Positions 1-64,000 of a stretch of 64,000 nucleotides of DNA are shown one piece after another. The notes under the pieces were generated by a model that was given only the letters and a program-made list of their open reading frames with translations, was not told the origin of the DNA and made no database searches. This DNA is from Bacteroidales bacterium (GTDB lineage: Bacteria > Bacteroidota > Bacteroidia > Bacteroidales > F082). The number at the start of each line of letters is the position of its first letter. The stretch's first letter is position 1. A program made the position numbers and the translations under genes. The stretch is taken from positions 1 through 64,000 of the forward strand of contig JAFPWT010000017.1 in assembly GCA_017394865.1 (NCBI GenBank). The letters are read 5' to 3'.

Positions 1-96
1 ATAGTCGTGGATGTAGTTGACGCTGTAGCCTTCTCCCAGCATCTTCATGTACTTCAGGCGATTCTCATAAGTGTGTTTGTTCCTCTTTTTGGACAT
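1..96 (-). CDS. Transposase-like helix-turn-helix protein, N-terminus only
   Basis: Only the first 32 codons lie in the window; the gene runs off the left edge. The ATG is at 96-94 and the visible protein is a lysine-rich start (MSKKRNKHTYENRLKYM) followed by a short helix and GEGYSVNYIHDY. This resembles the first helix-turn-helix of IS3-type OrfA transposase subunits, which bind the element ends. The start codon follows directly on a hairpin with a T-run (97-134), so little upstream transcription should reach it. Too little is visible to name the family, and another HTH DNA-binding protein is possible. Confidence 0.45.
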   Translation of the reverse strand, partial: MSKKRNKHTYENRLKYMKMLGEGYSVNYIHDY

Positions 97-134
97 AAAA
101 AACCCCGAAAGTTTTTTGTCCAACTTTCGGGGTT
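97..134 (-). terminator. Intrinsic terminator of the blaI-blaR-tonB-like operon
   Basis: A perfect 13-bp stem (AACCCCGAAAGTT at 122-134 on the minus strand, partner at 101-113) encloses an 8-nt loop and is followed by four T on the minus strand. It lies 21 bases behind the stop of the TonB-domain gene and ends at the ATG of the transposase-like gene, so it probably ends the operon and shields the downstream gene from read-through. Confidence 0.85.
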
Positions 135-155
135 CAGGTCATCTGACCCCTTTTT

Positions 156-569
156 TCATTTCATCTTAAACACGATCGGTAGGACGTATTTCACCCTGAC
201 GGGTTTGCCGCCCACCGTGCCAGGTTTCCATTTCGGCATGGCCTTCACCACGCGGACCGCCTCGTCATCCAACATGGGATCAACGCTTTTCAGCACCTTG
301 ACGTCGGTGACCGAACCGTCTTTCTCAATCACATACTGGACCATCACCCTGCCGCCAATCTCCTTTTCCTTGGCCTCTTCGGGATAAGCAATGTTTTCAG
401 AAAGAAAGCTTGCCAAAGCCTCCATGCCGCCAGGATATTCCGGCATTGTCTCTGGGGCGTCATATATCTTGTCGCCCTTAGCTTGTTTATCTTGAGCCAT
501 CACATTGGTGTTGGCGAAAAGCACGACGGCCAATACCGCCATTGCTGTAAATAATCTTTTTGCAATCAT
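156..569 (-). CDS. Secreted TonB C-terminal domain protein
   Basis: This 137-residue protein has a signal peptide (residues 1-25, ending in NVMAQ) and a single TonB C-terminal domain (about 45-137, with PEYPGG, YPEEAKEK, GGRVMVQYVIEKDGSV and a KWKPG turn). It lacks the membrane anchor and proline-rich spacer of a true TonB, so energy transduction is unlikely; a periplasmic binding or sensing role is inferred. It is last in the minus-strand operon with the BlaI-like repressor and BlaR-like protease, 25 bases behind the latter. Its domain and hydrophobic segment closely match residues 280-430 of that neighbour, so it looks like a tandem duplicate of the neighbour's C-terminal half. Confidence 0.8.
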   Translation of the reverse strand: MIAKRLFTAMAVLAVVLFANTNVMAQDKQAKGDKIYDAPETMPEYPGGMEALASFLSENIAYPEEAKEKEIGGRVMVQYVIEKDGSVTDVKVLKSVDPMLDDEAVRVVKAMPKWKPGTVGGKPVRVKYVLPIVFKMK

Positions 570-594
570 TGTAGTATTGTTTTTTAAGGTTTAC

Positions 595-2283
595 TTATTT
601 CTTTTTGAAAGTAATCTTCTCAATACCAACCTCTTCCTTGAAGTCGTAGAAGTTGACGATGATGTTGCCTTTTTTATCAACGGTGAAGCCATAAGGCGGC
701 ATCGATTCTTCTGTCATAGAGCTGCCATCGGGGTTGGTGGGATTGATGGAACCCATCGATTTGCCATCATACGTGTAGGTAAAAGGAAGACCCACGTCTT
801 CAAAAACCACCTCGGTTTTGCCCTTCTGCTCCGATTTCAGGCCCATCACGAAGTAGCCCGCGGTAGCACTCTCAATCTCCATAGTCATGTGCATCGTATA
901 GTTCACTTTGTCTTTGGTGCCTTTCCCGGTGCCTTCCCATGTAGTGCCTTCCAACCCGTTACCTTTAGGGTCATCCATCTTAAAGCTAATGGGAAGGTTA
1001 TAGCTCACCCTCACGGGTTTGCCTTTTTGTAGGCCGGGCTTCCATTTCGGCATGGCTTTCACCACCCGAACCGACTCGTTATCCAACAACGGATGCACGC
1101 TTCTCATCACCTTGACACCGGTGACTGAGCCATCTTTTTCAATCACAAATTGGACAAACACCCTGCCTTGAATCCCTTTATCCTTGGCTTCCTCAGGATA
1201 TTTGATGTTCTCGGAGAGATATTTTATCATCATCTCCATGCCACCGGGATATTCCGGCATCACTTCCACAACGTTGAAAATGGAGTCGTTGCTGGCCTTT
1301 GTAACATTGACATCTGCAATGTCAGCCGTGTTAGTCTCGTTAGCATTCATGTCGGTTTTTGACACTTGCTGCGCCGAGACCCTAGCGTTGGCGATCAGCA
1401 GCACCGCCAGCACCGGTATGGTAGCCAACAGTCTCCACCAGAGACGTTTGGCTCGTTCATTTCTTGTAATCATTTTGATACGTTTTTTGGTTAGGATTAA
1501 ACTGAAATTATTGCTCATGCTGCTGAAGTCGACGGCCGTGCACTGCTGCAAGATCAACATCATGTAGTTTTTCTTATCGACGCCCGAGGTTACCACATCG
1601 TGGTCGGCGCTGTATTCATGAAGGCTCTGCAACTCCCTCTTATAGAAGTAGATAAAGGGATTGAACCATTGTAGGATCATGATGATTTCCACAAAGAGGA
1701 TGTCCCAGGAATGGCCATGGGCGATATGGCTCATTTCGTGACGGACGATGTCGGACGAGACATTTTCATCGGGAAAAAAAGCATAGCGGAAGAAGGAGAA
1801 CGAGCCCTGCTCCTTATGGGTATACACAGCAGTATAACCATCCATCTTGCATTTCGGCGAACGGATGATGAGCACCACCAGCCGCACCAGTTTGACGATG
1901 AAAAGCACCGCCATCACCGCGACACCAATTAAATAAATGATACCCAGCACCATCCAAAGGCTGACATACCAGGTGGAAGCAGCTGGCGAACTGGCATCAA
2001 CAATGGGAGTAGCCACTGGACCATCGGGGGTGATGACGATTTCATTGAGCGTATAGCCCGAGAACATCGAATGCCTGAACTCCACGATTTGCGGGGCATT
2101 CGAGCCCATCAGCAGACCGACCAAAGGTAGGGCCAACGAGAACAGCAAGGCCACCAGCAGGAAGCTGCGGTTGAACTTGAAACGGTTGCTGTTGACAAAC
2201 AGCAGACGATAGGCCAGCCACAGCACCGCAATCGAAGCGGCGACAGGAAGCGCGAAACTAGTAATGAATTCGTGTGTGTTCAT
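595..2283 (-). CDS. BlaR1/MecR1-like M56 membrane metallopeptidase with TonB domain
   Basis: A 562-residue sensor-protease. Membrane helices lie at about 5-30, 40-60, 108-138 and 280-303. The M56 zinc peptidase motif is HEMSH at 182-186, with the third ligand likely E223 in LHEYSAD. Family knowledge: such proteins span the inner membrane and, on sensing envelope stress or beta-lactam, cleave the cognate BlaI-type repressor. Here the sensor is not a penicillin-binding domain but a TonB C-terminal domain (about 340-430), followed by a 130-residue tail that I do not recognise. The start lies 3 bases behind blaI, so the two are co-translated. Beta-lactam resistance should not be inferred, because no beta-lactamase or penicillin-binding domain is seen. 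Confidence 0.85.
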   Translation of the reverse strand: MNTHEFITSFALPVAASIAVLWLAYRLLFVNSNRFKFNRSFLLVALLFSLALPLVGLLMGSNAPQIVEFRHSMFSGYTLNEIVITPDGPVATPIVDASSPAASTWYVSLWMVLGIIYLIGVAVMAVLFIVKLVRLVVLIIRSPKCKMDGYTAVYTHKEQGSFSFFRYAFFPDENVSSDIVRHEMSHIAHGHSWDILFVEIIMILQWFNPFIYFYKRELQSLHEYSADHDVVTSGVDKKNYMMLILQQCTAVDFSSMSNNFSLILTKKRIKMITRNERAKRLWWRLLATIPVLAVLLIANARVSAQQVSKTDMNANETNTADIADVNVTKASNDSIFNVVEVMPEYPGGMEMMIKYLSENIKYPEEAKDKGIQGRVFVQFVIEKDGSVTGVKVMRSVHPLLDNESVRVVKAMPKWKPGLQKGKPVRVSYNLPISFKMDDPKGNGLEGTTWEGTGKGTKDKVNYTMHMTMEIESATAGYFVMGLKSEQKGKTEVVFEDVGLPFTYTYDGKSMGSINPTNPDGSSMTEESMPPYGFTVDKKGNIIVNFYDFKEEVGIEKITFKKK

Positions 2284-2286
2284 GGC

Positions 2287-2658
2287 TTATTCGTTCTTGT
2301 CAATGGCATTGTCAATGATTTTCTTTAATTCCTCCAACTCCTCCAAACTGAAGTTCTCCTTCTTGGCGAAGGCCGACACCAGATCGAGGTAGGAGTTGTT
2401 GAAGTAGCGTTCCACCACGCTGCCGAGGAAGTTTTGTGAGTACTCCTCTTTAGTAACGGTAGGCTGGTAACGATTGGCTTTGCAGAAAGTTTCGTGTTTC
2501 ACAAAACCCTTCTTCTCGAGGATGCGGATGATGGTCAGCACGGTGTTGTAGGCCGGCTTCGGTTCGGGGAAGGCCGCCATGATTTCGTTGGCGAATCCGC
2601 TGCCGATGCTCCAGATGACCTGCATCACTTGTTCCTCTGCTTTTGTTAACTCTTTCAT
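2287..2658 (-). CDS. BlaI/MecI-family transcriptional repressor
   Basis: A 123-residue winged-helix repressor beginning MKELTKAEEQVMQVIW, the standard family N-terminus; an earlier in-frame start at 2712 would add 18 residues with no family match and overlap an operator. The recognition region (YNTVLTIIRILEKKGFV) and the C-terminal dimerisation helices (SLEELEELKKIIDNAI) are intact. BlaI proteins repress their own operon as dimers on short dyads until cleaved by the membrane protease encoded next. Two matching dyads lie directly upstream (2683-2752). It heads the three-gene minus-strand operon. Confidence 0.9.
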   Translation of the reverse strand: MKELTKAEEQVMQVIWSIGSGFANEIMAAFPEPKPAYNTVLTIIRILEKKGFVKHETFCKANRYQPTVTKEEYSQNFLGSVVERYFNNSYLDLVSAFAKKENFSLEELEELKKIIDNAIDKNE

Positions 2659-2682
2659 ATTCAATATTTTAATTATTTTTAT

Positions 2683-2752
2683 AACTATTTTCTTAGTTCT
2701 ATAACGCTGCAACTATACAAATTATTTTAATCTTGCAACTAATTTTTTAGTT
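2683..2752 (-). promoter_or_regulatory. Paired operators upstream of the BlaI-like gene
   Basis: Two copies of the same dyad, AACTA-N6-TAGTT, lie at 2683-2698 and 2737-2752, 54 bases apart, directly upstream of the repressor start. Paired dyads in front of an autoregulated BlaI operon are the expected arrangement, though the bases differ from the TACAnnTGTA type of Staphylococcus. The word GCAACTA recurs at 2709, 2735 and in the hicA leader. Confidence 0.65.
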
Positions 2753-2796
2753 TTATGATGATTTTTTTCTTTTTTAATCTTTTTTTGCCGTTTTAC

Positions 2797-2825
2797 TTGA
2801 AAAATGAAAAAAGATATTATCTTTG
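2797..2825 (+). promoter_or_regulatory. hicAB promoter
   Basis: TTG at 2797-2799, an 18-nt spacer and TATCTTTG at 2818-2825 match the Bacteroidota -33/-7 consensus. Transcription should begin near 2830, leaving a leader of only about 15 nt before the hicA ATG. Confidence 0.7.
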
Positions 2826-2843
2826 CAACTAAAATTCAGTTGC
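2825..2843 (+). promoter_or_regulatory. Dyad over the hicA transcription start
   Basis: GCAACT-N7-AGTTGC is a perfect inverted repeat that begins in the -7 box and covers the predicted start point, so a bound protein would block transcription. The obvious candidate is HicB, which has a ribbon-helix-helix domain. The half-site AACT/AGTT is also that of the BlaI-type operators about 85-140 bp away, with one base less between the arms. Confidence 0.55.
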
Positions 2844-2846
2844 TAT

Positions 2847-3104
2847 ATGACCCGAGAAGAAAAAATAAAAAGAAGAATTCTCCGACAACCAAAGGATTTT
2901 ACCTTTGAGGAACTGGAGACGCTTCTTTATCAATTAGGATTTGAGCGGGATAACAAAGGAAAAACTTCGGGATCACGAGTAAGATTTTATCATAAGGATA
3001 AGCATATCCAGTATCTAGCTCATAAGCCACACCCAAAAAATATTATAAAAGAAAAAGCTTTAAAGGATATTGTTGATTTTCTAACAGTAAACAAACTATT
3101 ATAA
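2847..3104 (+). CDS. hicA: HicA-family mRNA interferase toxin
   Basis: An 85-residue basic protein with the small dsRBD-like HicA fold: FTFEELETLLYQLGF forms the first helix, KTSGSRVRFYH the beta hairpin and HKPHPKNIIKEKALKDIVDFL the closing strand and helix. HicA toxins cleave mRNA until bound by HicB. The canonical GSHxxF histidine is arginine here (GSRVRF), as I recall for the Bacteroidota subgroup, with H in FYH and HKPHP as alternative catalytic histidines. ATG 2847 is chosen; an in-frame TTG at 2823 lies inside the -7 box. HicB follows after one base. Confidence 0.85.
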   Translation: MTREEKIKRRILRQPKDFTFEELETLLYQLGFERDNKGKTSGSRVRFYHKDKHIQYLAHKPHPKNIIKEKALKDIVDFLTVNKLL

Positions 3105-3105
3105 C

Positions 3106-3441
3106 ATGGAAACACTGAGATACAAAGGATTTATTGGCAGCATCGAAGCCGAATTAGAGGACAACACCTTATATGGTAAGGTGCTTGGTCTAGACAAAGG
3201 AGCACTTGTTACCTACGAAGGCCAAACTCTCGCCGAACTGAAAAATGATTTTATGAATGCCGTGGACGACTATATCGATCACTGCAAAGAAAACGGGATA
3301 CCGTTACACAAATCATACAGTGGGAGTTTTAATATCCGTATTCCCTCCGAGCTTCACGCAAAAGCGGCCGCTATGGCCCAGGAACTCGGAATATCGCTCA
3401 ACGCTTTCGTTAGGGAAAGCCTTGCCAAAGCGGTCTTATAA
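3106..3441 (+). CDS. hicB: HicB-family antitoxin
   Basis: A 111-residue antitoxin with two parts: an N-terminal HicB fold (about 1-65; YKGFIGSIEAELEDNTLYGKV, where EAELED and a YxG turn are typical) that caps the toxin, and a C-terminal ribbon-helix-helix DNA-binding segment (about 70-111; SGSFNIRIPSELHAKAAAMA, then GISLNAFVRESLAKAV). It is encoded one base after hicA, so the pair is co-translated, and it probably represses its own promoter through the dyad at 2825-2843. Confidence 0.88.
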   Translation: METLRYKGFIGSIEAELEDNTLYGKVLGLDKGALVTYEGQTLAELKNDFMNAVDDYIDHCKENGIPLHKSYSGSFNIRIPSELHAKAAAMAQELGISLNAFVRESLAKAVL

Positions 3442-3471
3442 CCTTAACACTAAAAAAAATAGTTTTTTTTC

Positions 3472-3500
3472 TTGCATAAAATAAAAAATATGTATTTTTG
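3472..3500 (+). promoter_or_regulatory. tRNA-Gln promoter
   Basis: TTG at 3472-3474, an 18-nt spacer and TATTTTTG at 3493-3500 fit the Bacteroidota consensus, and the mature tRNA begins 13 bases further on. Confidence 0.75.
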
Positions 3501-3513
3501 CAGTCGCAATCGA

Positions 3514-3586
3514 TGCCCAATGGTGTAATTGGCAACACGACTGACTCTGGATCAGTAAAGTCCAGGTTCGAACCCTGGTTGGGCAA
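3514..3586 (+). tRNA. tRNA-Gln (anticodon CUG)
   Basis: A complete cloverleaf can be drawn: acceptor stem 3514-3520 with 3579-3585, anticodon stem ACTGA/TCAGT with loop CTCTGGA and anticodon CTG at 3547-3549, and a T arm CCAGG-TTCGAAC-CCTGG. The first acceptor pair is U1-A72. The discriminator base is A3586 and CCA is not encoded. It reads CAG codons. Its charging is of interest because the same window carries gatDE, which would convert Glu-tRNA(Gln) to Gln-tRNA(Gln). Confidence 0.95.
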
Positions 3587-3590
3587 CTTT

Positions 3591-3625
3591 AAACCGCTAC
3601 GAATCATCTCGCAGCGGTTTTTTTT
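3591..3625 (+). terminator. tRNA-Gln terminator
   Basis: AAACCGCT (3591-3598) pairs with AGCGGTTT (3613-3620) and is followed by a run of T to 3625. It lies five bases behind the tRNA. Confidence 0.85.
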
Positions 3626-3652
3626 ATTATCTTTGCTCCACGTTTTACCCCG

Positions 3653-4546
3653 ATGAAAATGGAAACGAAATCAACCGACAAGGAAAAAACCAAAGGTTTT
3701 CTGCTCTTGCATCTGTCGGTTTTCATCGCGGGATTTACAGGGGTGCTGGGACGGCTCATCGAACTGGATTCCGCCGTTTTGGTATGGCATCGCATGGCTT
3801 GGGCCGCAGCATTGATGGTTTTATTTCTCCTTTTCCGCAAAGAACTGAAACGCTATAAGTTCAAAGACCTGCTGCAGATGGGCGGTGTCGGCGTTTTGTT
3901 GTGTCTTCATTGGGTATTCTTCTATGCCAGCATCAAAGCATCCAACGTCTCGATTGGGGTGGTATGTTTCTCCTTGGTTGGGTTTTTCACCGCCTTGTTC
4001 GAACCAATCATCAACAAACATCGATTTTCCGTCAGGGAATTCCTGTTCAGCATCCTCACGGTATGCGGCGTCTATCTCATCTTCCAGTTCGACACACGCT
4101 ATCGGCTGGGCATCACACTTGGCATTGTGTCTTCGGCTTTGTACGCGCTGTTCGCCATCGCCAACCAACATGTCGGGAAGCATTATGAGGCCAAAAACAT
4201 GCTCCTTTGGGAAATGATCGGAGGGCTCGTCGTCCTCAGCGCCATTTTCCCCATTTACAACGCCTTTGCGCCCGTTGAGAAGTTCCTCCCTACCGGCTTG
4301 GATTACCCCTATATGGCCTTTATGGTGATCGTATGCACCATCGGTCTTTGCCTGCTACAGATCATCGTATTGCAGAAGATCGATGCTTTCACGGTCAACC
4401 TGACCTACAACCTTGAACCCGTTTATAGCATCATCCTCGCCATGCTGATTTTCAACGAGTACCAGGAATTGAATTTTTCTTTTATCCTTGGCATAGCATT
4501 CATTGTCATCTCGGTGGTGTTTCAAACCTGGTCAAAGTTGAAATGA
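3653..4546 (+). CDS. EamA/DMT-family transporter
   Basis: A 297-residue inner-membrane protein with about ten hydrophobic segments arranged as two EamA repeats. The first contains GFTGVLGRLIELDSAVLVWHR and ASNVSIGVVCFSLVGFFTALFEP; the second contains TVNLTYNLEPVYSIILAMLIFNE, the usual end-of-repeat signature. Members of the drug/metabolite transporter family export amino acids or other metabolites; the substrate cannot be read from sequence. A TATCTTTG box at 3628-3635 lies directly behind the tRNA-Gln terminator and gives a leader of about 15 nt. It appears to be transcribed alone. Confidence 0.85.
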   Translation: MKMETKSTDKEKTKGFLLLHLSVFIAGFTGVLGRLIELDSAVLVWHRMAWAAALMVLFLLFRKELKRYKFKDLLQMGGVGVLLCLHWVFFYASIKASNVSIGVVCFSLVGFFTALFEPIINKHRFSVREFLFSILTVCGVYLIFQFDTRYRLGITLGIVSSALYALFAIANQHVGKHYEAKNMLLWEMIGGLVVLSAIFPIYNAFAPVEKFLPTGLDYPYMAFMVIVCTIGLCLLQIIVLQKIDAFTVNLTYNLEPVYSIILAMLIFNEYQELNFSFILGIAFIVISVVFQTWSKLK

Positions 4547-4587
4547 TTATCTTTGGCCAAATAATCTAAAATCAATTAAATGACTTT

Positions 4588-4617
4588 TTGAAACCTTATT
4601 GAAAAAACGTATATTTG
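4588..4617 (+). promoter_or_regulatory. Sialidase promoter
   Basis: TTG at 4588-4590, a 19-nt spacer and TATATTTG at 4610-4617. It lies 25 bases ahead of the chosen ATG. Confidence 0.7.
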
Positions 4618-4641
4618 CCTCATCAACAAACCACTACGATC

Positions 4642-6585
4642 ATGAAAAAGACAGCCCTGCTCCTTGCCTTGGTGACGCTATCCCTGTGCGTCTTGGCCCA
4701 ACCCGCCCACTACATCACCTTCAACGGCACCGACAACATCACTAATAACCAGATGGCCGACCTCTCAGGCCATGGTCATAACGGCGAGATGGTCAATTTC
4801 ACCTTCGGCGGAGCCGAAATCCTCAACGTCACCCTCACCCAAGATACCCGCTTGGCAGGCCGCGGCAACCCCAACGACGTGCTGCTGAAAGCCGCTGTGG
4901 CCTATGGGGGCGACAATGCCGTGGAGAGCTTGCAATCCATTACGCTCAACCTCGAAGGCACCACCGACCTCAGCGACATCGCCTTGGTCAAAGTGTACGC
5001 CACCGGATCAGTGAACGCCTTTGACGAACGTCATCCTGAGACAGCCACCCTCATCGGCAGCGTTGAACCCACCTCGGGCGACATCGTCTGCGACCTTAGC
5101 GGAACGCTCAACTCGGGCACTAACTACCTGTGGATCACCGCTCAAGTGGCTGGTAACGCCACCGAAGGCCATGTGATCGACGCCTCCTTGAAGTCGATCT
5201 CTACCGCCAGCCAGACCTACGATCTCAGCAACCCCTCGCCTACCGGCAACCGTGAGATCATCCTCGCCCATACCCTACTGTATCAGCCTGGCGACTATAG
5301 CTCGGCCAACTACCGCATCCCCGCCGTCATCACAGCCAAGGACGGCTCGATCGTGGCGGTCACCGACAAGCGCAAATACAACGAAGGCGACCTGCCTGAG
5401 GACATCGACATCGTGTGCAACCGCAGCACCGACGGCGGTCACACCTGGAGTGAACCTTATACCATCGCTTTAGGCACCGGCGTCAACCACGGCTTTGGCG
5501 ACTGCGCCCTGGCCTGGAACAACGACGAGAACGGCCTCATCGCCGCCTTTGTTGGCGGTCCTGGACTGTGGTACTCCACCCCATCGAATCCGATCCGCAC
5601 CTATATTTGTAAGAGTTATGATAACGGTCAGACTTGGACGGAGCCCGAAGACATCACCCACTTCATCTTTGGCGACAACTGTATCATCCCTGAACAACGC
5701 ACATGGCGCGCCTCGTTCTTCGGGTCGGGTAACGGGCTGCGCACCTCCACGGGCCGTATCATGTTTGTGGCTGCCATCCGTGAGAATACGGCGCAAGTAC
5801 TCTACAACCATGCTGTTTATTCCGATGATAACGGCCAGACCTGGCATGTGTCGGGTCGTGCTTCCACCTCGGGCGATGAGGCCAAGGTCACGGAGCTGGT
5901 TGATGGTCGCATCCTGATGAGCATTCGCCACGCGGGCAACCGCTGGTACAACATCTCCGAAGACGGCGGCGAGACCTGGCAACCCACCACCTCCACTTGG
6001 ACTGACATCACCGCTCCCGCCTGCAACGGCGACCTCATCCGCTATACTTCCGTCAACAACGGCGACGACCGCAACCGTCTGCTGCACTCGGTGCCATACG
6101 GCAGCTCCCGCGCCAACGTCTCGGTCTACGTCAGCTACGACGAAGGCGAGACCTGGCCCGTGCGCAAATGCATTGTGCCATACAGCTCGGCCTACTCCTC
6201 ACTGTGTGTGCTGCCTGACGGCACCATCGGCCTATACGTGGAGGAATCCTATGCCGGCGCTTCAGGCTACTCCACCGTGTTCTACAACTTCAGTCTGGAT
6301 TGGCTCACCGACGGAAATGACCATTATATGGCAGTAGCCGAAAACCACGAAAAAGAAGACACTCTGAAGATATACCCTTCGCCCTCTTCGACGTTCATCA
6401 ATGTCGAAGCCAAAGGTTTCCAGGTCCTGAATATCTATAATACGTCAGGACAGCTCGTCAAGACCATCAAGACCAACGGCGCCCCCGAAGTCCGCATAAA
6501 CGTCTCCGGACTGGCCGCCGGACTCTATTTGATAGAGGCCCTCGACCAGAACGGAATCAAAAAAGCTGGAAGATTCGTTAAATAA
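4642..6585 (+). CDS. Secreted sialidase (GH33-type) with type IX sorting domain
   Basis: A 647-residue exo-alpha-sialidase releasing terminal sialic acid from glycans. After a signal peptide (1-20, ending LCVLAQ) comes a beta-sandwich neuraminidase N-terminal domain (about 45-205), then a six-bladed propeller. The propeller carries the YRIP motif at 224-227, whose arginine binds the sialate carboxyl group, and five Asp-boxes: STDGGHTW (about 262), SYDNGQTW, SDDNGQTW, SEDGGETW and SYDEGETW. The C-terminus (about 575-647; LKIYPSPSSTFINVE to GRFVK) is a type A sorting domain that routes the protein across the outer membrane. ATG 4642 is chosen because it starts the signal peptide; an in-frame TTG at 4615 lies in the promoter. 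No nan catabolic genes are adjacent. Confidence 0.92.
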   Translation: MKKTALLLALVTLSLCVLAQPAHYITFNGTDNITNNQMADLSGHGHNGEMVNFTFGGAEILNVTLTQDTRLAGRGNPNDVLLKAAVAYGGDNAVESLQSITLNLEGTTDLSDIALVKVYATGSVNAFDERHPETATLIGSVEPTSGDIVCDLSGTLNSGTNYLWITAQVAGNATEGHVIDASLKSISTASQTYDLSNPSPTGNREIILAHTLLYQPGDYSSANYRIPAVITAKDGSIVAVTDKRKYNEGDLPEDIDIVCNRSTDGGHTWSEPYTIALGTGVNHGFGDCALAWNNDENGLIAAFVGGPGLWYSTPSNPIRTYICKSYDNGQTWTEPEDITHFIFGDNCIIPEQRTWRASFFGSGNGLRTSTGRIMFVAAIRENTAQVLYNHAVYSDDNGQTWHVSGRASTSGDEAKVTELVDGRILMSIRHAGNRWYNISEDGGETWQPTTSTWTDITAPACNGDLIRYTSVNNGDDRNRLLHSVPYGSSRANVSVYVSYDEGETWPVRKCIVPYSSAYSSLCVLPDGTIGLYVEESYAGASGYSTVFYNFSLDWLTDGNDHYMAVAENHEKEDTLKIYPSPSSTFINVEAKGFQVLNIYNTSGQLVKTIKTNGAPEVRINVSGLAAGLYLIEALDQNGIKKAGRFVK

Positions 6586-6587
6586 GA

Positions 6588-7196
6588 TTACTTCTCCAGA
6601 TTCATCCTGATACGCGAAGCCAAGATATCCACCACCACGGGGCTGGAGCCCTGCGGCAGGATGATGTCGGCATAACGCTTGGTGGGCTCGATGAACTGCT
6701 GGTGCATGGGCTTCACGAAGGTCTGGTAGTGACGCAGCACCGCCTCCCAGGTACGACCACGCTCAGCGATGTCGCGATGGATGATACGCATCAGACGCTC
6801 GTCGCTGTCGGTGTCTACAAACACCTTGATATCCATGCGTTTACGCAACTCCTCGTTGTTCAGCACCAAGATGCCTTCCACAATGATCACCTCGGTAGGC
6901 TCCACGTGGACCACCTCTTCCGAACGGGCACATGTAACGTAGGTGTAGATGGGCATCGGGATGGTCTCCCCTCTCTTCAAGCGATCAAGATGCTCAATCA
7001 TCAAAGGCCACTCAATGGCATCAGGGTGGTCGAAGTTGATGTGCAACTTCTCCTCTGGGGAGAGATGACCATTGTCATAATAGTAAGCGTCCTGCGAAAT
7101 GACTGATACTGAGTTGTTTGGCAATTGCTTGATCAGCTCCTTGACGACGGTGGTCTTGCCTGAACCCGAACCGCCCGCAATACCGATGATTAACAT
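6588..7196 (-). CDS. udk: Uridine kinase
   Basis: A 202-residue cytoplasmic kinase that phosphorylates uridine and cytidine with ATP or GTP in pyrimidine salvage. The Walker A loop GGSGSGKTT is at residues 8-16, followed by SQDAYYYD, the FDHPDAIEW nucleoside-binding segment, the VIIVEGILVL strand and the RRIHRDxxERGR-type lid (RIIHRDIAERGRTW). The length is normal for the family. It converges on the sialidase with two bases between the stop codons and shares a divergent promoter region with the FMN-binding protein gene. Confidence 0.95.
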   Translation of the reverse strand: MLIIGIAGGSGSGKTTVVKELIKQLPNNSVSVISQDAYYYDNGHLSPEEKLHINFDHPDAIEWPLMIEHLDRLKRGETIPMPIYTYVTCARSEEVVHVEPTEVIIVEGILVLNNEELRKRMDIKVFVDTDSDERLMRIIHRDIAERGRTWEAVLRHYQTFVKPMHQQFIEPTKRYADIILPQGSSPVVVDILASRIRMNLEK

Positions 7197-7209
7197 GTTA
7201 TTGAATTTT

Positions 7210-7248
7210 TTGAATGCACAAAGATAAAAAAAAGTACTTTTGTGACAA
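7210..7248. promoter_or_regulatory. Overlapping divergent promoters, udk and FMN-binding gene
   Basis: On the minus strand TATCTTTG (7219-7226) has TTG at 7246-7248 after 19 nt and serves udk. On the plus strand TACTTTTG (7235-7242) has TTG at 7210-7212 after 22 nt and serves the gene starting at 7260. The two -7 boxes lie 8 bases apart, so only one promoter can be occupied at a time. Confidence 0.65.
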
Positions 7249-7259
7249 ATTTAAACGCC

Positions 7260-7769
7260 ATGAAAAAAACAAAGCTGTTTTTCGTAGGGCTGATCATCGC
7301 CCTTTCCACCTTTGCCTTTGCCCAATGCACAAGTTATACGCCTACCGAGAAGGATCTCCCGATAGAAACCCTGACGGAGCTCCAGACTGCTTTCCCCAAG
7401 GCCGCTTACGTAGAGCTGACCGCTGAAGCTACCTACGCCGTGAAGAACGACAAAGGTAAGGTCATTGGCTCCGTGCTGTTGTCATCGCCTTATTCAGATG
7501 AAATTAAGGGATTTAATGGGCCTACACCGTTACAGATTGCCCTCGACAACAACGGAAAGATCATCGAAGTGCGGGTGCTGGACAACAACGAGACACCCAA
7601 GTTCTTGAAGCGCGTTATTGATGCCAAGTTTTTGGAGTCATGGAACGGCCTCACCGTCGAGGAAGCCATTGATAAAGAAGTGGATGCCGTCAGCGGAGCC
7701 ACTTACTCCTCTAACGGAATTCAGAACAGTCTGAAAGCACGACTACGTATTACCAAGCCTTCGAAATGA
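7260..7769 (+). CDS. Exported FMN-binding domain protein
   Basis: A 169-residue protein with a signal peptide (1-21) and an FMN-binding domain like that of RnfG/NqrC. The motif VSGATYSSNG near residue 145 matches the S-G-A-T-x-S/T site at which the FlgT/ApbE flavin transferase attaches FMN through phosphate. The KVIGSVLLSSPYSDEIKGFNG stretch is the usual beta meander of the domain. It is therefore likely a periplasmic electron carrier; its partner is not in this window, since neither Rnf nor Nqr genes are adjacent. A cysteine follows the signal region (FAQC) but does not form a good lipobox. Confidence 0.8.
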   Translation: MKKTKLFFVGLIIALSTFAFAQCTSYTPTEKDLPIETLTELQTAFPKAAYVELTAEATYAVKNDKGKVIGSVLLSSPYSDEIKGFNGPTPLQIALDNNGKIIEVRVLDNNETPKFLKRVIDAKFLESWNGLTVEEAIDKEVDAVSGATYSSNGIQNSLKARLRITKPSK

Positions 7770-7830
7770 TGAAATAACTGGTATGATTCTTGTGGCTTTT
7801 TATCTTTTGTTCACAAAAAAGAATCATCCC

Positions 7831-8511
7831 ATGAAAAAAATCATCTTAATCTTGGTGCTAGCCCTTTCGGTAGTACTTTCGGCAAACGCCCAACCCCATC
7901 GCAGACACCGGGCATTACCTCCGCGTACCTATCACGTCGCACCCACTCCACCCGATATCTTTGACAACACCGGAGACATCCGCCTGCATGTCGCAGGTGA
8001 AATAGGTTTCACCGATATTGGAGGCCTATTCATGCACCAGGCGCCCTACCATTACAGCGCTGGGTGTATGGTTGAATACCAAACAAGCCGTTGCCTCAGC
8101 CTTGGGTTAGGGGCGGATTTTTATGGCATCCGCCATATTAACGAAAAAATCTTTACCTCTGGTAATTATCTCAATTGCGTACCCATTTACGGGAACGTCC
8201 GTGTCAACACCACCGGATTTACCAAGTTTTTTGCAGAACTTCAGTTGGGATATGCCATCCCCACCAATCAAATCAGCCTCGGCCAACCTGAAGGGACAAC
8301 CATTGTTCAAATTCCGACACAAGCCAAAGGTTTCTATTCCGGAGCTGCGGTGGGTATCAGCTTCTACGGAAACAACGTCAGTGTGGGTTTCAATTCCATT
8401 GACATCATCAATGCGGAAACCCACCAACCACTCTATCATAACGGCAGCAACCGCAAGGTAATGGCAACGGATTTCTACCTACGGTATTCGTATGCGTTTC
8501 CGCTGAATTGA
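7831..8511 (+). CDS. Outer-membrane beta-barrel protein
   Basis: A 226-residue protein with a clear signal peptide (MKKIILILVLALSVVLSANA), a short basic-proline stretch (HRRHRALPPR), and alternating amphipathic strands ending in an aromatic residue (FYLRYSYAFPLN), as in small eight-stranded barrels of the OmpA/OmpW type. ATG 7831 is preferred over an upstream ATG at 7783 because it opens the signal peptide. It may be co-transcribed with the FMN-binding gene, or use a weak TATCTTTTG box at 7801. No ligand or partner can be named. Confidence 0.65.
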   Translation: MKKIILILVLALSVVLSANAQPHRRHRALPPRTYHVAPTPPDIFDNTGDIRLHVAGEIGFTDIGGLFMHQAPYHYSAGCMVEYQTSRCLSLGLGADFYGIRHINEKIFTSGNYLNCVPIYGNVRVNTTGFTKFFAELQLGYAIPTNQISLGQPEGTTIVQIPTQAKGFYSGAAVGISFYGNNVSVGFNSIDIINAETHQPLYHNGSNRKVMATDFYLRYSYAFPLN

Positions 8512-8516
8512 CATAA

Positions 8517-8544
8517 AAAATGGCGACCGTTTGGCCGCCATTTT
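8517..8544. terminator. Bidirectional terminator
   Basis: AAAATGGCG (8517-8525) and CGCCATTTT (8536-8544) form a stem with A- and T-rich flanks, between the convergent barrel gene and dipeptidyl peptidase gene. Confidence 0.8.
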
Positions 8545-8546
8545 CA

Positions 8547-10685
8547 TTATAGGTTGTCCTTGAAATATTGTGTGATCTTCGTGATCAAATGAGCTCGATC
8601 CATGCCGTAGACGTTGTGATCATGGCCGGGATACACGAAGTAGTCGAGCTGCTTGCCATTGTGGATGCAGTTCTCCACGAAGACTAGGCTGTGCTGCCAC
8701 ATCACCACGGGGTCGGTGGTGCAGTGGATCATCAGCAGCTTGCCTTCCAACTTATTGGTTTTGTTTTCCAGGCTGGTCAGTTCGTAACCATCGGGGTTCT
8801 CCTGAGGCATGTCCATGTAACGCTCGCCGTACATGATCTCGTAGTACTTCCAGTCGAGCACCGGACCGCCGGCTACACTCACCTTGAACACCTCGGGGTG
8901 ATTGATCTTCAGCGAGGTCGACATGAAGCCGCCATAGCTCCAGCCATCGCTACCGATGCGGTCGGCATCGACGTAAGGTAGGGTCCTCAGCCATTCGATA
9001 CCCGTCATCTGGTCGCGCATCTCCAACTGGCCGCATTGGCGGTGGATGCACTGTTCAAAGGCCTCGCCACGATCGGCGGAGCCACGGTTGTCGACGGTGA
9101 ACACCAGAAAGCCTTCCTGAGCCAAGTAGTTGAGGTAGATGCCAGCGCCAGCCAGCCATTCATCAGTGATCAACTGGGCATGGGGACCGCCGTACACATA
9201 AACGATAACAGGATATTTCTTCGAAGAGTCGAAGTTATAGGGCTTGATCAAACGGGCATAAAGTGTCTGACCGTCCTCCGAAGTTAACTCATTAATGGTG
9301 GTCTCGCCGATATTATAGTCCTTAATCGGATTCTCGGCCTCGTGCAAACGGCGCATAAACTTGCCGTTGGCATCCTGCAAATCCACATTGTAAGGCACAT
9401 CGGTGCTGCTGTAAGTGTCAATGAAATACTTGCCGCTCTTTGACGGGATCACGTCATGGGTGCCATGTTCTGTAGTAAGCTTGGTGACCTTGCCGTTTTT
9501 GACGTTCATCCGATAGCAGTGACGTTCCAGCGGGCTAACTTCTGTTGAACGGTAGTAGATATACCGTCCGTCCTTCGAGAAGCCGTTGAAGTCGGTGATC
9601 ACAAAGTCTCCCTTGGTGAGTTGTTTCACCTTATGCTTGCTGATGGTGTAGAGATACAGATGATAGTAGCCGTCGCGTTGGGCCTTCCAGATGAACTGGT
9701 CGGGGTTGTTGGGCAGGAAGTAAGCAGGGCCTTGGGGTTCCACCCATTGGTCGTCGCGATCCTCAAAGATAGTCTGGATGAAATTGCCAGTGACGGTGCT
9801 GTATTCGTTGAATTTCAGATGGTTTTGTTCGCGGTTGAGCACGCCGATGTAGATGCGTTTGTTGTCGGGGTTCCATGTGATGGCAGTAAGATACTGCTCC
9901 ACGGGCTCACCCGTCTTGACGGTAAGGTCTTTGCTGGTGGCCATGTCATACACATGCAGTGTCACCTGATGCGAGGTCATGCCTGCCATGGGGTATTTGA
10001 TAGGCTTGGCGGTGGCGATGCGCTGGGTGATGTCGACCAGCGGATAGTCGGTCACCATGCTTTCATCCATGGAGTAATAGGCCAGTTGCGAGCCATCGGG
10101 CGACCAGAAGATGCCGCCGTTGATGGCAAATTCGTTGCGGTGCACGCTCTGTCCAGCCACCACCCCTTCAGGATTGTTGGTGATTTGGATCTGCTTGTCG
10201 CCATCGGCCACATAGAGGTTGTTGTCGATGGTATAGGCGATGCGCATGGTAGCCTCGCAGATCGTCTGATGTTCAGCTTTTTGAGGGACAGACGTCTGTG
10301 TTGTAATGGTCTTTGCTTTGATATCCAGGCAATTGAGCACGATACCGTCCTTGCCCATGGCATAGAAATAGGCCTGACGGTCGTTGAGCCAGGTAAGGTT
10401 AGGGATGCGGCGCAGGCTGTCGATGCCGTCGTGGGCATAGCCATTCAGCTCGTCAAGGGACAGGAAGGTGGCTTCGTCCTTACCATCGGGGGTCATGGTG
10501 ACAATCCGTTTGCCATCGACTTTCATCAGGATGTCTTGGTCGCCGACCCATTTCAGTTGGCTGGGACGTGAGGCATAGAGGCTTCTGTTGTTATAGGAAG
10601 CATCAGCAGGCGTGAAATACTTCTTTTCCTGAGCACCGGCAGTGAAAGCCAGAGCGAGGAGAAGGAATAGGAATAACTTTTTCAT
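8547..10685 (-). CDS. Dipeptidyl peptidase IV (S9B serine peptidase)
   Basis: A 712-residue exported peptidase that removes N-terminal X-Pro or X-Ala dipeptides. A signal peptide (1-18) is followed by an eight-bladed propeller (about 30-470; it includes SPDGSQLAYYSMDES) and an alpha/beta-hydrolase domain. The nucleophile lies in GWSYGGFM near residue 583, the acid in TTDPVVMWQHS and the histidine in GHDHNVYG near the C-terminus, so the triad is complete. ATG 10685 begins the signal peptide. Such peptidases are common in asaccharolytic and host-associated Bacteroidales that feed on peptides. It is transcribed alone from a promoter whose -33 element falls inside a dispersed palindrome. Confidence 0.93.
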   Translation of the reverse strand: MKKLFLFLLLALAFTAGAQEKKYFTPADASYNNRSLYASRPSQLKWVGDQDILMKVDGKRIVTMTPDGKDEATFLSLDELNGYAHDGIDSLRRIPNLTWLNDRQAYFYAMGKDGIVLNCLDIKAKTITTQTSVPQKAEHQTICEATMRIAYTIDNNLYVADGDKQIQITNNPEGVVAGQSVHRNEFAINGGIFWSPDGSQLAYYSMDESMVTDYPLVDITQRIATAKPIKYPMAGMTSHQVTLHVYDMATSKDLTVKTGEPVEQYLTAITWNPDNKRIYIGVLNREQNHLKFNEYSTVTGNFIQTIFEDRDDQWVEPQGPAYFLPNNPDQFIWKAQRDGYYHLYLYTISKHKVKQLTKGDFVITDFNGFSKDGRYIYYRSTEVSPLERHCYRMNVKNGKVTKLTTEHGTHDVIPSKSGKYFIDTYSSTDVPYNVDLQDANGKFMRRLHEAENPIKDYNIGETTINELTSEDGQTLYARLIKPYNFDSSKKYPVIVYVYGGPHAQLITDEWLAGAGIYLNYLAQEGFLVFTVDNRGSADRGEAFEQCIHRQCGQLEMRDQMTGIEWLRTLPYVDADRIGSDGWSYGGFMSTSLKINHPEVFKVSVAGGPVLDWKYYEIMYGERYMDMPQENPDGYELTSLENKTNKLEGKLLMIHCTTDPVVMWQHSLVFVENCIHNGKQLDYFVYPGHDHNVYGMDRAHLITKITQYFKDNL

Positions 10686-10709
10686 GATTGGATATTTTGG
10701 AATTTGGGG

Positions 10710-10738
10710 CAAAGGTACAAAAAAACGTAGAGACGCAA
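10710..10738 (-). promoter_or_regulatory. Dipeptidyl peptidase promoter, partly inside a repeat
   Basis: On the minus strand TACCTTTG (10710-10717) is preceded after 18 nt by TTG (10736-10738). That TTG belongs to the palindrome at 10727-10754. Confidence 0.65.
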
Positions 10739-10754
10739 AAATTTGCGTCTCTAC
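10727..10754. repeat. Dispersed palindrome, copy 1
   Basis: Two perfect 13-bp arms (GTAGAGACGCAAA and its complement) with an AA centre. One of four copies in the window (also 31238, 37471 and 40480). Confidence 0.9.
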
Positions 10755-10777
10755 AATTCCATATTCCAGATTCCGAA

Positions 10778-12232
10778 TTAGAAATAAAGATCCCTCTCCC
10801 CTTTCTTAATCCTCTCAATACGGCTCTTCAGCTCATCAAGGAACTTCGGATCGACGTTCTTGAAGTTGTTCTCGATGCACTTCCAGCCTTTGGCGGCGAC
10901 TTCTGGCGTAGCGTAGTCCACCAAATACTCGCTCAAGGTCAGGATGGCGTTCGGTGTGCAGTAACGTTTGATGAAGCCAGGCACGCTGAATTCCATGAAG
11001 TGCTCACCGGTACGACCCAAACGATAGCAAGCGGTACAGAAGCTCGGGATGAAGTCATGATCCAACAGCTTATCAATGATCTCGCCCAAAGTACGGTCAT
11101 CGCCAATCTTGAACTGCTCACGGTGTAGGTTCTGGTCTTCCTGCTTGTCGCTGTTCTTCTCTTCCTCCTCGTGGTGATACTTATAGTCACCGATTTGCAA
11201 ATTGGTACCACCATCGATCTGTGAGATGCCGTATTCAATGGCTTTGGCACGGAACTCAGCATCCTCACGGGCGGTCAAAATCATGCCTGTGTAAGGCACA
11301 GCCAGACGGAAGATGGCTATGATCTTTTCGAAAGTATCATCGTCAACGAAATATTTCTTATCGATGCTCAAGCCCGAGGCGTCCTTGATACGAGGGAACG
11401 AGATGGTGTGTGGACCCACGTTGAAGCAGGCTTCCAAGTGGTTGGTGTGACGGATCATGGCCAGCACCTCGTAACGCCAGTCGTACAAGCCGAAGAGGAT
11501 ACCGAGGCCGTTGTCGTCGATACCCGCCTGCTGGGCACGGTCCATGGCGGTCAAACGATAGTTGTAGTCGCCCTTCTTGGTGTTGATGGGGTGATACTCA
11601 TTGTAAATCTCAGGGCAATAGGTCTCCTGAAAGATCTGGTAGGTACCGATGCCGGCCTCTTTCACGGTGCGGAAGCCTTCCACATCCAAAGGAGCGGCGT
11701 TGATGTTCACACGGCGGATGCTGCCTTTGCCCTTCTTGGTGGCATAGGTCACCTTGACAGTGTGGGCGATGTACTCGGGTGAATACTTCGGTGACTCGCC
11801 ATAAACAAGGATAAGACGTTTCTGTCCGTCATCCTCCAGTGCTTCCACGTTGCGAATGAGTTCTTCGTCGGTCAACGTGGTGCGGATCTGCTCCTTGTTC
11901 GAGGAACGGAAACCACAGTAGCTGCAGTTGTTCACGCAGTAGTTGCCCACATAGAGGGGGGCGAACAGCACGATGCGGTTACCATAGATGCGGCGTTTCA
12001 GCTCACGGGCGCCTTCTTTGATCTCTTCGACCAGGGCAGGCTCGGTGGTGTTGATCAGAACAGCAGTCTCTTCCATCGTCAGACGGTTCTTGTCCAACGA
12101 CTTTTGGATGATCTCATGCACACGTTCAGGGGTGCTCTTGGTGTTGTTGATGTAGTCCCAAATCTCTTCCGAAGAGATGAACGGGCGGTTGGGCTCGTCG
12201 GGGATACGGCATTTTTCAGGATGGAATTGCAT
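10778..12232 (-). CDS. hydG: [FeFe]-hydrogenase maturation tyrosine lyase HydG
   Basis: A 484-residue radical-SAM enzyme that cleaves tyrosine to supply CO, cyanide and iron for the hydrogenase H-cluster. The radical-SAM cluster motif is C99-x3-C103-x2-C106 (CVNNCSYCGFR). The C-terminal cluster motif C-x2-C-x22-C, which binds the dangler-iron cluster and distinguishes HydG from ThiH, is complete (CTACYRLGRTGEHF to KRYC). It is third in a minus-strand operon behind the regulator and hydF. The intergenic spacer to hydF consists of a TTTAGAAT-type repeat. HydE and the hydrogenase itself are not in the window. Confidence 0.96.
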   Translation of the reverse strand: MQFHPEKCRIPDEPNRPFISSEEIWDYINNTKSTPERVHEIIQKSLDKNRLTMEETAVLINTTEPALVEEIKEGARELKRRIYGNRIVLFAPLYVGNYCVNNCSYCGFRSSNKEQIRTTLTDEELIRNVEALEDDGQKRLILVYGESPKYSPEYIAHTVKVTYATKKGKGSIRRVNINAAPLDVEGFRTVKEAGIGTYQIFQETYCPEIYNEYHPINTKKGDYNYRLTAMDRAQQAGIDDNGLGILFGLYDWRYEVLAMIRHTNHLEACFNVGPHTISFPRIKDASGLSIDKKYFVDDDTFEKIIAIFRLAVPYTGMILTAREDAEFRAKAIEYGISQIDGGTNLQIGDYKYHHEEEEKNSDKQEDQNLHREQFKIGDDRTLGEIIDKLLDHDFIPSFCTACYRLGRTGEHFMEFSVPGFIKRYCTPNAILTLSEYLVDYATPEVAAKGWKCIENNFKNVDPKFLDELKSRIERIKKGERDLYF

Positions 12233-12238
12233 AATATT

Positions 12239-12272
12239 TTAATTTAGAATGATGAATTTAGAATTTAGAGGG
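12239..12272. repeat. TTTAGAAT-type repeat between hydF and hydG
   Basis: On the minus strand it reads CTCTAAATTCTAAATTCAT followed by a second ATTCTAAATTAAA unit, almost identical to 34352-34383. It encodes the last residues and stop codon of HydF (SKF-stop) and fills the spacer to the hydG ATG. Confidence 0.8.
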
Positions 12273-13412
12273 AAATAATGAGGTGGATCTTTCAAAGACG
12301 CCGGTCATGTAGGCGATAGCCATTCCATAGTTGGAGATGGGGATGCCTGCTTTGACGGCGAGGTTCGTACGATTAAGAAGTTGTTTGCGGGTCGCCACGC
12401 AGCCACCGCATTGGATGGCCATGGCGTATTGATCAATATTAGAAATAGGTGCCAGTCCAGCTACATAGTCGAACTGGATATTTTTGCCTGTGAACTTACG
12501 GATCAAGGCGGGGAGCTTCACCCGACCGATGTCGCCACAGCTGATCTCATGGGTGCACGACTCGAGCATAAGGATCTTGTCGCCATCCTTCAGCTGAGAC
12601 AGATAGGGGGTGCCCTTCAGGTAATTTTCGAAGTCACCACGGAGACGGGCCAGCAAGATGCTAAAGCTGGTGAGCGGAACCTCTTGTGGAACGATTTTGC
12701 TCACCATGGCGAAGGCTTGCGAGTCGGTGACCACCAGGTCGGGATATGGCATCGTGTCGAAATACTGTTGAAGGTTGGTCTCCTTAAGCACCACACAGAT
12801 GCAGTCGTTGTCGAGCGCATTGCGGATGGCCATTACCTGAGGCAGGATGAGACGTCCTTCGGGGGCCTCGTCGTCGATGGGGGTCACCAGCACCACCACA
12901 TCGTTGGACTTGACGATACCGCCCAGCATGGAGGTCTTCTTGTAAGCACTCTCGGGAATGGCTTTCTTCAGGGTCTCAATGATGGGCTGGGGATCATCAT
13001 TCAGAAGATTGAGGTTGACGGCATCATCCTTGAAAACGCCCTTAAAAAGGTTGTTAACCATGATGAAAGGAATGTCGTATTCCTTAAACTGCTCAATCAA
13101 CTTCGTTTCCGGCTCGCCAAATTGATTGTCGGCAACGACCAAAATAGCGCAGTCAATCTCCTTAAGCGTCTGATAGGTCTTCTCTACCCGCTGTTTTCCT
13201 AGGTCGGAAGTGTCGTCGATGCCCGCGGTATCAATCAACACCACGGGACCGATGCCGAAGATCTCGATGGATTTCTTCACCGGGTCGGTGGTGGTGCCGG
13301 CTTGGCTGGAGACAATAGCAATGGCCTGACCCGTCAATTTATTAATGAGGGTGCTCTTGCCGCTGTTGGTGCGGCCGTAGATGCCAATATGGGGTTTAAG
13401 GTCTTTTGCCAT
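12258..13412 (-). CDS. hydF: [FeFe]-hydrogenase maturation GTPase HydF
   Basis: A 384-residue scaffold GTPase on which the di-iron part of the H-cluster is assembled before transfer to HydA. The N-terminal G domain has GRTNSGKST (G1, residues 14-22), GTTTDPV (G2) and DTAG (G3, about 61-64); the usual NKxD is replaced by VNN, as I recall for the family. The C-terminal cluster domain has CTH and, further on, CGGC as iron ligands. The last three codons and the stop are supplied by a dispersed repeat. It follows the TM1266-type gene by 10 bases. Confidence 0.95.
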   Translation of the reverse strand: MAKDLKPHIGIYGRTNSGKSTLINKLTGQAIAIVSSQAGTTTDPVKKSIEIFGIGPVVLIDTAGIDDTSDLGKQRVEKTYQTLKEIDCAILVVADNQFGEPETKLIEQFKEYDIPFIMVNNLFKGVFKDDAVNLNLLNDDPQPIIETLKKAIPESAYKKTSMLGGIVKSNDVVVLVTPIDDEAPEGRLILPQVMAIRNALDNDCICVVLKETNLQQYFDTMPYPDLVVTDSQAFAMVSKIVPQEVPLTSFSILLARLRGDFENYLKGTPYLSQLKDGDKILMLESCTHEISCGDIGRVKLPALIRKFTGKNIQFDYVAGLAPISNIDQYAMAIQCGGCVATRKQLLNRTNLAVKAGIPISNYGMAIAYMTGVFERSTSLFPSKF

Positions 13413-13422
13413 GAGCGGAAAA

Positions 13423-13674
13423 TTAAGAGTTTGCTTGGGGTTTCAGCAGGGCAGATTTGACCTCTATGCCGTCCAGACGGCCAAGCTGGCCGGTGAGCGA
13501 ACCGATACGGTCGGTAGTCCCTTCAAAGACCACTGAAATCAAGCTATAATTCTGTCTGGGGAAGCCTTGACGGCAGATGATGATGTCGGCATGACGCGAC
13601 AAAACTTCATTCAATTGCGGTGCCGACTGTCGGTCACCGACATAGATGATGACGGTTCCTATTCTCTTTTCCAT
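13423..13674 (-). CDS. TM1266-type iron-only hydrogenase system regulator
   Basis: An 83-residue ACT-like protein (MEKRIGTVIIYVGDRQSAPQ) with NEVLSRHADIIICRQGFP and a C-terminal GRLDGIEVKSALLK strand, matching the small putative regulator family found beside hydrogenase maturation genes. It heads the operon with hydF and hydG. ATG 13674 is chosen because the conserved fold starts here; the open frame continues upstream to 13869 but that part overlaps the divergent promoter and the neighbouring gene. Whether it binds DNA or a ligand is not known to me. Confidence 0.8.
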   Translation of the reverse strand: MEKRIGTVIIYVGDRQSAPQLNEVLSRHADIIICRQGFPRQNYSLISVVFEGTTDRIGSLTGQLGRLDGIEVKSALLKPQANS

Positions 13675-13760
13675 AAGTAAATCCTTCAGGATCAGATTAT
13701 TAATAAGATTTATCGCTTTGATGTCAACTTCAAGTCTCCATCTCGGCGTCTTTGGGACTG

Positions 13761-13788
13761 CAAAGATAGAAATTATTTTGTATTTTTG
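13761..13788. promoter_or_regulatory. Divergent -7 boxes, hyd operon and lipoprotein gene
   Basis: TATCTTTG on the minus strand (13761-13768) serves the hyd operon with a leader near 80 nt. TATTTTTG on the plus strand (13781-13788) ends four bases before the ATG of the lipoprotein gene, so that message should be leaderless or nearly so. Neither has a well-placed TTG. Confidence 0.5.
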
Positions 13789-13792
13789 CTTC

Positions 13793-14323
13793 ATGAAAAA
13801 AACATTGACCATACTCGTTTTGATGATTTTTGCTTTGGCCTCCTGCCAAAAGAAAATGGAATATCCCATCGAGCCAAAGGTCAGCTATGAGGGGATGGGC
13901 TATGTGATGAACGCCGACAGCACTTTGACCGGTGAGGTCGTCGTTAGCATCGGCTACACCGACGGAGATGGCGACCTGGGGCTGGATGATGCCGACACCC
14001 TTTATCCCTTCGGGCCCAATGATCCGAATTATTATAATTTAATCATCGACTACCTAAAATGGGATGGCTCCACCTTTGTGGAGACGCCGCTGCTCAGCTG
14101 GAACCAACAAAGCCAAAGCTTCGACACCGTCAGCTTCAACGCACGTTTCAAACGGCTGGTCTTCAATGACGAGGAAGCCGCCATCTCTGGCACTATCGAT
14201 TATAAGATGATGGTTTACAATCCATTATCCCCTAACGACACCATCAAATTCAAAATAAAAATCCTTGACCGAGCCCTCCACGAGAGCAACGTTATTGAGA
14301 CTGACGCAATTTGGTTTAATTAA
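13793..14323 (+). CDS. Lipoprotein of unknown function
   Basis: A 176-residue protein with a lipoprotein signal ending LASC (lipidated Cys near residue 18). The rest resembles short Ig-like or calcium-binding beta-rich lipoproteins, with an acidic DGDGDLGLDDAD stretch near residue 65 that could bind calcium. I do not recognise a named family. It stands first in a plus-strand run with the secreted M1 peptidase and a second lipoprotein, which suggests a shared role at the cell surface. Its start codon follows the -7 box so closely that leaderless translation is likely. Confidence 0.75.
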   Translation: MKKTLTILVLMIFALASCQKKMEYPIEPKVSYEGMGYVMNADSTLTGEVVVSIGYTDGDGDLGLDDADTLYPFGPNDPNYYNLIIDYLKWDGSTFVETPLLSWNQQSQSFDTVSFNARFKRLVFNDEEAAISGTIDYKMMVYNPLSPNDTIKFKIKILDRALHESNVIETDAIWFN

Positions 14324-14375
14324 GAATGGCGACGCCTTCAACGAAGTGAAACGAGTTAATTTAGAATTAAGAGAT

Positions 14376-16628
14376 ATGATGAAAAGAGTATTGATAATCT
14401 TAGGCATTCTTGCTTTTATGGGCGGCATTAAGGCCCAGACCCCTGGCGAGAACATCGATGTAACGCATTATGAGCTCCGCCTCAGCAACTTCAACTTTGT
14501 CGACCACACGCTACAAGGCGAAGCCTTCGTCACCCTTCACGCCACGGCAAGCACAAGCACCATCGTCCTTGAGCTGAAATCTCTCACGGTTGCCAGCGTT
14601 CTGTGCAATGCCACCGGTGTTGAAAGTTTCAACCAAGAGGCCGATTTCCTCACCATCCATCTGACGGAGGCCCTCAACGCTGGACAAGAGGTCACCCTTG
14701 ACATCCTGTACGGCGGCAACACCTTCAGCGAGACTTGGGGCGGCGTTGAATGGTGGGGCTCCGACTATGTCTACAACCTCGGCGTGGGCTTCGACAGCCA
14801 ACCCCATAACCTCGGCAAAACATGGTTCCCCTGCGTCGATGATTTTGTAGACAAGGCAACCTACGACCTGTATATCACCGTCGACAACGACAAGAAAGCC
14901 ATTTGCGGCGGCAACCATATCGGTAACATCGACAATGGTGACGGCACCAACACCTGGCATTGGGAAGTCCCACAGGAGGTGGCCACCTATCACGTTTCCT
15001 TCACCATCGGCGACTACATGCTTTGGGATGACACCTACCACGGCATCGAACGCGACATCCCCGTGGAGGTGTATGTGAAACCCGCCCAGATCGACAAGGT
15101 GGAAGGCACTTTCGCAAACGTCAAGGGAATCGCCGCCTTCTATGAGGAGAACTTCGGCCCCTACCCCTTCAACCGCATCGGATACATCTGCACGGGGAAA
15201 GGCTGCATGGAGCACATCGACAATATTGCCTTGACCCCGGGAGTCATCACCGGTAACACCTCAGAAGAGGAATACGTCGCCCATGAACTCTCGCACATGT
15301 ACTTCGGAAACAAAGTCACCTGCTCCACTGCGGGCGACATGTGGCTCAACGAAGGCTTTGCCCAGTTCTGCGGCCTGTTCTATCGCATCGGGGTCTACGG
15401 CGAAGACGACTTCCAAGGGGCTATGTCCACCAAGATCAACAGCATCACTGGCTGGTGCAAAAACCAAAACAACTGGATCCCACTCAACAACATGCCTTTG
15501 GACATGACCTACGACGGCACGGCGATCTACAACCGCGGCGCCGTCATCATCAACACCATGATGAACTACATGGGGCGTGAAAACTTCCTGATTGGCCTGC
15601 GTCACTATCTCGATACCTATGCCTACGGTGCTGCTTCGTCAGAACAACTCCGTGACGCCCTTACCGAAGCTACCGGCATCGACATGAACGGATTTTTCGA
15701 CACTTACGTCTTCACAGGGGGCATGCCACATTTTGACATCGACCTGCTCGAAGTCATCCCCAACGGCACGCATTACGGCGCCCGTATCCAGATGAACTAT
15801 CAGCATATCGGACCTGAACACGTGGGACAAAACAACCGTGTGGAGGTCACCTTCATCGGGGCCAACGGACAGACGCACACCGAGCTGGTGGGCTGGGACG
15901 GCCTGGAGATGGAAGACACCATCAACCTCGACTTTGAACCTGTCGGCGCCTTTGTCGACTACTACAACCGTTTCCTCGAAGGCAAAACCGACAAAAACCT
16001 CATGGTTACCAGCCCTATCAACCTCAATATATCCAACAACTTCCTAGCAACGGTCAATAGCGTCACCGACTCCACCCTACTCCGCATCGAAGAGCATTAC
16101 GTCGGTCCCGAAAATGAAATAGAAATTCCCGGCATCACCCTCTCCTCACGCCGTTATTGGAACTTCTTCAGAAACGATTTCGGCGATGCCGACGTCACAG
16201 CGATGATCGCGTTTTCAAAGAGTCTCAACCAAGACGATGACATCATCCACTCCGAAAACGATTCAGCCGTGCTGCTCTACCGTCCCTACGGCAGAGGTAT
16301 TTGGTTCAGCATCCCCTACACTCAAGAAGGCAACTGGAAGAAAGGACGTTTCATCGTGGACGATGCGCCATCAGGACAGTATGCCGTCGGCGTTTTTGAC
16401 AAAACTCAGATTGGATTGAATGAAAACAGCGAACCGGCAATAAAGATCTACCCCAATCCCACAAATGGCCTTATCATGGGACCAACCGGCGAATATCGGA
16501 TCACCAACTTTTCGGGGCAGACCCTCATCAAAGGCACAACGCAAGGCCTAATTGACGTGTCTTGTCTATGCGCCGGCACCTATTTTATCACTATTAACGG
16601 TAAAACCGAAAAATTCATCCTCCAATGA
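14376..16628 (+). CDS. Secreted M1-family metallopeptidase with type IX sorting domain
   Basis: A 750-residue aminopeptidase-like enzyme. After a signal peptide (about 1-20) comes the beta-saddle domain and the catalytic domain with HELSH at 303-307 and the third zinc ligand E326 (HExxH-x18-E, in NEGFAQF). The substrate loop GxMEN of the family is GCMEH here, about 30 residues upstream. The C-terminus (IKIYPNPTNG to TEKFILQ) is a type A sorting domain, so the enzyme is secreted or surface-attached. Two adjacent ATGs (14376, 14379) could start it. The stop overlaps the next ATG by four bases. A degenerate TTTAGAAT-type repeat fills the spacer before it (14356-14374). Confidence 0.92.
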   Translation: MMKRVLIILGILAFMGGIKAQTPGENIDVTHYELRLSNFNFVDHTLQGEAFVTLHATASTSTIVLELKSLTVASVLCNATGVESFNQEADFLTIHLTEALNAGQEVTLDILYGGNTFSETWGGVEWWGSDYVYNLGVGFDSQPHNLGKTWFPCVDDFVDKATYDLYITVDNDKKAICGGNHIGNIDNGDGTNTWHWEVPQEVATYHVSFTIGDYMLWDDTYHGIERDIPVEVYVKPAQIDKVEGTFANVKGIAAFYEENFGPYPFNRIGYICTGKGCMEHIDNIALTPGVITGNTSEEEYVAHELSHMYFGNKVTCSTAGDMWLNEGFAQFCGLFYRIGVYGEDDFQGAMSTKINSITGWCKNQNNWIPLNNMPLDMTYDGTAIYNRGAVIINTMMNYMGRENFLIGLRHYLDTYAYGAASSEQLRDALTEATGIDMNGFFDTYVFTGGMPHFDIDLLEVIPNGTHYGARIQMNYQHIGPEHVGQNNRVEVTFIGANGQTHTELVGWDGLEMEDTINLDFEPVGAFVDYYNRFLEGKTDKNLMVTSPINLNISNNFLATVNSVTDSTLLRIEEHYVGPENEIEIPGITLSSRRYWNFFRNDFGDADVTAMIAFSKSLNQDDDIIHSENDSAVLLYRPYGRGIWFSIPYTQEGNWKKGRFIVDDAPSGQYAVGVFDKTQIGLNENSEPAIKIYPNPTNGLIMGPTGEYRITNFSGQTLIKGTTQGLIDVSCLCAGTYFITINGKTEKFILQ

Positions 16629-17113
16629 AAAAGACATCCTTGCTGCTGATTGCCATCAGCCTCATATTATGCTCCTGCGTCAAAGATCCTCAGAATGATT
16701 GGAACCGATTCTATGATTTCACTCAAGCCGATGTCGTCGGACATTTCGAAGCCAATCCCGACGAGAGCCTGTACGAGGAACTACCCACCGAAGGCGTCGC
16801 CGTCTACGACAATGCCACTATGGATGTCACCGCGGTAGGGAACAATTCCATATCCTTACATATCATCATCCCCGGAAGAGTCAACAAGACCTTCTCAGGG
16901 TCTCTCACCGCATCGTCAGACATCACCCTGACCAACATCATCAACGACCTCAACAAAGAGGACATCATGATGACCGTTTACAAGAACGGGAAAGGTCAGG
17001 TGCGCTTCCACGGACGGGTGAAACGCTATTATTACCGTATCGACTCAGAGACCCAAAACAAGTATCTATACAGAAGCGAAAACTGGGGCTTTGACGTGAT
17101 CAAACAGGAATAA
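16625..17113 (+). CDS. Lipoprotein of unknown function
   Basis: A 162-residue lipoprotein: MKKTSLLLIAISLILCSC ends in a lipobox with lipidated Cys near 18. The mature part is mostly beta-strand (SISLHIIIPGRVNKTFSGSL, KGQVRFHGRVKRYYYRI). I recognise no family. Its ATG overlaps the stop codon of the M1 peptidase gene, so the two are translationally coupled and it probably works with that peptidase at the outer membrane. A strong terminator follows at once. Confidence 0.75.
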   Translation: MKKTSLLLIAISLILCSCVKDPQNDWNRFYDFTQADVVGHFEANPDESLYEELPTEGVAVYDNATMDVTAVGNNSISLHIIIPGRVNKTFSGSLTASSDITLTNIINDLNKEDIMMTVYKNGKGQVRFHGRVKRYYYRIDSETQNKYLYRSENWGFDVIKQE

Positions 17114-17143
17114 AAAAATGCCGCTCGATTGAGCGGCATTTTT
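17114..17143. terminator. Bidirectional terminator
   Basis: AAAAATGCCGCTC and GAGCGGCATTTTT form a perfect 13-bp stem with a 4-nt loop, between the convergent lipoprotein gene and decarboxylase beta-subunit gene. Confidence 0.92.
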
Positions 17144-17160
17144 TCTTGTACAAAGCGCGA

Positions 17161-18909
17161 TTACATCATCAGGAACGACATCATCACACCAGCTGCCACA
17201 GCGGAGCCGATGACGCCCGACACGTTCGGGGCCATAGCATGCATGAGCAGGTGGTTCGACGGGTCGTACTTCTGACCTTCCACTTCGACCACACGGGCGC
17301 TGTCAGGCACAGCCGAAACACCGGCGGCACCGATCATCGGGTTGATCTTCTCCTTCAGGAAGAGGTTCATCAACTTGGCACCCAGCAGACCGCCAGCGGT
17401 GGCCACGCAGAACGAAGCGGCACCGAGAGCGAAGATCTTGATGGAACTCGGGGTCAGGAACACGGAAGCCTGTGTGGAGGCACCCACGGTGAGACCCAAG
17501 ATGATGGTCACGATATCAATCAACGGGTTGGCAGCGGTGTTCTGCAGACGCTTCACCACGCCCGACTCCTTGATGATGTTACCGAAGAACAGCATACCCA
17601 GCAGCGGAAGAGCCGTGGGGCTGATGAAAGTAGTCAGGATGAGGCCTACGATGGGGAACATGATCTTTTCAGTCTTGTTCACCATGCGCGGAGCTTTCAT
17701 CTTGATCATACGCTCCTTCTTCGAAGTCAGCAGGCGGATGATAGGCGGCTGGATCACCGGCACCAGAGCCATGTAGGAATAGGCCGCAATGGCGATAGGT
17801 CCGATGAGGTTACGCGTGCCGTTTGTGCCGTTGGCCAAACGCGAAGAGAGGAAGATGGCGGTAGGACCATCAGCACCACCGATGATACCGATAGCGCCGG
17901 CCTCCTTCAGGTTGAAGCCAAGATACAGGGCACCGATGAAGGTGATGAACACGCCGAGTTGTGCAGCGGCGCCGAGGATCATCAGCTTGGGGTTGGCGAT
18001 AAGCGACGAGAAGTCAGTCATGGCGCCGATACCCAAGAAGATCAAAGGCGGATAAATACCCTTGGTCACGCCGAAATACAGGTAGTTCAACACACTGCCA
18101 TCTTGGTAAAGACCCGTCTGAAGGTTGGTCTCACCACCGGCAAACACTGAACCCAAGAACGCTTTCACCGACTCAAGTTGTGTAGTGTCAAACTGTTCAG
18201 CCAGATCTAATCCTTCAAGGTTCCTCAATGCGTCACTGAGCACCATATGATGGTCTTTCACTCCGTCAAACAAAGCGGTAAGCAATTGTTCCGCCGTCTC
18301 TTTACTGAGGAAATCCCCGTATTTATGCTGCCATAGATCAACATCAAACGAATTCACAAAAGCAATGGCTTCGTCTAGCGTGATGCCCGTCCCTTGGAAG
18401 AACGGGATGTTGCCGACGATGATACCTGTGCCAATCGGGATGAGCAGCATAGGCTCAAACTCAAATCGGATGGCAAGGAAGATGAAGAGGATACCTACCA
18501 AGATCATGATGAGGTTGCGCCAGCTGCAGTTTCTGAAGCCTGTGAGCAGCCAGAAGTTTCTCATGCCCTCACGGAACTGACTCTTGATGGTCGGATTCTC
18601 ATCAACTTTCTTTTCATGCTTGATCACTGGCTCTTTGTCTTCCAACACCGCAAGGCGTTTCTTGATCGAGTCCATCTCACTTGTCACCACCTCCGGGCTG
18701 TCTTCCACTTGAGATTCGTTGATGATGGTCTCGTCAACTTCGGAAGTTACCTGATCGTTGGAAGCCACCTGCTCGGTCTTTTCGAACGAATCGACGACCC
18801 GATTGTTGGCTCCCGGGACCATGGCCATAGCTGTGGTGAACAGGATCAGCACAGCCAGGGAGGCGAGGATGACGACAGGCCGTCTGTAAATACTTTTCTT
18901 CTTTAACAT
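17161..18909 (-). CDS. Sodium-pumping decarboxylase, beta subunit, with large insertion
   Basis: A 582-residue membrane subunit that couples decarboxylation of carboxybiotin to export of sodium ions (OadB/GcdB/MmdB family). The core signatures are intact: IYPPLIFLGIGAMTDFSSLIANP and GAIGIIGGADGPTAIFLSS, the sodium-binding region. It is much longer than the usual 375-435 residues. A 115-residue N-terminal extension includes a hydrophobic segment (12-30) and an acidic linker, and about 95 extra residues (177-272) lie between GNIPFFQGTGI and NYLYFGVTKG. It is the last gene of the mce-mmdA operon. Confidence 0.92.
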   Translation of the reverse strand: MLKKKSIYRRPVVILASLAVLILFTTAMAMVPGANNRVVDSFEKTEQVASNDQVTSEVDETIINESQVEDSPEVVTSEMDSIKKRLAVLEDKEPVIKHEKKVDENPTIKSQFREGMRNFWLLTGFRNCSWRNLIMILVGILFIFLAIRFEFEPMLLIPIGTGIIVGNIPFFQGTGITLDEAIAFVNSFDVDLWQHKYGDFLSKETAEQLLTALFDGVKDHHMVLSDALRNLEGLDLAEQFDTTQLESVKAFLGSVFAGGETNLQTGLYQDGSVLNYLYFGVTKGIYPPLIFLGIGAMTDFSSLIANPKLMILGAAAQLGVFITFIGALYLGFNLKEAGAIGIIGGADGPTAIFLSSRLANGTNGTRNLIGPIAIAAYSYMALVPVIQPPIIRLLTSKKERMIKMKAPRMVNKTEKIMFPIVGLILTTFISPTALPLLGMLFFGNIIKESGVVKRLQNTAANPLIDIVTIILGLTVGASTQASVFLTPSSIKIFALGAASFCVATAGGLLGAKLMNLFLKEKINPMIGAAGVSAVPDSARVVEVEGQKYDPSNHLLMHAMAPNVSGVIGSAVAAGVMMSFLMM

Positions 18910-18913
18910 GGCC

Positions 18914-19351
18914 TTATCCGATTACGATTAATGTATCACCTTGAAGCACATTGTCGCCCTGACGGCAGTTGATGGCGGTGATGGTACCGTCAGCTTCGGC
19001 CAGCAGGTTGTTTTCCATCTTCATGGCTTCGTACATGAGCAGCTTGTCGCCTTTCTTGACGGTGTCGCCTTGATGGACGAAGATTTGCATGATGGTTCCA
19101 GGAAGCGGGGCGGCCATCTTGTAGCCGGCACCACCTGCTGCGGCAGCCGGTTTCGGAGCGGCAGGAGCCGAACTCGATGCGGCAGGTTTGGCAGCAGGAC
19201 GGGCCACGGGAGCCACCACTGGAGCAGCTTGCTCTTCCATTTCCACTTGATATTCAGTGCCGTTCACATTGACCGTGGCGATGTTGCCTTCAATGTTCTG
19301 GACTTCAACTTCGTATGGTTTCCCACTAATGGTGAATTTGAATTTTTTCAT
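18914..19351 (-). CDS. Biotin carboxyl carrier subunit of the decarboxylase
   Basis: A 145-residue protein with an N-terminal beta domain, an Ala/Pro-rich flexible linker (about 43-75) and a biotinyl domain. The biotin lysine is K111 in EAMKMEN, followed by the symmetric second half GTITAINCRQGDNVLQGD. It carries CO2 from methylmalonyl-CoA at the transferase to the membrane beta subunit. Four bases separate its stop from the beta-subunit start, and twelve separate it from the gamma gene. Confidence 0.95.
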   Translation of the reverse strand: MKKFKFTISGKPYEVEVQNIEGNIATVNVNGTEYQVEMEEQAAPVVAPVARPAAKPAASSSAPAAPKPAAAAGGAGYKMAAPLPGTIMQIFVHQGDTVKKGDKLLMYEAMKMENNLLAEADGTITAINCRQGDNVLQGDTLIVIG

Positions 19352-19362
19352 AGTTGTTCGAT

Positions 19363-19734
19363 TTAACGTTTCCAGTGTCTTACTCCGTAGTTTTTATCGT
19401 TCCAAGAAGTTGCCCTTCTTTCGATGGTGATGACATTGCTTTCCTCATCGTGGAGGTTGGTCGAGAGGTACAGGGCCATACCGATAGCCGTGAGCACCTC
19501 AGGGGCAATCTCGCCTTCAGCCACTTTGACCGTAGGCTTCACCGTCACAGGCTTCACTTCCTTGATCTCGTTCTTCTTGGCGTCACGGCTCTTGAAATAG
19601 GCAGCCACGCCGCGGAAAAGCATCGAGAGGATGAAGAGGGCGATGATAACGATCAGGAAGCCAGCAATGGTGACGACCCAACCTTTGGTCTCGTCAGCAC
19701 CAGCCAACAATAATGTTATTTGTAACAGTTCCAT
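19363..19734 (-). CDS. Sodium-pumping decarboxylase, gamma (OadG-type) subunit
   Basis: A 123-residue protein with one N-terminal membrane helix (about 18-43, WVVTIAGFLIVIIALFILSM), a charged linker and a C-terminal tail ending in a conserved-looking helix and basic RHWKR. OadG-type subunits hold the transferase and beta subunits together and can bind zinc through the C-terminus. Position between the carboxyltransferase and biotin carrier genes supports the call. Confidence 0.85.
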   Translation of the reverse strand: MELLQITLLLAGADETKGWVVTIAGFLIVIIALFILSMLFRGVAAYFKSRDAKKNEIKEVKPVTVKPTVKVAEGEIAPEVLTAIGMALYLSTNLHDEESNVITIERRATSWNDKNYGVRHWKR

Positions 19735-19752
19735 CGTTTCAAAGATTTACGG

Positions 19753-21312
19753 TTACAGCGGGATATTTGAATGTTTCTTCTCGGGATTGGCCAGACGTTT
19801 GGTCTCGAGGGTACGCAGGGCGCGGATCACGCGGAAGCGGGTGTTGCGCGGCTCGATGACATCGTCGATGTAGCCGAACTTGGCAGCCTCGTAGGGGTTG
19901 GCGAACTTCTTGGTGTATTCATCCACCTTCTTGGCGACGAACTCAGCGCGCTCTTCGGGATTCTCAATCTCGGAGATCTTCTTGCCATCAAGCACCTCAA
20001 CAGCGCCGCTGGCACCCATCACGGCGATCTCAGCCGTCGGCCAAGCGTAGTTGACGTCGTTACGCAGCTGCTTGCAGCCCATCACGAGGTGAGAACCACC
20101 ATACGACTTGCGCAGGGTGACGGTGACCTTCGGCACGGTGGATTCGCCATAGGCATACAGCAACTTGGCGCCGTGGACGATGATACCGTTGTACTCTTGA
20201 CCAGTACCAGGCAGGAAGCCAGGGACGTCAACGAGGGTCACGATCGGGATGTTAAAGGCGTCGCAGAAACGGACAAAACGGGCACCCTTACGGGAGGCGT
20301 CGCAGTCGAGCACGCCAGCGAAGAAGGCCGGGTTGTTGGCCACGATACCCACCGGCATGCCGTCGAAGCGGGCGAAGCCGACAATGATGTTCTTGGCATA
20401 GTTCTTATGGATCTCCAAGAAGTCGCCATTGTCGACGATGGCGGTGATGATGTCACCCACATTGTAAGGCTTGTTCGGGTTGTCGGGGATAATCTGGTTG
20501 AGGGCGTCCTCCATACGGTCGATGGGGTCGTTGCACTCCATGATCGGAGGATTCTCCATATTGTTCTGCGGGATGAAGGAAATGAGTCTGCGGATGATGG
20601 CAAGACCTTCCTCCTCGCTCTCAGCGGCGAAGTGGGCCACGCCCGACTTCTGGCTGTGGATGCGGGCGCCGCCGAGGTCATCGGTGCTGACATCCTCGCC
20701 GATGACGGTCTTCACGACTTTCGGGCCGGTGAGGAACATGTAGCTGCCTGCATTGGTCATGATGATGAAGTCGGTAAGAGCCGGTGAGTACACAGCACCG
20801 CCGGCGCAGGGACCGAAGATGGCGGAGATTTGCGGGATGACACCCGAAGCGTTGATGTTGCGCTGGAAGATCTCAGCGTAGCCGGCGAGGGAACGTGAGC
20901 CCTCCTGAATACGGGCACCGCCCGAGTCGCAGATGCCGATGACGGGGGCGCCAACTTTCATGGCTTGATCCATCACCTTGCAGATCTTGAGCGACATGGT
21001 CTCACTCAAGGCACCACCGAACACGGTGAAGTCCTGAGCGTAAACGTAAACGACGCGGCCGTCGATGGTGCCGTGACCGGTGACGACGCCGTCGCCGAGG
21101 AACTGCTGCTTGTCGAGACCGAAATCGACGGTACGATGGGTCACGAACATGTCAGTCTCCTCAAAACTGCCTTCATCGAGCAGGATGGCGATGCGCTCGC
21201 GAGCCGTCATCTTACCCTTTGCATGCTGGGAGTCGATGCGCTTCTGGCCGCCACCGAGACGGGCCTCATTGCGTTTCTCCAGCAACTCTTGAATTTTCTG
21301 TTCGATTAACAT
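19753..21312 (-). CDS. mmdA: Methylmalonyl-CoA carboxyltransferase (decarboxylase alpha subunit)
   Basis: A 519-residue carboxyltransferase with two crotonase-like halves. The first half shows [22 protein letters not shown] and [13 protein letters not shown], with an acyl-CoA binding loop GGARIQEG; the second shows the [21 protein letters not shown] biotin-binding segment and [11 protein letters not shown]. It moves the carboxyl group of methylmalonyl-CoA to biotin. With the membrane subunits encoded downstream it is a methylmalonyl-CoA decarboxylase rather than a propionyl-CoA carboxylase. This is the last step of succinate-to-propionate fermentation that conserves energy as a sodium gradient. 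Confidence 0.93.
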
Positions 21313-21322
21313 GATGTATGGT

Positions 21323-21739
21323 TTATTTGTTCTTGTTTTCGCAAAGTTCAGTCAACACGCCAAAGGTGGATTTGGGGTGCAGGAAAGCGATGCTCAGGCC
21401 CTCGGCGCCGCCGCGCGGAGCCTGGTCGATCAAACGGATGCCTGCCTCTTTGGCCTCGGCAAGCTGGTTTTCAATGCCCTCGACGGCAAAAGCAATGTGG
21501 TGCATGCCACCCTTGCCGTTGTTCTTCTCAATAAAGGCGGCGATGGTGCTCTCAGGGCTGGTGGGCTCGAGCAGCTCGATCTTGGTCTGACCGCAACGCA
21601 GGAAGGCGGTTCTCACCTTCTGGTCGGCGACCTCCTCGATGGCATAGCATTTAGTGCCCAAAAGGGTCTCAAAAAACGGGATGGAATCTTCCAAGCTGAC
21701 AACAGCGATTCCAATGTGTTCAATGTGAGTAGGATTCAT
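21323..21739 (-). CDS. mce: Methylmalonyl-CoA epimerase
   Basis: A 138-residue VOC-fold metalloenzyme that interconverts the (R) and (S) forms of methylmalonyl-CoA. The N-terminal [11 protein letters not shown] and the second-module [13 protein letters not shown] supply histidine ligands, and KIELLEP and GVLTEL supply the glutamates. It is first in the operon, 10 bases before mmdA, and feeds the (S)-isomer made by the epimerase directly to the decarboxylase. The mutase is not in the window. Confidence 0.95.
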
Positions 21740-21783
21740 GGTATATACGAAAATTAATTAATGATATTGTTTCTTTTATTTCT

Positions 21784-22296
21784 TTAATACATTTCTTCCA
21801 ACAAAGAATCTAAATCAAGCGAATCATACAATGAGCCTCCCAAAAAGACCATCACCACGATGACATAGATGACGATTGACACGAGCGAGAGCACCAAACC
21901 AACAATGGCCAGTGCCTTGGGACGTTTGAATACGCCTATAAACGAGAACAACAGTCCAAGGAACCACAGAATGCCATGAACAAACGGAACCCAGCAAAAA
22001 ACAATTCCTATAATGGTCAAAACAAAGCCCGCCGTGCCAATACCATTACGCTTGCGAGGCTCTGGCTGAGGTTGAACGTATTGCGGCTGCTGGTAATAGG
22101 GTTGTTGCGGCTGTTGATAATACGGCTGCTGAGGCTGTTGGTAATAGGGTTGTTGTGGCTGCTGCGGTTGCTGATAGTACGGCTGTTGAGGTTGCTGGTA
22201 GTACGGCTGTTGAGGCTGCTGACCATACTGTTGGCCATATTGCTGACCGTACTGCTGCTGGTTAGGATACTGCTGGTTGTCGTTGTAATCGCTCAT
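21784..22296 (-). CDS. PQ-rich membrane protein (DUF4190-like)
   Basis: A 170-residue protein whose first 75 residues are a repeat of Gln, Pro and Tyr (units like QQPQQPYY, seven or more), followed by a basic RKRNG and a membrane domain with three hydrophobic segments (about 85-160). The membrane part resembles DUF4190-type modules with a glycine-rich first helix (GTAGFVLTIIGIVF). Cytoplasmic low-complexity tails on such modules are common, and the role is unknown. It has its own promoter (22341-22370). Confidence 0.7.
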   Translation of the reverse strand: MSDYNDNQQYPNQQQYGQQYGQQYGQQPQQPYYQQPQQPYYQQPQQPQQPYYQQPQQPYYQQPQQPYYQQPQYVQPQPEPRKRNGIGTAGFVLTIIGIVFCWVPFVHGILWFLGLLFSFIGVFKRPKALAIVGLVLSLVSIVIYVIVVMVFLGGSLYDSLDLDSLLEEMY

Positions 22297-22340
22297 ATTG
22301 TTTTTTATTTAAATTATAAACACGTTTTTTTAAAACGGTG

Positions 22341-22370
22341 CAAAGGTACGAACATTTTTCGGGATTCCAA
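22341..22370 (-). promoter_or_regulatory. Promoter of the PQ-rich protein gene
   Basis: On the minus strand TTG (22368-22370), a 19-nt spacer and TACCTTTG (22341-22348). It is one of the clearest promoters in the window. Confidence 0.75.
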
Positions 22371-22383
22371 ATTGAAAATCACA

Positions 22384-23385
22384 CTATTTGTTGTACATAT
22401 CTTCAATGATTTGCCAACCCACGCAGGAGCCAAAATGATCGGGGTCGGAAAAATTGTTGTAATCCGCTGTAAATTCATTCTTTCCGGAATAATCGAAGAC
22501 CCTGTCGCTACCGAAAATCTCCCACAACAGCTCCAAGTCCTTAGGATTGATGGCAGGATGCGTATAGCAATAAGCCGGGGAAACCACAATCCTGTAATCC
22601 GTGTGATGTTTGTCAAAAACACTTTTGATGTGAATCAATTGACGTCGAAAAGCCTCATCAATCAAGGGATCGCTCACCTTCAAATCATTATCCGACAAGT
22701 TTTCGATTTGCTTCAGAAAACTCGCCTTGCTTATGGCCGAACAATTCGACAGACTGTCTTTTTGAGGTTGAACAGCGATGTCGGCATACTGGTTTTCCTT
22801 TCCCCAGTCATTGCTGACCGTATCTGTGGGAAACACCGCCCGCGCAGGTCGAAAAGACTCCCTGATGGAAGAAATCCATTTAGAAGGTTTTAATATAAAA
22901 CCGCTAAATAAAATAGCTTGAAAAGCCGGTTTTGACTGTCCCGAAAATTGATAATGCTTGATGGACAAAACTTTCTTTGGCAATTGTTCTTCGGAAAAAC
23001 TTCCCGGGATGTCCAACATGACAATGGCATGGTCTATGTCGTTCCTGTTTTTGTCGATATAGTTGATTTTTTGCTCGATGCCTGTCAGCGACTCGCTCCA
23101 GGCCTGGAACATGTATGGTCTTGCATCCCCAGGAAGATAGTGTTTCCAATGGTAGGAATTGAATCCACAACAGCGGGAACTCCCGAAAATAAAGGCATTG
23201 TAATGGTATTGGGGATCGTTCCGCAAGAACAATTCCGATGATAGGTAGTCACGATTGGTCTCATCAAAGTATTGCAAGCTGAATGGACGCAAAGTTTTAA
23301 ACGGATCTGTAACTAAATACACAACCAATAAAACAATGATAGGAAGGCAAACAAACGATACTATTCTAATCAGGAACCTTTTCAT
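22384..23385 (-). CDS. AlgJ/DltD-like partner of the MBOAT acyltransferase
   Basis: A 333-residue protein with one N-terminal membrane helix (about 5-25) and an extracytoplasmic SGNH-hydrolase-like domain. FIFGSSRC near residue 70 fits the catalytic serine block and SDPDHFG near the C-terminus fits the DxxH block. Such partners transfer or remove acyl groups on exported polysaccharide with a DltB/AlgI-type membrane protein, and that gene lies directly upstream with two bases between. ATG 23385 is chosen; an in-frame TTG at 23391 overlaps the MBOAT stop codon. The polymer modified is not indicated. Confidence 0.75.
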   Translation of the reverse strand: MKRFLIRIVSFVCLPIIVLLVVYLVTDPFKTLRPFSLQYFDETNRDYLSSELFLRNDPQYHYNAFIFGSSRCCGFNSYHWKHYLPGDARPYMFQAWSESLTGIEQKINYIDKNRNDIDHAIVMLDIPGSFSEEQLPKKVLSIKHYQFSGQSKPAFQAILFSGFILKPSKWISSIRESFRPARAVFPTDTVSNDWGKENQYADIAVQPQKDSLSNCSAISKASFLKQIENLSDNDLKVSDPLIDEAFRRQLIHIKSVFDKHHTDYRIVVSPAYCYTHPAINPKDLELLWEIFGSDRVFDYSGKNEFTADYNNFSDPDHFGSCVGWQIIEDMYNK

Positions 23386-23387
23386 CG

Positions 23388-24839
23388 TCAAAATTGAAAA
23401 TAGATAAACGATTGACTATTGCCAGCAAACTCCAACATAATCAAAACCATCAACATACTACAAGTCCAGGTCAGCCACGACGGCATCTTTGCGCCATACT
23501 GAAGGGCATGTTCCTTTTTCCGGGCAAACCACTCGACGACCAACAGCAACGCCACCAGAAACAAAGTCTTCTTTGTCCCAACATATAGGAAAGGCGCACT
23601 GAACAGACTGGCATTGCAAATCCCACCAACATATTCCCAAGCCTGTCCGATGCTGTCGGCTCGAAAGATTATCCACCCGACCACCACCAAGACAAACGTC
23701 AGAAGCATCTGTCCTGTTTCTTTCCATGTCGGCAGTATTCGTCCCTCGGCCACCTGGTTGGTAAACTTTCTGTTCTTGCCTGTCAGAATGAGAGGCAGGA
23801 ACAGCAGGGCGTGGTACGCTCCCCAAGCAATGAAGGTCCAGTTGGCGCCATGCCAAAAGCCGCTCACAAGAAAGATGATGAACGTGTTTCTGACAATTTT
23901 CGCCTTTGACACACGGCTGCCGCCCAAAGGAATGTAAACATAATCCCTGAACCATGTCGTAAGCGAGATGTGCCATCTGCGCCAGAACTCCGCGATGTCA
24001 CGGCTGAAATAGGGTAGGTTGAAGTTGCGCATCAGCTTGATCCCGAATAACTTGGCCGTTCCAATAGCAATATCTGAATAGCCTGAGAAGTCGCCATAGA
24101 TCTGGAAGGTAAAGAAGACGGCGGCAAGCAACAGGGTGCTCCCACTATGGTTCGCGTAGGTCGAAAACACCTGGTCCACGTACACCGCGCAGTTGTCGGC
24201 CACCACGATCTTCTTGAACAGTCCCCAAAGTATCTGGCGCAAGCCGTCAACGGCGGTGTCGTAGTTGAACTCGCGCTTCTTCAAGAACTGGGGCAAAAGG
24301 TTGGTCGCCCGTTCAATGGGACCCGCCACCAGCTGCGGAAAGAAGGAAATATAGGCAAAAAAGGCGATGACATCCTTGGTGGGTTCGATCTTGCCGCGAT
24401 AGACGTCGATGGAATAGCTCAAGGCCTGGAAGGTATAGAACGAGATGCCCACCGGGAGGATCACCTTTAACAACAGGCCGTTTGTGGAGAAGTGAAACAG
24501 TTTGGCGAACTCGACAACGAAGAAGTCGTAGTATTTGAAAAGGGCAAGGATGCCCAAGTTGAGGACAATGTTCAGCCACATCCAAGTCTTGGCCGTTTTC
24601 TTCGATCCAGCCTTCCCTATCAGCAATCCGCTTCCCCACGAGCAGAGCGAGGTGAGGGCGATGAGCAGCAGGAAGCGCCAGTCCCACCAGCCGTAGAAGA
24701 CATAACTCGCAACCACAACAAAGGCATTCTGCCAACGCAATTGGCTCTTCGACCGACTGATAAAGCGGTCGAAGACAAACCAATAGAGCAGGAACACCAA
24801 CGGCAGAAATACTGCGAATTGGATGGAGTTGAAAAGCAT
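23388..24839 (-). CDS. MBOAT-family membrane O-acyltransferase
   Basis: A 483-residue protein with about eleven membrane segments of the AlgI/DltB type. The family landmarks are visible: QFAVFLPLVFLLYW at the start, SYVFYGWWDWRFLLL, GFSFYTFQALSYSIDVYRG-like segment (GISFYTFQALSYSIDVYRG), DIAEFWRRWHISLTTWFRDYVY and the catalytic histidine in SGFWHGANWTFIAWG. These enzymes move an acyl group across the membrane to a polysaccharide or teichoic acid. It follows gatD by only three bases, so it appears to share the gatE-gatD transcript, although no functional link is known. Confidence 0.92.
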   Translation of the reverse strand: MLFNSIQFAVFLPLVFLLYWFVFDRFISRSKSQLRWQNAFVVVASYVFYGWWDWRFLLLIALTSLCSWGSGLLIGKAGSKKTAKTWMWLNIVLNLGILALFKYYDFFVVEFAKLFHFSTNGLLLKVILPVGISFYTFQALSYSIDVYRGKIEPTKDVIAFFAYISFFPQLVAGPIERATNLLPQFLKKREFNYDTAVDGLRQILWGLFKKIVVADNCAVYVDQVFSTYANHSGSTLLLAAVFFTFQIYGDFSGYSDIAIGTAKLFGIKLMRNFNLPYFSRDIAEFWRRWHISLTTWFRDYVYIPLGGSRVSKAKIVRNTFIIFLVSGFWHGANWTFIAWGAYHALLFLPLILTGKNRKFTNQVAEGRILPTWKETGQMLLTFVLVVVGWIIFRADSIGQAWEYVGGICNASLFSAPFLYVGTKKTLFLVALLLVVEWFARKKEHALQYGAKMPSWLTWTCSMLMVLIMLEFAGNSQSFIYFQF

Positions 24840-24842
24840 GTA

Positions 24843-26231
24843 TTATTTATGTACTTTCCTGATGAATTCTTCCACCTCAGGCACGCCGCCTTGGTAGACG
24901 AGGTAGCCGTTGTAAGGTTCACGCGGGGTAATCTCGCTGTTGATGGGAGTAAGCATGATCTTCTTCACCTCTTCCCTATCGTGCGTCTGTCCCAAAGCCC
25001 AGCCCAGCTTGATGTAGGCGGTCTCAGCGAGCATGTTGCCTGCCGGAATGATGCCACGGTCCATCAGGTCGCGGCCGGTGTCGTAGACGAACATGTGAGC
25101 GTAACCCCAGATGGTCTGCACGCACATATACTGGTGCACGCCCTTGTCGGTGGCACGCTGGATGGCGTCGAACATGCCACGGTTGACGTGACCCAGTCCG
25201 GTGCCGTCCCAGATGATGCCCTGATAGCCGTTGTCGACCAGTGCGTCGAGCACATCGGGTTTCATGCCGGGATAGTAGTAGAGGATGGCCACTCTATCAT
25301 CAAAGGTCGGGACAATCTTCACGTCACGGTCTTTGCGGCGGTGGTTGTATTCATCCTTGATGGGCACCACGCCGCGTTTGCGGTCGACAGTAGCCACGGG
25401 GGTATCACCGATGGTGCGGAAGGTGCTACGGTAGCTAGAGTGCATCTTACGCACACGGGTGCCACGATGCAGGAAGCCGTATTCGTCGGAGGTGGGGCCA
25501 AACATGCAGACCATTACCTCGGCCACGTCGCCGTGACCGGCAGCGGTCATGGCGTGCATCAGGTTCAGCGCGGCGTCCGATGACGGACGGTCCGATGAAC
25601 GTTGCGAACCGACCAGCACGACGGGGACGGGCAGGTTCTGGCACATGAAGGTCAGGGCGGCGGCAGTGTGGGCGAGGGTGTCGGTTCCGTGGCCGATCAC
25701 GATGCCTTCGATGCCGTTTTGGATCTCCTCGCCGATCTTCTTGGCCAGGGCGATGTATTCTTTGGGTGACATGTTCTCAGAGAACACGGCGAACACCTTC
25801 TCGGTATCGAGGTTGCAGATGTCAGCCAGCTCCGGCACGGCGCCGTAGAGCTCGCCAGGCGAGAAGGCGGGGATGACCGCACCTGTGCGGTAATCCAGGC
25901 GGGACGCAATCGTTCCGCCCGTGCCGAGCAGCTTTACGTGAGGAAGCCCCTCGGTGTAGGGAAATTCCTTTTCAGGAATATGGTAATTGGCTTTCTTGTA
26001 GTCGGTCTCGACCATGCCCGTGATGGTGCTGATGTCGACGCCGATGTTATAGCCCGTGTTGACCTTCATCACAATATGTTGGTCGTCCTGGAAGGCGGCA
26101 CGAGGCAGGATGGTGCCTTTGAAGAGGCCGCCCGTGGTCTGGCATTCGGCCTGGCTCCATACGCGGCAGTTATATTTCTTGAGCACCTCAAGCGAGGCAC
26201 CCCAATATCCTTGGAAAAAATCTTCAGCCAT
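24843..26231 (-). CDS. gatD: Glu-tRNA(Gln) amidotransferase subunit D (archaeal type)
   Basis: A 462-residue asparaginase-type glutaminase that supplies ammonia to GatE. An N-terminal SH3-like domain (about 1-80) precedes the asparaginase domain with GTGGTIASR near residue 103, which carries the first catalytic threonine, and the GHGTDT block near 180; VLVGSQRSSDRPSSDAALNL follows. The N-terminal domain, the length and the adjacent gatE separate it from ordinary asparaginase. GatDE is the tRNA-dependent glutamine pathway of Archaea. Its stop is three bases before the MBOAT gene and its start nine bases behind gatE. Confidence 0.92.
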   Translation of the reverse strand: MAEDFFQGYWGASLEVLKKYNCRVWSQAECQTTGGLFKGTILPRAAFQDDQHIVMKVNTGYNIGVDISTITGMVETDYKKANYHIPEKEFPYTEGLPHVKLLGTGGTIASRLDYRTGAVIPAFSPGELYGAVPELADICNLDTEKVFAVFSENMSPKEYIALAKKIGEEIQNGIEGIVIGHGTDTLAHTAAALTFMCQNLPVPVVLVGSQRSSDRPSSDAALNLMHAMTAAGHGDVAEVMVCMFGPTSDEYGFLHRGTRVRKMHSSYRSTFRTIGDTPVATVDRKRGVVPIKDEYNHRRKDRDVKIVPTFDDRVAILYYYPGMKPDVLDALVDNGYQGIIWDGTGLGHVNRGMFDAIQRATDKGVHQYMCVQTIWGYAHMFVYDTGRDLMDRGIIPAGNMLAETAYIKLGWALGQTHDREEVKKIMLTPINSEITPREPYNGYLVYQGGVPEVEEFIRKVHK

Positions 26232-26239
26232 AATCTTCT

Positions 26240-28186
26240 TTATTTGATGTTGTTAGCCAATTCTTTCAAATCGATGTTACCCACAGCCTCACGCATCTGA
26301 CCCATGATCCAGTTGCGTTTGTTGACGGCGGCGTGGAACTTCTTGTTCGGGATATAAGCATCCATCAGCTTGTCGAGCTTCTTGTTGATGGTCTCCTCCG
26401 AAGCCCTGCGGAAGCCGATCTTGCGAAGCACTTCCTTCATGTCGAGCGAGGCATCTTCAACCAAGGTCGGAGCCATGTTCCAAGCCAGACGGTAGTTGAG
26501 TTTCTCCTTCTTCAGGAAAGCGAAGAGTTTATACAGCGTATCGTAGCCGAAGGTCGAACCCGGGTTCTTGCAGAGCAGGTTCTTGAGGCGCATGCCCACA
26601 AAGCAGCCCAGCAAACGTCCGTCGACACCCAGCTTCTCCACGATATCGTTCATCGTCGGGAACCAGTTCTTGGCGAAGATGTAAGTGAAGCAGTCTTGTG
26701 GCACGTTCCATTCCTGGAGCTTGTAGTAACGGTCGATGACCTCTGAGGGCAGGGTAGCCTTCAGCGCCTCGATCTCCTTCGGGTTGAGTGGGATGGGAGC
26801 CGAGTCGGTATCGGGGTACATACGGTCGGCGCCCGGCAGCACGCGCTCGAAGATAGTGATGCCGTTGCAGATGGCCTTACGGGTCTCTTTCGGCACCCCG
26901 TCGAAAGCCATGAGGCAGCGTTCTTCGATAGTCTCGATGGCGGTAGGCATATCGTTCTTGGGACCCCAGATGAGGATGAGGGCGTCCTTCTCGGTGGCGT
27001 GTACCTTCTTGCCCAGCTTATGCCAGGTAGAGGCATCCAGTACCGGTTCCAGCATCTCGTCGTGGAGCATGTTGGGACGTTCGAGGCAGGCGATGACTTT
27101 CAAGCGATCGGCGATCTCGTCGGCGAACATCTTACCCGGCTGGGTGAAGTGCGACAAAACGCCACGGAAGCCAGGCAGACGCACGATCTTCAAGGCGCCG
27201 TCGGCGGCTTTGGCATCACAGATGGGGGCGTAGTCGGTCTTGAAGCCCACGTCGGCAACCTCGACCTTCCAACCGTTCTTTTTGAGGTTCTTATTGAGTT
27301 TCTCGGCGAGTTTCACCAGTGACCATTGGCGGAAGCACTCGTTGTGCGACAGCTCGGGGATCCACTTGGCGTGTTGCACGCCCTTGAGCTCCACGCGGGT
27401 GCCGCCCTTGCAGCTCACGTTGACATCTTGACGGCCGGCGCCCATGCCTGTACGGACTAGACCCGTGGAACGGCCTAAGAAACGGATGAATTCGCAGGTC
27501 TCGCGCAGCTCATCGGGGTTCTTGCAGTCGGGGTAAGTCACAGTCTCGATCAACGGCACACCCAGACGGTCGGTCTGGTAGATACGGCGGTGTCCGATGT
27601 CGCTGATCTCGCGGCAGGCGTCTTCTTCGACGCTCAGCTGGATGAGGCGGATGTTCTTCTTGGGCATCTTCAGCAGGCCTTCCACGCCCACGATGGCGGT
27701 ACGTTGGAAGCCTGTCGGGATAGAGCCGTCGAGGTATTGCTTACGGGTGATGTGCACCTCGCCCACGATGTTCAGGTTGGAACGCAGGGCGATGACGATG
27801 GCGTTGTGCAACGCTTCCTTGTTGATGGGGAACGGCGGGGTATCGTCGATGTCGTAGGTGCAGGCCGTGTGGTTGTTGATGCGGTAGACGATCTCCTTCT
27901 TGGTCTTGAACTCCATGAGGGCGGTGCCGTCGTATTCACCCAGCTCGGAGAGGGTCGGGCGCATGTGGCGGATCAGCTCTGCGTCGAAGTCGTCAAATTT
28001 GTTGAAACGTCCGGCGGGGCAGCGGCAAAACAGCTTTTCTTTGGTCTTGATCTGCTGGTGCACCTCCAGTCCCGACATGAAGCCTATGCGGTCATAGTCT
28101 TTCTGTGTGGCTTTTTTGCGCTCCACGTAGCGGATCTCTTTCTTTGTCTGCTCGTAGTTCGCTTTAGGGTCAAAGGTTGTGCTCAT
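26240..28186 (-). CDS. gatE: Glu-tRNA(Gln) amidotransferase subunit E (archaeal type)
   Basis: A 648-residue kinase-amidase that activates Glu-tRNA(Gln) and amidates it to Gln-tRNA(Gln). The N-terminal signature GLEVHQQIKTKEKLFCRCP (about 39-57) is the GatB/GatE cradle domain. The QLSVEEDACREI, GMGAGRQDVNVSCKGG and ERVLPGADRMYPDTDSAP blocks follow. The region around 290-430 is longer than in GatB and fits the bacterial-AspRS-like insertion that marks GatE. The C-terminal helical and tail domains complete it. It heads a run gatE-gatD-MBOAT-AlgJ. Confidence 0.93.
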   Translation of the reverse strand: MSTTFDPKANYEQTKKEIRYVERKKATQKDYDRIGFMSGLEVHQQIKTKEKLFCRCPAGRFNKFDDFDAELIRHMRPTLSELGEYDGTALMEFKTKKEIVYRINNHTACTYDIDDTPPFPINKEALHNAIVIALRSNLNIVGEVHITRKQYLDGSIPTGFQRTAIVGVEGLLKMPKKNIRLIQLSVEEDACREISDIGHRRIYQTDRLGVPLIETVTYPDCKNPDELRETCEFIRFLGRSTGLVRTGMGAGRQDVNVSCKGGTRVELKGVQHAKWIPELSHNECFRQWSLVKLAEKLNKNLKKNGWKVEVADVGFKTDYAPICDAKAADGALKIVRLPGFRGVLSHFTQPGKMFADEIADRLKVIACLERPNMLHDEMLEPVLDASTWHKLGKKVHATEKDALILIWGPKNDMPTAIETIEERCLMAFDGVPKETRKAICNGITIFERVLPGADRMYPDTDSAPIPLNPKEIEALKATLPSEVIDRYYKLQEWNVPQDCFTYIFAKNWFPTMNDIVEKLGVDGRLLGCFVGMRLKNLLCKNPGSTFGYDTLYKLFAFLKKEKLNYRLAWNMAPTLVEDASLDMKEVLRKIGFRRASEETINKKLDKLMDAYIPNKKFHAAVNKRNWIMGQMREAVGNIDLKELANNIK

Positions 28187-28440
28187 ATATTTTCAATTTT
28201 CAATTCAAATTTCATTTTGAAAACAATCGGCTAAAATACAAAATAATCGGATAGGTTGAGCAAAACTTTTAACTTTTCTTACTTGAAAAAAATGCTGATC
28301 GTTGGATTATTATATTTTTTTGAAGTAATTAATAATAAATATTTCAATTATTTTATGATATGTATAAAAATAACATTATATCTTTGCAGCATCAAAATTA
28401 AAAGCCATGAAAAATTCTTTCCCTGAAAATCCAGTTGTTG

Positions 28441-28461
28441 TAAGAAATATTCTTACATTTG
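28441..28461 (+). promoter_or_regulatory. parDE promoter and operator
   Basis: TACATTTG (28454-28461) is a perfect -7 box 20 bases before the chosen parD ATG. The dyad TAAGAA-ATA-TTCTTA (28441-28455) overlaps it and is a good candidate for the ParD operator. A second -7 box, TATCTTTG, lies at 28379-28386. The rest of 28187-28440 is AT-rich with no other signal that I can see. Confidence 0.6.
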
Positions 28462-28481
28462 CACCACAAAAAACCAATACC

Positions 28482-28733
28482 ATGGGCAGAACAGTAACAG
28501 CTTCAATAGGTCCTCATTACGAAGAGTTTATTCAAAATTGCATCCTTGAAGGAAGGTATAACAATGCCAGTGAGGTCATTCGTGCGGGCCTCCGCCTGTT
28601 GGAAGAGGAGGAATCTCACCTAGCGGCACTCAGAGCGGCTTTAGACGAAGGTGAAGCCAGCCCAGATGTAGAGGATTTCGACCCTGAACGTTTTCTTCAA
28701 GAGCTGAAAGCAAAACACGAGGCAAATGGTTGA
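28482..28733 (+). CDS. parD: ParD-family antitoxin
   Basis: An 83-residue ribbon-helix-helix protein: MGRTVTASIGPHYEEFIQ forms the DNA-binding strand and first helix, GRYNNASEVIRAGLRLLEEEE the second helix, and the C-terminal acidic tail (DVEDFDPERFLQELKAKH) is the toxin-wrapping segment. ATG 28482 is chosen because the family begins here. An upstream in-frame ATG at 28407 would add 25 residues and is preceded by its own -7 box, so a longer form from the distal promoter is possible. It overlaps parE by eight bases. Confidence 0.9.
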   Translation: MGRTVTASIGPHYEEFIQNCILEGRYNNASEVIRAGLRLLEEEESHLAALRAALDEGEASPDVEDFDPERFLQELKAKHEANG

Positions 28734-29025
28734 CTACATTCTTTCCAAAAAGGCACAGGAAGACCTTCTCAAGATATGGTTCTATACTGTTGAAAACTGG
28801 TCGGGAAAACAGGCGGATATCTACTACAACAATCTAATCCAATCTTTTGAGTATATTGCGGATAACCCGGATATTGCCGGACGTTCTTACGAGGAAGTAC
28901 GTCCAAATTATCGAGGGTTTTCTTCTGGAAGACACATCATCTTTTATCGAAAACTGAAAAAGGGTAAAATCCGAATTATACGTATCCTCCACGAAAAGAT
29001 GGATTTCGGGAGACATTTGAAATGA
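28726..29025 (+). CDS. parE: ParE/RelE-family toxin
   Basis: A 99-residue toxin with the family pattern: YILSKKAQEDLLKIWFYTVENWS (first helices), a helix-turn AGRSYEEVRPNYRGFSSGRHIIFYR and C-terminal strand KIRIIRILHEKMDFGRHL. ParE proteins poison DNA gyrase, while RelE relatives cleave ribosome-bound mRNA; the HEKMDFGRHL ending is typical of ParE. Overlap with parD by eight bases indicates translational coupling. Confidence 0.9.
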   Translation: MVDYILSKKAQEDLLKIWFYTVENWSGKQADIYYNNLIQSFEYIADNPDIAGRSYEEVRPNYRGFSSGRHIIFYRKLKKGKIRIIRILHEKMDFGRHLK

Positions 29026-29049
29026 TAATAGTGATTAATAACACAAACA

Positions 29050-30216
29050 ATGGAAGATAATTATCAACTCATAACCAAAACCGTGGCCGGATTGGAAGAC
29101 GTGCTGGCCGCTGAGATCAAAGCTCTAGGAGCCAAAAACGTGAAGGTGATGCATCGCGCCGTCATCTGCGAAGGCAACAAGGAGATGATGTACCGCCTCA
29201 ACTACAATGTTCGCACTGGACTGAAGGTGCTGAAACCCTTCAAGACCTTCTTCGCCAAGAATCCCGACGAGCTATACAAAAAAGTGCAGGAAATCCAATG
29301 GTGGGAACTGCTCCGCACCGACCAAACCTTCTGCATCGACGCCGTGACCAGCGGACATTATTTCACCCACTCACAATACGCCGCCCTCAAGATGAAAGAC
29401 GCCATCGTCGACCAGTTCCGCGATGTGATGGGGCCACGGCCGAGCATTAATACACTTAACCCTGACCTTCGCATTAATCTGCACATCCGAGAGGACAAAG
29501 TAAGCATCTTGTTTGACAGCTCCAACGAGAGTCTTCACCATCGGGGATACCGCAAACAGGTGGACAAAGCCCCGATGAACGAGGTGCTGGCGGCTGGCTT
29601 GATCCAGCTCTCCGGCTGGAAGCGCGATTGCAATTTTCTCGACTGCATGTGCGGCTCGGGCACCCTGCCCATCGAAGCAGCCATGTTCGCCATGAAGATC
29701 CCGGCAGGTTATTATCGTAGACAGTGGGGCTTCATGAAATGGGACGACTGGGACCCGGAACTGTGGCAACGCGTCAAGGAAGAGGCCGACAGTCAGATCT
29801 GCGAGTTCGACCATGAGATTTGGGCCTCCGACCGATCACCCAAGGCGGTAGCCATCGCCGAAGGCAACATCACCAACGCCCACCTGCAACACGACATCCA
29901 CCTGATGAAGAAAAACATGGAAGACCTCACTCCGCCTGAGGAAGGTGGCATCGTCATTATCAACCCACCTTACGGCGACCGTCTCGAAGAGGATGACATC
30001 GACCAGGTGTACGAGAACATCGGCAACACACTGAAACACAACTTCCAGGGCTACCAATGCTGGCTCATCACCGACGACGCCGTGGCCCTGAAACACGTTG
30101 GATTAAAGCCCACCACCAAGATTCCGGTGTGGAATGGCCCACTGGAATGCCGGTTTGTGAGGTTTGATATTTTTTCCGGATCGTTAAAGGAGTGGAAAGT
30201 GAAGAGTGAAGAGTGA
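29050..30216 (+). CDS. THUMP-domain class I RNA methyltransferase
   Basis: A 388-residue enzyme with an N-terminal ferredoxin-like/THUMP module (about 1-155) and a Rossmann methyltransferase domain. The SAM-binding FLDCMCGSGTLPIEAA lies near 195-210 and the N6/N2 catalytic motif NPPYGDR at 305-311. It corresponds to the N-terminal half of RlmL, which methylates G2445 of 23S rRNA, but the exact target here is inferred. The last seven codons (residues WKVKSEE) and the stop are encoded by the heptamer repeat array that begins at 30192, so the natural C-terminus has been replaced or extended. Confidence 0.88.
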   Translation: MEDNYQLITKTVAGLEDVLAAEIKALGAKNVKVMHRAVICEGNKEMMYRLNYNVRTGLKVLKPFKTFFAKNPDELYKKVQEIQWWELLRTDQTFCIDAVTSGHYFTHSQYAALKMKDAIVDQFRDVMGPRPSINTLNPDLRINLHIREDKVSILFDSSNESLHHRGYRKQVDKAPMNEVLAAGLIQLSGWKRDCNFLDCMCGSGTLPIEAAMFAMKIPAGYYRRQWGFMKWDDWDPELWQRVKEEADSQICEFDHEIWASDRSPKAVAIAEGNITNAHLQHDIHLMKKNMEDLTPPEEGGIVIINPPYGDRLEEDDIDQVYENIGNTLKHNFQGYQCWLITDDAVALKHVGLKPTTKIPVWNGPLECRFVRFDIFSGSLKEWKVKSEE

Positions 30217-30275
30217 AGAGTGAAAAGTGAAGAGTGAAAAGTGAAATGTGAAAAGTGAGAAGTGAAAAGTGAAGA
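30192..30275 (+). repeat. GTGAARA heptamer array, left of four-helix gene 1
   Basis: Twelve head-to-tail 7-nt units, mostly GTGAAGA or GTGAAAA. The array overlaps the 3' end of the methyltransferase gene and runs into the GTG-ATG at which the four-helix gene begins. An inverted array follows that gene at 30635-30662. Confidence 0.95.
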
Positions 30276-30278
30276 GTG

Positions 30279-30641
30279 ATGGGCCCGAAAAGTATTGTTG
30301 GAGATAAAAGTTTGGCATTCGCAAAAAGAATTGCCCGGTGTTTTGTCTTTCTAAAAGAACAGAAAAAAGAAACCGTTATGTCAAAACAATTGTTGCGAAG
30401 CGGAACAAGTATTGGGGCCAATGTTCGTGAAGGACAATATGCTCAAAGCAAAAAAGATTTCATCAGCAAGATGAGCATCGCATTAAAAGAGGCTGGCGAA
30501 ACGAATTATTGGCTTGATGTTCTTCATTCTGTAAAATATCTCTCTGATGAAGAATATAGCTCTCTTAATAAAGACAACGACGAACTACTTAATCTATTAG
30601 CATCTATAGTTAAAACCTCAAAAGAAAAGAACAACTCTTAA
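30279..30641 (+). CDS. Four-helix bundle protein, 23S-rRNA-IVP/S23 family (copy 1)
   Basis: A 120-residue helical protein with the family hallmark LRSGTSIGANVREGQ (about 45-59) followed by AQSKKDFISKMSIALKEAGETNYWLDVLH and a last helix ending LLASIVKTSK. Relatives are encoded in intervening sequences of some bacterial 23S rRNAs and include the Avd accessory protein of diversity-generating retroelements; they form barrel-shaped pentamers that bind nucleic acid. No rRNA or reverse transcriptase is near. ATG 30279 is used; a GTG precedes it. The gene is framed by inverted heptamer arrays, which suggests a small mobile cassette. Confidence 0.88.
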   Translation: MGPKSIVGDKSLAFAKRIARCFVFLKEQKKETVMSKQLLRSGTSIGANVREGQYAQSKKDFISKMSIALKEAGETNYWLDVLHSVKYLSDEEYSSLNKDNDELLNLLASIVKTSKEKNNS

Positions 30642-30662
30642 CTTTTCACTTTTAACTCTTAA
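30635..30662 (-). repeat. Heptamer array, right of four-helix gene 1 (inverted)
   Basis: Four 7-nt units reading GTTAAGA, GTTAAAA, GTGAAAA on the minus strand, inverted relative to 30192-30275. It overlaps the stop codon of the four-helix gene and abuts the pth stop codon. Confidence 0.9.
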
Positions 30663-31220
30663 CTAATTAAACTGATTCATCGTCCTATCTGGCCCCTGAA
30701 TCACAAAGCTTTTAATCGCTTCGACCGCCTTATCGACGGTCTCGTCCACGACAGGCTCCTCCGAAGGTTTCCAAGTACCTAGGACGAAGTCGATCTGATG
30801 GCCACGGGCGAAGTCGTCGCCGATGCCGAAACGGAGGCGGCAAAAGGCGTTGGTGCCCAGTTTCTCGATGATGTCGGTAAGCCCGTTGTGTCCGCCGTCG
30901 GCGCCTTGTTTGCGCATGCGGATGGTGCCCACGGGCAGGGCGATGTCGTCGTTGACGACGAGCAGATTCTCCATCGGAATCTTTTCCTGATCGAGCCAAT
31001 ATTTCACTGCCTTGCCACTGAGGTTCATATAGGTGGTGGGCTTAATCACAATGAGCGTCCTGCCGCGGAACTTCATCTCCGCCACTTGGGCCAAACGGCT
31101 GGTGGTGAAGGTAGCCTCGAGGTCCTTTGCCAAACGGTCGGCAATACGAAAACCGGCATTGTGCCGAGTGTTTTCATATTCGGCACCGATGTTTCCAAGG
31201 CAAGCGATCAGGTATTTCAT
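30663..31220 (-). CDS. pth: Peptidyl-tRNA hydrolase
   Basis: A 185-residue enzyme that releases peptides from prematurely dissociated peptidyl-tRNA. The motif block is complete: LIACLGNIGAEYENTRHNAGF with the catalytic histidine, KPTTYMNLSGKAV, the VVNDDIALPVG strand with the catalytic aspartate, and RMRKQGADGGHNGLTDI. ATG 31220 begins the conserved MKYLIACLGN; the frame is open 30 bases further but that part is the palindrome at 31238. It is third in the prs-rplY-pth run. Confidence 0.95.
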   Translation of the reverse strand: MKYLIACLGNIGAEYENTRHNAGFRIADRLAKDLEATFTTSRLAQVAEMKFRGRTLIVIKPTTYMNLSGKAVKYWLDQEKIPMENLLVVNDDIALPVGTIRMRKQGADGGHNGLTDIIEKLGTNAFCRLRFGIGDDFARGHQIDFVLGTWKPSEEPVVDETVDKAVEAIKSFVIQGPDRTMNQFN

Positions 31221-31237
31221 TGGGTTTTTTATACAAT

Positions 31238-31266
31238 GTAGAGACGCCATAATATGACGTCTCTAC
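31238..31266. repeat. Dispersed palindrome, copy 2
   Basis: GTAGAGACG and CGTCTCTAC arms with the inner CATA-A-TATG also self-complementary, giving a 29-bp palindrome with one mismatched pair. It lies between rplY and pth. Confidence 0.85.
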
Positions 31267-31288
31267 GTGATTATTTCAGAATAAAGGT

Positions 31289-31867
31289 TTATTCTTCAGT
31301 CTCTTCCTCGGTAGAAGCAGAGGCACCACGGGCAGCGCGGACTTCGACGATGACTTGGTAACCAGGGGTGACCATGGTGACGCCGTCGATGTTGATGTCG
31401 CGGACGCGGATGGCATCGAGGATGTTAAGGTTGCTGATGTTGACGGTGACGATCTCAGGGATGTCCTTGGCGAGACCGCTGACCTTGATCTTACGGATGG
31501 CTTGTTTCAGCTTACCACCGCGGATAACGCCAGGGGCTGAACCTTCGATGGCGATCGGCAGAACCACGGTGATCGGTTTGTCGTCCTTCACCAGCAGGAA
31601 GTCGGCGTGCAGCACGTTGTCGGTCACAGGATGATACTGGACATCCTGGAGGATGGTGTTGTACGACTTACCGTCGATGGTGACGTTGATGATGAAGCAC
31701 TCCGGAGTGAAGAGGAGCTTCTTGAAATTCTTGGCCTCAGTAGCGAAATGGATCTGCTCGTCGCCGCCATAAAGGACGCACGGCACCATTTCAGACTTAC
31801 GCAAAGCCTTAGCATCTTTTTTCCCTACGTTCTCGCGAAGAGAACCGCTCAATGATACTGTTTTCAT
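31289..31867 (-). CDS. rplY: 50S ribosomal protein L25/general stress protein Ctc
   Basis: A 192-residue two-domain L25 of the CTC type: the N-terminal 5S-rRNA-binding barrel (about 1-90; SGSLRENVGKKDAKALRKSEMVP, then VLYGG and ILQDVQYHPVTDNVLHADF) and a C-terminal beta domain (about 95-180), ending in an acidic tail. It sits between prs and pth, the usual bacterial neighbourhood. Confidence 0.95.
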   Translation of the reverse strand: MKTVSLSGSLRENVGKKDAKALRKSEMVPCVLYGGDEQIHFATEAKNFKKLLFTPECFIINVTIDGKSYNTILQDVQYHPVTDNVLHADFLLVKDDKPITVVLPIAIEGSAPGVIRGGKLKQAIRKIKVSGLAKDIPEIVTVNISNLNILDAIRVRDINIDGVTMVTPGYQVIVEVRAARGASASTEEETEE

Positions 31868-31912
31868 GGTTTAAATTAGTTAATTATTTAATTAATTTTA
31901 TAGAGATAATTT

Positions 31913-31940
31913 CTCTAAATTCTAAATTCTCAATTCTAAA
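31913..31940. repeat. TTTAGAAT-type repeat behind prs
   Basis: On the minus strand, three units (TTTAGAATT, GAGAATTTAGAATT, TAGAG) follow directly on the prs stop codon. Confidence 0.8.
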
Positions 31941-32897
31941 TTACTTAAACAGTGAGCTGATCGACTCATAGTTCTCGATGCGACGGATCACATCGGCAAA
32001 CAGAGACGCAGTGCTCACAACTTTGATTTTCTTTGATGCGTTCTGGGGCAGCGGGATGGTATCGGTGACCACCACTTCTTCGAACACCGAGTTGTCAAGG
32101 CGTTCCATGGCGGGACCGCTGCACACGGCGTGGGTGGCGAAGGCACGGACGCTCTTGGCGCCAGCGTCCATCATCACCTGTCCGGCTTTCACGATGGTAC
32201 CAGCGGTGTCGATGATGTCGTCCAGAATGATGACGTTTTTGTCCTTCACATCGCCGATGAGGGTCATGCTCTCAACCACGTTGGCACGGGCACGTTGCTT
32301 GTGGCACACGGCCATGTCGCAACCCAGGCGTTTGGCATAGGCCGAGGCACGTTTGGAGGCACCGAGGTCAGGGGCGGCGATGAGCAGGTTGTCGATATTC
32401 ATCTTCTGGATGTGGTCGATGAAGAGGCTGGAGGCGTACAAGGCATCCATCGGGATGTCGAAGAAGCCCTGGATCTGGTCGGCATGGAGGTCCATGGTGA
32501 TGATACGATCCACATGAGCTGCCGTCAGCATATTGGCCACTAACTTCGAGCCGATGCTCACGCGAGGCTGGTCCTTACGATCCTGACGAGCCCATCCAAA
32601 GTATGGAATCACTGCGATGACCTTGTGAGCCGAGGCACGCTTGGCGGCATCGATCATCAGCAACAGTTCCATCAGGTTATCGGTCGGAGGCATGGTGGAC
32701 TGCACGATAAACACGTGACGGCCACGGATACTCTCGTCGAAAGAAGGCTGGAACTCACCATCAGAAAAGGTAACCACTGAGGATTTACCCTGTTTGAAAT
32801 CCGGCTTGTTCTCCTGACGACCGTATTCTTCCGCTATCTTGGCACCCAACTCTTGGGTGGCTCTTCCAGCAAAAATGGAAACGAATTTTTCTGACAT
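31941..32897 (-). CDS. prs: Ribose-phosphate pyrophosphokinase
   Basis: A 318-residue enzyme that makes PRPP from ribose 5-phosphate and ATP for purine, pyrimidine, histidine and NAD synthesis. It shows FSDGEFQPSFDESIRGRHVFIVQS (substrate flexible loop region), YFGWARQDRKDQPR, the MDLHADQIQGFFDIP block and the PRPP-binding VIILDDIIDTAGTI. ATG 32897 is chosen because MSEKFVSIFAG opens the conserved fold; the open frame extends to 33095 but that part overlaps the promoter and tRNA-Leu. Confidence 0.95.
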   Translation of the reverse strand: MSEKFVSIFAGRATQELGAKIAEEYGRQENKPDFKQGKSSVVTFSDGEFQPSFDESIRGRHVFIVQSTMPPTDNLMELLLMIDAAKRASAHKVIAVIPYFGWARQDRKDQPRVSIGSKLVANMLTAAHVDRIITMDLHADQIQGFFDIPMDALYASSLFIDHIQKMNIDNLLIAAPDLGASKRASAYAKRLGCDMAVCHKQRARANVVESMTLIGDVKDKNVIILDDIIDTAGTIVKAGQVMMDAGAKSVRAFATHAVCSGPAMERLDNSVFEEVVVTDTIPLPQNASKKIKVVSTASLFADVIRRIENYESISSLFK

Positions 32898-32944
32898 CGC
32901 TAAATTGGTTTTTAACTTTGTTGAACGTTTCGCAGTTCGGGCGG

Positions 32945-32975
32945 CAAAATTACAGTTTTTCAGCAAGAATACCAA
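32945..32975 (-). promoter_or_regulatory. prs promoter
   Basis: On the minus strand TTG (32973-32975), a 20-nt spacer and TAATTTTG (32945-32952). The leader would be about 40 nt. Confidence 0.65.
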
Positions 32976-33026
32976 AGTTTTTTTCAAAAAGATCATGAAA
33001 AATGATGGTACTTTCGGAAAATGTTG

Positions 33027-33034
33027 TAATTTTG
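33027..33034 (+). promoter_or_regulatory. tRNA-Leu -7 box
   Basis: TAATTTTG matches the -7 consensus and ends 24 bases before the mature tRNA. No clear -33 TTG is visible. Confidence 0.5.
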
Positions 33035-33058
33035 CACCCGCTTTCCTAAGGAAGCCAT

Positions 33059-33142
33059 GCCGAAGTGGCGGAATAGGTAGACGCGTCGGTCTCAAAAACC
33101 GATGAGGTTAAACTCGTGCCGGTTCGATCCCGGCCTTCGGTA
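33059..33142 (+). tRNA. tRNA-Leu (anticodon CAA)
   Basis: An 84-nt class II tRNA with acceptor stem GCCGAAG/CTTCGGT (a G-U first pair), anticodon stem TCGGT/ACCGA with loop CTCAAAA (anticodon CAA), a long variable arm and T loop TTCGATC. Discriminator A33142; CCA is not encoded. It reads UUG codons. Confidence 0.95.
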
Positions 33143-33147
33143 CTCGA

Positions 33148-33182
33148 AAGCCTCCAAGAAAAACTTGGAGGCTTTTTTTTTC
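33148..33182 (+). terminator. tRNA-Leu terminator
   Basis: AAGCCTCCAAG and CTTGGAGGCTT form an 11-bp stem with a 5-nt A loop and a T-run of ten. Confidence 0.95.
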
Positions 33183-33249
33183 CACAAAAAACACTATCTT
33201 TGCGAAAATTTTAATTTTGGAATCATCAATATTAAAACTTTAATTCCCA

Positions 33250-33942
33250 ATGATTTATACCCAAGAAGTGCAGCATCAGTGCTGCGTTAAGAAAGGCGCC
33301 AACCACCCCAGCGCTCCGATCCCGGAGGAAGGCAAGTGGGTACGCGTCAAAGATGTGAAAGACATCAGCGGGTTCACCCACGGCATCGGCTGGTGCGCCC
33401 CGCAACAGGGAGCCTGCAAGCTCACCCTCAACGTGAAAGACGGTATCATCCAAGAAGCCCTGGTGGAGACCATCGGCTGCTCCGGCATGACCCACTCAGC
33501 CGCCATGGCCGCCGAAATCCTGCCCGGCAAGACCGTCCTCGAAGCCCTCAACACCGACCTCGTGTGCGACGCCATCAACACCGCCATGCGCGAGATCTTC
33601 CTGCAGATCGTCTATGGTCGCTCACAGTCAGCCTTCTCCGAAGGCGGCCTGCTCATCGGCGCCTCCCTCGAAGACCTCGGCAAAGGCCTCCGCAGCCAGA
33701 TCGGCACCATGTTCGGCACCCTCGAAAAGGGTCCCCGCTACCTAGAGATGACCGAAGGCTACTGCTCACGCATCGCCCTCGACGAGAACAACGAGATCAT
33801 CGGCTACGAATTCATCAGCCTCGGCAAGATGATGGACTTCATCAAGAAAGGCGACGACGCCAACGAAGCCCTGAAGAAAGCCACCGGCACCTACGGCCGT
33901 TTCGCCGACGCAGCCAAGTATATTGACCCAAGAAAAGAATAA
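33250..33942 (+). CDS. NifU/SufU-like iron-sulfur cluster scaffold protein
   Basis: A 230-residue protein with the core scaffold fold: GIGWCAPQQGACKLTLNVKDGIIQEA, then ETIGCSGMTHSAAMAAEILPGK, where the cysteines (CAPQQGAC, GCSGM) could hold a cluster. It is longer than canonical SufU and has an extra C-terminal helix region. I know this family chiefly as the partner encoded beside the GGGtGRT protein, whose gene lies 444 bases downstream, here with a four-helix cassette between. A TATCTTTG box at 33195-33202 probably drives both. The C-rich N-terminus (HQCCVKKG) is unusual. Confidence 0.8.
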   Translation: MIYTQEVQHQCCVKKGANHPSAPIPEEGKWVRVKDVKDISGFTHGIGWCAPQQGACKLTLNVKDGIIQEALVETIGCSGMTHSAAMAAEILPGKTVLEALNTDLVCDAINTAMREIFLQIVYGRSQSAFSEGGLLIGASLEDLGKGLRSQIGTMFGTLEKGPRYLEMTEGYCSRIALDENNEIIGYEFISLGKMMDFIKKGDDANEALKKATGTYGRFADAAKYIDPRKE

Positions 33943-33966
33943 TAATTTAGAATTTAGAATTTAGAG
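33943..33966 (+). repeat. TTTAGAAT-type repeat, left of four-helix gene 2
   Basis: Three TTTAGAA units ending in TTTAGAG, starting directly behind the stop codon of the scaffold gene and ending five bases before the four-helix ATG. The right-hand partner is inverted. Confidence 0.9.
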
Positions 33967-33970
33967 AGAG

Positions 33971-34351
33971 ATGCTCAAGAACGAGAACGTTGTTCGGGAA
34001 AAAGGATTCAAATTTGCTATTAGAATCGTTCGGTTATATCAGTATTTAACCAACATTCAAAACAGCAATAGGGAACTCATCCTATCCAAACAAGTTCTCA
34101 GAAGTGGCACTAGTGTTGGGGCTAATATCCGTGAATCCAGAAACGCTCAAACAGTTAAAGACTTTTTAACCAAACTTTATATTGCTTCAAAAGAAGCGGA
34201 TGAAACGGGATATTGGTTGGAACTTCTAAAAGAAACAGGTTACATTTCCGAAGAACAATTCGAAAGTATAAACCAAGATTGTGAAGAAATAATGAAATTA
34301 TTAGCTTCTATTATTAAAACCACCAAAAAGAACAATCCCGACCTCAAATAA
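33971..34351 (+). CDS. Four-helix bundle protein, 23S-rRNA-IVP/S23 family (copy 2)
   Basis: A 126-residue relative of the gene at 30279, with LRSGTSVGANIRESRNAQTVKD and LASIIKTTKKN in the same places; the two differ at many positions, so they are not a recent duplication. It lies inside the scaffold-GGGtGRT pair, framed by inverted TTTAGAAT-type repeats whose outer edges touch the neighbouring stop and start codons. Its base composition is clearly more AT-rich than both neighbours, which fits insertion. Function unknown; nucleic-acid binding is inferred from family members. Confidence 0.88.
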   Translation: MLKNENVVREKGFKFAIRIVRLYQYLTNIQNSNRELILSKQVLRSGTSVGANIRESRNAQTVKDFLTKLYIASKEADETGYWLELLKETGYISEEQFESINQDCEEIMKLLASIIKTTKKNNPDLK

Positions 34352-34383
34352 CTCTAAATTCTAAATTCATAATTCTAAATTAA
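34352..34383 (-). repeat. TTTAGAAT-type repeat, right of four-helix gene 2 (inverted)
   Basis: CTCTAAATTCTAAATTCAT and a further ATTCTAAATTA, inverted relative to 33943-33966 and nearly identical to the hydF-hydG spacer. It starts at the four-helix stop and ends two bases before the GGGtGRT ATG. Confidence 0.9.
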
Positions 34384-34385
34384 AT

Positions 34386-35393
34386 ATGAGAAGAGAAGTG
34401 AAATTCGAAAGTCAGGAACGCCGCATGGCCAATGTCCTGAAGGTTTTAAATCAATACGGCATCAAGAGCATCGAAGAAGCCGATGAGATCTGCGAGGCCA
34501 AGGGCATCGACCCGTACAAGATGGCTGAGGAAACCCAGCCTATCTGCTTCGAGAATGTGAAGTGGGCCTACACCTGCGGTGCCGCCATCGCCATCAAGAA
34601 GGGCTGCAAGAACGCCGCTGACGCTGCCGAAGCCATCGGCGAAGGCCTCCAGTCGTTCTGCATCGACGGTTCCGTCGCCGACGACCGTAAGGTCGGCATC
34701 GGCCACGGCAACCTCGCCGCCCGTCTGCTCCGCGAGGAGACCGAGTGCTTCGCCTTCCTGGCGGGCCACGAGAGCTTCGCCGCCGCCGAAGGCGCCATCA
34801 AAATCGCCGAGATGGCCAACAAGGTGCGCCAGAAACCCCTGCGCGTCATCCTTAACGGCCTCGGCAAAGACGCCGCCAAGATCATCAGCCGCATCAACGG
34901 CTTCACCTACTGCCGCACCGAGTTCGACTACTACACCGGCAAGGTGACGGTCGTAGAGCGCATCCCCTACTCCACAGGACTCCGCTCCAAGGTGAACTGC
35001 TACGGTGCTGATGACGTCCGCGAAGGCGTGGCCATCCTTTGGCTCGAGAACGTCGACGTGTCCATCACCGGCAACTCCACCAACCCCACCCGCTTCCAGC
35101 ACCCCGTGGCAGGCACCTATAAGAAAGAGCGCCTCCTCGCTGGCAAGCCTTACTTCTCAGTGGCTTCAGGCGGTGGCACAGGCCGCACGCTGCACCCGGA
35201 CAACATGGCCGCCGGCCCCGCCAGCTATGGCATGACCGACACCATGGGCCGCATGCATAGCGACGCCCAATTCGCTGGCTCCTCATCCGTTCCGGCACAC
35301 GTCGAGATGATGGGGTACCTCGGCATGGGTAACAACCCGATGGTGGGCGCCACCGTCGCCGTCGCCGTAGCCGTTGAACAAGCTATGAAATAA
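34386..35393 (+). CDS. GGGtGRT-family protein
   Basis: A 335-residue protein carrying the namesake motif exactly (SGGGTGRTLHPDN, near residues 260-272), together with GSVADDRKVGIGHGNLAARLL and GMGNNPMVGATVAVAVAVEQAM. The biochemical role is not established; association with the iron-sulfur scaffold gene upstream suggests cluster or metal metabolism. It starts two bases behind the right-hand repeat of the four-helix cassette, so its translation signals were probably altered by that insertion. Its 3' end overlaps the convergent CotH gene by 11 bases. Confidence 0.85.
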   Translation: MRREVKFESQERRMANVLKVLNQYGIKSIEEADEICEAKGIDPYKMAEETQPICFENVKWAYTCGAAIAIKKGCKNAADAAEAIGEGLQSFCIDGSVADDRKVGIGHGNLAARLLREETECFAFLAGHESFAAAEGAIKIAEMANKVRQKPLRVILNGLGKDAAKIISRINGFTYCRTEFDYYTGKVTVVERIPYSTGLRSKVNCYGADDVREGVAILWLENVDVSITGNSTNPTRFQHPVAGTYKKERLLAGKPYFSVASGGGTGRTLHPDNMAAGPASYGMTDTMGRMHSDAQFAGSSSVPAHVEMMGYLGMGNNPMVGATVAVAVAVEQAMK

Positions 35394-37395
35394 TTAATTT
35401 CTGGGTCTTGTCACCGATGGTGATAAAATAGATTCCGGAAGGTAATTTTGAAACGTCAATCCGATCATTTAATGGGCCAGCCATCAAGGTTTGGCCCATT
35501 ATATTTGTGATGCGGTATTCCCCATCAGGGGCCCCGACAATATTCACAATACCGGTTGTGGGATTCGGAAACACCCCGAATCCTTCATTTGCTGTATTCT
35601 CCATTATCCCCGTGAGATCATTCCCTATCGTCCAGCTCTCGGGAAGACTGTTATCCAAGTCCAAATCAATTAATTGCAAATAGGGTCCTTCGCCATCAGC
35701 CTCCCAGGGCCAGGGATCGCTGTCGTAATAGTGCACCTGGTCGATGATGTTACCCCAAGCATCAGCCAGCACCAAATTCTCCGACTTGTTCGAAAGGTTA
35801 CGATCGAACTGCCCGAAAGGCACCATATTGTAATATTCGATGAACGCCAGCGAGTCGGAACAAAGCACTAAGGCCTCGCGCCCGGCAAGCGTCGATCCAA
35901 CAGGGAAACCATAGGTGATGCCCAGCTCACGGAAATAGATCCCCGTCAAATCCACCTCGGCATCGCCGTTGTTGGTGATCTCGATGAACTCCAGCTGGTC
36001 ACCGTCGATGGCCCACCAGTCTTCAGGGTGATAATGGATCTTGGAGATGACCAACGGAGGCAGTTCTACGTCTTGACAACCGTCGTATGAACCGATGTTT
36101 TGGTTAAGCCAATCGATACGGTTTTGGATCCATGTTTTCATTGACTGCAGTTCCGATGCATGCTGATTCATCTGATGCCACCGTTGATTGTCACGACCCA
36201 CTCCTTCGCTGATCCAGGCATCAATTTCATCAATGCGAGCACATAATACATCGTAATTCAAAGGCTGTTCAGGCTCGGTTAGTTCAAACCAGCGCTTGGC
36301 CAGATAACAGCGGAAGAGCGACGTGTTGAAAAGGTCTTTCCAGAACTTCGGACCGACATTGTCACTATTGTCGAACTGCCACACGTAATAAAGGCTACGG
36401 TTGCCAAACTCGTCATGGCCATAGGCCAGGTTGTAGTCCCAGATCGGACCTGCGCGGAGTTTGCCCAGCCGGTCTTTATGGAAAAAGGTACTCAGTTCAT
36501 ACACATCCACGTTGGATGAGAACTCGCCCATGATCATGAAATCGACAAACGAAGGAATGTCGATCACCGAAGGGATGCCCGAGGTAACGGAAACGTCGTG
36601 GGACCCGGCCTTCGAGGCCAAGGTGTTGAACACGTTATGGATGTAGTTGTGCTGTGCCGTGGTGATATCCTCCGGCTTGGGATAGTGATGCACAAAAGTA
36701 GTGCTGCTGCCGCCCCACCAGCCTCCGCCGTAACCCTGCATGGTCCAAGCCACTGGGTCCCCGTTGTCAGCCCTGTCGGCCTTGGTGATATAGCCACCAG
36801 TAACCTCGGGGTAGTTGTTGCAGGACTCGTCCATCTTCACAATGTTCACCCGGTCCTTGTCCGCCTTGATCTTTTCCAAAAAGATGTACAGCCCTTTGTA
36901 GTCGTTGTTGATCACCACTTCGCAATACACCCGCCGAGGGGCATACTGTCCGAGACGTTCCGAGAGCTCGTATGAGAGGAAGTCGCGCATCCCCGTCTGG
37001 TCATAGGCGAGGCCGTTCAAGATCCAATCATTCTCCGAGGGCATACCCAGAATGCTGACGTTGTTGTTGGTCACATTGTCCGCCTGCAAAGTGGTCAAGC
37101 CATATTGTTTTTTCTGAATCAACTGCGAGGAACTGCCCCTGATCTCGATGCTGATGCGTCCGTCGTAGTTCAGGAACTGGGGGTTGTTCACATCGGTCAG
37201 GTAATTGCGCGAGCCATCCTGATGCCAGATGATTTTCATGTTGCCGTACACCCTAGGCTCGTCAGGGATGGAGGCACCGCCGTCGATGTCGATGACCACG
37301 ATGGGCAGGTTGCTGTCGGTCAAAATCTGGGCATAGGCCACACACCATCCCGCCATAATCCACAACACCGATAATAAGATCCGTATTCTTTTCAT
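35383..37395 (-). CDS. Secreted CotH-kinase protein with lamin-tail and type IX sorting domains (copy 2)
   Basis: A 670-residue protein: signal peptide (1-22, ending AYA), a CotH-kinase domain (about 60-450; YGLTTLQADN, DWILNGLAYDQTGMRDFLSYEL, CEVVINNDYKGLYIFLEKIK and RAGPIWDYNLAYGHDE), a lamin-tail beta domain (about 470-600; VISKIHYHPEDW, LEFIEITNNGD, NLVLADAWGN) and a type A sorting domain. CotH proteins phosphorylate other secreted proteins in spore formers; the substrate here is unknown. It overlaps the upstream paralogue by four bases (ATGA). Confidence 0.9.
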   Translation of the reverse strand: MKRIRILLSVLWIMAGWCVAYAQILTDSNLPIVVIDIDGGASIPDEPRVYGNMKIIWHQDGSRNYLTDVNNPQFLNYDGRISIEIRGSSSQLIQKKQYGLTTLQADNVTNNNVSILGMPSENDWILNGLAYDQTGMRDFLSYELSERLGQYAPRRVYCEVVINNDYKGLYIFLEKIKADKDRVNIVKMDESCNNYPEVTGGYITKADRADNGDPVAWTMQGYGGGWWGGSSTTFVHHYPKPEDITTAQHNYIHNVFNTLASKAGSHDVSVTSGIPSVIDIPSFVDFMIMGEFSSNVDVYELSTFFHKDRLGKLRAGPIWDYNLAYGHDEFGNRSLYYVWQFDNSDNVGPKFWKDLFNTSLFRCYLAKRWFELTEPEQPLNYDVLCARIDEIDAWISEGVGRDNQRWHQMNQHASELQSMKTWIQNRIDWLNQNIGSYDGCQDVELPPLVISKIHYHPEDWWAIDGDQLEFIEITNNGDAEVDLTGIYFRELGITYGFPVGSTLAGREALVLCSDSLAFIEYYNMVPFGQFDRNLSNKSENLVLADAWGNIIDQVHYYDSDPWPWEADGEGPYLQLIDLDLDNSLPESWTIGNDLTGIMENTANEGFGVFPNPTTGIVNIVGAPDGEYRITNIMGQTLMAGPLNDRIDVSKLPSGIYFITIGDKTQKLIIS

Positions 37396-39410
37396 TTCAC
37401 GATCAGTTTTTGGGTCATTCCATCAATTTCGACGAAATAAAGACCGGTGGGTAATGAAACATCAATCTGTTGTAGAGACGTGCCATGGCGCGTCTCTACA
37501 GCGTTTAATGGGCCGGTCATTAGGGTTTGGCCCATTACATTTGTGATGCGGTATTCCCCATCGGGAGCACCGACAATATTCACGATGCCTGTTGTAGGAT
37601 TGGGATAAATCCTGAACCCTTCATTTGCTGTATTCTCCATTATCCCCGTAAGGTCATTCCCTATCGTCCAGCTCTCGGGAAGACTGTTATCCAAGTCCAG
37701 ATCAATCAATTGCAGATAGTATCCTTCGCCGTCGGCCTGCCTGGGCCATGGGTCACTGTCGTAGTAATGCACCTGGTCGATGATATTACCCCAAACATCG
37801 GCCATCACTAGGTTCTCCGATTTGTTCGAAAGGTTACGGTTGAACTGACCGAAAGGCACCATGTTATAATATTCGATGAACGCCAGCGAATCGGAGCAAA
37901 GCACCAAGGCCTCACGTCCGGCAAGTGTCGATCCAACAGGGAAACCGTAGGTGATGCCCAGTTCACGGAAATACACGCCTGTCAGATCCACTTCCTCGTC
38001 ACCATTGTTGGTGATTTCGATGAATTCCAACCGGTCGCCGCTGAAATTCTGCCAATCCAAGGGGTGGTAATGGATTTTGGAGATGACCAAAGGAGGCACA
38101 TCCACATCGGAGCAATCCTCGCAGGATCCAATATTTGAAGAGATCCAGTCAGCGCGGAGCTGAATCCAGTTTTTCATCCCCTCCACTTCAGCAGAATGAC
38201 CCCAAAGCAGATTCCATCGTTGCTGGTCATGATAGATTCCCTCAACAATCTCCGTTTCAATCTCGTCGATGCGGTTGTTAACAAATTCCACATTGAGCGG
38301 TTGGCCGGGTTGTGTCAACTCTTCCCATCGTTTTGCGAGAAAACAGCGATAGGTGGGCGAATTGAAAAGCTCGTACCAAAAGCGGGAACCTTCGTTGCTG
38401 CCATTATGGAACTGCCACACATCGTGTTCGCTGGTGATGCCCCATTCATCGAAACCCAAGGCGAAATTGCTGTCCCACAGCGGACCGGCACGCAGCTTTC
38501 CGTTGCGTTCCTTATGGAAAAAAGTGCTGTGTACATAACCGTCGGGATTGGAGATATATTCAGTGATCAGCATATAGTCAATGAATGAAGGGATATCGAT
38601 GATAGAAGGGTAACCTGTCACGAGCGACTCATCATGTGCCACGGCAGCCTCGTCAAAATCGAAAAAGACGCTTTTGATGTATTCATGTTGAGCATCCGTA
38701 ATCAGTTGCGGCTTGGGATAGTGGTGGATATAGGCCACCTCGGCCCATGAATAGTTACTGACCATGGTCCAAGCCACCGGGTCGCCTCCGGTGGTCTTGT
38801 CAGCTTTGGTGATATAGCCGCCAGTGACTTCTGGAAAGGCATTGCAACTCTCATCCATCTTCTCAATATTGACCCTGTTTTTGTCCACCTTTATCTTCTC
38901 CAGAAAAACATACAAGCCTTTGTAGTCGCCGTTGACCATCACCTCGCAATATTTTCGACGGGTAGCGTAATTGCCCATGAGTTCATAAAGCTCATAGGAG
39001 AGGACATCGCGCATACAGGTTTTGTCGAATGCCAAGTTGTTCAAAATCCAGTCGTTCTCCTCAGGCATTCCAAGGATGCTGACGTTGTTGTTACTCACGT
39101 CATCCGGCAGAAGGGTTGTCAGTCCGTAGGGTTTCTTCTCAATAGTTTGGGAGGTGCTTCCACGGGTCTCGATGCTGATACGTCCGTCGTAATTCAGAAA
39201 TTGGGGATTGTTGATGTCGGTCAAGTAATTGCGGGAGCCATCCTGATGCCAGATGATTTTCATGTTGCCATACACTCTGGGCTCATCAGGAATCGGGACC
39301 CCACCATCGGTCTCGATGACCACGATAGGCAGGTTGCTCTCGGTAAGGATCTGGGCCCGGAGCCATGGAGCATTCACCAGCATTAATAATAGGACTATAA
39401 GTCTTTTCAT
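37392..39410 (-). CDS. Secreted CotH-kinase protein with lamin-tail and type IX sorting domains (copy 1)
   Basis: A 672-residue paralogue of the next gene, with the same order: signal peptide (1-19), CotH-kinase domain, lamin-tail domain and sorting domain. N- and C-terminal thirds are very similar to the paralogue at the base level, while the middle of the kinase domain is much less so. The sorting domain contains 10 extra codons (between PLN and QIDVS) that coincide with a 30-bp palindrome, inserted in frame. ATG 39410 is used; the frame is open to 39416 only through a TTG. Confidence 0.9.
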   Translation of the reverse strand: MKRLIVLLLMLVNAPWLRAQILTESNLPIVVIETDGGVPIPDEPRVYGNMKIIWHQDGSRNYLTDINNPQFLNYDGRISIETRGSTSQTIEKKPYGLTTLLPDDVSNNNVSILGMPEENDWILNNLAFDKTCMRDVLSYELYELMGNYATRRKYCEVMVNGDYKGLYVFLEKIKVDKNRVNIEKMDESCNAFPEVTGGYITKADKTTGGDPVAWTMVSNYSWAEVAYIHHYPKPQLITDAQHEYIKSVFFDFDEAAVAHDESLVTGYPSIIDIPSFIDYMLITEYISNPDGYVHSTFFHKERNGKLRAGPLWDSNFALGFDEWGITSEHDVWQFHNGSNEGSRFWYELFNSPTYRCFLAKRWEELTQPGQPLNVEFVNNRIDEIETEIVEGIYHDQQRWNLLWGHSAEVEGMKNWIQLRADWISSNIGSCEDCSDVDVPPLVISKIHYHPLDWQNFSGDRLEFIEITNNGDEEVDLTGVYFRELGITYGFPVGSTLAGREALVLCSDSLAFIEYYNMVPFGQFNRNLSNKSENLVMADVWGNIIDQVHYYDSDPWPRQADGEGYYLQLIDLDLDNSLPESWTIGNDLTGIMENTANEGFRIYPNPTTGIVNIVGAPDGEYRITNVMGQTLMTGPLNAVETRHGTSLQQIDVSLPTGLYFVEIDGMTQKLIVK
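37471..37500. repeat. Dispersed palindrome, copy 3, inside a CotH gene
   Basis: TGTAGAGACG...CGTCTCTACA with the centre GCCATGGC also self-complementary: 30 bp with one mismatched pair. It adds 10 residues to the sorting domain relative to the paralogue. Confidence 0.9.
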
Positions 39411-39427
39411 TATCAAAGGCTTTCGAG

Positions 39428-39457
39428 TTGCAAAAATAGAAATAATCCGTAATTTTG
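39428..39457. promoter_or_regulatory. Divergent promoters, rlmN and CotH pair
   Basis: Plus strand: TTG (39428-39430), a 19-nt spacer and TAATTTTG (39450-39457), ending four bases before the rlmN ATG. Minus strand: TATTTTTG (39431-39438) gives the CotH pair a leader of about 15 nt. Confidence 0.7.
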
Positions 39458-39461
39458 CGAT

Positions 39462-40475
39462 ATGGAAAAGACAATACTTTTAGGGATGACCCCTGAGGAG
39501 ATTCAGGAGGTTGTCAACGGACTTGGATTACCGAAATTCACTGGCAAACAATTGGTTGATTGGATTTACAACAAGCGAGTTGCTTCGTTTGATGCGATGA
39601 GCAACCTCAGCAAGAAGTCGAGGGAGCTTCTGGAAGAGCAATATGAAGTGGGGCTTTATGCGCCTCTGAAGGTGCAGACTTCTACTGACGGCACCAAGAA
39701 ATACCTCTTCCCAGCCGGCGAACGCACCGTGGAAGCCGCTTACATCCCCGACCGCGACCGAGCCACGCTTTGTGTCTCTTCGCAGGTGGGTTGTCAGATG
39801 GACTGCCTTTTCTGCGCCACAGGGAAACAAGGCTTCGAGAAGAATCTGAGTGCCGCCGAGATCATGAACCAGATTCTCAGCCTGCCCGAGTTCGATACGT
39901 TGACCAACATCGTGTTCATGGGCATGGGCGAGCCGCTCAACAACTACGATAACCTGATGCGTTCGCTCGACATCCTCACACAGGAGTGGGCCTTGGGCTG
40001 GAGTCCGACCCGCATCACCGTGTCGACATGCGGCGTCATCCCAAACCTGAAGCGTTTCCTGACGGAGTCAAAGTGCAACCTGGCTATTTCCATGCACAGC
40101 CCCTTCCACGACGAGCGTCTAAAACTGATGCCCATCGAGAAGAACTACCCCATCAAGGAGGTGATTCATCTGGTGAAGCAGCACGACTGGCACGGACAGC
40201 GCCGACTCTCATTTGAGTATATCGTCTTCAAGGACTTGAACGACACCAAGGACCACGTCAAGGAGCTGGCCCGCCTGCTGGGCAGTCTGCGTTGTCGCGT
40301 CAATCTCATCCGTTATCACAAGGTGCCCGACATCCCGCTGAAGAGCCCCGACAACAACACGATGACTTGGTTCCGCGATGCCTTGAACGACAAGGGCATC
40401 ATTGCCACCATCCGAGCCTCCCGGGGACAGGACATCGACGCTGCCTGCGGGTTGCTTTCCACGAAAAACCAATAA
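39462..40475 (+). CDS. rlmN: Dual-specificity 23S rRNA/tRNA adenine-C2 methyltransferase
   Basis: A 337-residue radical-SAM enzyme that methylates C2 of A2503 in 23S rRNA and A37 in some tRNAs. The cluster motif C111-x3-C115-x2-C118 (CQMDCLFC) is present, as are FMGMGEPLNNY, VSTCGVIP and AISMHSPF. The C-terminal DIDAACGLL supplies the second catalytic cysteine of the two-cysteine mechanism, with the first in the fold. The length is normal. The -7 box ends four bases before the ATG, so translation without a leader is likely. Confidence 0.95.
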   Translation: MEKTILLGMTPEEIQEVVNGLGLPKFTGKQLVDWIYNKRVASFDAMSNLSKKSRELLEEQYEVGLYAPLKVQTSTDGTKKYLFPAGERTVEAAYIPDRDRATLCVSSQVGCQMDCLFCATGKQGFEKNLSAAEIMNQILSLPEFDTLTNIVFMGMGEPLNNYDNLMRSLDILTQEWALGWSPTRITVSTCGVIPNLKRFLTESKCNLAISMHSPFHDERLKLMPIEKNYPIKEVIHLVKQHDWHGQRRLSFEYIVFKDLNDTKDHVKELARLLGSLRCRVNLIRYHKVPDIPLKSPDNNTMTWFRDALNDKGIIATIRASRGQDIDAACGLLSTKNQ

Positions 40476-40479
40476 AAAA

Positions 40480-40507
40480 GTAGAGACGCAAAATTTTGCG
40501 TCTCTAC
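40480..40507. repeat. Dispersed palindrome, copy 4
   Basis: A perfect 28-bp palindrome, GTAGAGACGCAAAA and its complement, between the convergent ends of rlmN and the redox fusion gene. Confidence 0.92.
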
Positions 40508-40527
40508 CCATAATTATTAATTCTATA

Positions 40528-43500
40528 TTATTTGAAAGCGTTCTCGCTCAAGCCTTTACCAGTGATGGCCAGATCCTTCATATAACCTGGCACCTCCTTG
40601 CCGAGGTACTTGTCGACATAGATCTTGGCGAGGTACTGGCTCAGCATGAAGCCGTGGCCGCGCAGGCCGACGAGCAGACCGACTTCCGGGTCGACGATGT
40701 AGCGAGGTTCCATGTAGTAGCCGGCCCACACCGCGTGGAAGCCCACGCTGGCAAGGTTCGGGATCCAGTCGGCGAACACCTCACTGACGATCTGCAAGAA
40801 CTCCTTGCTGTTGTACTTCAGGTTCTGACGGGCCTCGAACGAGTCGCAGTCGGGCGAAGCGCAGCCGATGATCTGGCCGGTGTGGCCGAACTGCTGTCCG
40901 TAGACGGCGCTGAAGCCTTTGTAGTGACGGCGGTCGATGATCATGTCGAGTGAATCGCCCTTCACGCCCATGTTCGGAAGTCTTCTGGTGATGAAAGCCT
41001 GATGCTTCACGGGATACATCCTTGTGTCGATGCCGAGCATGTCGGTGAACTTCTCGGCACCCCAGCCCATCGAGTTGACGAAGTGCTCGCAGGTGAACTC
41101 CACAAACTGTTTGTCGTGGGTGCGCACCAAGGCAACGTATTTGTCGCCTTTCTTACGGACTTCAAGCAGCTCGCAGTCTTCCATCAGGCGGCCGCCGTGT
41201 TCGATGGCGATGCCACGCACGTAGTCGATGGTCCTACCAGGAGTGGCTTGCCAGCAGTCGTTGGAGATCAAAGCATGCGAATACACGTTGTTGTTCATGT
41301 TCCACAGCGGGGAGATCTCCTTCTGGAAGTCTTTCTTCTCGATCATGTAGGCATCCGACCAGGCCCTGGAGGCATCCAAAGCCTTGTAAGTAGCCTCGTC
41401 ATGCACCAGGTTCACATACCTTGTCATCTTGAAGCCGATGTCGTGCTTGGCCTGGTTGGCCTTGAAGATCTCGAGGTTGTGGTTGGCAATGTCGCTGATA
41501 TCAGGATTCGAGAAGGCCGGACGTCCGCCGCCGATGCAGCGCCAAGTGGAGCCGCGGTCGTAGTTGACGAGGACAGGATTCATACCCGCCTCGGCGAAGT
41601 AACGGAACAGGCTGGAGCCCGCCATACCGCCGCCGGCGATGAGTACCTTCACCTCTTCCTTCTTCACATTGTTGTTGGACGGGAACACGTAGACCTCCTT
41701 GGCATTGGGGTTGTAGACGTCGCCCAGGGTCACCTGTGCCGCCAAAGGCGCACGCGGGGTGCTGTCGCCAGTGACCTCGATGCCATAAGAACGCAGGATC
41801 TGCTTGGCTCTCGGCACGCAGCGCTTGCCACGGCACGGACCCATACCCATTCTTGTGATATGTTTCAGCTCGTCCACCGAGATGAACTTGCGATCTCCGA
41901 TGACCTTCAGCAGGGTCTCAAGAGTCACATCCTCGCAGTGGCAGACGTAGGTCTTGGCTTCAACCTCTTTCAAAGGTTTGAATTCTATCGGTTTCGGATA
42001 GTTTTCCTTCACGATGAAGCCGCGAGCCTCCACCAATTTTTCACCATCGATATTTGCAGCCTTCACGCGTGCCACATTGGTCTTGTTGTTCTTCTTCAGC
42101 ACCTTCTCCACGACGCCTTCGCCCACCTTCTGGCCGTTGTCGTCGACGAGGAACACCTCGACACCCTCTTCCACTTCATATTCCACGGGCAGGAAGAGCG
42201 TGTTCTTGTTGAGATCATAACCGAAGATGGCCAAGCCCGGGCAGTGGTTCACGCAGTTCATGCAGCCGATGCACTTGTCGTAATCGATCACCGGAACGGT
42301 GTTGGTGCTCGACTTGGTGATGGCATTTTGCGGGCAGCTGAACGAGCAGGGGTTGCAGGCGAATCCGTAGATGCAGTCGGCCACCACAAAAGGTTTCGCC
42401 TTCATGCGTTCGGCATCGGGCTTGCGAGGTTCATCGAGTACCCTCACCGGGTGTTGCTGGCTTTCGATATATTGTTTCGAGACCTCGAGATACTCATCGT
42501 AGTTGAACCGCATGCCGATGTTCTGGGCCACTTCGAAGGCAGCCTGTTTGCCTCTCAGCACAGCGCTGGTGCCTTCACCGATACGAACGGCATCGCCGAC
42601 ACCGTAGGTGTTCATGCCGAACACCTGCTTGCCCTTGGTGAGCAGCTGGCTGTCGGGGATCAAGCCCGTGCAAATATTAATGATGTCGATGTCGTCAATC
42701 ACCTGCTCGGTGCCTGGGATGGCCTTGAAGTTTTCGCACTTGGCAATGACGGCGCCCACGATGCCGGTGTGGTCTTCATTCGGGATGGCCTTCAGCAGGA
42801 TGTGCGAAGTCATGATCGGGATGCCCAGACGGCGTACGCGGTTGGCTTGTACGGGGAAGCCTCCCTCGTGATCCATGCCCTCGATGATGGCTTTGATATG
42901 TGCACCGGCCTGCATGCCCTGATAAGAAGTCAGATAGCCGATGTTTCCGGCACCTACCGTCAGCACCTTCTTTCCAAGAAGTGTATGCTCCTGGTTCATC
43001 ATCTTTTGGAACACAGCGGCGGTATAAACGCCCGGGAGGTCGTCGTTCTCGAAGGTGGGCATGAACGGCACGGCACCGGTAGCCACCACCAGATGCTCTG
43101 CGTCGACATAGGCCACTTCCTGGGTCACGATGTTCTTGATGGCAATGCGTTTGCCTTCAAGCAGATCCCAAACGGTGTAGTTGAGCAGGATGCCTTCGTG
43201 GTTGTCACCAGCCAAAGTCTTGGCGATGTCGAAGCCACGCATGCCGCCGAACTTCTGCTCCTTCTCGAAGAAGAAGAACTGGTGGGTCTGCATGTTAAAC
43301 TGGCCACCGATACGGGCGTTGTTGTCGATCACGAGGTTGGAGATGCCAAACTTGTTCAACTGCTCGCGGCAAGCCAATCCTGCGGGACCCGCACCGATGA
43401 TGGCAACGGTAGTCTTATAGATTTTAACTTCCTTTTGTGGGTTTTCGCTGTAATCCGGCTGAAAGCCCTTGGGTATCTCACGCACTTCCTTCACGCCGTC

Positions 43501-43752
43501 GACGAGGGTGATGCAGATACGACGAATCTTTCCGTCGACGAGCATCTCGCAGGCGCCGCATTTGCCGATGCCGCACTCCAGCGAACGCTCACGTCCGTCG
43601 ATGCTATGGCTGTGGATGGGATAACCGGCTTGGTGAAGAGCAGCAGCGATGGTCTTGCCCCGCTGGCCTTTCACGGTCTTGCCTTCATATTGGAATTCCA
43701 CAAGATCCTCTTGCGGGATGTCCAAAATAGGGTGCTTTTCAATCTTATACAT
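40528..43752 (-). CDS. Five-module flavin/iron-sulfur amine or amino-acid dehydrogenase
   Basis: A 1074-residue fusion. Order: a 2Fe-2S ferredoxin domain (C60, C65, C68, C80); an FAD/NAD oxidoreductase (GAGPAG 120-125, second Rossmann GAGNIG near 268); two 4Fe-4S clusters (C460, C466, C469, C473 and C494, C497, C500, C504); a BFD-like cluster (C604, C606, C640, C645); and a DAO-type FAD oxidase module (GGGMAG 707-712 to the end). This is the content of HcnA-HcnB-HcnC or of octopine/nopaline and proline dehydrogenases, in one chain with a ferredoxin insertion. It should oxidise an amine or amino acid with electrons passing to the iron-sulfur chain. The substrate cannot be read. ATG 43752 opens the first module. 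Confidence 0.85.
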   Translation of the reverse strand: MYKIEKHPILDIPQEDLVEFQYEGKTVKGQRGKTIAAALHQAGYPIHSHSIDGRERSLECGIGKCGACEMLVDGKIRRICITLVDGVKEVREIPKGFQPDYSENPQKEVKIYKTTVAIIGAGPAGLACREQLNKFGISNLVIDNNARIGGQFNMQTHQFFFFEKEQKFGGMRGFDIAKTLAGDNHEGILLNYTVWDLLEGKRIAIKNIVTQEVAYVDAEHLVVATGAVPFMPTFENDDLPGVYTAAVFQKMMNQEHTLLGKKVLTVGAGNIGYLTSYQGMQAGAHIKAIIEGMDHEGGFPVQANRVRRLGIPIMTSHILLKAIPNEDHTGIVGAVIAKCENFKAIPGTEQVIDDIDIINICTGLIPDSQLLTKGKQVFGMNTYGVGDAVRIGEGTSAVLRGKQAAFEVAQNIGMRFNYDEYLEVSKQYIESQQHPVRVLDEPRKPDAERMKAKPFVVADCIYGFACNPCSFSCPQNAITKSSTNTVPVIDYDKCIGCMNCVNHCPGLAIFGYDLNKNTLFLPVEYEVEEGVEVFLVDDNGQKVGEGVVEKVLKKNNKTNVARVKAANIDGEKLVEARGFIVKENYPKPIEFKPLKEVEAKTYVCHCEDVTLETLLKVIGDRKFISVDELKHITRMGMGPCRGKRCVPRAKQILRSYGIEVTGDSTPRAPLAAQVTLGDVYNPNAKEVYVFPSNNNVKKEEVKVLIAGGGMAGSSLFRYFAEAGMNPVLVNYDRGSTWRCIGGGRPAFSNPDISDIANHNLEIFKANQAKHDIGFKMTRYVNLVHDEATYKALDASRAWSDAYMIEKKDFQKEISPLWNMNNNVYSHALISNDCWQATPGRTIDYVRGIAIEHGGRLMEDCELLEVRKKGDKYVALVRTHDKQFVEFTCEHFVNSMGWGAEKFTDMLGIDTRMYPVKHQAFITRRLPNMGVKGDSLDMIIDRRHYKGFSAVYGQQFGHTGQIIGCASPDCDSFEARQNLKYNSKEFLQIVSEVFADWIPNLASVGFHAVWAGYYMEPRYIVDPEVGLLVGLRGHGFMLSQYLAKIYVDKYLGKEVPGYMKDLAITGKGLSENAFK

Positions 43753-43788
43753 ATTCTGTGTGATTTGTGTTTCGTTTTTTAAGAGGCA

Positions 43789-43796
43789 CAAAAATA
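43789..43796 (-). promoter_or_regulatory. -7 box of the redox fusion gene
   Basis: TATTTTTG on the minus strand, 36 bases before the ATG. No clear -33 element. Confidence 0.5.
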
Positions 43797-43823
43797 TCAA
43801 ATTTTAAGAAATAAAAGAATTTT

Positions 43824-44636
43824 TTAATGATTTCGTTCAGCACAAAACACGGTCAGATCCCTCAAAGACGAGAAAGCATCTTGGTCTATAGTATAAGGTG
43901 CCAAAGCATCGAGGGCCTTCAAGGCCTTGTCAAGATATTGGGGTAGCAGTTGTTTAGCTAGGGCGGTAGTCTCAGGATCGTCATCGTCGAGGATGTCGTC
44001 GCGCATCTGGAACACCAAGCCAAGGTTCAAGCCAAAATCACTGATAAGTGAAGAGTGGAGAGTGTAAAGTGAAGAGTTCACCGACATAGCACCACAAACA
44101 CAACATCCCTGGATCAACCGGGCCGTTTTCCGGGTGATAATCTCAAGATAAAGTTCTCCGTTTTCCGTTTTAACTCGTTCCGCTTCATTGAGGATTGCTT
44201 TGTGTCGTCTTTCGTTTTGAAGGAGTTCTCCCTCTGACATCATCATCGCCACGTTAAGCATTTCCTGAAGGATGGGGCTGTCGATGGGATCGGAGAGCTG
44301 CATCATCGCCTTTGCAAGGAGATAGTCGCCGGCCAGCACCGCCGACTCCACATCCCATTGGGCATTCAGCGATGCCTGTCCACGGCGGACATCCGACGCA
44401 TCCACCACATCGTCGTGGATCAACGTGGCTGTGTGGAGCATCTCCACAAACAAAGCCGTACGTCGCGTGGAATCGTTGATGTCGCCGAAGAGACGCGCCG
44501 ACAGGTACACCAGCTGGGGACGAAGCCGTTTCCCCAGTGCCGCCGCCACGTAACGCATGAGCTCGTCCATCGGCACGGCATCGCTCGTCATAGCTAGTCT
44601 AAAAGCCTCTTCGAACTGTTCCAACTCTTTTTCCAT
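43824..44636 (-). CDS. Reduced polyprenyl (isoprenyl diphosphate) synthetase
   Basis: A 270-residue member of the trans-isoprenyl diphosphate synthase family. GKRLRPQLVYLSARL and the first aspartate motif (D75-D76-x2-D79, IHDDVVDASDVRRG) are intact, and the second is RDDILD (213-217). Two oddities follow. Residues 186-199 are encoded by four GTGAARA heptamer units (44048-44075). After the second aspartate motif the usual GK-x-TLP segment and about 50 residues are missing (DILDDDDPETTALAKQLLP goes straight to the C-terminal helices). Family members are normally about 320 residues. It may be inactive or make a short product. ATG 44636 follows the -7 box by six bases. Confidence 0.8.
   Translation of the reverse strand: MEKELEQFEEAFRLAMTSDAVPMDELMRYVAAALGKRLRPQLVYLSARLFGDINDSTRRTALFVEMLHTATLIHDDVVDASDVRRGQASLNAQWDVESAVLAGDYLLAKAMMQLSDPIDSPILQEMLNVAMMMSEGELLQNERRHKAILNEAERVKTENGELYLEIITRKTARLIQGCCVCGAMSVNSSLYTLHSSLISDFGLNLGLVFQMRDDILDDDDPETTALAKQLLPQYLDKALKALDALAPYTIDQDAFSSLRDLTVFCAERNH
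44048..44075 (+). repeat. GTGAARA heptamer units inside the polyprenyl synthetase gene
   Basis: Four 7-nt units (GTGAAGA, GTGGAGA, GTGTAAA, GTGAAGA) on the plus strand, antisense to the gene and in frame with it (28 nt, flanked so that the frame stays open). Confidence 0.85.
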
Positions 44637-44642
44637 AGCGTG

Positions 44643-44700
44643 CAAAAATAGAAAAATTCTTGCACGCTTTTTGTAATATTAGTATTTTTGTATCAAACAA
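44643..44700. promoter_or_regulatory. Divergent promoters, synthetase and macroglobulin genes
   Basis: Minus strand: TATTTTTG (44643-44650), six bases from the synthetase ATG. Plus strand: TTG (44671-44673), a 19-nt spacer and TATTTTTG (44693-44700), eight bases from the macroglobulin ATG. Both leaders are very short. Confidence 0.65.
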
Positions 44701-44708
44701 CAAACACC

Positions 44709-47700
44709 ATGAAACGAAACTTCCTTTTCATCACGCTGCTATCCGCCGCACTGGCGCTACTATCTTTCCAAATGATCAACAAAGCCGACAATACACTCAT
44801 GAAAAAGAACTACAACGTCATGTGGGCACAATTTAGGATCCACATGGACAACGACATGCCCGAGTCGGCACAAAAGGTGCTCGACTCCATCGAGCAAAAA
44901 GCCGAAAAAGAAAAGAACAAAGTCCAGCTCCTGAAGACCATCCTTTACCGCCAAATGGTGATAGAAGAGCTCGTGGAAGAAAACCCCGAGGAAGCCTATC
45001 TGGAGTACGCCATGGCCCAGTTCAAACGTCTCGGCACCGCTGAACAAGCCGTCCTTCATGAAGAAATCGCCACCCTCTATGCGGCTTACCTCGATGAAAA
45101 CCAATTCCTCATCAGCGACAACATCGCCATCGACGGTAGCCTCGACGGCGTAGCCATGAAATACTGGGATCGGAACACCTTCGAGAAACTCATCGACCAA
45201 CACTACGCCGAAGCCCTCAAACCCGTCAAAGCCCTCAAAAAAGCAAAGACCGAGGACTATCTCTGCCTCTTTGAAAACCCCAACGACAAATACATCGAAT
45301 ACGAACCCACCCTGTTCGACTTCCTGTTTCACCGCATCGCCACTTACTACCTCGAAGCCTCAACCGCCGACGACCTCATGCCTGAATGGGACACCCAACA
45401 ATGGTGGCTCGATGACAAGAACTTCACAACGGCCAACCTCGGCGACAGCGACAAGCCCATCATCCAATGCCTCAAGATCTACCAAAAGCTCATCAGTGAA
45501 AACAAAGGCGACCTCCGCCTCTTCAACGACTATAAGCGCTACGAATTCATCAACGGCATCCTGAAAGACCACGACAACTACCAGCAGGCCATGCGCACGC
45601 TGATGGAAAACAACAAATCGAACAAACTGTACGCCGGCTTCGCCAACTGCCTCGCCACCAGCCTGATCCAACAATACGACAGCAGCCCCAACGACAGCAC
45701 CTACCACGATAATTATCAGAAAGCCGCCGCGATCTGCCGCGAAGCCCTCGATGCCTATCCCGACAGCAAATTCAACTGCAAAAGCACCCTCGAACACATC
45801 ACCCACCCACACTTCGAGTTCCAACTGAGCCAGACCCAACTGCCCGGCGAAAACATCCCCGTGGTGGTGGAATACCGCAACGTCGAACATCCTTATTATA
45901 AGATTGTCAAAGTGGAAGAGTCGGATCTCGACAGCCTGCGACCCCTCTATGGAGAAGAGCTCTATAAGGCTTTGGATAAGAAAAAAACCGTGGTGGAACA
46001 AACCCTCAACCTCACCGCTGAGACCGATTACCTCAAACACTCCACCATCGTCGCCCTTCCCCCACTCACCGAAGGCTTCTATTACATCGTCGGCAAGACC
46101 GACGCAGACATCAAGATCCGCACCGCCCGGATGTTTAGCCTTCGTTTCCAGGTGAGCAAGCTCGGCTATGTCATTGACAATCGGCCCAACCTCTTCACCA
46201 TGGTGACCACCGACCGTAAGACCGGTCATCCCATGGAAGGCGTCACCGTGGAGGTCACACAGCGCAGCTATAACTACAAGATTCGTAGGTACGAGACCGT
46301 CAGGGTAGCCACCCTGACGTCAGACCGCAACGGACGGGTGACGCTCACCGACAAGATCGGACACGATTACTTTAACATCACCCTCCGTAAGGGCAACGAC
46401 GTGCTGCTGCCGCAAGACCAGCAAAACGTGGCCAGCCCCAACACCTCCTCTTATAAGAACGAAAACACCAAGTTCTTCACCGACCGTGCCATCTACCGGC
46501 CCGGACAGACCGTCTACTTCAAAGGCATCACGATGCATGTTGAAAACGGAGAACACACCCTGGCCACCAACCTCAAGGAACATGTGGTGTTCAAAGACGC
46601 CAACTGGCAGGATATCGCATCAGCCGACTTCACCACCGACGAATACGGCGCCTTCGACGGTTCGTTCGTCATCCCCACCGACCTGCTCAACGGCACATTC
46701 CGCCTCAGCGGCAAATACGGCAGCACCACCATCCGCGTGGAAGAATACAAACGCCCCACCTTCGAGATCCACTTCGACGCCGTCAAAGATCAGTATAAAC
46801 TCAACCAGGAAGTCACCGTGCACGGCAGCGTCGACGCCTACGCCGGCTTCGGCCTCGACAATGTGAAATACAACTATCACGTGACCCGCGCCACCTCTTT
46901 CCCATGGCGCTGCTGGTGGTGGTGGTACCCCGCCATCGAAGACGAGACCATCGCCTTCGGCGAGGCACGCACCGACGAGAAAGGCAAGTTCGACATCACC
47001 TTCAACCTGAAACCCTCGCTGAAGACCAAGCCCGAACAACAGCCCGTGTTCACCTATGAAATCGAAGTGACCGCCACCAACGCCCAAGGCGAGACCCACA
47101 GCGACACCTACCACATCCGCGCCGGATACAACGAAATCGCCCTCTCCAGCAACATCCCCAGCCTGGTGGAACAGTCGGAGACCGACAAATATAACATCGA
47201 AGTGCTCAACATGAGCGGACAGCCCGCCAAGAGCCGTGTCGAACGCAAGATCTACCGCTTCGACGAAGACGCGCGCATCAACTACTTCGAGGCACTCGGA
47301 CAAAGCAACACCACCGATCGCAAAGTGCTCAGCGACAACGAGCTGCGCACCCTGTTCCCCAACTATAGCTTCGGCAGCCAGTCCGACAAGATACAACACA
47401 AGACCCTCGTCTACCAAGATGAAGTCAGCATCGACGAAAAGGCCCCGTTCTATCCCGACAAGAAGAAGCTGGAACCCGGACGTTATTACATCGAGATGAA
47501 GAGCCTCGACGACCCGCTGGCCCACAGCACCAGGGAGTTCACCGTGTACAAGAAAGATTCCAAGCAGATGCCCTACCCGTCCATGACCTGGTACCGCACC
47601 GACAAGAGCACCGCCCAGCCTGGCGACACCGTCCGCTTCAGCATCGGCAGCTCCGCCAACGACGTGAGCCTTTGGGTGATCCTCACCCATGGCGATGAGG

Positions 47701-50700
47701 TGCGCCTGGAACGCCGCATCACCCTGAACAACGACATCCAAACCATCGAATACGTCGTCACCGAAGCCGACCGCGGAGGACTGAATCTGCAGACTGCTTT
47801 CATCAAGGAAAACAGCTACAACACCCGCAATATGAGTGTCAGCGTGCCCTATAGCAACCTCGACCTCAACGTCAGCTTGGCCACCGTACGCGACAAACTC
47901 AACCCCGGCAGCGAAGAAACCTGGACCATCAACGTCAAAGACTTCAAAAACAAGCCCGTCGAGGCCGCCCTCCTGGCTGGCATGTACGATGTCTCTCTCG
48001 ACGAGTTCGCCTACCACTACTGGAGTTTCGACATGAAGCCCTACAGCGCCGGCTCCAGGTCGTTCCGCACCGACAGGAGCTACTTCTCAAGCTCAAGCAC
48101 CAACAGCAGCTACCTCGACGTGAGACGCCTGTTCGACTTCCAACTGCCCTCCAGCGAGCCTTTCTTCGTAACCTATAACTCCCGTTATTTCTACGGTTCC
48201 AAGATGGGTGCGCCTAGAGTACTCTACCGCGAAGCCGGCGGAGTCGAGATGGTGGAGGAAATGGCCGTGATGGACGCCATGCCCGATGTCGCCATGAACC
48301 AAAGCCTCAAAACCACCGGCAAAACGACCGCAAGCAAAGACGAAGAATCCCTTTCATCAAAAGAAGAAGAGCAGAAGTCTCAAGAAACAGAGCAGAAGTC
48401 TCAAGGAGACGAACAGGCCGAGCCCACGCTCCGCGAGAACTTCAACGAGACCGCCTTCTTCTTCCCCAACCTCCGCACCGAAGCCGACGGCAGCAGCACC
48501 TTCACCTTCACCATGCCCGACGCCATCACACGCTGGAAGCTGATGATGATCGCCTACACCAAAGACGGCAAGACTGGAAGCAACCGTTATGAGTTCAAGA
48601 CCACCAAACCCGTGATGATCATGGCCGACATGCCTAGGTATATGTACGACACCGACACGCTGTGGTTCGTCGCCAACGTCATCAACACCGGCGACGAGGC
48701 CGTCACCCCCAAGGCCAAACTTGAGATCTTCGACGCCGCCACCATGAAGCCTGTCGACCTCATCGCAAGCGATGCCATTATCAATATGAAAGAGATCGTC
48801 CCCGGACGCAGCCAGGAGGTGCGATGGAAGGTGGCCGCCCAATACGACCTCAGCCTCCTCGCCTTCCGCTTCACGGCTTACGCCGGACAGTTCAGCGATG
48901 CTGAACAGCACCTCATGCCTGTGCTCAGCAGCGAGATCTTCCTCACCCAGACCCTGCCCATCACCGTGAAGGCCGAGACCGAGAAGACCTTCGACTTCGA
49001 CGCCATCGCCAACCCCAACAGCCACGAACGCGACTACAGCCTCACACTCAACTTCAGCACCAACCCCGTGTGGTACGCCGTGCAGAGCCTGCCTTACATG
49101 GCCGAGATCAAGACCGACCGCCCCGAGGCCGCCTTCTACGTGTTCTACGCCAACAGCCTCTCGGCTTACATCGCCGACCACGTGCCGAACCTCCAGGCTT
49201 ACATCAAGAAATGGCAGATCGAAACCCCCGACGCCCTGCTGTCACAACTCGAGAAAGATAAAGACCTGAAAGCCATCATGCTCCAGGAGACCCCATGGGT
49301 GCTGGAAGCCAAGAGCGAGACCGAACAACGCGCCCGCATCGCCAACCTCTTCGAGCTCAATACCCTGAAAAAACAATATAGTGAGGCCCTCTCGCTGCTC
49401 GAGAAGAAACAGGAATACAACGGCGGCTGGCCTTGGATGGACGGCATGCCCGAAAGCCCCTACATCACCACCTATATCCTCAGCGGCATGGGACGCCTCA
49501 AGCAGATGGGCGTGTGGGAGTCGTTGAGCGAAGACGACCAGCGTTGCGCCGAAAGGATCTGCAAGAAGGCCGTCAAGTTCGTCGAATACGATGTGGCCGA
49601 CGGCTATCGTACCATGAGGAAATACAACAAGGAATGGAGCATCGGAGGCTTCACCCTGCAAGAGCTCTACGCCTTGAGTTTCTTCAAGGAACAGAACTCC
49701 GACCAAGACTTCGCCACGGCCAAGAAGTATTACCTCGACCGCCTCGACGAAAAGAAGGAATGGACTGATTTCAACTTCAACTACCGCTCCTTCGCCGCCA
49801 TCGTGCTCTATCGCAACAACCACCAGAATACCGCCAAGCTCATCATCCAGTCATTCAAGGAATGCGCCCAGAAGAACGAGGAGATCGGCATGTACTGGCC
49901 GAAGAAGTACTTCAGCTTCATCTCACACATCGCCACCCATGCCAACATCATGGCGGCCTTTGCCGAGATCGACCAGGATCAGGAGATGCTCGACCAGCTG
50001 AGGGTGTGGCTGCTCACACAGAAACGCACCAACATGTGGGAGAACACCGCCTCCACCGCCGATGCCATCTACGCCCTGCTGATGCGCGGCAGCGACTGGT
50101 TCGAGGAAGGCAAGAACGTCACCCTGAGCTTCAGCGGCACGCCCATCAGTACTGAGGGCGGTCAAGCCGGTACCGGCTTCATCCAGCGTCGCTGGAATGC
50201 CGATGAAGTCACCGACGCCATGCGCCACCTCACCGTCAACAACCCCACCAACCACCTGGTCTGGGGCGGCCTGTTCCGCCAGTATTTCGTGCCCATCGAC
50301 GAGGTCAAGAGCGACCAGTCGGGCTTCAAGGTCAAACGCGAGTTGTTTGTGGAGACCGTCAACGCTAACGGCAAACTTCTGGTTCCTGTCGGGAAACGCA
50401 CCTTGAAAGTCGGCGACAAACTCACCGTGAAGATCACCATCGAGAGCAACCAGGACATGAGCTTCGTGTTCGTGAAAGACCTGCGCGCCGCCGGCTTCGA
50501 ACCCATCGAACAGATCTCACGCTACCAGTACAGCGACCGCATGTGGTACTACCAGAGCAATACCGACACCGACATGGAGTTCTTCATCGACTTCCTGCCG
50601 AAGGGAACACACCAGCTGGAATACAGCATGTTTGTGACCAAAGAAGGCAACCTGAGCAACGGCTACGCCCTGGTCCAGTGCCAGTACGCACCAGAGTTCA

Positions 50701-50747
50701 CTGCCTACTCCGATGGAATGAGAGTTAAAGTGGAAAGTGAAAAGTAA
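44709..50747 (+). CDS. Alpha-2-macroglobulin-like protein lacking the thioester
   Basis: A 2012-residue exported protein with an N-terminal signal/anchor (1-22), an alpha-helical region of the kind Bacteroidota members have before the MG domains (about 30-370), macroglobulin domains (RPNLFTMVTTDRKTGHPMEGV, then TKFFTDRAIYRPGQTVYFKGI, the MG2 hallmark), an A2M domain (FFFPNLRTEADGSSTFTFTMPDAITRWK) and the helical thioester-containing domain region. The CxEQ thioester is absent: LPYMAEIKTDRPE stands where it should be. It would trap or bind peptidases or act in envelope repair without covalent capture. ATG 44709 opens the signal. The last seven codons are a heptamer-type repeat. Confidence 0.88.
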   Translation: MKRNFLFITLLSAALALLSFQMINKADNTLMKKNYNVMWAQFRIHMDNDMPESAQKVLDSIEQKAEKEKNKVQLLKTILYRQMVIEELVEENPEEAYLEYAMAQFKRLGTAEQAVLHEEIATLYAAYLDENQFLISDNIAIDGSLDGVAMKYWDRNTFEKLIDQHYAEALKPVKALKKAKTEDYLCLFENPNDKYIEYEPTLFDFLFHRIATYYLEASTADDLMPEWDTQQWWLDDKNFTTANLGDSDKPIIQCLKIYQKLISENKGDLRLFNDYKRYEFINGILKDHDNYQQAMRTLMENNKSNKLYAGFANCLATSLIQQYDSSPNDSTYHDNYQKAAAICREALDAYPDSKFNCKSTLEHITHPHFEFQLSQTQLPGENIPVVVEYRNVEHPYYKIVKVEESDLDSLRPLYGEELYKALDKKKTVVEQTLNLTAETDYLKHSTIVALPPLTEGFYYIVGKTDADIKIRTARMFSLRFQVSKLGYVIDNRPNLFTMVTTDRKTGHPMEGVTVEVTQRSYNYKIRRYETVRVATLTSDRNGRVTLTDKIGHDYFNITLRKGNDVLLPQDQQNVASPNTSSYKNENTKFFTDRAIYRPGQTVYFKGITMHVENGEHTLATNLKEHVVFKDANWQDIASADFTTDEYGAFDGSFVIPTDLLNGTFRLSGKYGSTTIRVEEYKRPTFEIHFDAVKDQYKLNQEVTVHGSVDAYAGFGLDNVKYNYHVTRATSFPWRCWWWWYPAIEDETIAFGEARTDEKGKFDITFNLKPSLKTKPEQQPVFTYEIEVTATNAQGETHSDTYHIRAGYNEIALSSNIPSLVEQSETDKYNIEVLNMSGQPAKSRVERKIYRFDEDARINYFEALGQSNTTDRKVLSDNELRTLFPNYSFGSQSDKIQHKTLVYQDEVSIDEKAPFYPDKKKLEPGRYYIEMKSLDDPLAHSTREFTVYKKDSKQMPYPSMTWYRTDKSTAQPGDTVRFSIGSSANDVSLWVILTHGDEVRLERRITLNNDIQTIEYVVTEADRGGLNLQTAFIKENSYNTRNMSVSVPYSNLDLNVSLATVRDKLNPGSEETWTINVKDFKNKPVEAALLAGMYDVSLDEFAYHYWSFDMKPYSAGSRSFRTDRSYFSSSSTNSSYLDVRRLFDFQLPSSEPFFVTYNSRYFYGSKMGAPRVLYREAGGVEMVEEMAVMDAMPDVAMNQSLKTTGKTTASKDEESLSSKEEEQKSQETEQKSQGDEQAEPTLRENFNETAFFFPNLRTEADGSSTFTFTMPDAITRWKLMMIAYTKDGKTGSNRYEFKTTKPVMIMADMPRYMYDTDTLWFVANVINTGDEAVTPKAKLEIFDAATMKPVDLIASDAIINMKEIVPGRSQEVRWKVAAQYDLSLLAFRFTAYAGQFSDAEQHLMPVLSSEIFLTQTLPITVKAETEKTFDFDAIANPNSHERDYSLTLNFSTNPVWYAVQSLPYMAEIKTDRPEAAFYVFYANSLSAYIADHVPNLQAYIKKWQIETPDALLSQLEKDKDLKAIMLQETPWVLEAKSETEQRARIANLFELNTLKKQYSEALSLLEKKQEYNGGWPWMDGMPESPYITTYILSGMGRLKQMGVWESLSEDDQRCAERICKKAVKFVEYDVADGYRTMRKYNKEWSIGGFTLQELYALSFFKEQNSDQDFATAKKYYLDRLDEKKEWTDFNFNYRSFAAIVLYRNNHQNTAKLIIQSFKECAQKNEEIGMYWPKKYFSFISHIATHANIMAAFAEIDQDQEMLDQLRVWLLTQKRTNMWENTASTADAIYALLMRGSDWFEEGKNVTLSFSGTPISTEGGQAGTGFIQRRWNADEVTDAMRHLTVNNPTNHLVWGGLFRQYFVPIDEVKSDQSGFKVKRELFVETVNANGKLLVPVGKRTLKVGDKLTVKITIESNQDMSFVFVKDLRAAGFEPIEQISRYQYSDRMWYYQSNTDTDMEFFIDFLPKGTHQLEYSMFVTKEGNLSNGYALVQCQYAPEFTAYSDGMRVKVESEK

Positions 50748-50750
50748 TTA
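50724..50750 (+). repeat. GTGAARA-type units at the macroglobulin gene end
   Basis: GTTAAA, GTGGAAA, GTGAAAA and GTAATTA. They encode the last residues (VKVESEK) and the stop codon of the macroglobulin gene and run into the convergent stop. Confidence 0.75.
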
Positions 50751-52157
50751 TGGGATGTGTTCCGGGCGTTCCTCTTCGCGCCATAGGAAACCATCAAGGT
50801 AACGATCCTTTTCCTTGATATCCTTTTCAGGATAGAGTGTCTCGTTGATATTTTGGTAATACCTGATCAGCGAGACACTTTTGTCTTTCATCTCGATACG
50901 CATGTTGTTCGACGATGACTTGTTGATGCCGATCAGCGAGCCGTCATCCTCGCGCAGCCAAGTGATGACCTTGGCATCACCCGTCACCTTCACATGATGG
51001 ATGGCGCCATCGTCGAATTTCGAGACCATATCAGCACCGTTGATCTGGTTATAACCCTCAATGGTATCTCTCGAGATGATGAAGGCGTGGCCCCGCTGGA
51101 AGAGGCTGTCGACGGAATGGTTGGCAATCTTGATGTCGATGCGGTCAGCGGTCATCTGCGAGTCCTCGGCCCAAAGCACAGGATTCACGCGCATCCTGAC
51201 GGTGGAGTCGCTCATATCATAAGTCATGGTGTCGCACCGGCCCTGCAAATCAGAGCGGAAGAAACGCACGTGGCGACGGCCTATGATTTTCTCCTCTTCG
51301 TTGAGTTCCGTCTTGAAATGGTAGAACATGGTATCGGAGGTGATGAACAGCGAGTCGCCCCCGTCGTAGTACACCGCATAGGCACTGTCGGTGGCAAACG
51401 AGTAGCCCGTCTTCTCCCATAGCTCGGCATAGTGGCCACGCATGATGACTTTATAGGACGTGTCGGTGATCTGGATGTTGTTGACCGCCTTGGAGACGTT
51501 CCTGTTGCAGTCGTAAAGCATCGAGTCGGCCATAATCTCCTGGTTGTTCTCGTTCTTCATCAGCCCTCCCCCGGTGAACCACATCCTGTCGACACGGGTG
51601 TTGTAGTAAAGGGTGTCGGTATACATCTGGTATTTCGGACTCGTCACCTCCACCTTTTTGAAGAAGCGGAGTTCCTTCAAGTCGTCGCGGTAGTAGCCGA
51701 TCTCGCTGACGAGTTTCTTGTCGCCTCGGGTGGTCACCCCGTGATGGGGATAACTGGCCAGATGAGCATCACGGTCGTAGGTCATGTATTGCGTCTCAAG
51801 CAGTGTGGAGTCGTCCATCATCCTTACGTTGTCGAAAAACTCCGCGAAACGGGTATTGCCGTCGTAACGCATGGTGCGGCTATACATGTCGACGCTGTCG
51901 TTGACCTTGATATGGACATTCTGGAAAGCGTCGAAGCTGTTTTGGTTCTCGTAGTAATAGGCACTGTCGCAGTAGAAATGGGTGCTGTCGTGACGGATAT
52001 GCACTGCGCCGTTGAGGACCACGGCATCCGATCCCGCCTTTTTATAGAGCAGGTCAGCGTGTTCGATATGGATCAGCGTACGTTCCGGCTCCTGCGCCCA
52101 AGCGACAACCGTAATCAAACATAATAATATGAATATTGCCTTCTTCAAACTCTTCAC
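50748..52157 (-). CDS. OstA/LptA-like periplasmic protein
   Basis: A 469-residue protein with a signal peptide (MKSLKKAIFILLCLITVVAWA, ending before QEPERT) and repeated OstA-type beta-jellyroll strands: SDAVVLNGAVHIRHDSTHFYCDSA, ADSMLYDCNRNVSKAVNNIQI and similar units about every 60 residues. LptA and LptD N-domains of this fold form the periplasmic bridge for lipopolysaccharide export. It starts at a GTG (52157) that overlaps the rsmI stop codon and lies inside a heptamer repeat. Its stop abuts the macroglobulin stop with no base between. Confidence 0.8.
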   Translation of the reverse strand: MKSLKKAIFILLCLITVVAWAQEPERTLIHIEHADLLYKKAGSDAVVLNGAVHIRHDSTHFYCDSAYYYENQNSFDAFQNVHIKVNDSVDMYSRTMRYDGNTRFAEFFDNVRMMDDSTLLETQYMTYDRDAHLASYPHHGVTTRGDKKLVSEIGYYRDDLKELRFFKKVEVTSPKYQMYTDTLYYNTRVDRMWFTGGGLMKNENNQEIMADSMLYDCNRNVSKAVNNIQITDTSYKVIMRGHYAELWEKTGYSFATDSAYAVYYDGGDSLFITSDTMFYHFKTELNEEEKIIGRRHVRFFRSDLQGRCDTMTYDMSDSTVRMRVNPVLWAEDSQMTADRIDIKIANHSVDSLFQRGHAFIISRDTIEGYNQINGADMVSKFDDGAIHHVKVTGDAKVITWLREDDGSLIGINKSSSNNMRIEMKDKSVSLIRYYQNINETLYPEKDIKEKDRYLDGFLWREEERPEHIP

Positions 52158-52171
52158 TCTTCACTTCCCAC
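52144..52171 (-). repeat. GTGAARA units over the rsmI/OstA junction
   Basis: Four 7-nt units (GTGGGAA, GTGAAGA, GTGAAGA, GTTTGAA) on the minus strand. They encode the end of RsmI (VGSEE-stop) and the first codons of the OstA-like protein, including its GTG start. Confidence 0.8.
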
Positions 52172-52828
52172 TATAATAACGATTTCTCCTTTAACGTCTT
52201 TTTGGCTGAAATATTGGATGACTTCAGCAAGGGTGCCGCGTACGTTTTCCTCGTGGATCTTGGTTAGCTCACGCGACACGCATACCTGACGGTCGGGGCC
52301 CATCACCTCCATAAGCTGCTGCAGGGTCTTCACCAGACGGTATGGCGACTCGTAGAGGATGGTGGTATAAGGATATTCGGCAATCTGTTGGATCTTGGTC
52401 TGGCGGCCTTTCTTATGCGGAAGGAAGCCCTCAAAGATGAAATGGTCGGCCGGGAGGCCCGAGTTGACGAGGGCGGGCACGAAGGCGGTGGGGCCCGGCA
52501 GGCACTCCACCTCGATGCCACGGCTGATGCACTCGCGCACCAACATGAAGCCTGGGTCGGAGATGGCCGGAGTGCCGGCGTCAGTCACCAAAGCCATGGT
52601 CTCGCCAGCCTCGATACGATCGGCAATATGCGTCACCTGCTGGTGCTCATTGTTAAGATGAAACGCCGTCATAGGCTTGCTGATGCCGAGATGACGCAAC
52701 AGGTTGCCCGAGGTGCGGGTATCCTCAGCGAGGATGGCATCCACCTCCTTGAGGATGCGGATGGCCCTCAGGGTGATATCCTCGAGGTTGCCTATGGGGG
52801 TGGGAACAAGATAGAGCTTGGCCATCAT
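52154..52828 (-). CDS. rsmI: 16S rRNA 2'-O-ribose methyltransferase RsmI
   Basis: A 224-residue SAM-dependent enzyme that 2'-O-methylates C1402 of 16S rRNA. Landmarks: LYLVPTPIGNLEDITLRAIRILKEVD, AEDTRTSGNLLRHLGI, LVTDAGTPAISDPGFMLV and RELTKIHEENVRGTLAEV. It is shorter than E. coli RsmI because it lacks the C-terminal domain, as is usual in Bacteroidota. Its ATG overlaps the stop of the Glu-rich protein gene, and its own stop overlaps the next GTG, so three genes are chained. Confidence 0.92.
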   Translation of the reverse strand: MMAKLYLVPTPIGNLEDITLRAIRILKEVDAILAEDTRTSGNLLRHLGISKPMTAFHLNNEHQQVTHIADRIEAGETMALVTDAGTPAISDPGFMLVRECISRGIEVECLPGPTAFVPALVNSGLPADHFIFEGFLPHKKGRQTKIQQIAEYPYTTILYESPYRLVKTLQQLMEVMGPDRQVCVSRELTKIHEENVRGTLAEVIQYFSQKDVKGEIVIIVGSEE

Positions 52829-53889
52829 GCATTAAACTTACGGTGAACCAGTTCCAGAAGTTTCTTGTAGGCTTCGTTGCTGCTGTTCCATTGCAGCTCC
52901 ACACGAAGTTCATTGAGGTAGATGAGAGCGCCGTTCAGTGTCTTGAGGTCGTCGAGGTTTCCGATGGAGCGGTTGTATTTCTCCATGCTGCCGTTAAACA
53001 ACTCATTGACAAAGAGGAACTTGTCATTGATGCCGATGGAGTGTTGCAGGCTCGTCAAGATGGCTTGCTCGTATTTATCGGCCAAGGTACGGGTCTGTTC
53101 CTGTTGCAGCTTGTCGCCGATGGTTTCTATTTCGTAGTCGTTATCGGAGGGATCTTCTTGGGGAATATCCATTGGAGGGATGTCCATATGGGGGATGGAC
53201 ATTTCTATTTCGTCGCCGGGCGAGTAGGACGAGGCAAGCGGTTGGACAGGTTCAGTAGTGGTGATGGGCTCGAAATTCAAAATGAAGCCGAAATCGTCAC
53301 GGTCTTTGGGATTTTCTTCTTCGATAACGGGTTCTTCCTCAACGGCAGGCTTTTCTTCTTCGATAATGGGGCTTTCCTCTTCGATAGCGGGACCTTCTTC
53401 CTCGACAATGGGTTTCTCCTCAACAACAGGCTTCTCCTCTTCCACAGCGGGTTTTTCTTCTTCCACAACGGTTTTCTCTTCCTCGACAGCGGGTTCGTCA
53501 TCGGCTTCATCGATGAAGTAAGCGCTTTCGTTTTCTTCCACGGTTTCTTCTTCCGTTATCGGCTCGGCAGGTTCCTCTTCAAGATCTTCTTCAAGATCCT
53601 CATCGAGCGCTTCCTCGGGCGTCTCCGTTATCCCAAACATTTCCCGGATGGCATCCAATCCTACTGGAAGTTCTTTGTCCTGACCGCCGTCTTCGATCTG
53701 TTGATTTCCCACTTCCACGCCACACATCATGCTATAGATCGTGTGCGTACGGTTCATCATCACGTCCAAGTCGAGGAGTTCAAGGGGTTTTTCGTTTCTG
53801 ATGAGATAATCCACCTGCTGGTGTAACAAGCTGATTTCCTTCTTAATAGAAATCAAAGTATCTTTTTGCTCGTTGAATCTGTCGCTCAT
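52825..53889 (-). CDS. Glu-rich repeat protein of unknown function
   Basis: A 354-residue acidic protein in three parts: an N-terminal helical segment (about 1-75; NEQKDTLISIKKEISLLHQQVDYL), a central low-complexity region of VEEEKP/IEEE repeats (about 115-215), and a C-terminal helical domain (about 265-354; DKYEQAILTSLQHSIGINDKFLFVNELF) that recurs, as I recall, in hypothetical proteins of Bacteroidales. No signal peptide. A cytoplasmic scaffold is possible but unproven. ATG 53889 is chosen because the first helix starts here; upstream sequence overlaps the tdk promoter. Confidence 0.75.
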   Translation of the reverse strand: MSDRFNEQKDTLISIKKEISLLHQQVDYLIRNEKPLELLDLDVMMNRTHTIYSMMCGVEVGNQQIEDGGQDKELPVGLDAIREMFGITETPEEALDEDLEEDLEEEPAEPITEEETVEENESAYFIDEADDEPAVEEEKTVVEEEKPAVEEEKPVVEEKPIVEEEGPAIEEESPIIEEEKPAVEEEPVIEEENPKDRDDFGFILNFEPITTTEPVQPLASSYSPGDEIEMSIPHMDIPPMDIPQEDPSDNDYEIETIGDKLQQEQTRTLADKYEQAILTSLQHSIGINDKFLFVNELFNGSMEKYNRSIGNLDDLKTLNGALIYLNELRVELQWNSSNEAYKKLLELVHRKFNA

Positions 53890-53942
53890 ATCCGAAGTTT
53901 TTTTAATTTTGCTAAAATACAAAGATTTAAAATATTGTAGGC

Positions 53943-54533
53943 ATGTTTCTCGAAAAAGATTCTCATAATAAGTCACAAGGATGGATTGAAGTCATCTGTG
54001 GGTCAATGTTCTCGGGTAAGACTGAAGAGCTGATCCGACGTTTGAAACGCGCAAAAATCGCCAAGCTGAAGGTGGAGATTTTCAAGCCTGGGGTCGACAC
54101 ACGCTATAGTGAGGAGGACGTGGTATCGCATAACGCCACGGCCTTGCATTCCATCCCAGTGGAGAATGCCACGCAGATCCTGTTATATGCCAACGATGTG
54201 GACGTGATCGGCATCGACGAGGCACAGTTCCTCGACGACGAGCTTCCGGCGGTATGCCAGCAGCTGGCCGACAATGGTGTCCGCGTCATCATCGCGGGGT
54301 TGGATATGGATTTCATGGGAAAACCCTTCGGGCCGATGCCTACGCTGATGGCCATTGCCGAGGATGTCACTAAAGTACATGCCATCTGTGTGAAATGTGG
54401 CAGTCCGGCGCAGTTCTCGCACCGTACCATCGCGGGGGACAAACTCGTAGTTCTGGGCGAAACAGAAAGCTACGAGCCATTATGCAGGGAATGCTATAAT
54501 AGGGTAATTGAGAATTTAGAATTTAGAGGGTGA
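53943..54533 (+). CDS. tdk: Thymidine kinase
   Basis: A 196-residue type II thymidine kinase for pyrimidine salvage. P-loop GSMFSGKTE (20-28), [12 protein letters not shown] (Walker B) and a zinc site with two CxxC pairs ([10 protein letters not shown] and CRECYN) are intact. The C-terminus (ENLEFRG) and stop are encoded by the left arm of a perfect inverted repeat (54506-54569), not by sequence typical of the family. Confidence 0.95.
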
Positions 54534-54569
54534 TGACGACAAATCCCTCTAAATTCTAAATTCTCAATT
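54506..54569. repeat. Perfect 25-bp inverted repeat, gene-less TTTAGAAT element
   Basis: Left arm 54506-54530 (it contains GAGAATTTAGAATTTAGAGGG less one base) and right arm 54545-54569 are exact complements with a 14-nt loop. The arms have the same orientation as the repeats around the four-helix gene at 33971. Stop codons of both convergent genes lie at or inside it, and with the flanking T-run it may also terminate transcription. Confidence 0.93.
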
Positions 54570-54830
54570 CTTTTCTCTCTTCTTCTTACTTAACAAGTAG
54601 GCTCCTCCGAGCCCGACCAATAGAAACAGTCCGTTTCCAATGGGAACGTAGCCCTCTTTCCATTGGTCGAGGTTGGAGTTTTGCAGCGGCACCATTACAT
54701 TGAATGAACCAGGGTCGTTGGTAAGACGTTGGTTGATGCCAACGTCTTCCTCGGTGAGAATGATCTGCCCTATGGCTGGCCCTATGGCCAGGAACGCGAT
54801 CACGATAATAGCTATGGTTCTTTTAATCAT
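54564..54830 (-). CDS. Small exported membrane protein with C-terminal sorting-like tail
   Basis: An 88-residue protein: signal peptide (about 1-21, ending AIG), a short mature region, then PIGNGLFLLVGLGGAYLLSKKKREKN, a P-I-x-x-G, hydrophobic segment and polybasic tail like the PID-CTERM type sorting signals of Bacteroidota (quoted here only in part). It starts 14 bases behind the giant repeat protein gene, so they share a transcript. The final residues and stop codon are repeat-encoded. No catalytic motif. Confidence 0.6.
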   Translation of the reverse strand: MIKRTIAIIVIAFLAIGPAIGQIILTEEDVGINQRLTNDPGSFNVMVPLQNSNLDQWKEGYVPIGNGLFLLVGLGGAYLLSKKKREKN

Positions 54831-54844
54831 ATTTCAATATCTCT

Positions 54845-57800
54845 TTAATATATAACTATCTTTTGTGTCTTGTTGCCGAGTTTCAGCAGATACATACCTG
54901 CCGCAACGTCGCCGAAGTTCACCACGGTGCTTTCGCCGCTCAGGTAGTCGGAGTACAGCACGTGTCCAAGCATGTCAACCAGCTGGATCACGCCTTGGCC
55001 TTCGACGACCCATCCGGTGCCGTTGAAGTAGACAAAGTTATCACCTTCGTCGTTCTCATCCACGCCGTTCACGTCGAACACGATATAGAATCGGGCGGCG
55101 AAGTCGGTGTTGTGAGCCTGGAAGGTGTATTGGTCGTTCGCCAGCATGTCGTAGTCGACACCGGCGATGTTGTCGATGAGTCGCATCCTGTTGAAGGTGC
55201 CGTTGTACTTCTCCCATCTGAGGGTGTAGGTACCGGTCGTCGGGGTCTTGAAGAACACTGGGACGCGTTGTGTACCCTCCGGAGCGAAGAGCAGTCCATA
55301 GCTCTCGTCCTCGAAGCGGGCATACAGCTTGAATTGAGCGTTCTGCAGGTTTTCAACTTTCGGCACACCACCTGTCTCAGGACGGTTGAACTCCACGATG
55401 GCGATGTCTCTGTTGCCTTCTTCGTCGGAGACGAGCAAGTCAACCAACGGGTAGCTCGGCTTGCTGCGGAAGTAAGAGTAAGCTTCCTTCGTGGTACCGG
55501 CCATATCAGGAGTGAAGTCAAGCACATCGTCAGACGAAGTGACTACGAAGAAGCCCTGATGCGGGTGGAGGTACTGTGACGGGATCTTCGGGTTGATGGA
55601 TGCGCTTCTCGTGTAAGGCGCATATACACCCAGATCGGCGTCATAGGTCCAGAACTTGTCGAGACCAGGATTACCATCTGTGAGCTTATCCAGATCAAGG
55701 TAGGCTTGATAGGGGTTACCCACCAAGTTGCTGCCTCTGTCGAACGAAGGATATCCTGAAACATCATCAGGAGCCTGGGCCGTGACCGGGATGGAGACTG
55801 CCTTGTTGAGGGTACCCTTGCTGCTCAGGTAGCTATCCTGGCTGATGGCCATCATGTAGCCCTTACCGGGAGTGAACACGCAGTTATCATCGCCGGCAAC
55901 GGTAGCAGACTGGTCAGTAGCGTTATAATTGATCTGATAATGCCTGAAGTAGTTTCCAGCCAAATCCAACCTATCAAGCTGATAAGGCACATTCGGAGTA
56001 ATGATACCTTCGTGGGCATCGCGGTGGAAGTGGTTCATCTTGTTACGCTTCAGGTTGATCCAGTGGTATTCTGGCTCATAGTAGCTGTAGAAGTCCCATT
56101 TCACGCCACTATCGTAACCCGCAGCCATCGTCAATCCATTCGGGAAGTAGTTGTCCTCCATCGAGACGATATCGACAAGATCATCTTGGTAAACCACACC
56201 TGGGAAGTGATCATTGTCGTGAGGCTGGTATTCACCATTGTCAATCAGTTGGTCGTCAATGCCGTCAGCCCTACCATAATGGGTACCCACCTTAGCGTTC
56301 TGCAACGGAGTCGACATCAGGTGCCAGTCATAGTCAAGTGCGACATTGCCATAGGCCGTTGCAGTTGTACCCGAGTTATCGAAGGTGATACCCACGGTGG
56401 TGTTGGTAAATGAACCAGCTGTCGAGGCCTGCAGCAGCACGGCGTCTTCGTTGACGAAGACCTTTTCGTCAGCGGTAGGCACCTGTGTGACGCCTGTAGC
56501 CGTTCCATAGAGGAAGATGCTGGCGGTCTTGTCGCCATAATCGCTAAGCAGTCTGTCGAGGTTGCTGTTATACCTCAAGAAGCGTCCATCGACGTCGAGG
56601 GTAGCCATGGCGCTGTCCTGCGGGAAGCCCAACACCGGCAGGTCGGCGTTGATGTGTGATGAGGTCGGACGGAACCAAGGTGTCGGGAGAGGATCCAAAC
56701 CTGCGGGATTGGCCTTCACCCAGCTGTTCAACACATAGAGCAGACCGTTCCAGATGATGGAGTGATGGTCGCTATCATGTGAGAGGCTGGCAGGTACATA
56801 GGTGTTGGTGCCGACGCCTTCAAGATTCACCTTGTTGTCGTCGTACATATAGCCAATCTCCTTGAGGCCCTTCACAGGTCCGTAAGTGCCGTGGCCGGAG
56901 AGCGTGTTGTCGGTGCCTGTGACCTTGGCCACATAGTTACCAGCCATGCCAACGTTGGCGTAGCAGTACTGAATGGTACCGCCATGGTTTTCGTAGGCAA
57001 GAGCAGCGATGTTTTGAGCGCCGACATCGGAGTAGCAGTTCTCCACGGTACCGCCGTGGTTGTAACCCACGAGGCCGCCGATTTGGTTGGTCTGGGTCAA
57101 GGTGCCGTCGGCGATCAGGGTACGGCTATAAGAGTTATACAGGTTGCCGCCGCTATGTTCGCCTACCAGACCGCCGAGATACATGTCGCTACTGAGCGCT
57201 TTCAAGGTATCGACGGCAAAGCTGGAGTGGATGGTTGAACCCGTGACGGTACCGCCGGCCAGACCTCCGATGAAGCTGGTGCTGGTGGTTCCGCTTTCGA
57301 GGTAACCGGCGCTTTCGCAGTTGGACAGTGTACCACTGTTCATCAAGCCGACCACGCCACCCAGGTATTTGGCGTTGCCATAGTAGAAGTCAACCACAGC
57401 TTGCAGGTTCTTGATTTCAGCATCGCCAGAGACCGATCCGAACACACCTTTATGGTTCAAGGCAAACGGGCTATGGATGCCGGTCACCAGGTGGCCATTG
57501 CCTTCGAAGACGCCTGTGTAGCTGTAGTCAGGATCAGTGGCTTTTTCATGGACTCCAATCGGCACCCAGATGTACTGATCCATGTCGATGTCGGCAGTGA
57601 TGGTGAATTTCTGAGAGGGGTGAGCAGCTGAGCCATTCAAGCCGTTCACATAAGAGATGGCCCAAGCCAGTTGTTTAGGTGTCGAGATGTTGATGTTAGT
57701 AACAGATTCAATGAATCCAGCAGGTTTTTCGGTCACCACGTCCGTCCAGGTTTTCACCCAGTAGAGCTTACGCTGGTAGTTAGGATCACCGTTGGATTGT

Positions 57801-60800
57801 CTTCTCGGATACGCGAACAGACCGTACTTCTCTTGTTGGTCGAAGATGATCTGACCGTCGGCATATAAGCCGCCTGTCTCGAGCGGTGTCAGCAGGGCTT
57901 GGTTGTCAGAATAGACGATAGGCATGTACTCCATATCATCCCAAGCGGTCTTGGTGACGCCAATCTTAGCCTTGCCGTCGGTCAAGCCCACGTAGACACC
58001 GTCCATAGTACCCAAGGTGATCACTGTATTGTAGTCGTTGAGGTAGGCGTTCTGGTTAACGATTGAATCCAAAGCACCGCTGACTTTACCCAGCGTCACA
58101 CGGTAGTTGTTGTCGACGGTCACGCTGTCAGACGCCACGAGGGTGGCCAATCCTTCGAGGTAGACACCGCCGCCATAGTGAGACTCGTTGACCACCAGCG
58201 CTTTGCTGTTTTTGACACTGTCGGCCACATAGTTGTTGAGGATGTGAGCGTCGCGGCGCATCCTGAGGGTACCACCGCTAGCCACGTTCACAGCACCACC
58301 ATGGCTGCCGCCGTTGTAGTTGTCAAACAACTCCGTCTTATGGTTTTCACCGTCGAGCGACAAGGTAGCACCCGAATTGATTTCGAACAACGGAGCGTTG
58401 GCAAAGACGTGATCATCTCCACCAGGCACTACTACCGGAGGATAGCTGTTGGAACCCACCTCGTAGTTACCCACCATCTCAGGCAAGTTGTAAGCACCGT
58501 TGATGGTTGCCGAGGATACCGACATGGAGGTCTTCACCTCTATCAGTGCGCCCTTGTAAGCGGGGTTGTTGCCGTAGGTTTCAAGATACCTCTCAAAGCG
58601 TTTTGTTCCAGAGGCTTCATCGTTAAGAGCCAACCTATGTCCGCCAGGATAACGGAAGATCTTCAGTTGGTTGTAACGGGTATTCCACTCGAGGTTGGAC
58701 ACAGCGTTGGCAGTGACCTTGTTGACGATGTAGATCGAGTCGACCGGTTCGTAGTCGGGGGCGAAGTACAGCAGACCAGCCAAGCTGGGCTGGGCAGCGT
58801 CAGGATAGTGGCCGCTACACAGCACGTCGCCGTTCACGCCATCGATGTAGAAGCCCTTACCCTTACCACGACGCAGGATTTGTACATAGAACTTCACATC
58901 CTGACCGTGGTTGACAGGGTCTGTACTCTCCTTGTAGTTGTCGAAGTGAACGGTAAGCTCTACAACACCCATGGTGGCATTTCCAGCCAAACCGATGTTC
59001 TGGTCACTGTCGTAGTGCAGGTCGAAGTCGAACGAAATCGGTTTCTCACCTCTGTTCTTACCCAGATAGTAACCTGAGCCAAGCGGGTTGGTACCAATAC
59101 CATCATATTTATTCAGACCAAGATCCACAGGCGTCTGAGTAGGCGTACCGTCCCAGCCGTTCACAGCGTCGACATTACTGGTGGGATAGAACATCATACC
59201 AACGAAATCCTTGGTAGGATTATGGCTAAGATAAGTGTCGCATTGAACCAAGGTGCCGTCGTTGAAATAATTCGGTGAATAGACAGTGTCATTGGGGTGC
59301 CATTTCACTTCCTTCAGATACCAGTTGGCATCAACGTCACCGTTATACAGTTGGAAGGTAGGCAGCATCACTTTGGCTTTGTAAATGTCGTGCTTGTTGC
59401 CAGTTCCACCACCATGGGTCATCATGGCATAGGTCTTCACATGGTTGGGCATGTCGATACGGGTCTTGGTGACCACGTGGACATAGACAGTCACCTCGTC
59501 GATGACGTTGCCGTCCATAACCTGTTCGAAGGTGATGGAGATAGGATCCCAAGTGAAGTTGCCATTCACCCCCTCGGAATGGGTCAGCATGAATTCAATT
59601 TCAGGTGACAAAGCCGAGTTATAGAAACTCCATAAGGTATCCGCAGTCAAAGCAGTGTTGGCATCGAGGCACACCAGCACCGTATCATTGGTGGCGCCAG
59701 TACCCGTGAAGGCACCTGATGGCATGGCCGTCAAGCCAAACACGTTGTTGGGGAAGTTGGCCATGAAGGTCCTGTTATCAGCAGTATTGGTGAAGGAGGC
59801 ATCATCGATCTGATATTCTCCAGAAACCGGGTCGTAATACATCCATTCAGATCCCTGATCCTGCTTAATACCGGCATTCACCATCTTGATTTCCTGACCG
59901 TAGTTGATTTCGGCAATCGGAACAGCATCGTTGGTTCTCTTGATGCGGTAGTAAGCGCCTTGACCAGCCATCGGCGGCAGTTTCACCTTAGTGTTAGGAA
60001 CATAGGTGCCATAACCCGGAGTCGTACTCGGCACGGCTTCGGCAATCAGCCATACGTCGAGCACCGAAGAGGCGTTCTCCGAGAATCTCCAGATACGGAA
60101 GTAGGTCTCGTTGCTGTGCTTGGACTTGGGAGCATGGTTCTCGTAAGGCATCTGGAGACTGTCGACAAGTGCTTGTGAAATACCGCCATCCACATCAAAG
60201 TAGTTGAGTGCCCTGCGATAGCTCACAAAGCCGCCGTCAGTAGCATAGTCATATTGCGAAGCAATCTGGTTTCCTGGAGCGTTACTATGCTTGGGTCGGG
60301 CATAGACGAAGGCATTGTAGACGCCGTCGGTCATCAGGTGGAAGAAGCCTCTCAAAGCGCCGTAGTAGGTGTTGGAGACGTTGTTGTTGTCGGTCTCAGT
60401 GATGGAGACGGTCACATAACCACCTTTGTTGATACGGATCTTGTTGTCGATAGTCGCATCCTGAGTTCCAATATTCGGGGTAAGTTCACCATAAGTCACC
60501 TCAGTGTAAGCAGGTATGTCAGGATAGACGCCGTTGGCAAGGTTGGTGCTCTTGTTGCTGTGGAGGTTGCCGATGTTGTCGACCGGTTTATCCACCAGCA
60601 GCGAGCTGCCGTTGATCACACGCACGTCATCCATGATATTGTAGATGGCAAATTCCTTGGAGGCGTTGCCCACGTTCACCATGCCGCGACCACTCAGACG
60701 GAAATGCGACGACTCGATGATCAGGCTGTCGGCATACTGGATGGACTGGAAGATACGGCTGGCATTGATGAGCGGCTCCGGATCAGCATCATTTGGAATA

Positions 60801-63800
60801 TGCGTCACATCGTGACCGTAATTACGAACCATGATCTGTTTGCCTTGTTTGCCGCCGTCGTTCAGGGTACCACAACCGAACAAGGATTTGCGGAGATACA
60901 TGAAGTCGGTCTGATTTGCCCCAGGAGTGTTGACATCCGTGTCGTAGTCCTTACCGTCGACATAGATATGGGAGCGACCGGTAATGGTGTTCGTGCCGAA
61001 CACGGCGCCATATTGCGAATAATCACCGAAGTCGGCGCCTGCATACACGTCACCGTCGATAATCAGGTTGTCGTGCGCGTTGAAGTAGGCTTCGTTGTAC
61101 ACGCCTGTAGGCGTAGCCGTATGGTAAGGAGCGTTCATGATGGCATTGGTGCCAACGAACACATAGGTGGAGCCGTAGCTCTGTCCGTGGTCGCCAGCGC
61201 CGAACACCTGTTTGCAAGCATGTCCACCGCTGAAGTTCACCACACTGACCGGGTTGGTGCTGGTGTTGGTGGCGAAGTTCGTCGGTCTGAACACGAGGGC
61301 GTCTTCAGCATAGAAGCTGCCGCCGTAGACTCTACCGTTCACCTCACCACCGCGCATATTCACCGTACGCAAGCCCAATACGTGGTTGTAACCTTGGTGG
61401 CCATAGGCGCCGCCAAACACGTTTTGGTCGACGTAGCCGCCGCTCACATTGGCATAGGACTCGGCATAGGTGACACCACGCTGGCCGGCACCGAAGACAT
61501 TGCCATCCACTCTACCTCCATTCATGTTAACCAAGGCAGTGCCGATCACACGGCCCGAGATGGTGTCGTTCGTGTAACCCGTCAAGCCCCAAACACCTTG
61601 TCCACCGCCATACACATCGCCACCAATGTTTGAAGTGCCATTGATGTTGACCGTGGAGGTGTGGGTCCATTGATCGGTTTGATGCTGTGTACCTACCTGA
61701 CCATTTTCGCCACCGCCATACACATTCTTGGCAAGGGTGACACTATTAATATTAATCAAGGTATGGGCACATAAGGCAAAGTCGAGATACGGGGCACCGG
61801 AAGTGATGGTGTCGTGGTTGGGTAGACCTCTGGAGCCGCCGTAGACGCTGCCGCCATAGTCTGAAGAGGTACCGATGGTTCCGCCATTGATGTTCACCGT
61901 GGTACCAGCAAGGTCAGCCGTGGGGTCGTTGGTACCAAAGCGCTTGGGACCCACGAGAGCCAAGTTACCACCGCCGTATACGTTACGGTGGATGGTACCA
62001 CCGTTGACGGTCAGGTTGGCTTTCTGAATCACCTGACCGGAGATGTGGCTGAAGGAAGCCGGATTATGTTCGTCGACCAGGCCGAGACCGGCACCACCGC
62101 CGAACACGTTACCACGCATCACCCAGTAGACAGTGTCGGGGTTGGCTGAACCCATGACACTTGCTGCAGTGCCTGCATCGTAGGCAACACCGATCTCGCC
62201 GTTGTTGACGACGGTGTTGGCATACCAGCGCACGATACCGTCTTGGGCGCCACCGTAGACCGAGCCCAGGATGTGAGGGCCGGTGCCGGAGCCGTTACCG
62301 ATGGTGACGTGGGTGAAGTTGACAAAACCGAACCGCGTGGGTGAAGTAGCGACGGCCATACCGCGGCAGCCGCCGAACACCGAACCGTAAGGTATGGTGT
62401 CCTTAAGGACTCCGTTAGGATCAGAGGCATCGAGCATACCGAGGGTACCGCCGTAGATATTCACATAGGTGTGACCGCTGTTGCGGACATAGCTCCAGTC
62501 AGCGTCGTTGGTGACCAACTCGCCGTAGTAGTTGTCCTTGACATAGACGGTGTCGAAGTCGCCACCGGCGTAAGTACCGATACCCACAGAGGCCAAGTTA
62601 CCGCCACCGAACACGCTGCGAACGACGTACGCATCAGTGTTGCTGGCCGGATTGACGGTGATATTGGTGTTACCATAGGTGCGGCCAGCGGTGACGCTGT
62701 ACACCTTGGTGCCACCCTCTTTGTACTTGCCCTTACCTTTACCGCCGCCGTAGATGGCGTGGCCGACGAGGCCCTTGGTGAGGGTGATGTTGGTGTTTGC
62801 GTTGACGTGGCCGTTCTCAGCACCGCCGTAGACTGCACCTGCGATGCAACCTTTCGTAGCATCCGGATTATCTTTGTAGTTGGTAGGATCAACGGTGAGG
62901 TTGGTGTAGGCAATGTTGACCACGGAATTGTTGACGTTACCAGCATGAGCCTCGATAGTGCTCTTATTGGCCATACCCTTACCGCCGCCGTATATGTCAC
63001 CGTTATCCTTTCTAGCATCGTCGTAGGCTTGGCTAGTTAGGTCATAAATGTGAGCGACACCGCCTTCGTAGTAGATTGGGTTGCCGCCGGGAGCATCCCA
63101 GGGGCCCATGTAATCCTTACCCTTGATACCGACACGGCCGCCGGTGATTTGCACATTGGCGTTACCGGTATTGGCGGCATAGGTAAACTCGTAAGGCCAG
63201 CTGATGTGGAACGGATGACTGTCGTTGTGATAGGTAGAATCGCTGATGGTACCCACGGAGGCCATTTCACCGCCACCGTAGATGCTCTTCTGCACCCAAC
63301 CGGAATTGACTTTGACGAGGGTGTTACCGTAGACGCGGCCAGCGATCTGCATCGGCGTGGCGGTGATGGAGGCATTCGGGGTGGAAGCGGTGATGACAGC
63401 GGTCGAGTCGCTACCATAGCCACCGCCGTAGACGTCGCGCCAGATGGTGCCGCCGTTGACGATGACGATGGCGCTGTCGCTCACGGTGCCCAGCTCGCCG
63501 CCACCGTAGACGGTGCTCTTGATGGTACCGCCGGTGATGTTCACCTTGGTTTGCTTGACTTTACCAAGGAAGGCCCAAAGCTGGCTATAGCCATTGCCGA
63601 GTTTGAAGAGGTTACCTTCACCACCACCGAACACGTTACCGCCGACGGGGTGTTTGTCGAAGTCGGTATGGAGGATGGCCTCGTAATCGTTACCGATGGT
63701 GCCACCAGTGATGTTGACGGTGGTGAAGCCGTGGTCGTTACCATCTTGCATCACACCGTAGCCCGGATCAGAGACCGGAACGAGGTTGGTACCCACAGAG

Positions 63801-64000
63801 CCATCACGGCCGCCGCCGTAGACGCTACCGAGCATCACACCGCCATTGATGTTGACTTCGGTGTTGCCGCCTACTGTACCGGCAGTGAGGGCTTCGCCGG
63901 CGTAACCACGGCCTGCGCCGAACACGTTGCCGTCGATACCGGTGTAACCGAAGGTACCGATCTTGGCATCGCCACTGACGGTGACTTTCGTGTTCTCGAT
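54845..64000 (-). CDS. Giant secreted repeat protein (C-terminal 3051 residues; start outside window)
   Basis: The frame is open to the right edge, so the protein is longer than 3051 residues. From the edge to about 61030 it is built from about 22 copies of a 40-50 residue unit ending in VYGGG, VFGGG or IYGGG followed by xxG, each with a V-x-I-x-G-G strand before it, predicting a long beta-solenoid. The middle (about 59-61 kb) is non-repetitive beta-rich sequence, then a GLUG-type region (about 57.0-57.5 kb; GGLAGGTV, GGLVGEHSGG, GGLVGYNHGG), then a beta-sandwich and a type A sorting domain (VDMLGHVLYSDYLSG to KIVIY). It should be a surface adhesin or structural fibre. Confidence 0.85.
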   Translation of the reverse strand: MENTKVTVSGDAKIGTFGYTGIDGNVFGAGRGYAGEALTAGTVGGNTEVNINGGVMLGSVYGGGRDGSVGTNLVPVSDPGYGVMQDGNDHGFTTVNITGGTIGNDYEAILHTDFDKHPVGGNVFGGGEGNLFKLGNGYSQLWAFLGKVKQTKVNITGGTIKSTVYGGGELGTVSDSAIVIVNGGTIWRDVYGGGYGSDSTAVITASTPNASITATPMQIAGRVYGNTLVKVNSGWVQKSIYGGGEMASVGTISDSTYHNDSHPFHISWPYEFTYAANTGNANVQITGGRVGIKGKDYMGPWDAPGGNPIYYEGGVAHIYDLTSQAYDDARKDNGDIYGGGKGMANKSTIEAHAGNVNNSVVNIAYTNLTVDPTNYKDNPDATKGCIAGAVYGGAENGHVNANTNITLTKGLVGHAIYGGGKGKGKYKEGGTKVYSVTAGRTYGNTNITVNPASNTDAYVVRSVFGGGNLASVGIGTYAGGDFDTVYVKDNYYGELVTNDADWSYVRNSGHTYVNIYGGTLGMLDASDPNGVLKDTIPYGSVFGGCRGMAVATSPTRFGFVNFTHVTIGNGSGTGPHILGSVYGGAQDGIVRWYANTVVNNGEIGVAYDAGTAASVMGSANPDTVYWVMRGNVFGGGAGLGLVDEHNPASFSHISGQVIQKANLTVNGGTIHRNVYGGGNLALVGPKRFGTNDPTADLAGTTVNINGGTIGTSSDYGGSVYGGSRGLPNHDTITSGAPYLDFALCAHTLININSVTLAKNVYGGGENGQVGTQHQTDQWTHTSTVNINGTSNIGGDVYGGGQGVWGLTGYTNDTISGRVIGTALVNMNGGRVDGNVFGAGQRGVTYAESYANVSGGYVDQNVFGGAYGHQGYNHVLGLRTVNMRGGEVNGRVYGGSFYAEDALVFRPTNFATNTSTNPVSVVNFSGGHACKQVFGAGDHGQSYGSTYVFVGTNAIMNAPYHTATPTGVYNEAYFNAHDNLIIDGDVYAGADFGDYSQYGAVFGTNTITGRSHIYVDGKDYDTDVNTPGANQTDFMYLRKSLFGCGTLNDGGKQGKQIMVRNYGHDVTHIPNDADPEPLINASRIFQSIQYADSLIIESSHFRLSGRGMVNVGNASKEFAIYNIMDDVRVINGSSLLVDKPVDNIGNLHSNKSTNLANGVYPDIPAYTEVTYGELTPNIGTQDATIDNKIRINKGGYVTVSITETDNNNVSNTYYGALRGFFHLMTDGVYNAFVYARPKHSNAPGNQIASQYDYATDGGFVSYRRALNYFDVDGGISQALVDSLQMPYENHAPKSKHSNETYFRIWRFSENASSVLDVWLIAEAVPSTTPGYGTYVPNTKVKLPPMAGQGAYYRIKRTNDAVPIAEINYGQEIKMVNAGIKQDQGSEWMYYDPVSGEYQIDDASFTNTADNRTFMANFPNNVFGLTAMPSGAFTGTGATNDTVLVCLDANTALTADTLWSFYNSALSPEIEFMLTHSEGVNGNFTWDPISITFEQVMDGNVIDEVTVYVHVVTKTRIDMPNHVKTYAMMTHGGGTGNKHDIYKAKVMLPTFQLYNGDVDANWYLKEVKWHPNDTVYSPNYFNDGTLVQCDTYLSHNPTKDFVGMMFYPTSNVDAVNGWDGTPTQTPVDLGLNKYDGIGTNPLGSGYYLGKNRGEKPISFDFDLHYDSDQNIGLAGNATMGVVELTVHFDNYKESTDPVNHGQDVKFYVQILRRGKGKGFYIDGVNGDVLCSGHYPDAAQPSLAGLLYFAPDYEPVDSIYIVNKVTANAVSNLEWNTRYNQLKIFRYPGGHRLALNDEASGTKRFERYLETYGNNPAYKGALIEVKTSMSVSSATINGAYNLPEMVGNYEVGSNSYPPVVVPGGDDHVFANAPLFEINSGATLSLDGENHKTELFDNYNGGSHGGAVNVASGGTLRMRRDAHILNNYVADSVKNSKALVVNESHYGGGVYLEGLATLVASDSVTVDNNYRVTLGKVSGALDSIVNQNAYLNDYNTVITLGTMDGVYVGLTDGKAKIGVTKTAWDDMEYMPIVYSDNQALLTPLETGGLYADGQIIFDQQEKYGLFAYPRRQSNGDPNYQRKLYWVKTWTDVVTEKPAGFIESVTNINISTPKQLAWAISYVNGLNGSAAHPSQKFTITADIDMDQYIWVPIGVHEKATDPDYSYTGVFEGNGHLVTGIHSPFALNHKGVFGSVSGDAEIKNLQAVVDFYYGNAKYLGGVVGLMNSGTLSNCESAGYLESGTTSTSFIGGLAGGTVTGSTIHSSFAVDTLKALSSDMYLGGLVGEHSGGNLYNSYSRTLIADGTLTQTNQIGGLVGYNHGGTVENCYSDVGAQNIAALAYENHGGTIQYCYANVGMAGNYVAKVTGTDNTLSGHGTYGPVKGLKEIGYMYDDNKVNLEGVGTNTYVPASLSHDSDHHSIIWNGLLYVLNSWVKANPAGLDPLPTPWFRPTSSHINADLPVLGFPQDSAMATLDVDGRFLRYNSNLDRLLSDYGDKTASIFLYGTATGVTQVPTADEKVFVNEDAVLLQASTAGSFTNTTVGITFDNSGTTATAYGNVALDYDWHLMSTPLQNAKVGTHYGRADGIDDQLIDNGEYQPHDNDHFPGVVYQDDLVDIVSMEDNYFPNGLTMAAGYDSGVKWDFYSYYEPEYHWINLKRNKMNHFHRDAHEGIITPNVPYQLDRLDLAGNYFRHYQINYNATDQSATVAGDDNCVFTPGKGYMMAISQDSYLSSKGTLNKAVSIPVTAQAPDDVSGYPSFDRGSNLVGNPYQAYLDLDKLTDGNPGLDKFWTYDADLGVYAPYTRSASINPKIPSQYLHPHQGFFVVTSSDDVLDFTPDMAGTTKEAYSYFRSKPSYPLVDLLVSDEEGNRDIAIVEFNRPETGGVPKVENLQNAQFKLYARFEDESYGLLFAPEGTQRVPVFFKTPTTGTYTLRWEKYNGTFNRMRLIDNIAGVDYDMLANDQYTFQAHNTDFAARFYIVFDVNGVDENDEGDNFVYFNGTGWVVEGQGVIQLVDMLGHVLYSDYLSGESTVVNFGDVAAGMYLLKLGNKTQKIVIY

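Follow-up and report, generated by a model that had tools for sequence, protein, structure and literature searches.

A putative mobile cassette made of an S23-family gene between inverted heptamer arrays in a Bacteroidales genome

Results

In the window, that is, the whole stretch of 64,000 nucleotides of Bacteroidales DNA analysed here, a gene of the S23 (23S_rRNA_IVP) four-helix-bundle family lies on the plus strand at 33971..34351. Its product of 126 aa matches the profiles PF05635 (E 2.8e-27) and TIGR02436 (E 3.8e-31), both well above cut-off, and its closest solved relative is 2rld (E 3.4e-39), 2gsc being another. The upstream host gene (33250..33942, plus strand) is weakly NifU_N-like, scoring 20.7 bits where the cut-off is 22, and the downstream host gene (34386..35393, plus strand) codes for a GGGtGRT protein (PF14057). 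Two arms bound the S23 gene. The left arm (33943..33966, plus strand) consists of three AATTTAG heptamers and begins immediately past the stop codon of the upstream gene. The right arm (34352..34383, plus strand) is an inverted heptamer array (TCTAAAT) that stops two bases 5' of the ATG of the GGGtGRT gene at 34386. Positions 33943-33965 are 91% complementary to 34360-34382 across 23 nt, and Tandem Repeats Finder detects a period of 7 at 33944-33965 and at 34353-34381. The profile matches and the complementary arms confirm the statement of the earlier note that an S23-family gene is placed here between inverted repeats, and the coordinates agree with its reading that these repeats extend from the host stop codon to two bases before the next start. 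The inverted layout of the repeats was correctly described, but they are tandem arrays of a heptamer rather than single TTTAGAAT boxes. We take such heptanucleotide tandem arrays to be STRR-like, a 7-bp tandem unit being present here.

As had also been noted, this cassette (element 1) is richer in AT than both neighbours, with a GC content of about 0.32-0.34 versus 0.60-0.66. Folded as a single strand, it is closed by its paired arms (z -4.04; 0 of 100 shuffles equally stable), and its inverted-flank score is 36. The S23 frame is the sole ORF of at least 80 aa in the cassette, in which we found no transposase or integrase gene and no catalytic ORF of that length besides S23.

Relatives of this locus were fetched by the GGGtGRT protein. 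The search covered 60 genomes, including the source genome, and yielded 14 loci (L004-L017). Both host genes are present in 13 of them, the fourteenth (L017) being a contig edge, and in all 13 they are adjacent, as the earlier note had expected, with a spacer that contains GGAG (for example, TAAGGAGGACATACC before the GGGtGRT ATG). In the window, the GGAGG spacer of the downstream gene is gone and about 440 nt stand in its place; the second codon of this gene (GCA), present in loci of the same genus, is missing. Because the relatives keep the two genes together with this short spacer, element 1 is an insertion that replaced it.

A second element spans 30190-30665 of the window and has an inverted-flank score of 32. 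Its left arm (30190..30281, plus strand) is a (GTGAARA)n array that overlaps the end of the upstream ORF, rlmL-like by eye, and also takes in the first bases of S23 gene 2. This gene (30276..30641, plus strand) codes for 121 aa, with a GTG start as listed and an ATG at 30279, and its end overlaps the right arm (30633..30665, plus strand), where the heptamer array is inverted. S23 gene 2 is 0.46 identical to S23 gene 1 and is the only other S23 gene found in the source genome, which is rated 73% complete. Among 29 relatives read at the element 2 site, 17 have both host genes at most 150 nt apart and no S23. One locus (L242) carries an S23 gene directly after the upstream gene of element 2, with the unit GGAAAGT and an identity of 0.51 to S23 gene 2 and 0.57 to S23 gene 1; no pth was found in that locus. 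Another (L239) has an S23-less hairpin with the unit GGAAAAC, and a third (L241) has an array without S23 and no pth in the locus. A different palindrome, which has GCAATGACG or a near-identical variant at one end, lies between the rlmL-like gene and pth in L245, L249, L257 and L259.

Further heptamer arrays are found in the window. An S23-less hairpin at 54504..54572, at the 3' end of a thymidine-kinase-like ORF (by eye), has the unit and the inner end of element 1 (TTTAGAG ... CTCTAAA). A single TCTAAAT array, again the element 1 unit and without S23, lies at 31913..31943, and a single AGTGAAG array lies at 44047..44077 within an ORF that looks polyprenyl-synthetase-like by eye. The hairpin and the single arrays bear units that also occur in the two S23 elements. 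Across 456 kb of the source genome, period 7 is the commonest among periods 4-15 (12 arrays). Apart from heptamer arrays, the window contains two ORFs of 670 and 674 aa in tandem that are clear paralogues with near-identical stretches (35383-39416, minus strand), two overlapping small ORFs that resemble by eye a ParD/ParE-type toxin-antitoxin pair (28407-29025), and a repetitive ORF of 3026 aa, by eye a large surface protein (54845-63925).

Inverted short repeats flank S23 genes in general, as the earlier note had proposed to examine. The genus set comprises 93 S23 genes with usable flanks, namely the best-scoring part of the matches plus the two of the window, and 90 of these genes reach an inverted-flank score of 26. 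The median own-flank score in this set is 39, versus 18 for 465 mismatched pairs and 17 for 90 far slices. Period-7 arrays lie within 250 nt upstream of 51/93 and downstream of 53/93 of these genes, compared to 4/91 and 2/92 control slices taken 750-1000 nt away. In a minority the flanks also match in the same direction (18/93 genus genes reach 40). The cross-phylum set was drawn from at least 80 named loci, and after removal of five with short flanks it holds 77 genes from 75 loci; Bacteroidota, Clostridia, Acidobacteria, Verrucomicrobia, Proteobacteria and Patescibacteria are among the record titles. Among the matches listed, 56/77 reach 26, versus 18/385 mismatched pairs and 2/68 far slices, period-7 arrays are present in 29/77 and 31/77 cases versus 1/73 and 3/72 far slices, and 21/77 genes are without clear inverted arms. 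A further set of 26 genes, five of which (L349, L350, L352-L354) repeat cross-phylum loci, gives 17/26 versus 4/130 mismatched pairs. For cyanobacterial plasmids, 12 of 30 matching records were taken, two of these loci being near-duplicates; 9/12 reach 26 versus 8/60 mismatched pairs, with same-direction arrays in L327 and scores below the threshold in L328 and L332. As a control, only 1/264 other, automatically listed ORFs of 90-150 aa reaches 26 in 20 stretches of the source genome. Within the window's own S23 subfamily in the order, 19/28 own pairs reach 26, but so do 60/280 mismatched ones; the test is weak because the units are alike (AATTNNN). Among lags 5-11, this subfamily is enriched at 7 only.

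Some loci depart from the simple layout. In L020, L021, L028 and their kin the arrays are nested, so that each S23 flank resembles a heptamer hairpin of its own, and in L392 the inverted arms around an S23 match with an internal stop are unusually long, at about 118 nt (score 156). The idea that a 7-bp unit with TAG provides stops in all frames was dropped, as several units have no TAG, TGA or TAA. With regard to a 23S rRNA context, comparison of 20 other S23 loci with Rfam matched no rRNA. In a spirochaete-group genome (L377), tRNA genes at 1338-1425 and 1919-2004 of the locus flank the S23 match.

The hairpins are specific in both period and content. In 1.62 Mb of fetched DNA, part of it duplicated, there are 101 tandem-array hairpins of period 7, and 0, 1, 10, 2, 0 and 0 at periods 5, 6, 8, 9, 10 and 11. 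When exact duplicates are removed, 96 period-7 hairpins are left, 75 with loops of 300-900 nt and 21 with short loops and without S23. An S23 gene is found inside 72 of the 75 long-loop hairpins, and the remaining three resemble stretches between two separate arrays; as most loci were fetched for S23, this ratio describes hairpin content and says nothing on hairpin frequency. If only the window and the loci retrieved through host genes or as plain stretches are counted, all long-loop hairpins (9/9) hold S23, and 10 others have short loops. The hairpin set includes 200 distinct S23 domain sequences, and only about one third of them satisfy the strict hairpin criterion.

Filled and empty states coexist at further sites. 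Two of these, sites A and B, were picked for an S23 gene already known there. Site A lies between hbd-like and acyl-CoA-dehydrogenase-like genes (names by eye) in loci of the genus; in 30 genomes it holds S23 in a hairpin (5), an S23-less hairpin (10), nothing (13), another palindrome (1) or a contig end (1). The S23-less hairpins have mostly different units, and that of L271 is weak (score 18). Site B, after pyrB, has S23 in 5 of 30 loci and an S23-less hairpin of the same unit in 3. Comparison shows that hairpins devoid of S23 do exist. The states at site A track the tree, with 8 changes versus a shuffled mean of 13.4 and a minimum of 9, which indicates that occupation is partly inherited and that gains there are few.

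These data could also mean that the hairpins are primary, arising on their own as intercistronic signals for RNA processing or stability, or as slippage products, with S23 genes landing in their loops in the way that intervening sequences of rRNA take the place of small loops in 23S helices. At site A, S23-less hairpins outnumber those with S23, and the units vary between close relatives. Behind the rlmL-like gene, S23 is present in the window and in G088 and an S23-less hairpin in G008; the three differ in unit, and each unit is similar, by eye, to the host sequence next to it. We also considered that the unit is seeded from the target site, as the likeness of the arrays to host sequence at the rlmL-like site would imply, but related S23 genes elsewhere share units, and we keep this idea only as part of the hairpins-first explanation. 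Other evidence speaks against hairpins arising first. The arms of four of the ten site A hairpins (L284, L286, L288, L290) match arms of S23 elements from elsewhere, with scores of 36-43 versus shuffled maxima of 19-24; for five (L271, L276, L282, L285, L287) the match is no better, or hardly better, than shuffled.

Arms travel with the S23 gene. This follows from the finding that related S23 genes at unrelated sites share arms. Among pairs without a shared flanking protein, arms match (score of at least 24) in 60/91 pairs at an S23 identity of at least 0.75, in 31/85 at 0.6-0.75, in 25/269 at 0.45-0.6 and in 105/3100 below 0.45; this test used elements with an own score of at least 28 only, and its pairs are not independent. 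L085 and L096 have S23 genes 0.79 identical and arms that do not match. Comparison shows that the arms accompany the S23 gene to different sites, and the contrast between 60/91 and 105/3100 makes the hairpins-first explanation rather unlikely in our view. Moreover, for pairs at exactly the same site and in the same orientation with an S23 identity below 0.85, own pairing exceeds cross pairing in 102/119 cases (means 41.4 vs 30.3). By this comparison, the heptamer units are shown to change on both sides together, and the arms stay complementary.

At four sites, Nostoc-type plasmids carry the same segment in a filled and in an empty form, in records that are 82% to 97% identical to the filled queries. 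Site P1, at a TraM gene, is filled in L329 and L338 and empty in L335, while L336 has S23-less arrays of a similar unit and L337 has other sequence. P2, at an integrase gene, is filled in L323 and L324 and empty in L339-L341. P3a is filled in L343, L345 and L346 and empty in L334, L342, L344 and L347, and P3b is filled in L334 and empty in L342-L347. In L346 the S23 gene at P3a is annotated short, at 240 bp, and is possibly decaying. The insertions take over or adjoin the short spacer between stop and start; the filled and empty pairs show replaced spacers and, at one site, a possible ATG repeat, and by eye no target duplication is constant among them. Thus, the empty sites that the earlier note suggested seeking in relatives were found both at the window locus and elsewhere.

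With respect to orientation, the gene upstream of S23 is in line with it in 84/92 genus cases and 63/71 cases across phyla, counted where an ORF was found and with length as the sole ORF criterion. Cross-phylum elements mostly have a G-rich 5' arm, the skew being above 0 in 46/50 and below 0 in 3; the genus set is less clear, with 56 and 27 of 88. In 12/12 cyanobacterial plasmid loci the two annotated genes on either side of S23 share one direction. In three of these (L325, L328, L331) it is antisense to the surrounding genes, so read-through translation cannot always serve. Altogether, comparison shows that the element sits between host genes that are neighbours in relatives, in most cases behind a gene of the same direction. 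In two site groups (31 pairs), S23 faces either way between the same host genes, the outcome expected of recombination between the arms.

The S23 protein itself is under strong constraint, as shown by comparison of 75 pairs with a median dN/dS of 0.054; the pairs were selected for identities of 0.85-0.99, which biases this ratio downwards. This bears on two other explanations. The first is passive spread, in which an inert cassette would be moved by homologous recombination, by plasmids or by a transposase acting in trans on the inverted ends. The absence from the cassette of any catalytic gene of at least 80 aa besides S23, the carriage on plasmids and the finding of one S23-carrying segment common to two plasmids of one strain are in agreement with it. 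An inert passenger, however, would hardly combine such constraint with being nearly the sole gene in these hairpins, and these two observations speak for a role of S23 in the upkeep of the element. We consider passive spread unlikely.

The second is that S23 is a domesticated regulator that binds the hairpins of its own operon, controls host gene expression and is inherited vertically with the host genes. The very low dN/dS and the sense orientation after a gene would be expected of such a protein, as would the persistence of S23 at the same site over species in 14 site groups, one of them loose. On the other hand, close relatives differ in the presence of S23, the host genes are very different, and empty operons retain both of them. 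In addition, L038 and L076 have at one site S23 genes just 0.51 identical and with different units. A regulatory origin of this kind is therefore very improbable.

Discussion

Our results point to a hairpin-bounded mobile cassette, built from one S23 gene and inverted 7-bp arrays, as the probable nature of the element, which would belong broadly with the S23-bearing intervening sequences (IVSs) of 23S rRNA. The earlier note had proposed a small mobile unit without transposase or integrase. The empty sites and the generality of the inverted repeats support this proposal, and from them we infer mobility itself. Against a mobile cassette stands the finding that, unlike with an active transposon, near-identical copies within a genome were not found in four genomes. 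This sign of recent bursts was missing, the best S23 identity being 0.74 among G009, G061 and G068 and 0.67 in G126. S23 lineages, moreover, often remain at the same site in different species, a pattern equally compatible with vertical inheritance and loss. Further points against it are the cross-phylum genes without clear inverted arms, the five site A hairpins whose arms match no better or hardly better than shuffled ones, the antisense S23 genes of three plasmid loci and the lack, by eye, of a constant target duplication.

A mobile cassette of this kind could work as follows. In read-through transcripts the two arrays would pair into a stem that is cut by RNase III, by analogy with the rRNA IVS of Coxiella. 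The cut would free the S23 message and separate the host cistrons, and the insert would consequently be well tolerated. Slippage by 7 nt, together with copying or recombination between the arms, may keep the arrays matched and invert the gene. The S23 pentamer might bind the heptamer hairpin and shield it, or deliver it to a trans-acting polymerase or reverse transcriptase, as the analogy with Avd suggests. Such delivery in trans would lead to rare, mostly horizontal spread, and S23-less hairpins whose arms match those of S23 elements would be non-autonomous derivatives.

The rRNA IVSs of Coxiella and Leptospira carry an S23 ORF. The sections on the Coxiella IVS in PMC4990558 describe three tandem GACAGAT heptamers (two in some strains) before the S23 start, and a 28-bp stem processed by RNase III with ends within the stem, the IVS being excised from the RNA and the ends not religated. 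They state that the S23 protein is probably not made, and they recount older proposals in which IVSs are remnants of transposition or mobile elements, with an ORF for mobility. The element resembles the 23S rRNA IVS: both have an S23-family ORF, inverted stem-forming ends, a length of about 430 nt and a GC content below that of the host, and heptamers before the ORF are reported in Coxiella (PMC4990558). Unlike these IVSs, the window element lies between protein genes and not inside 23S or 16S rRNA, its heptamer arrays are two-sided with lineage-specific units, and it has S23-less forms.

Heptamer arrays have been reported on their own. According to the relevant parts of PMC4679880, TAACTGA arrays occur in Beggiatoaceae, Cyanobacteria and Bacteroidetes, with a mechanism of spread that is not evident. 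They share with ours the period of 7, the intergenic position often next to start codons and a possible horizontal spread (PMC4679880). The arrays described here differ in being inverted in pairs around S23, and the main text of that article contains neither "S23" nor "four helix". The PF05635 family is said to resemble Avd in the section of PMC10053308 that compares 4DWL with 2GSC, and the likeness to Avd of diversity-generating retroelements drawn here is that of this section; the cassette, however, with its single ORF of at least 80 aa, appears to have no reverse transcriptase and no template or variable repeat. A listing of cas-associated functions in PMC3936711 includes 18 IVP genes in cas loci. 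We found S23 between cas6 and cas4 in two cyanobacteria and between cmr2 and cmr3 (L326, L327, L333). In contrast to the cas-associated reading of that listing, S23 here looks like an operon insert; its heptamer arms are inverted in L326 and L333, and L327 has arrays of one direction. In the literature searched, which included few subscription papers, we found no work linking S23 genes located outside rRNA with inverted heptamer arrays. While S23-bearing rRNA IVSs and heptamer arrays were already known, the joining of S23 outside rRNA with inverted heptamer arrays appears to be what is new in this study.

We favour a widespread element of which the S23-bearing 23S rRNA IVS would be a special case, its movement and the role of S23 being what we infer from these comparisons. 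A wider proposal, which we advance only tentatively, is that of a cross-phylum class of minimal mobile elements, each possibly consisting of one non-enzymatic, pentameric S23 protein and inverted 7-bp arrays. Their S23-less derivatives might be behind a large part of the long-puzzling heptamer repeats in Bacteroidota and Cyanobacteria, the 23S rRNA IVS might be one of their niches, and spread might proceed through an RNA or single-strand hairpin that S23 passes to a polymerase or reverse transcriptase acting in trans.

The mobile cassette would join two loose ends, namely the S23 protein of the rRNA IVSs, which has no assigned function, and the intergenic heptamer arrays, which lack an evident mechanism of spread. 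The heptamer hairpin is a natural candidate for the substrate of S23. Moreover, a reason is offered for the presence of S23 genes inside CRISPR, nucleotide-reductase and other operons to which they would not belong, and the named filled and empty plasmid pairs make the movement of IVSs testable.
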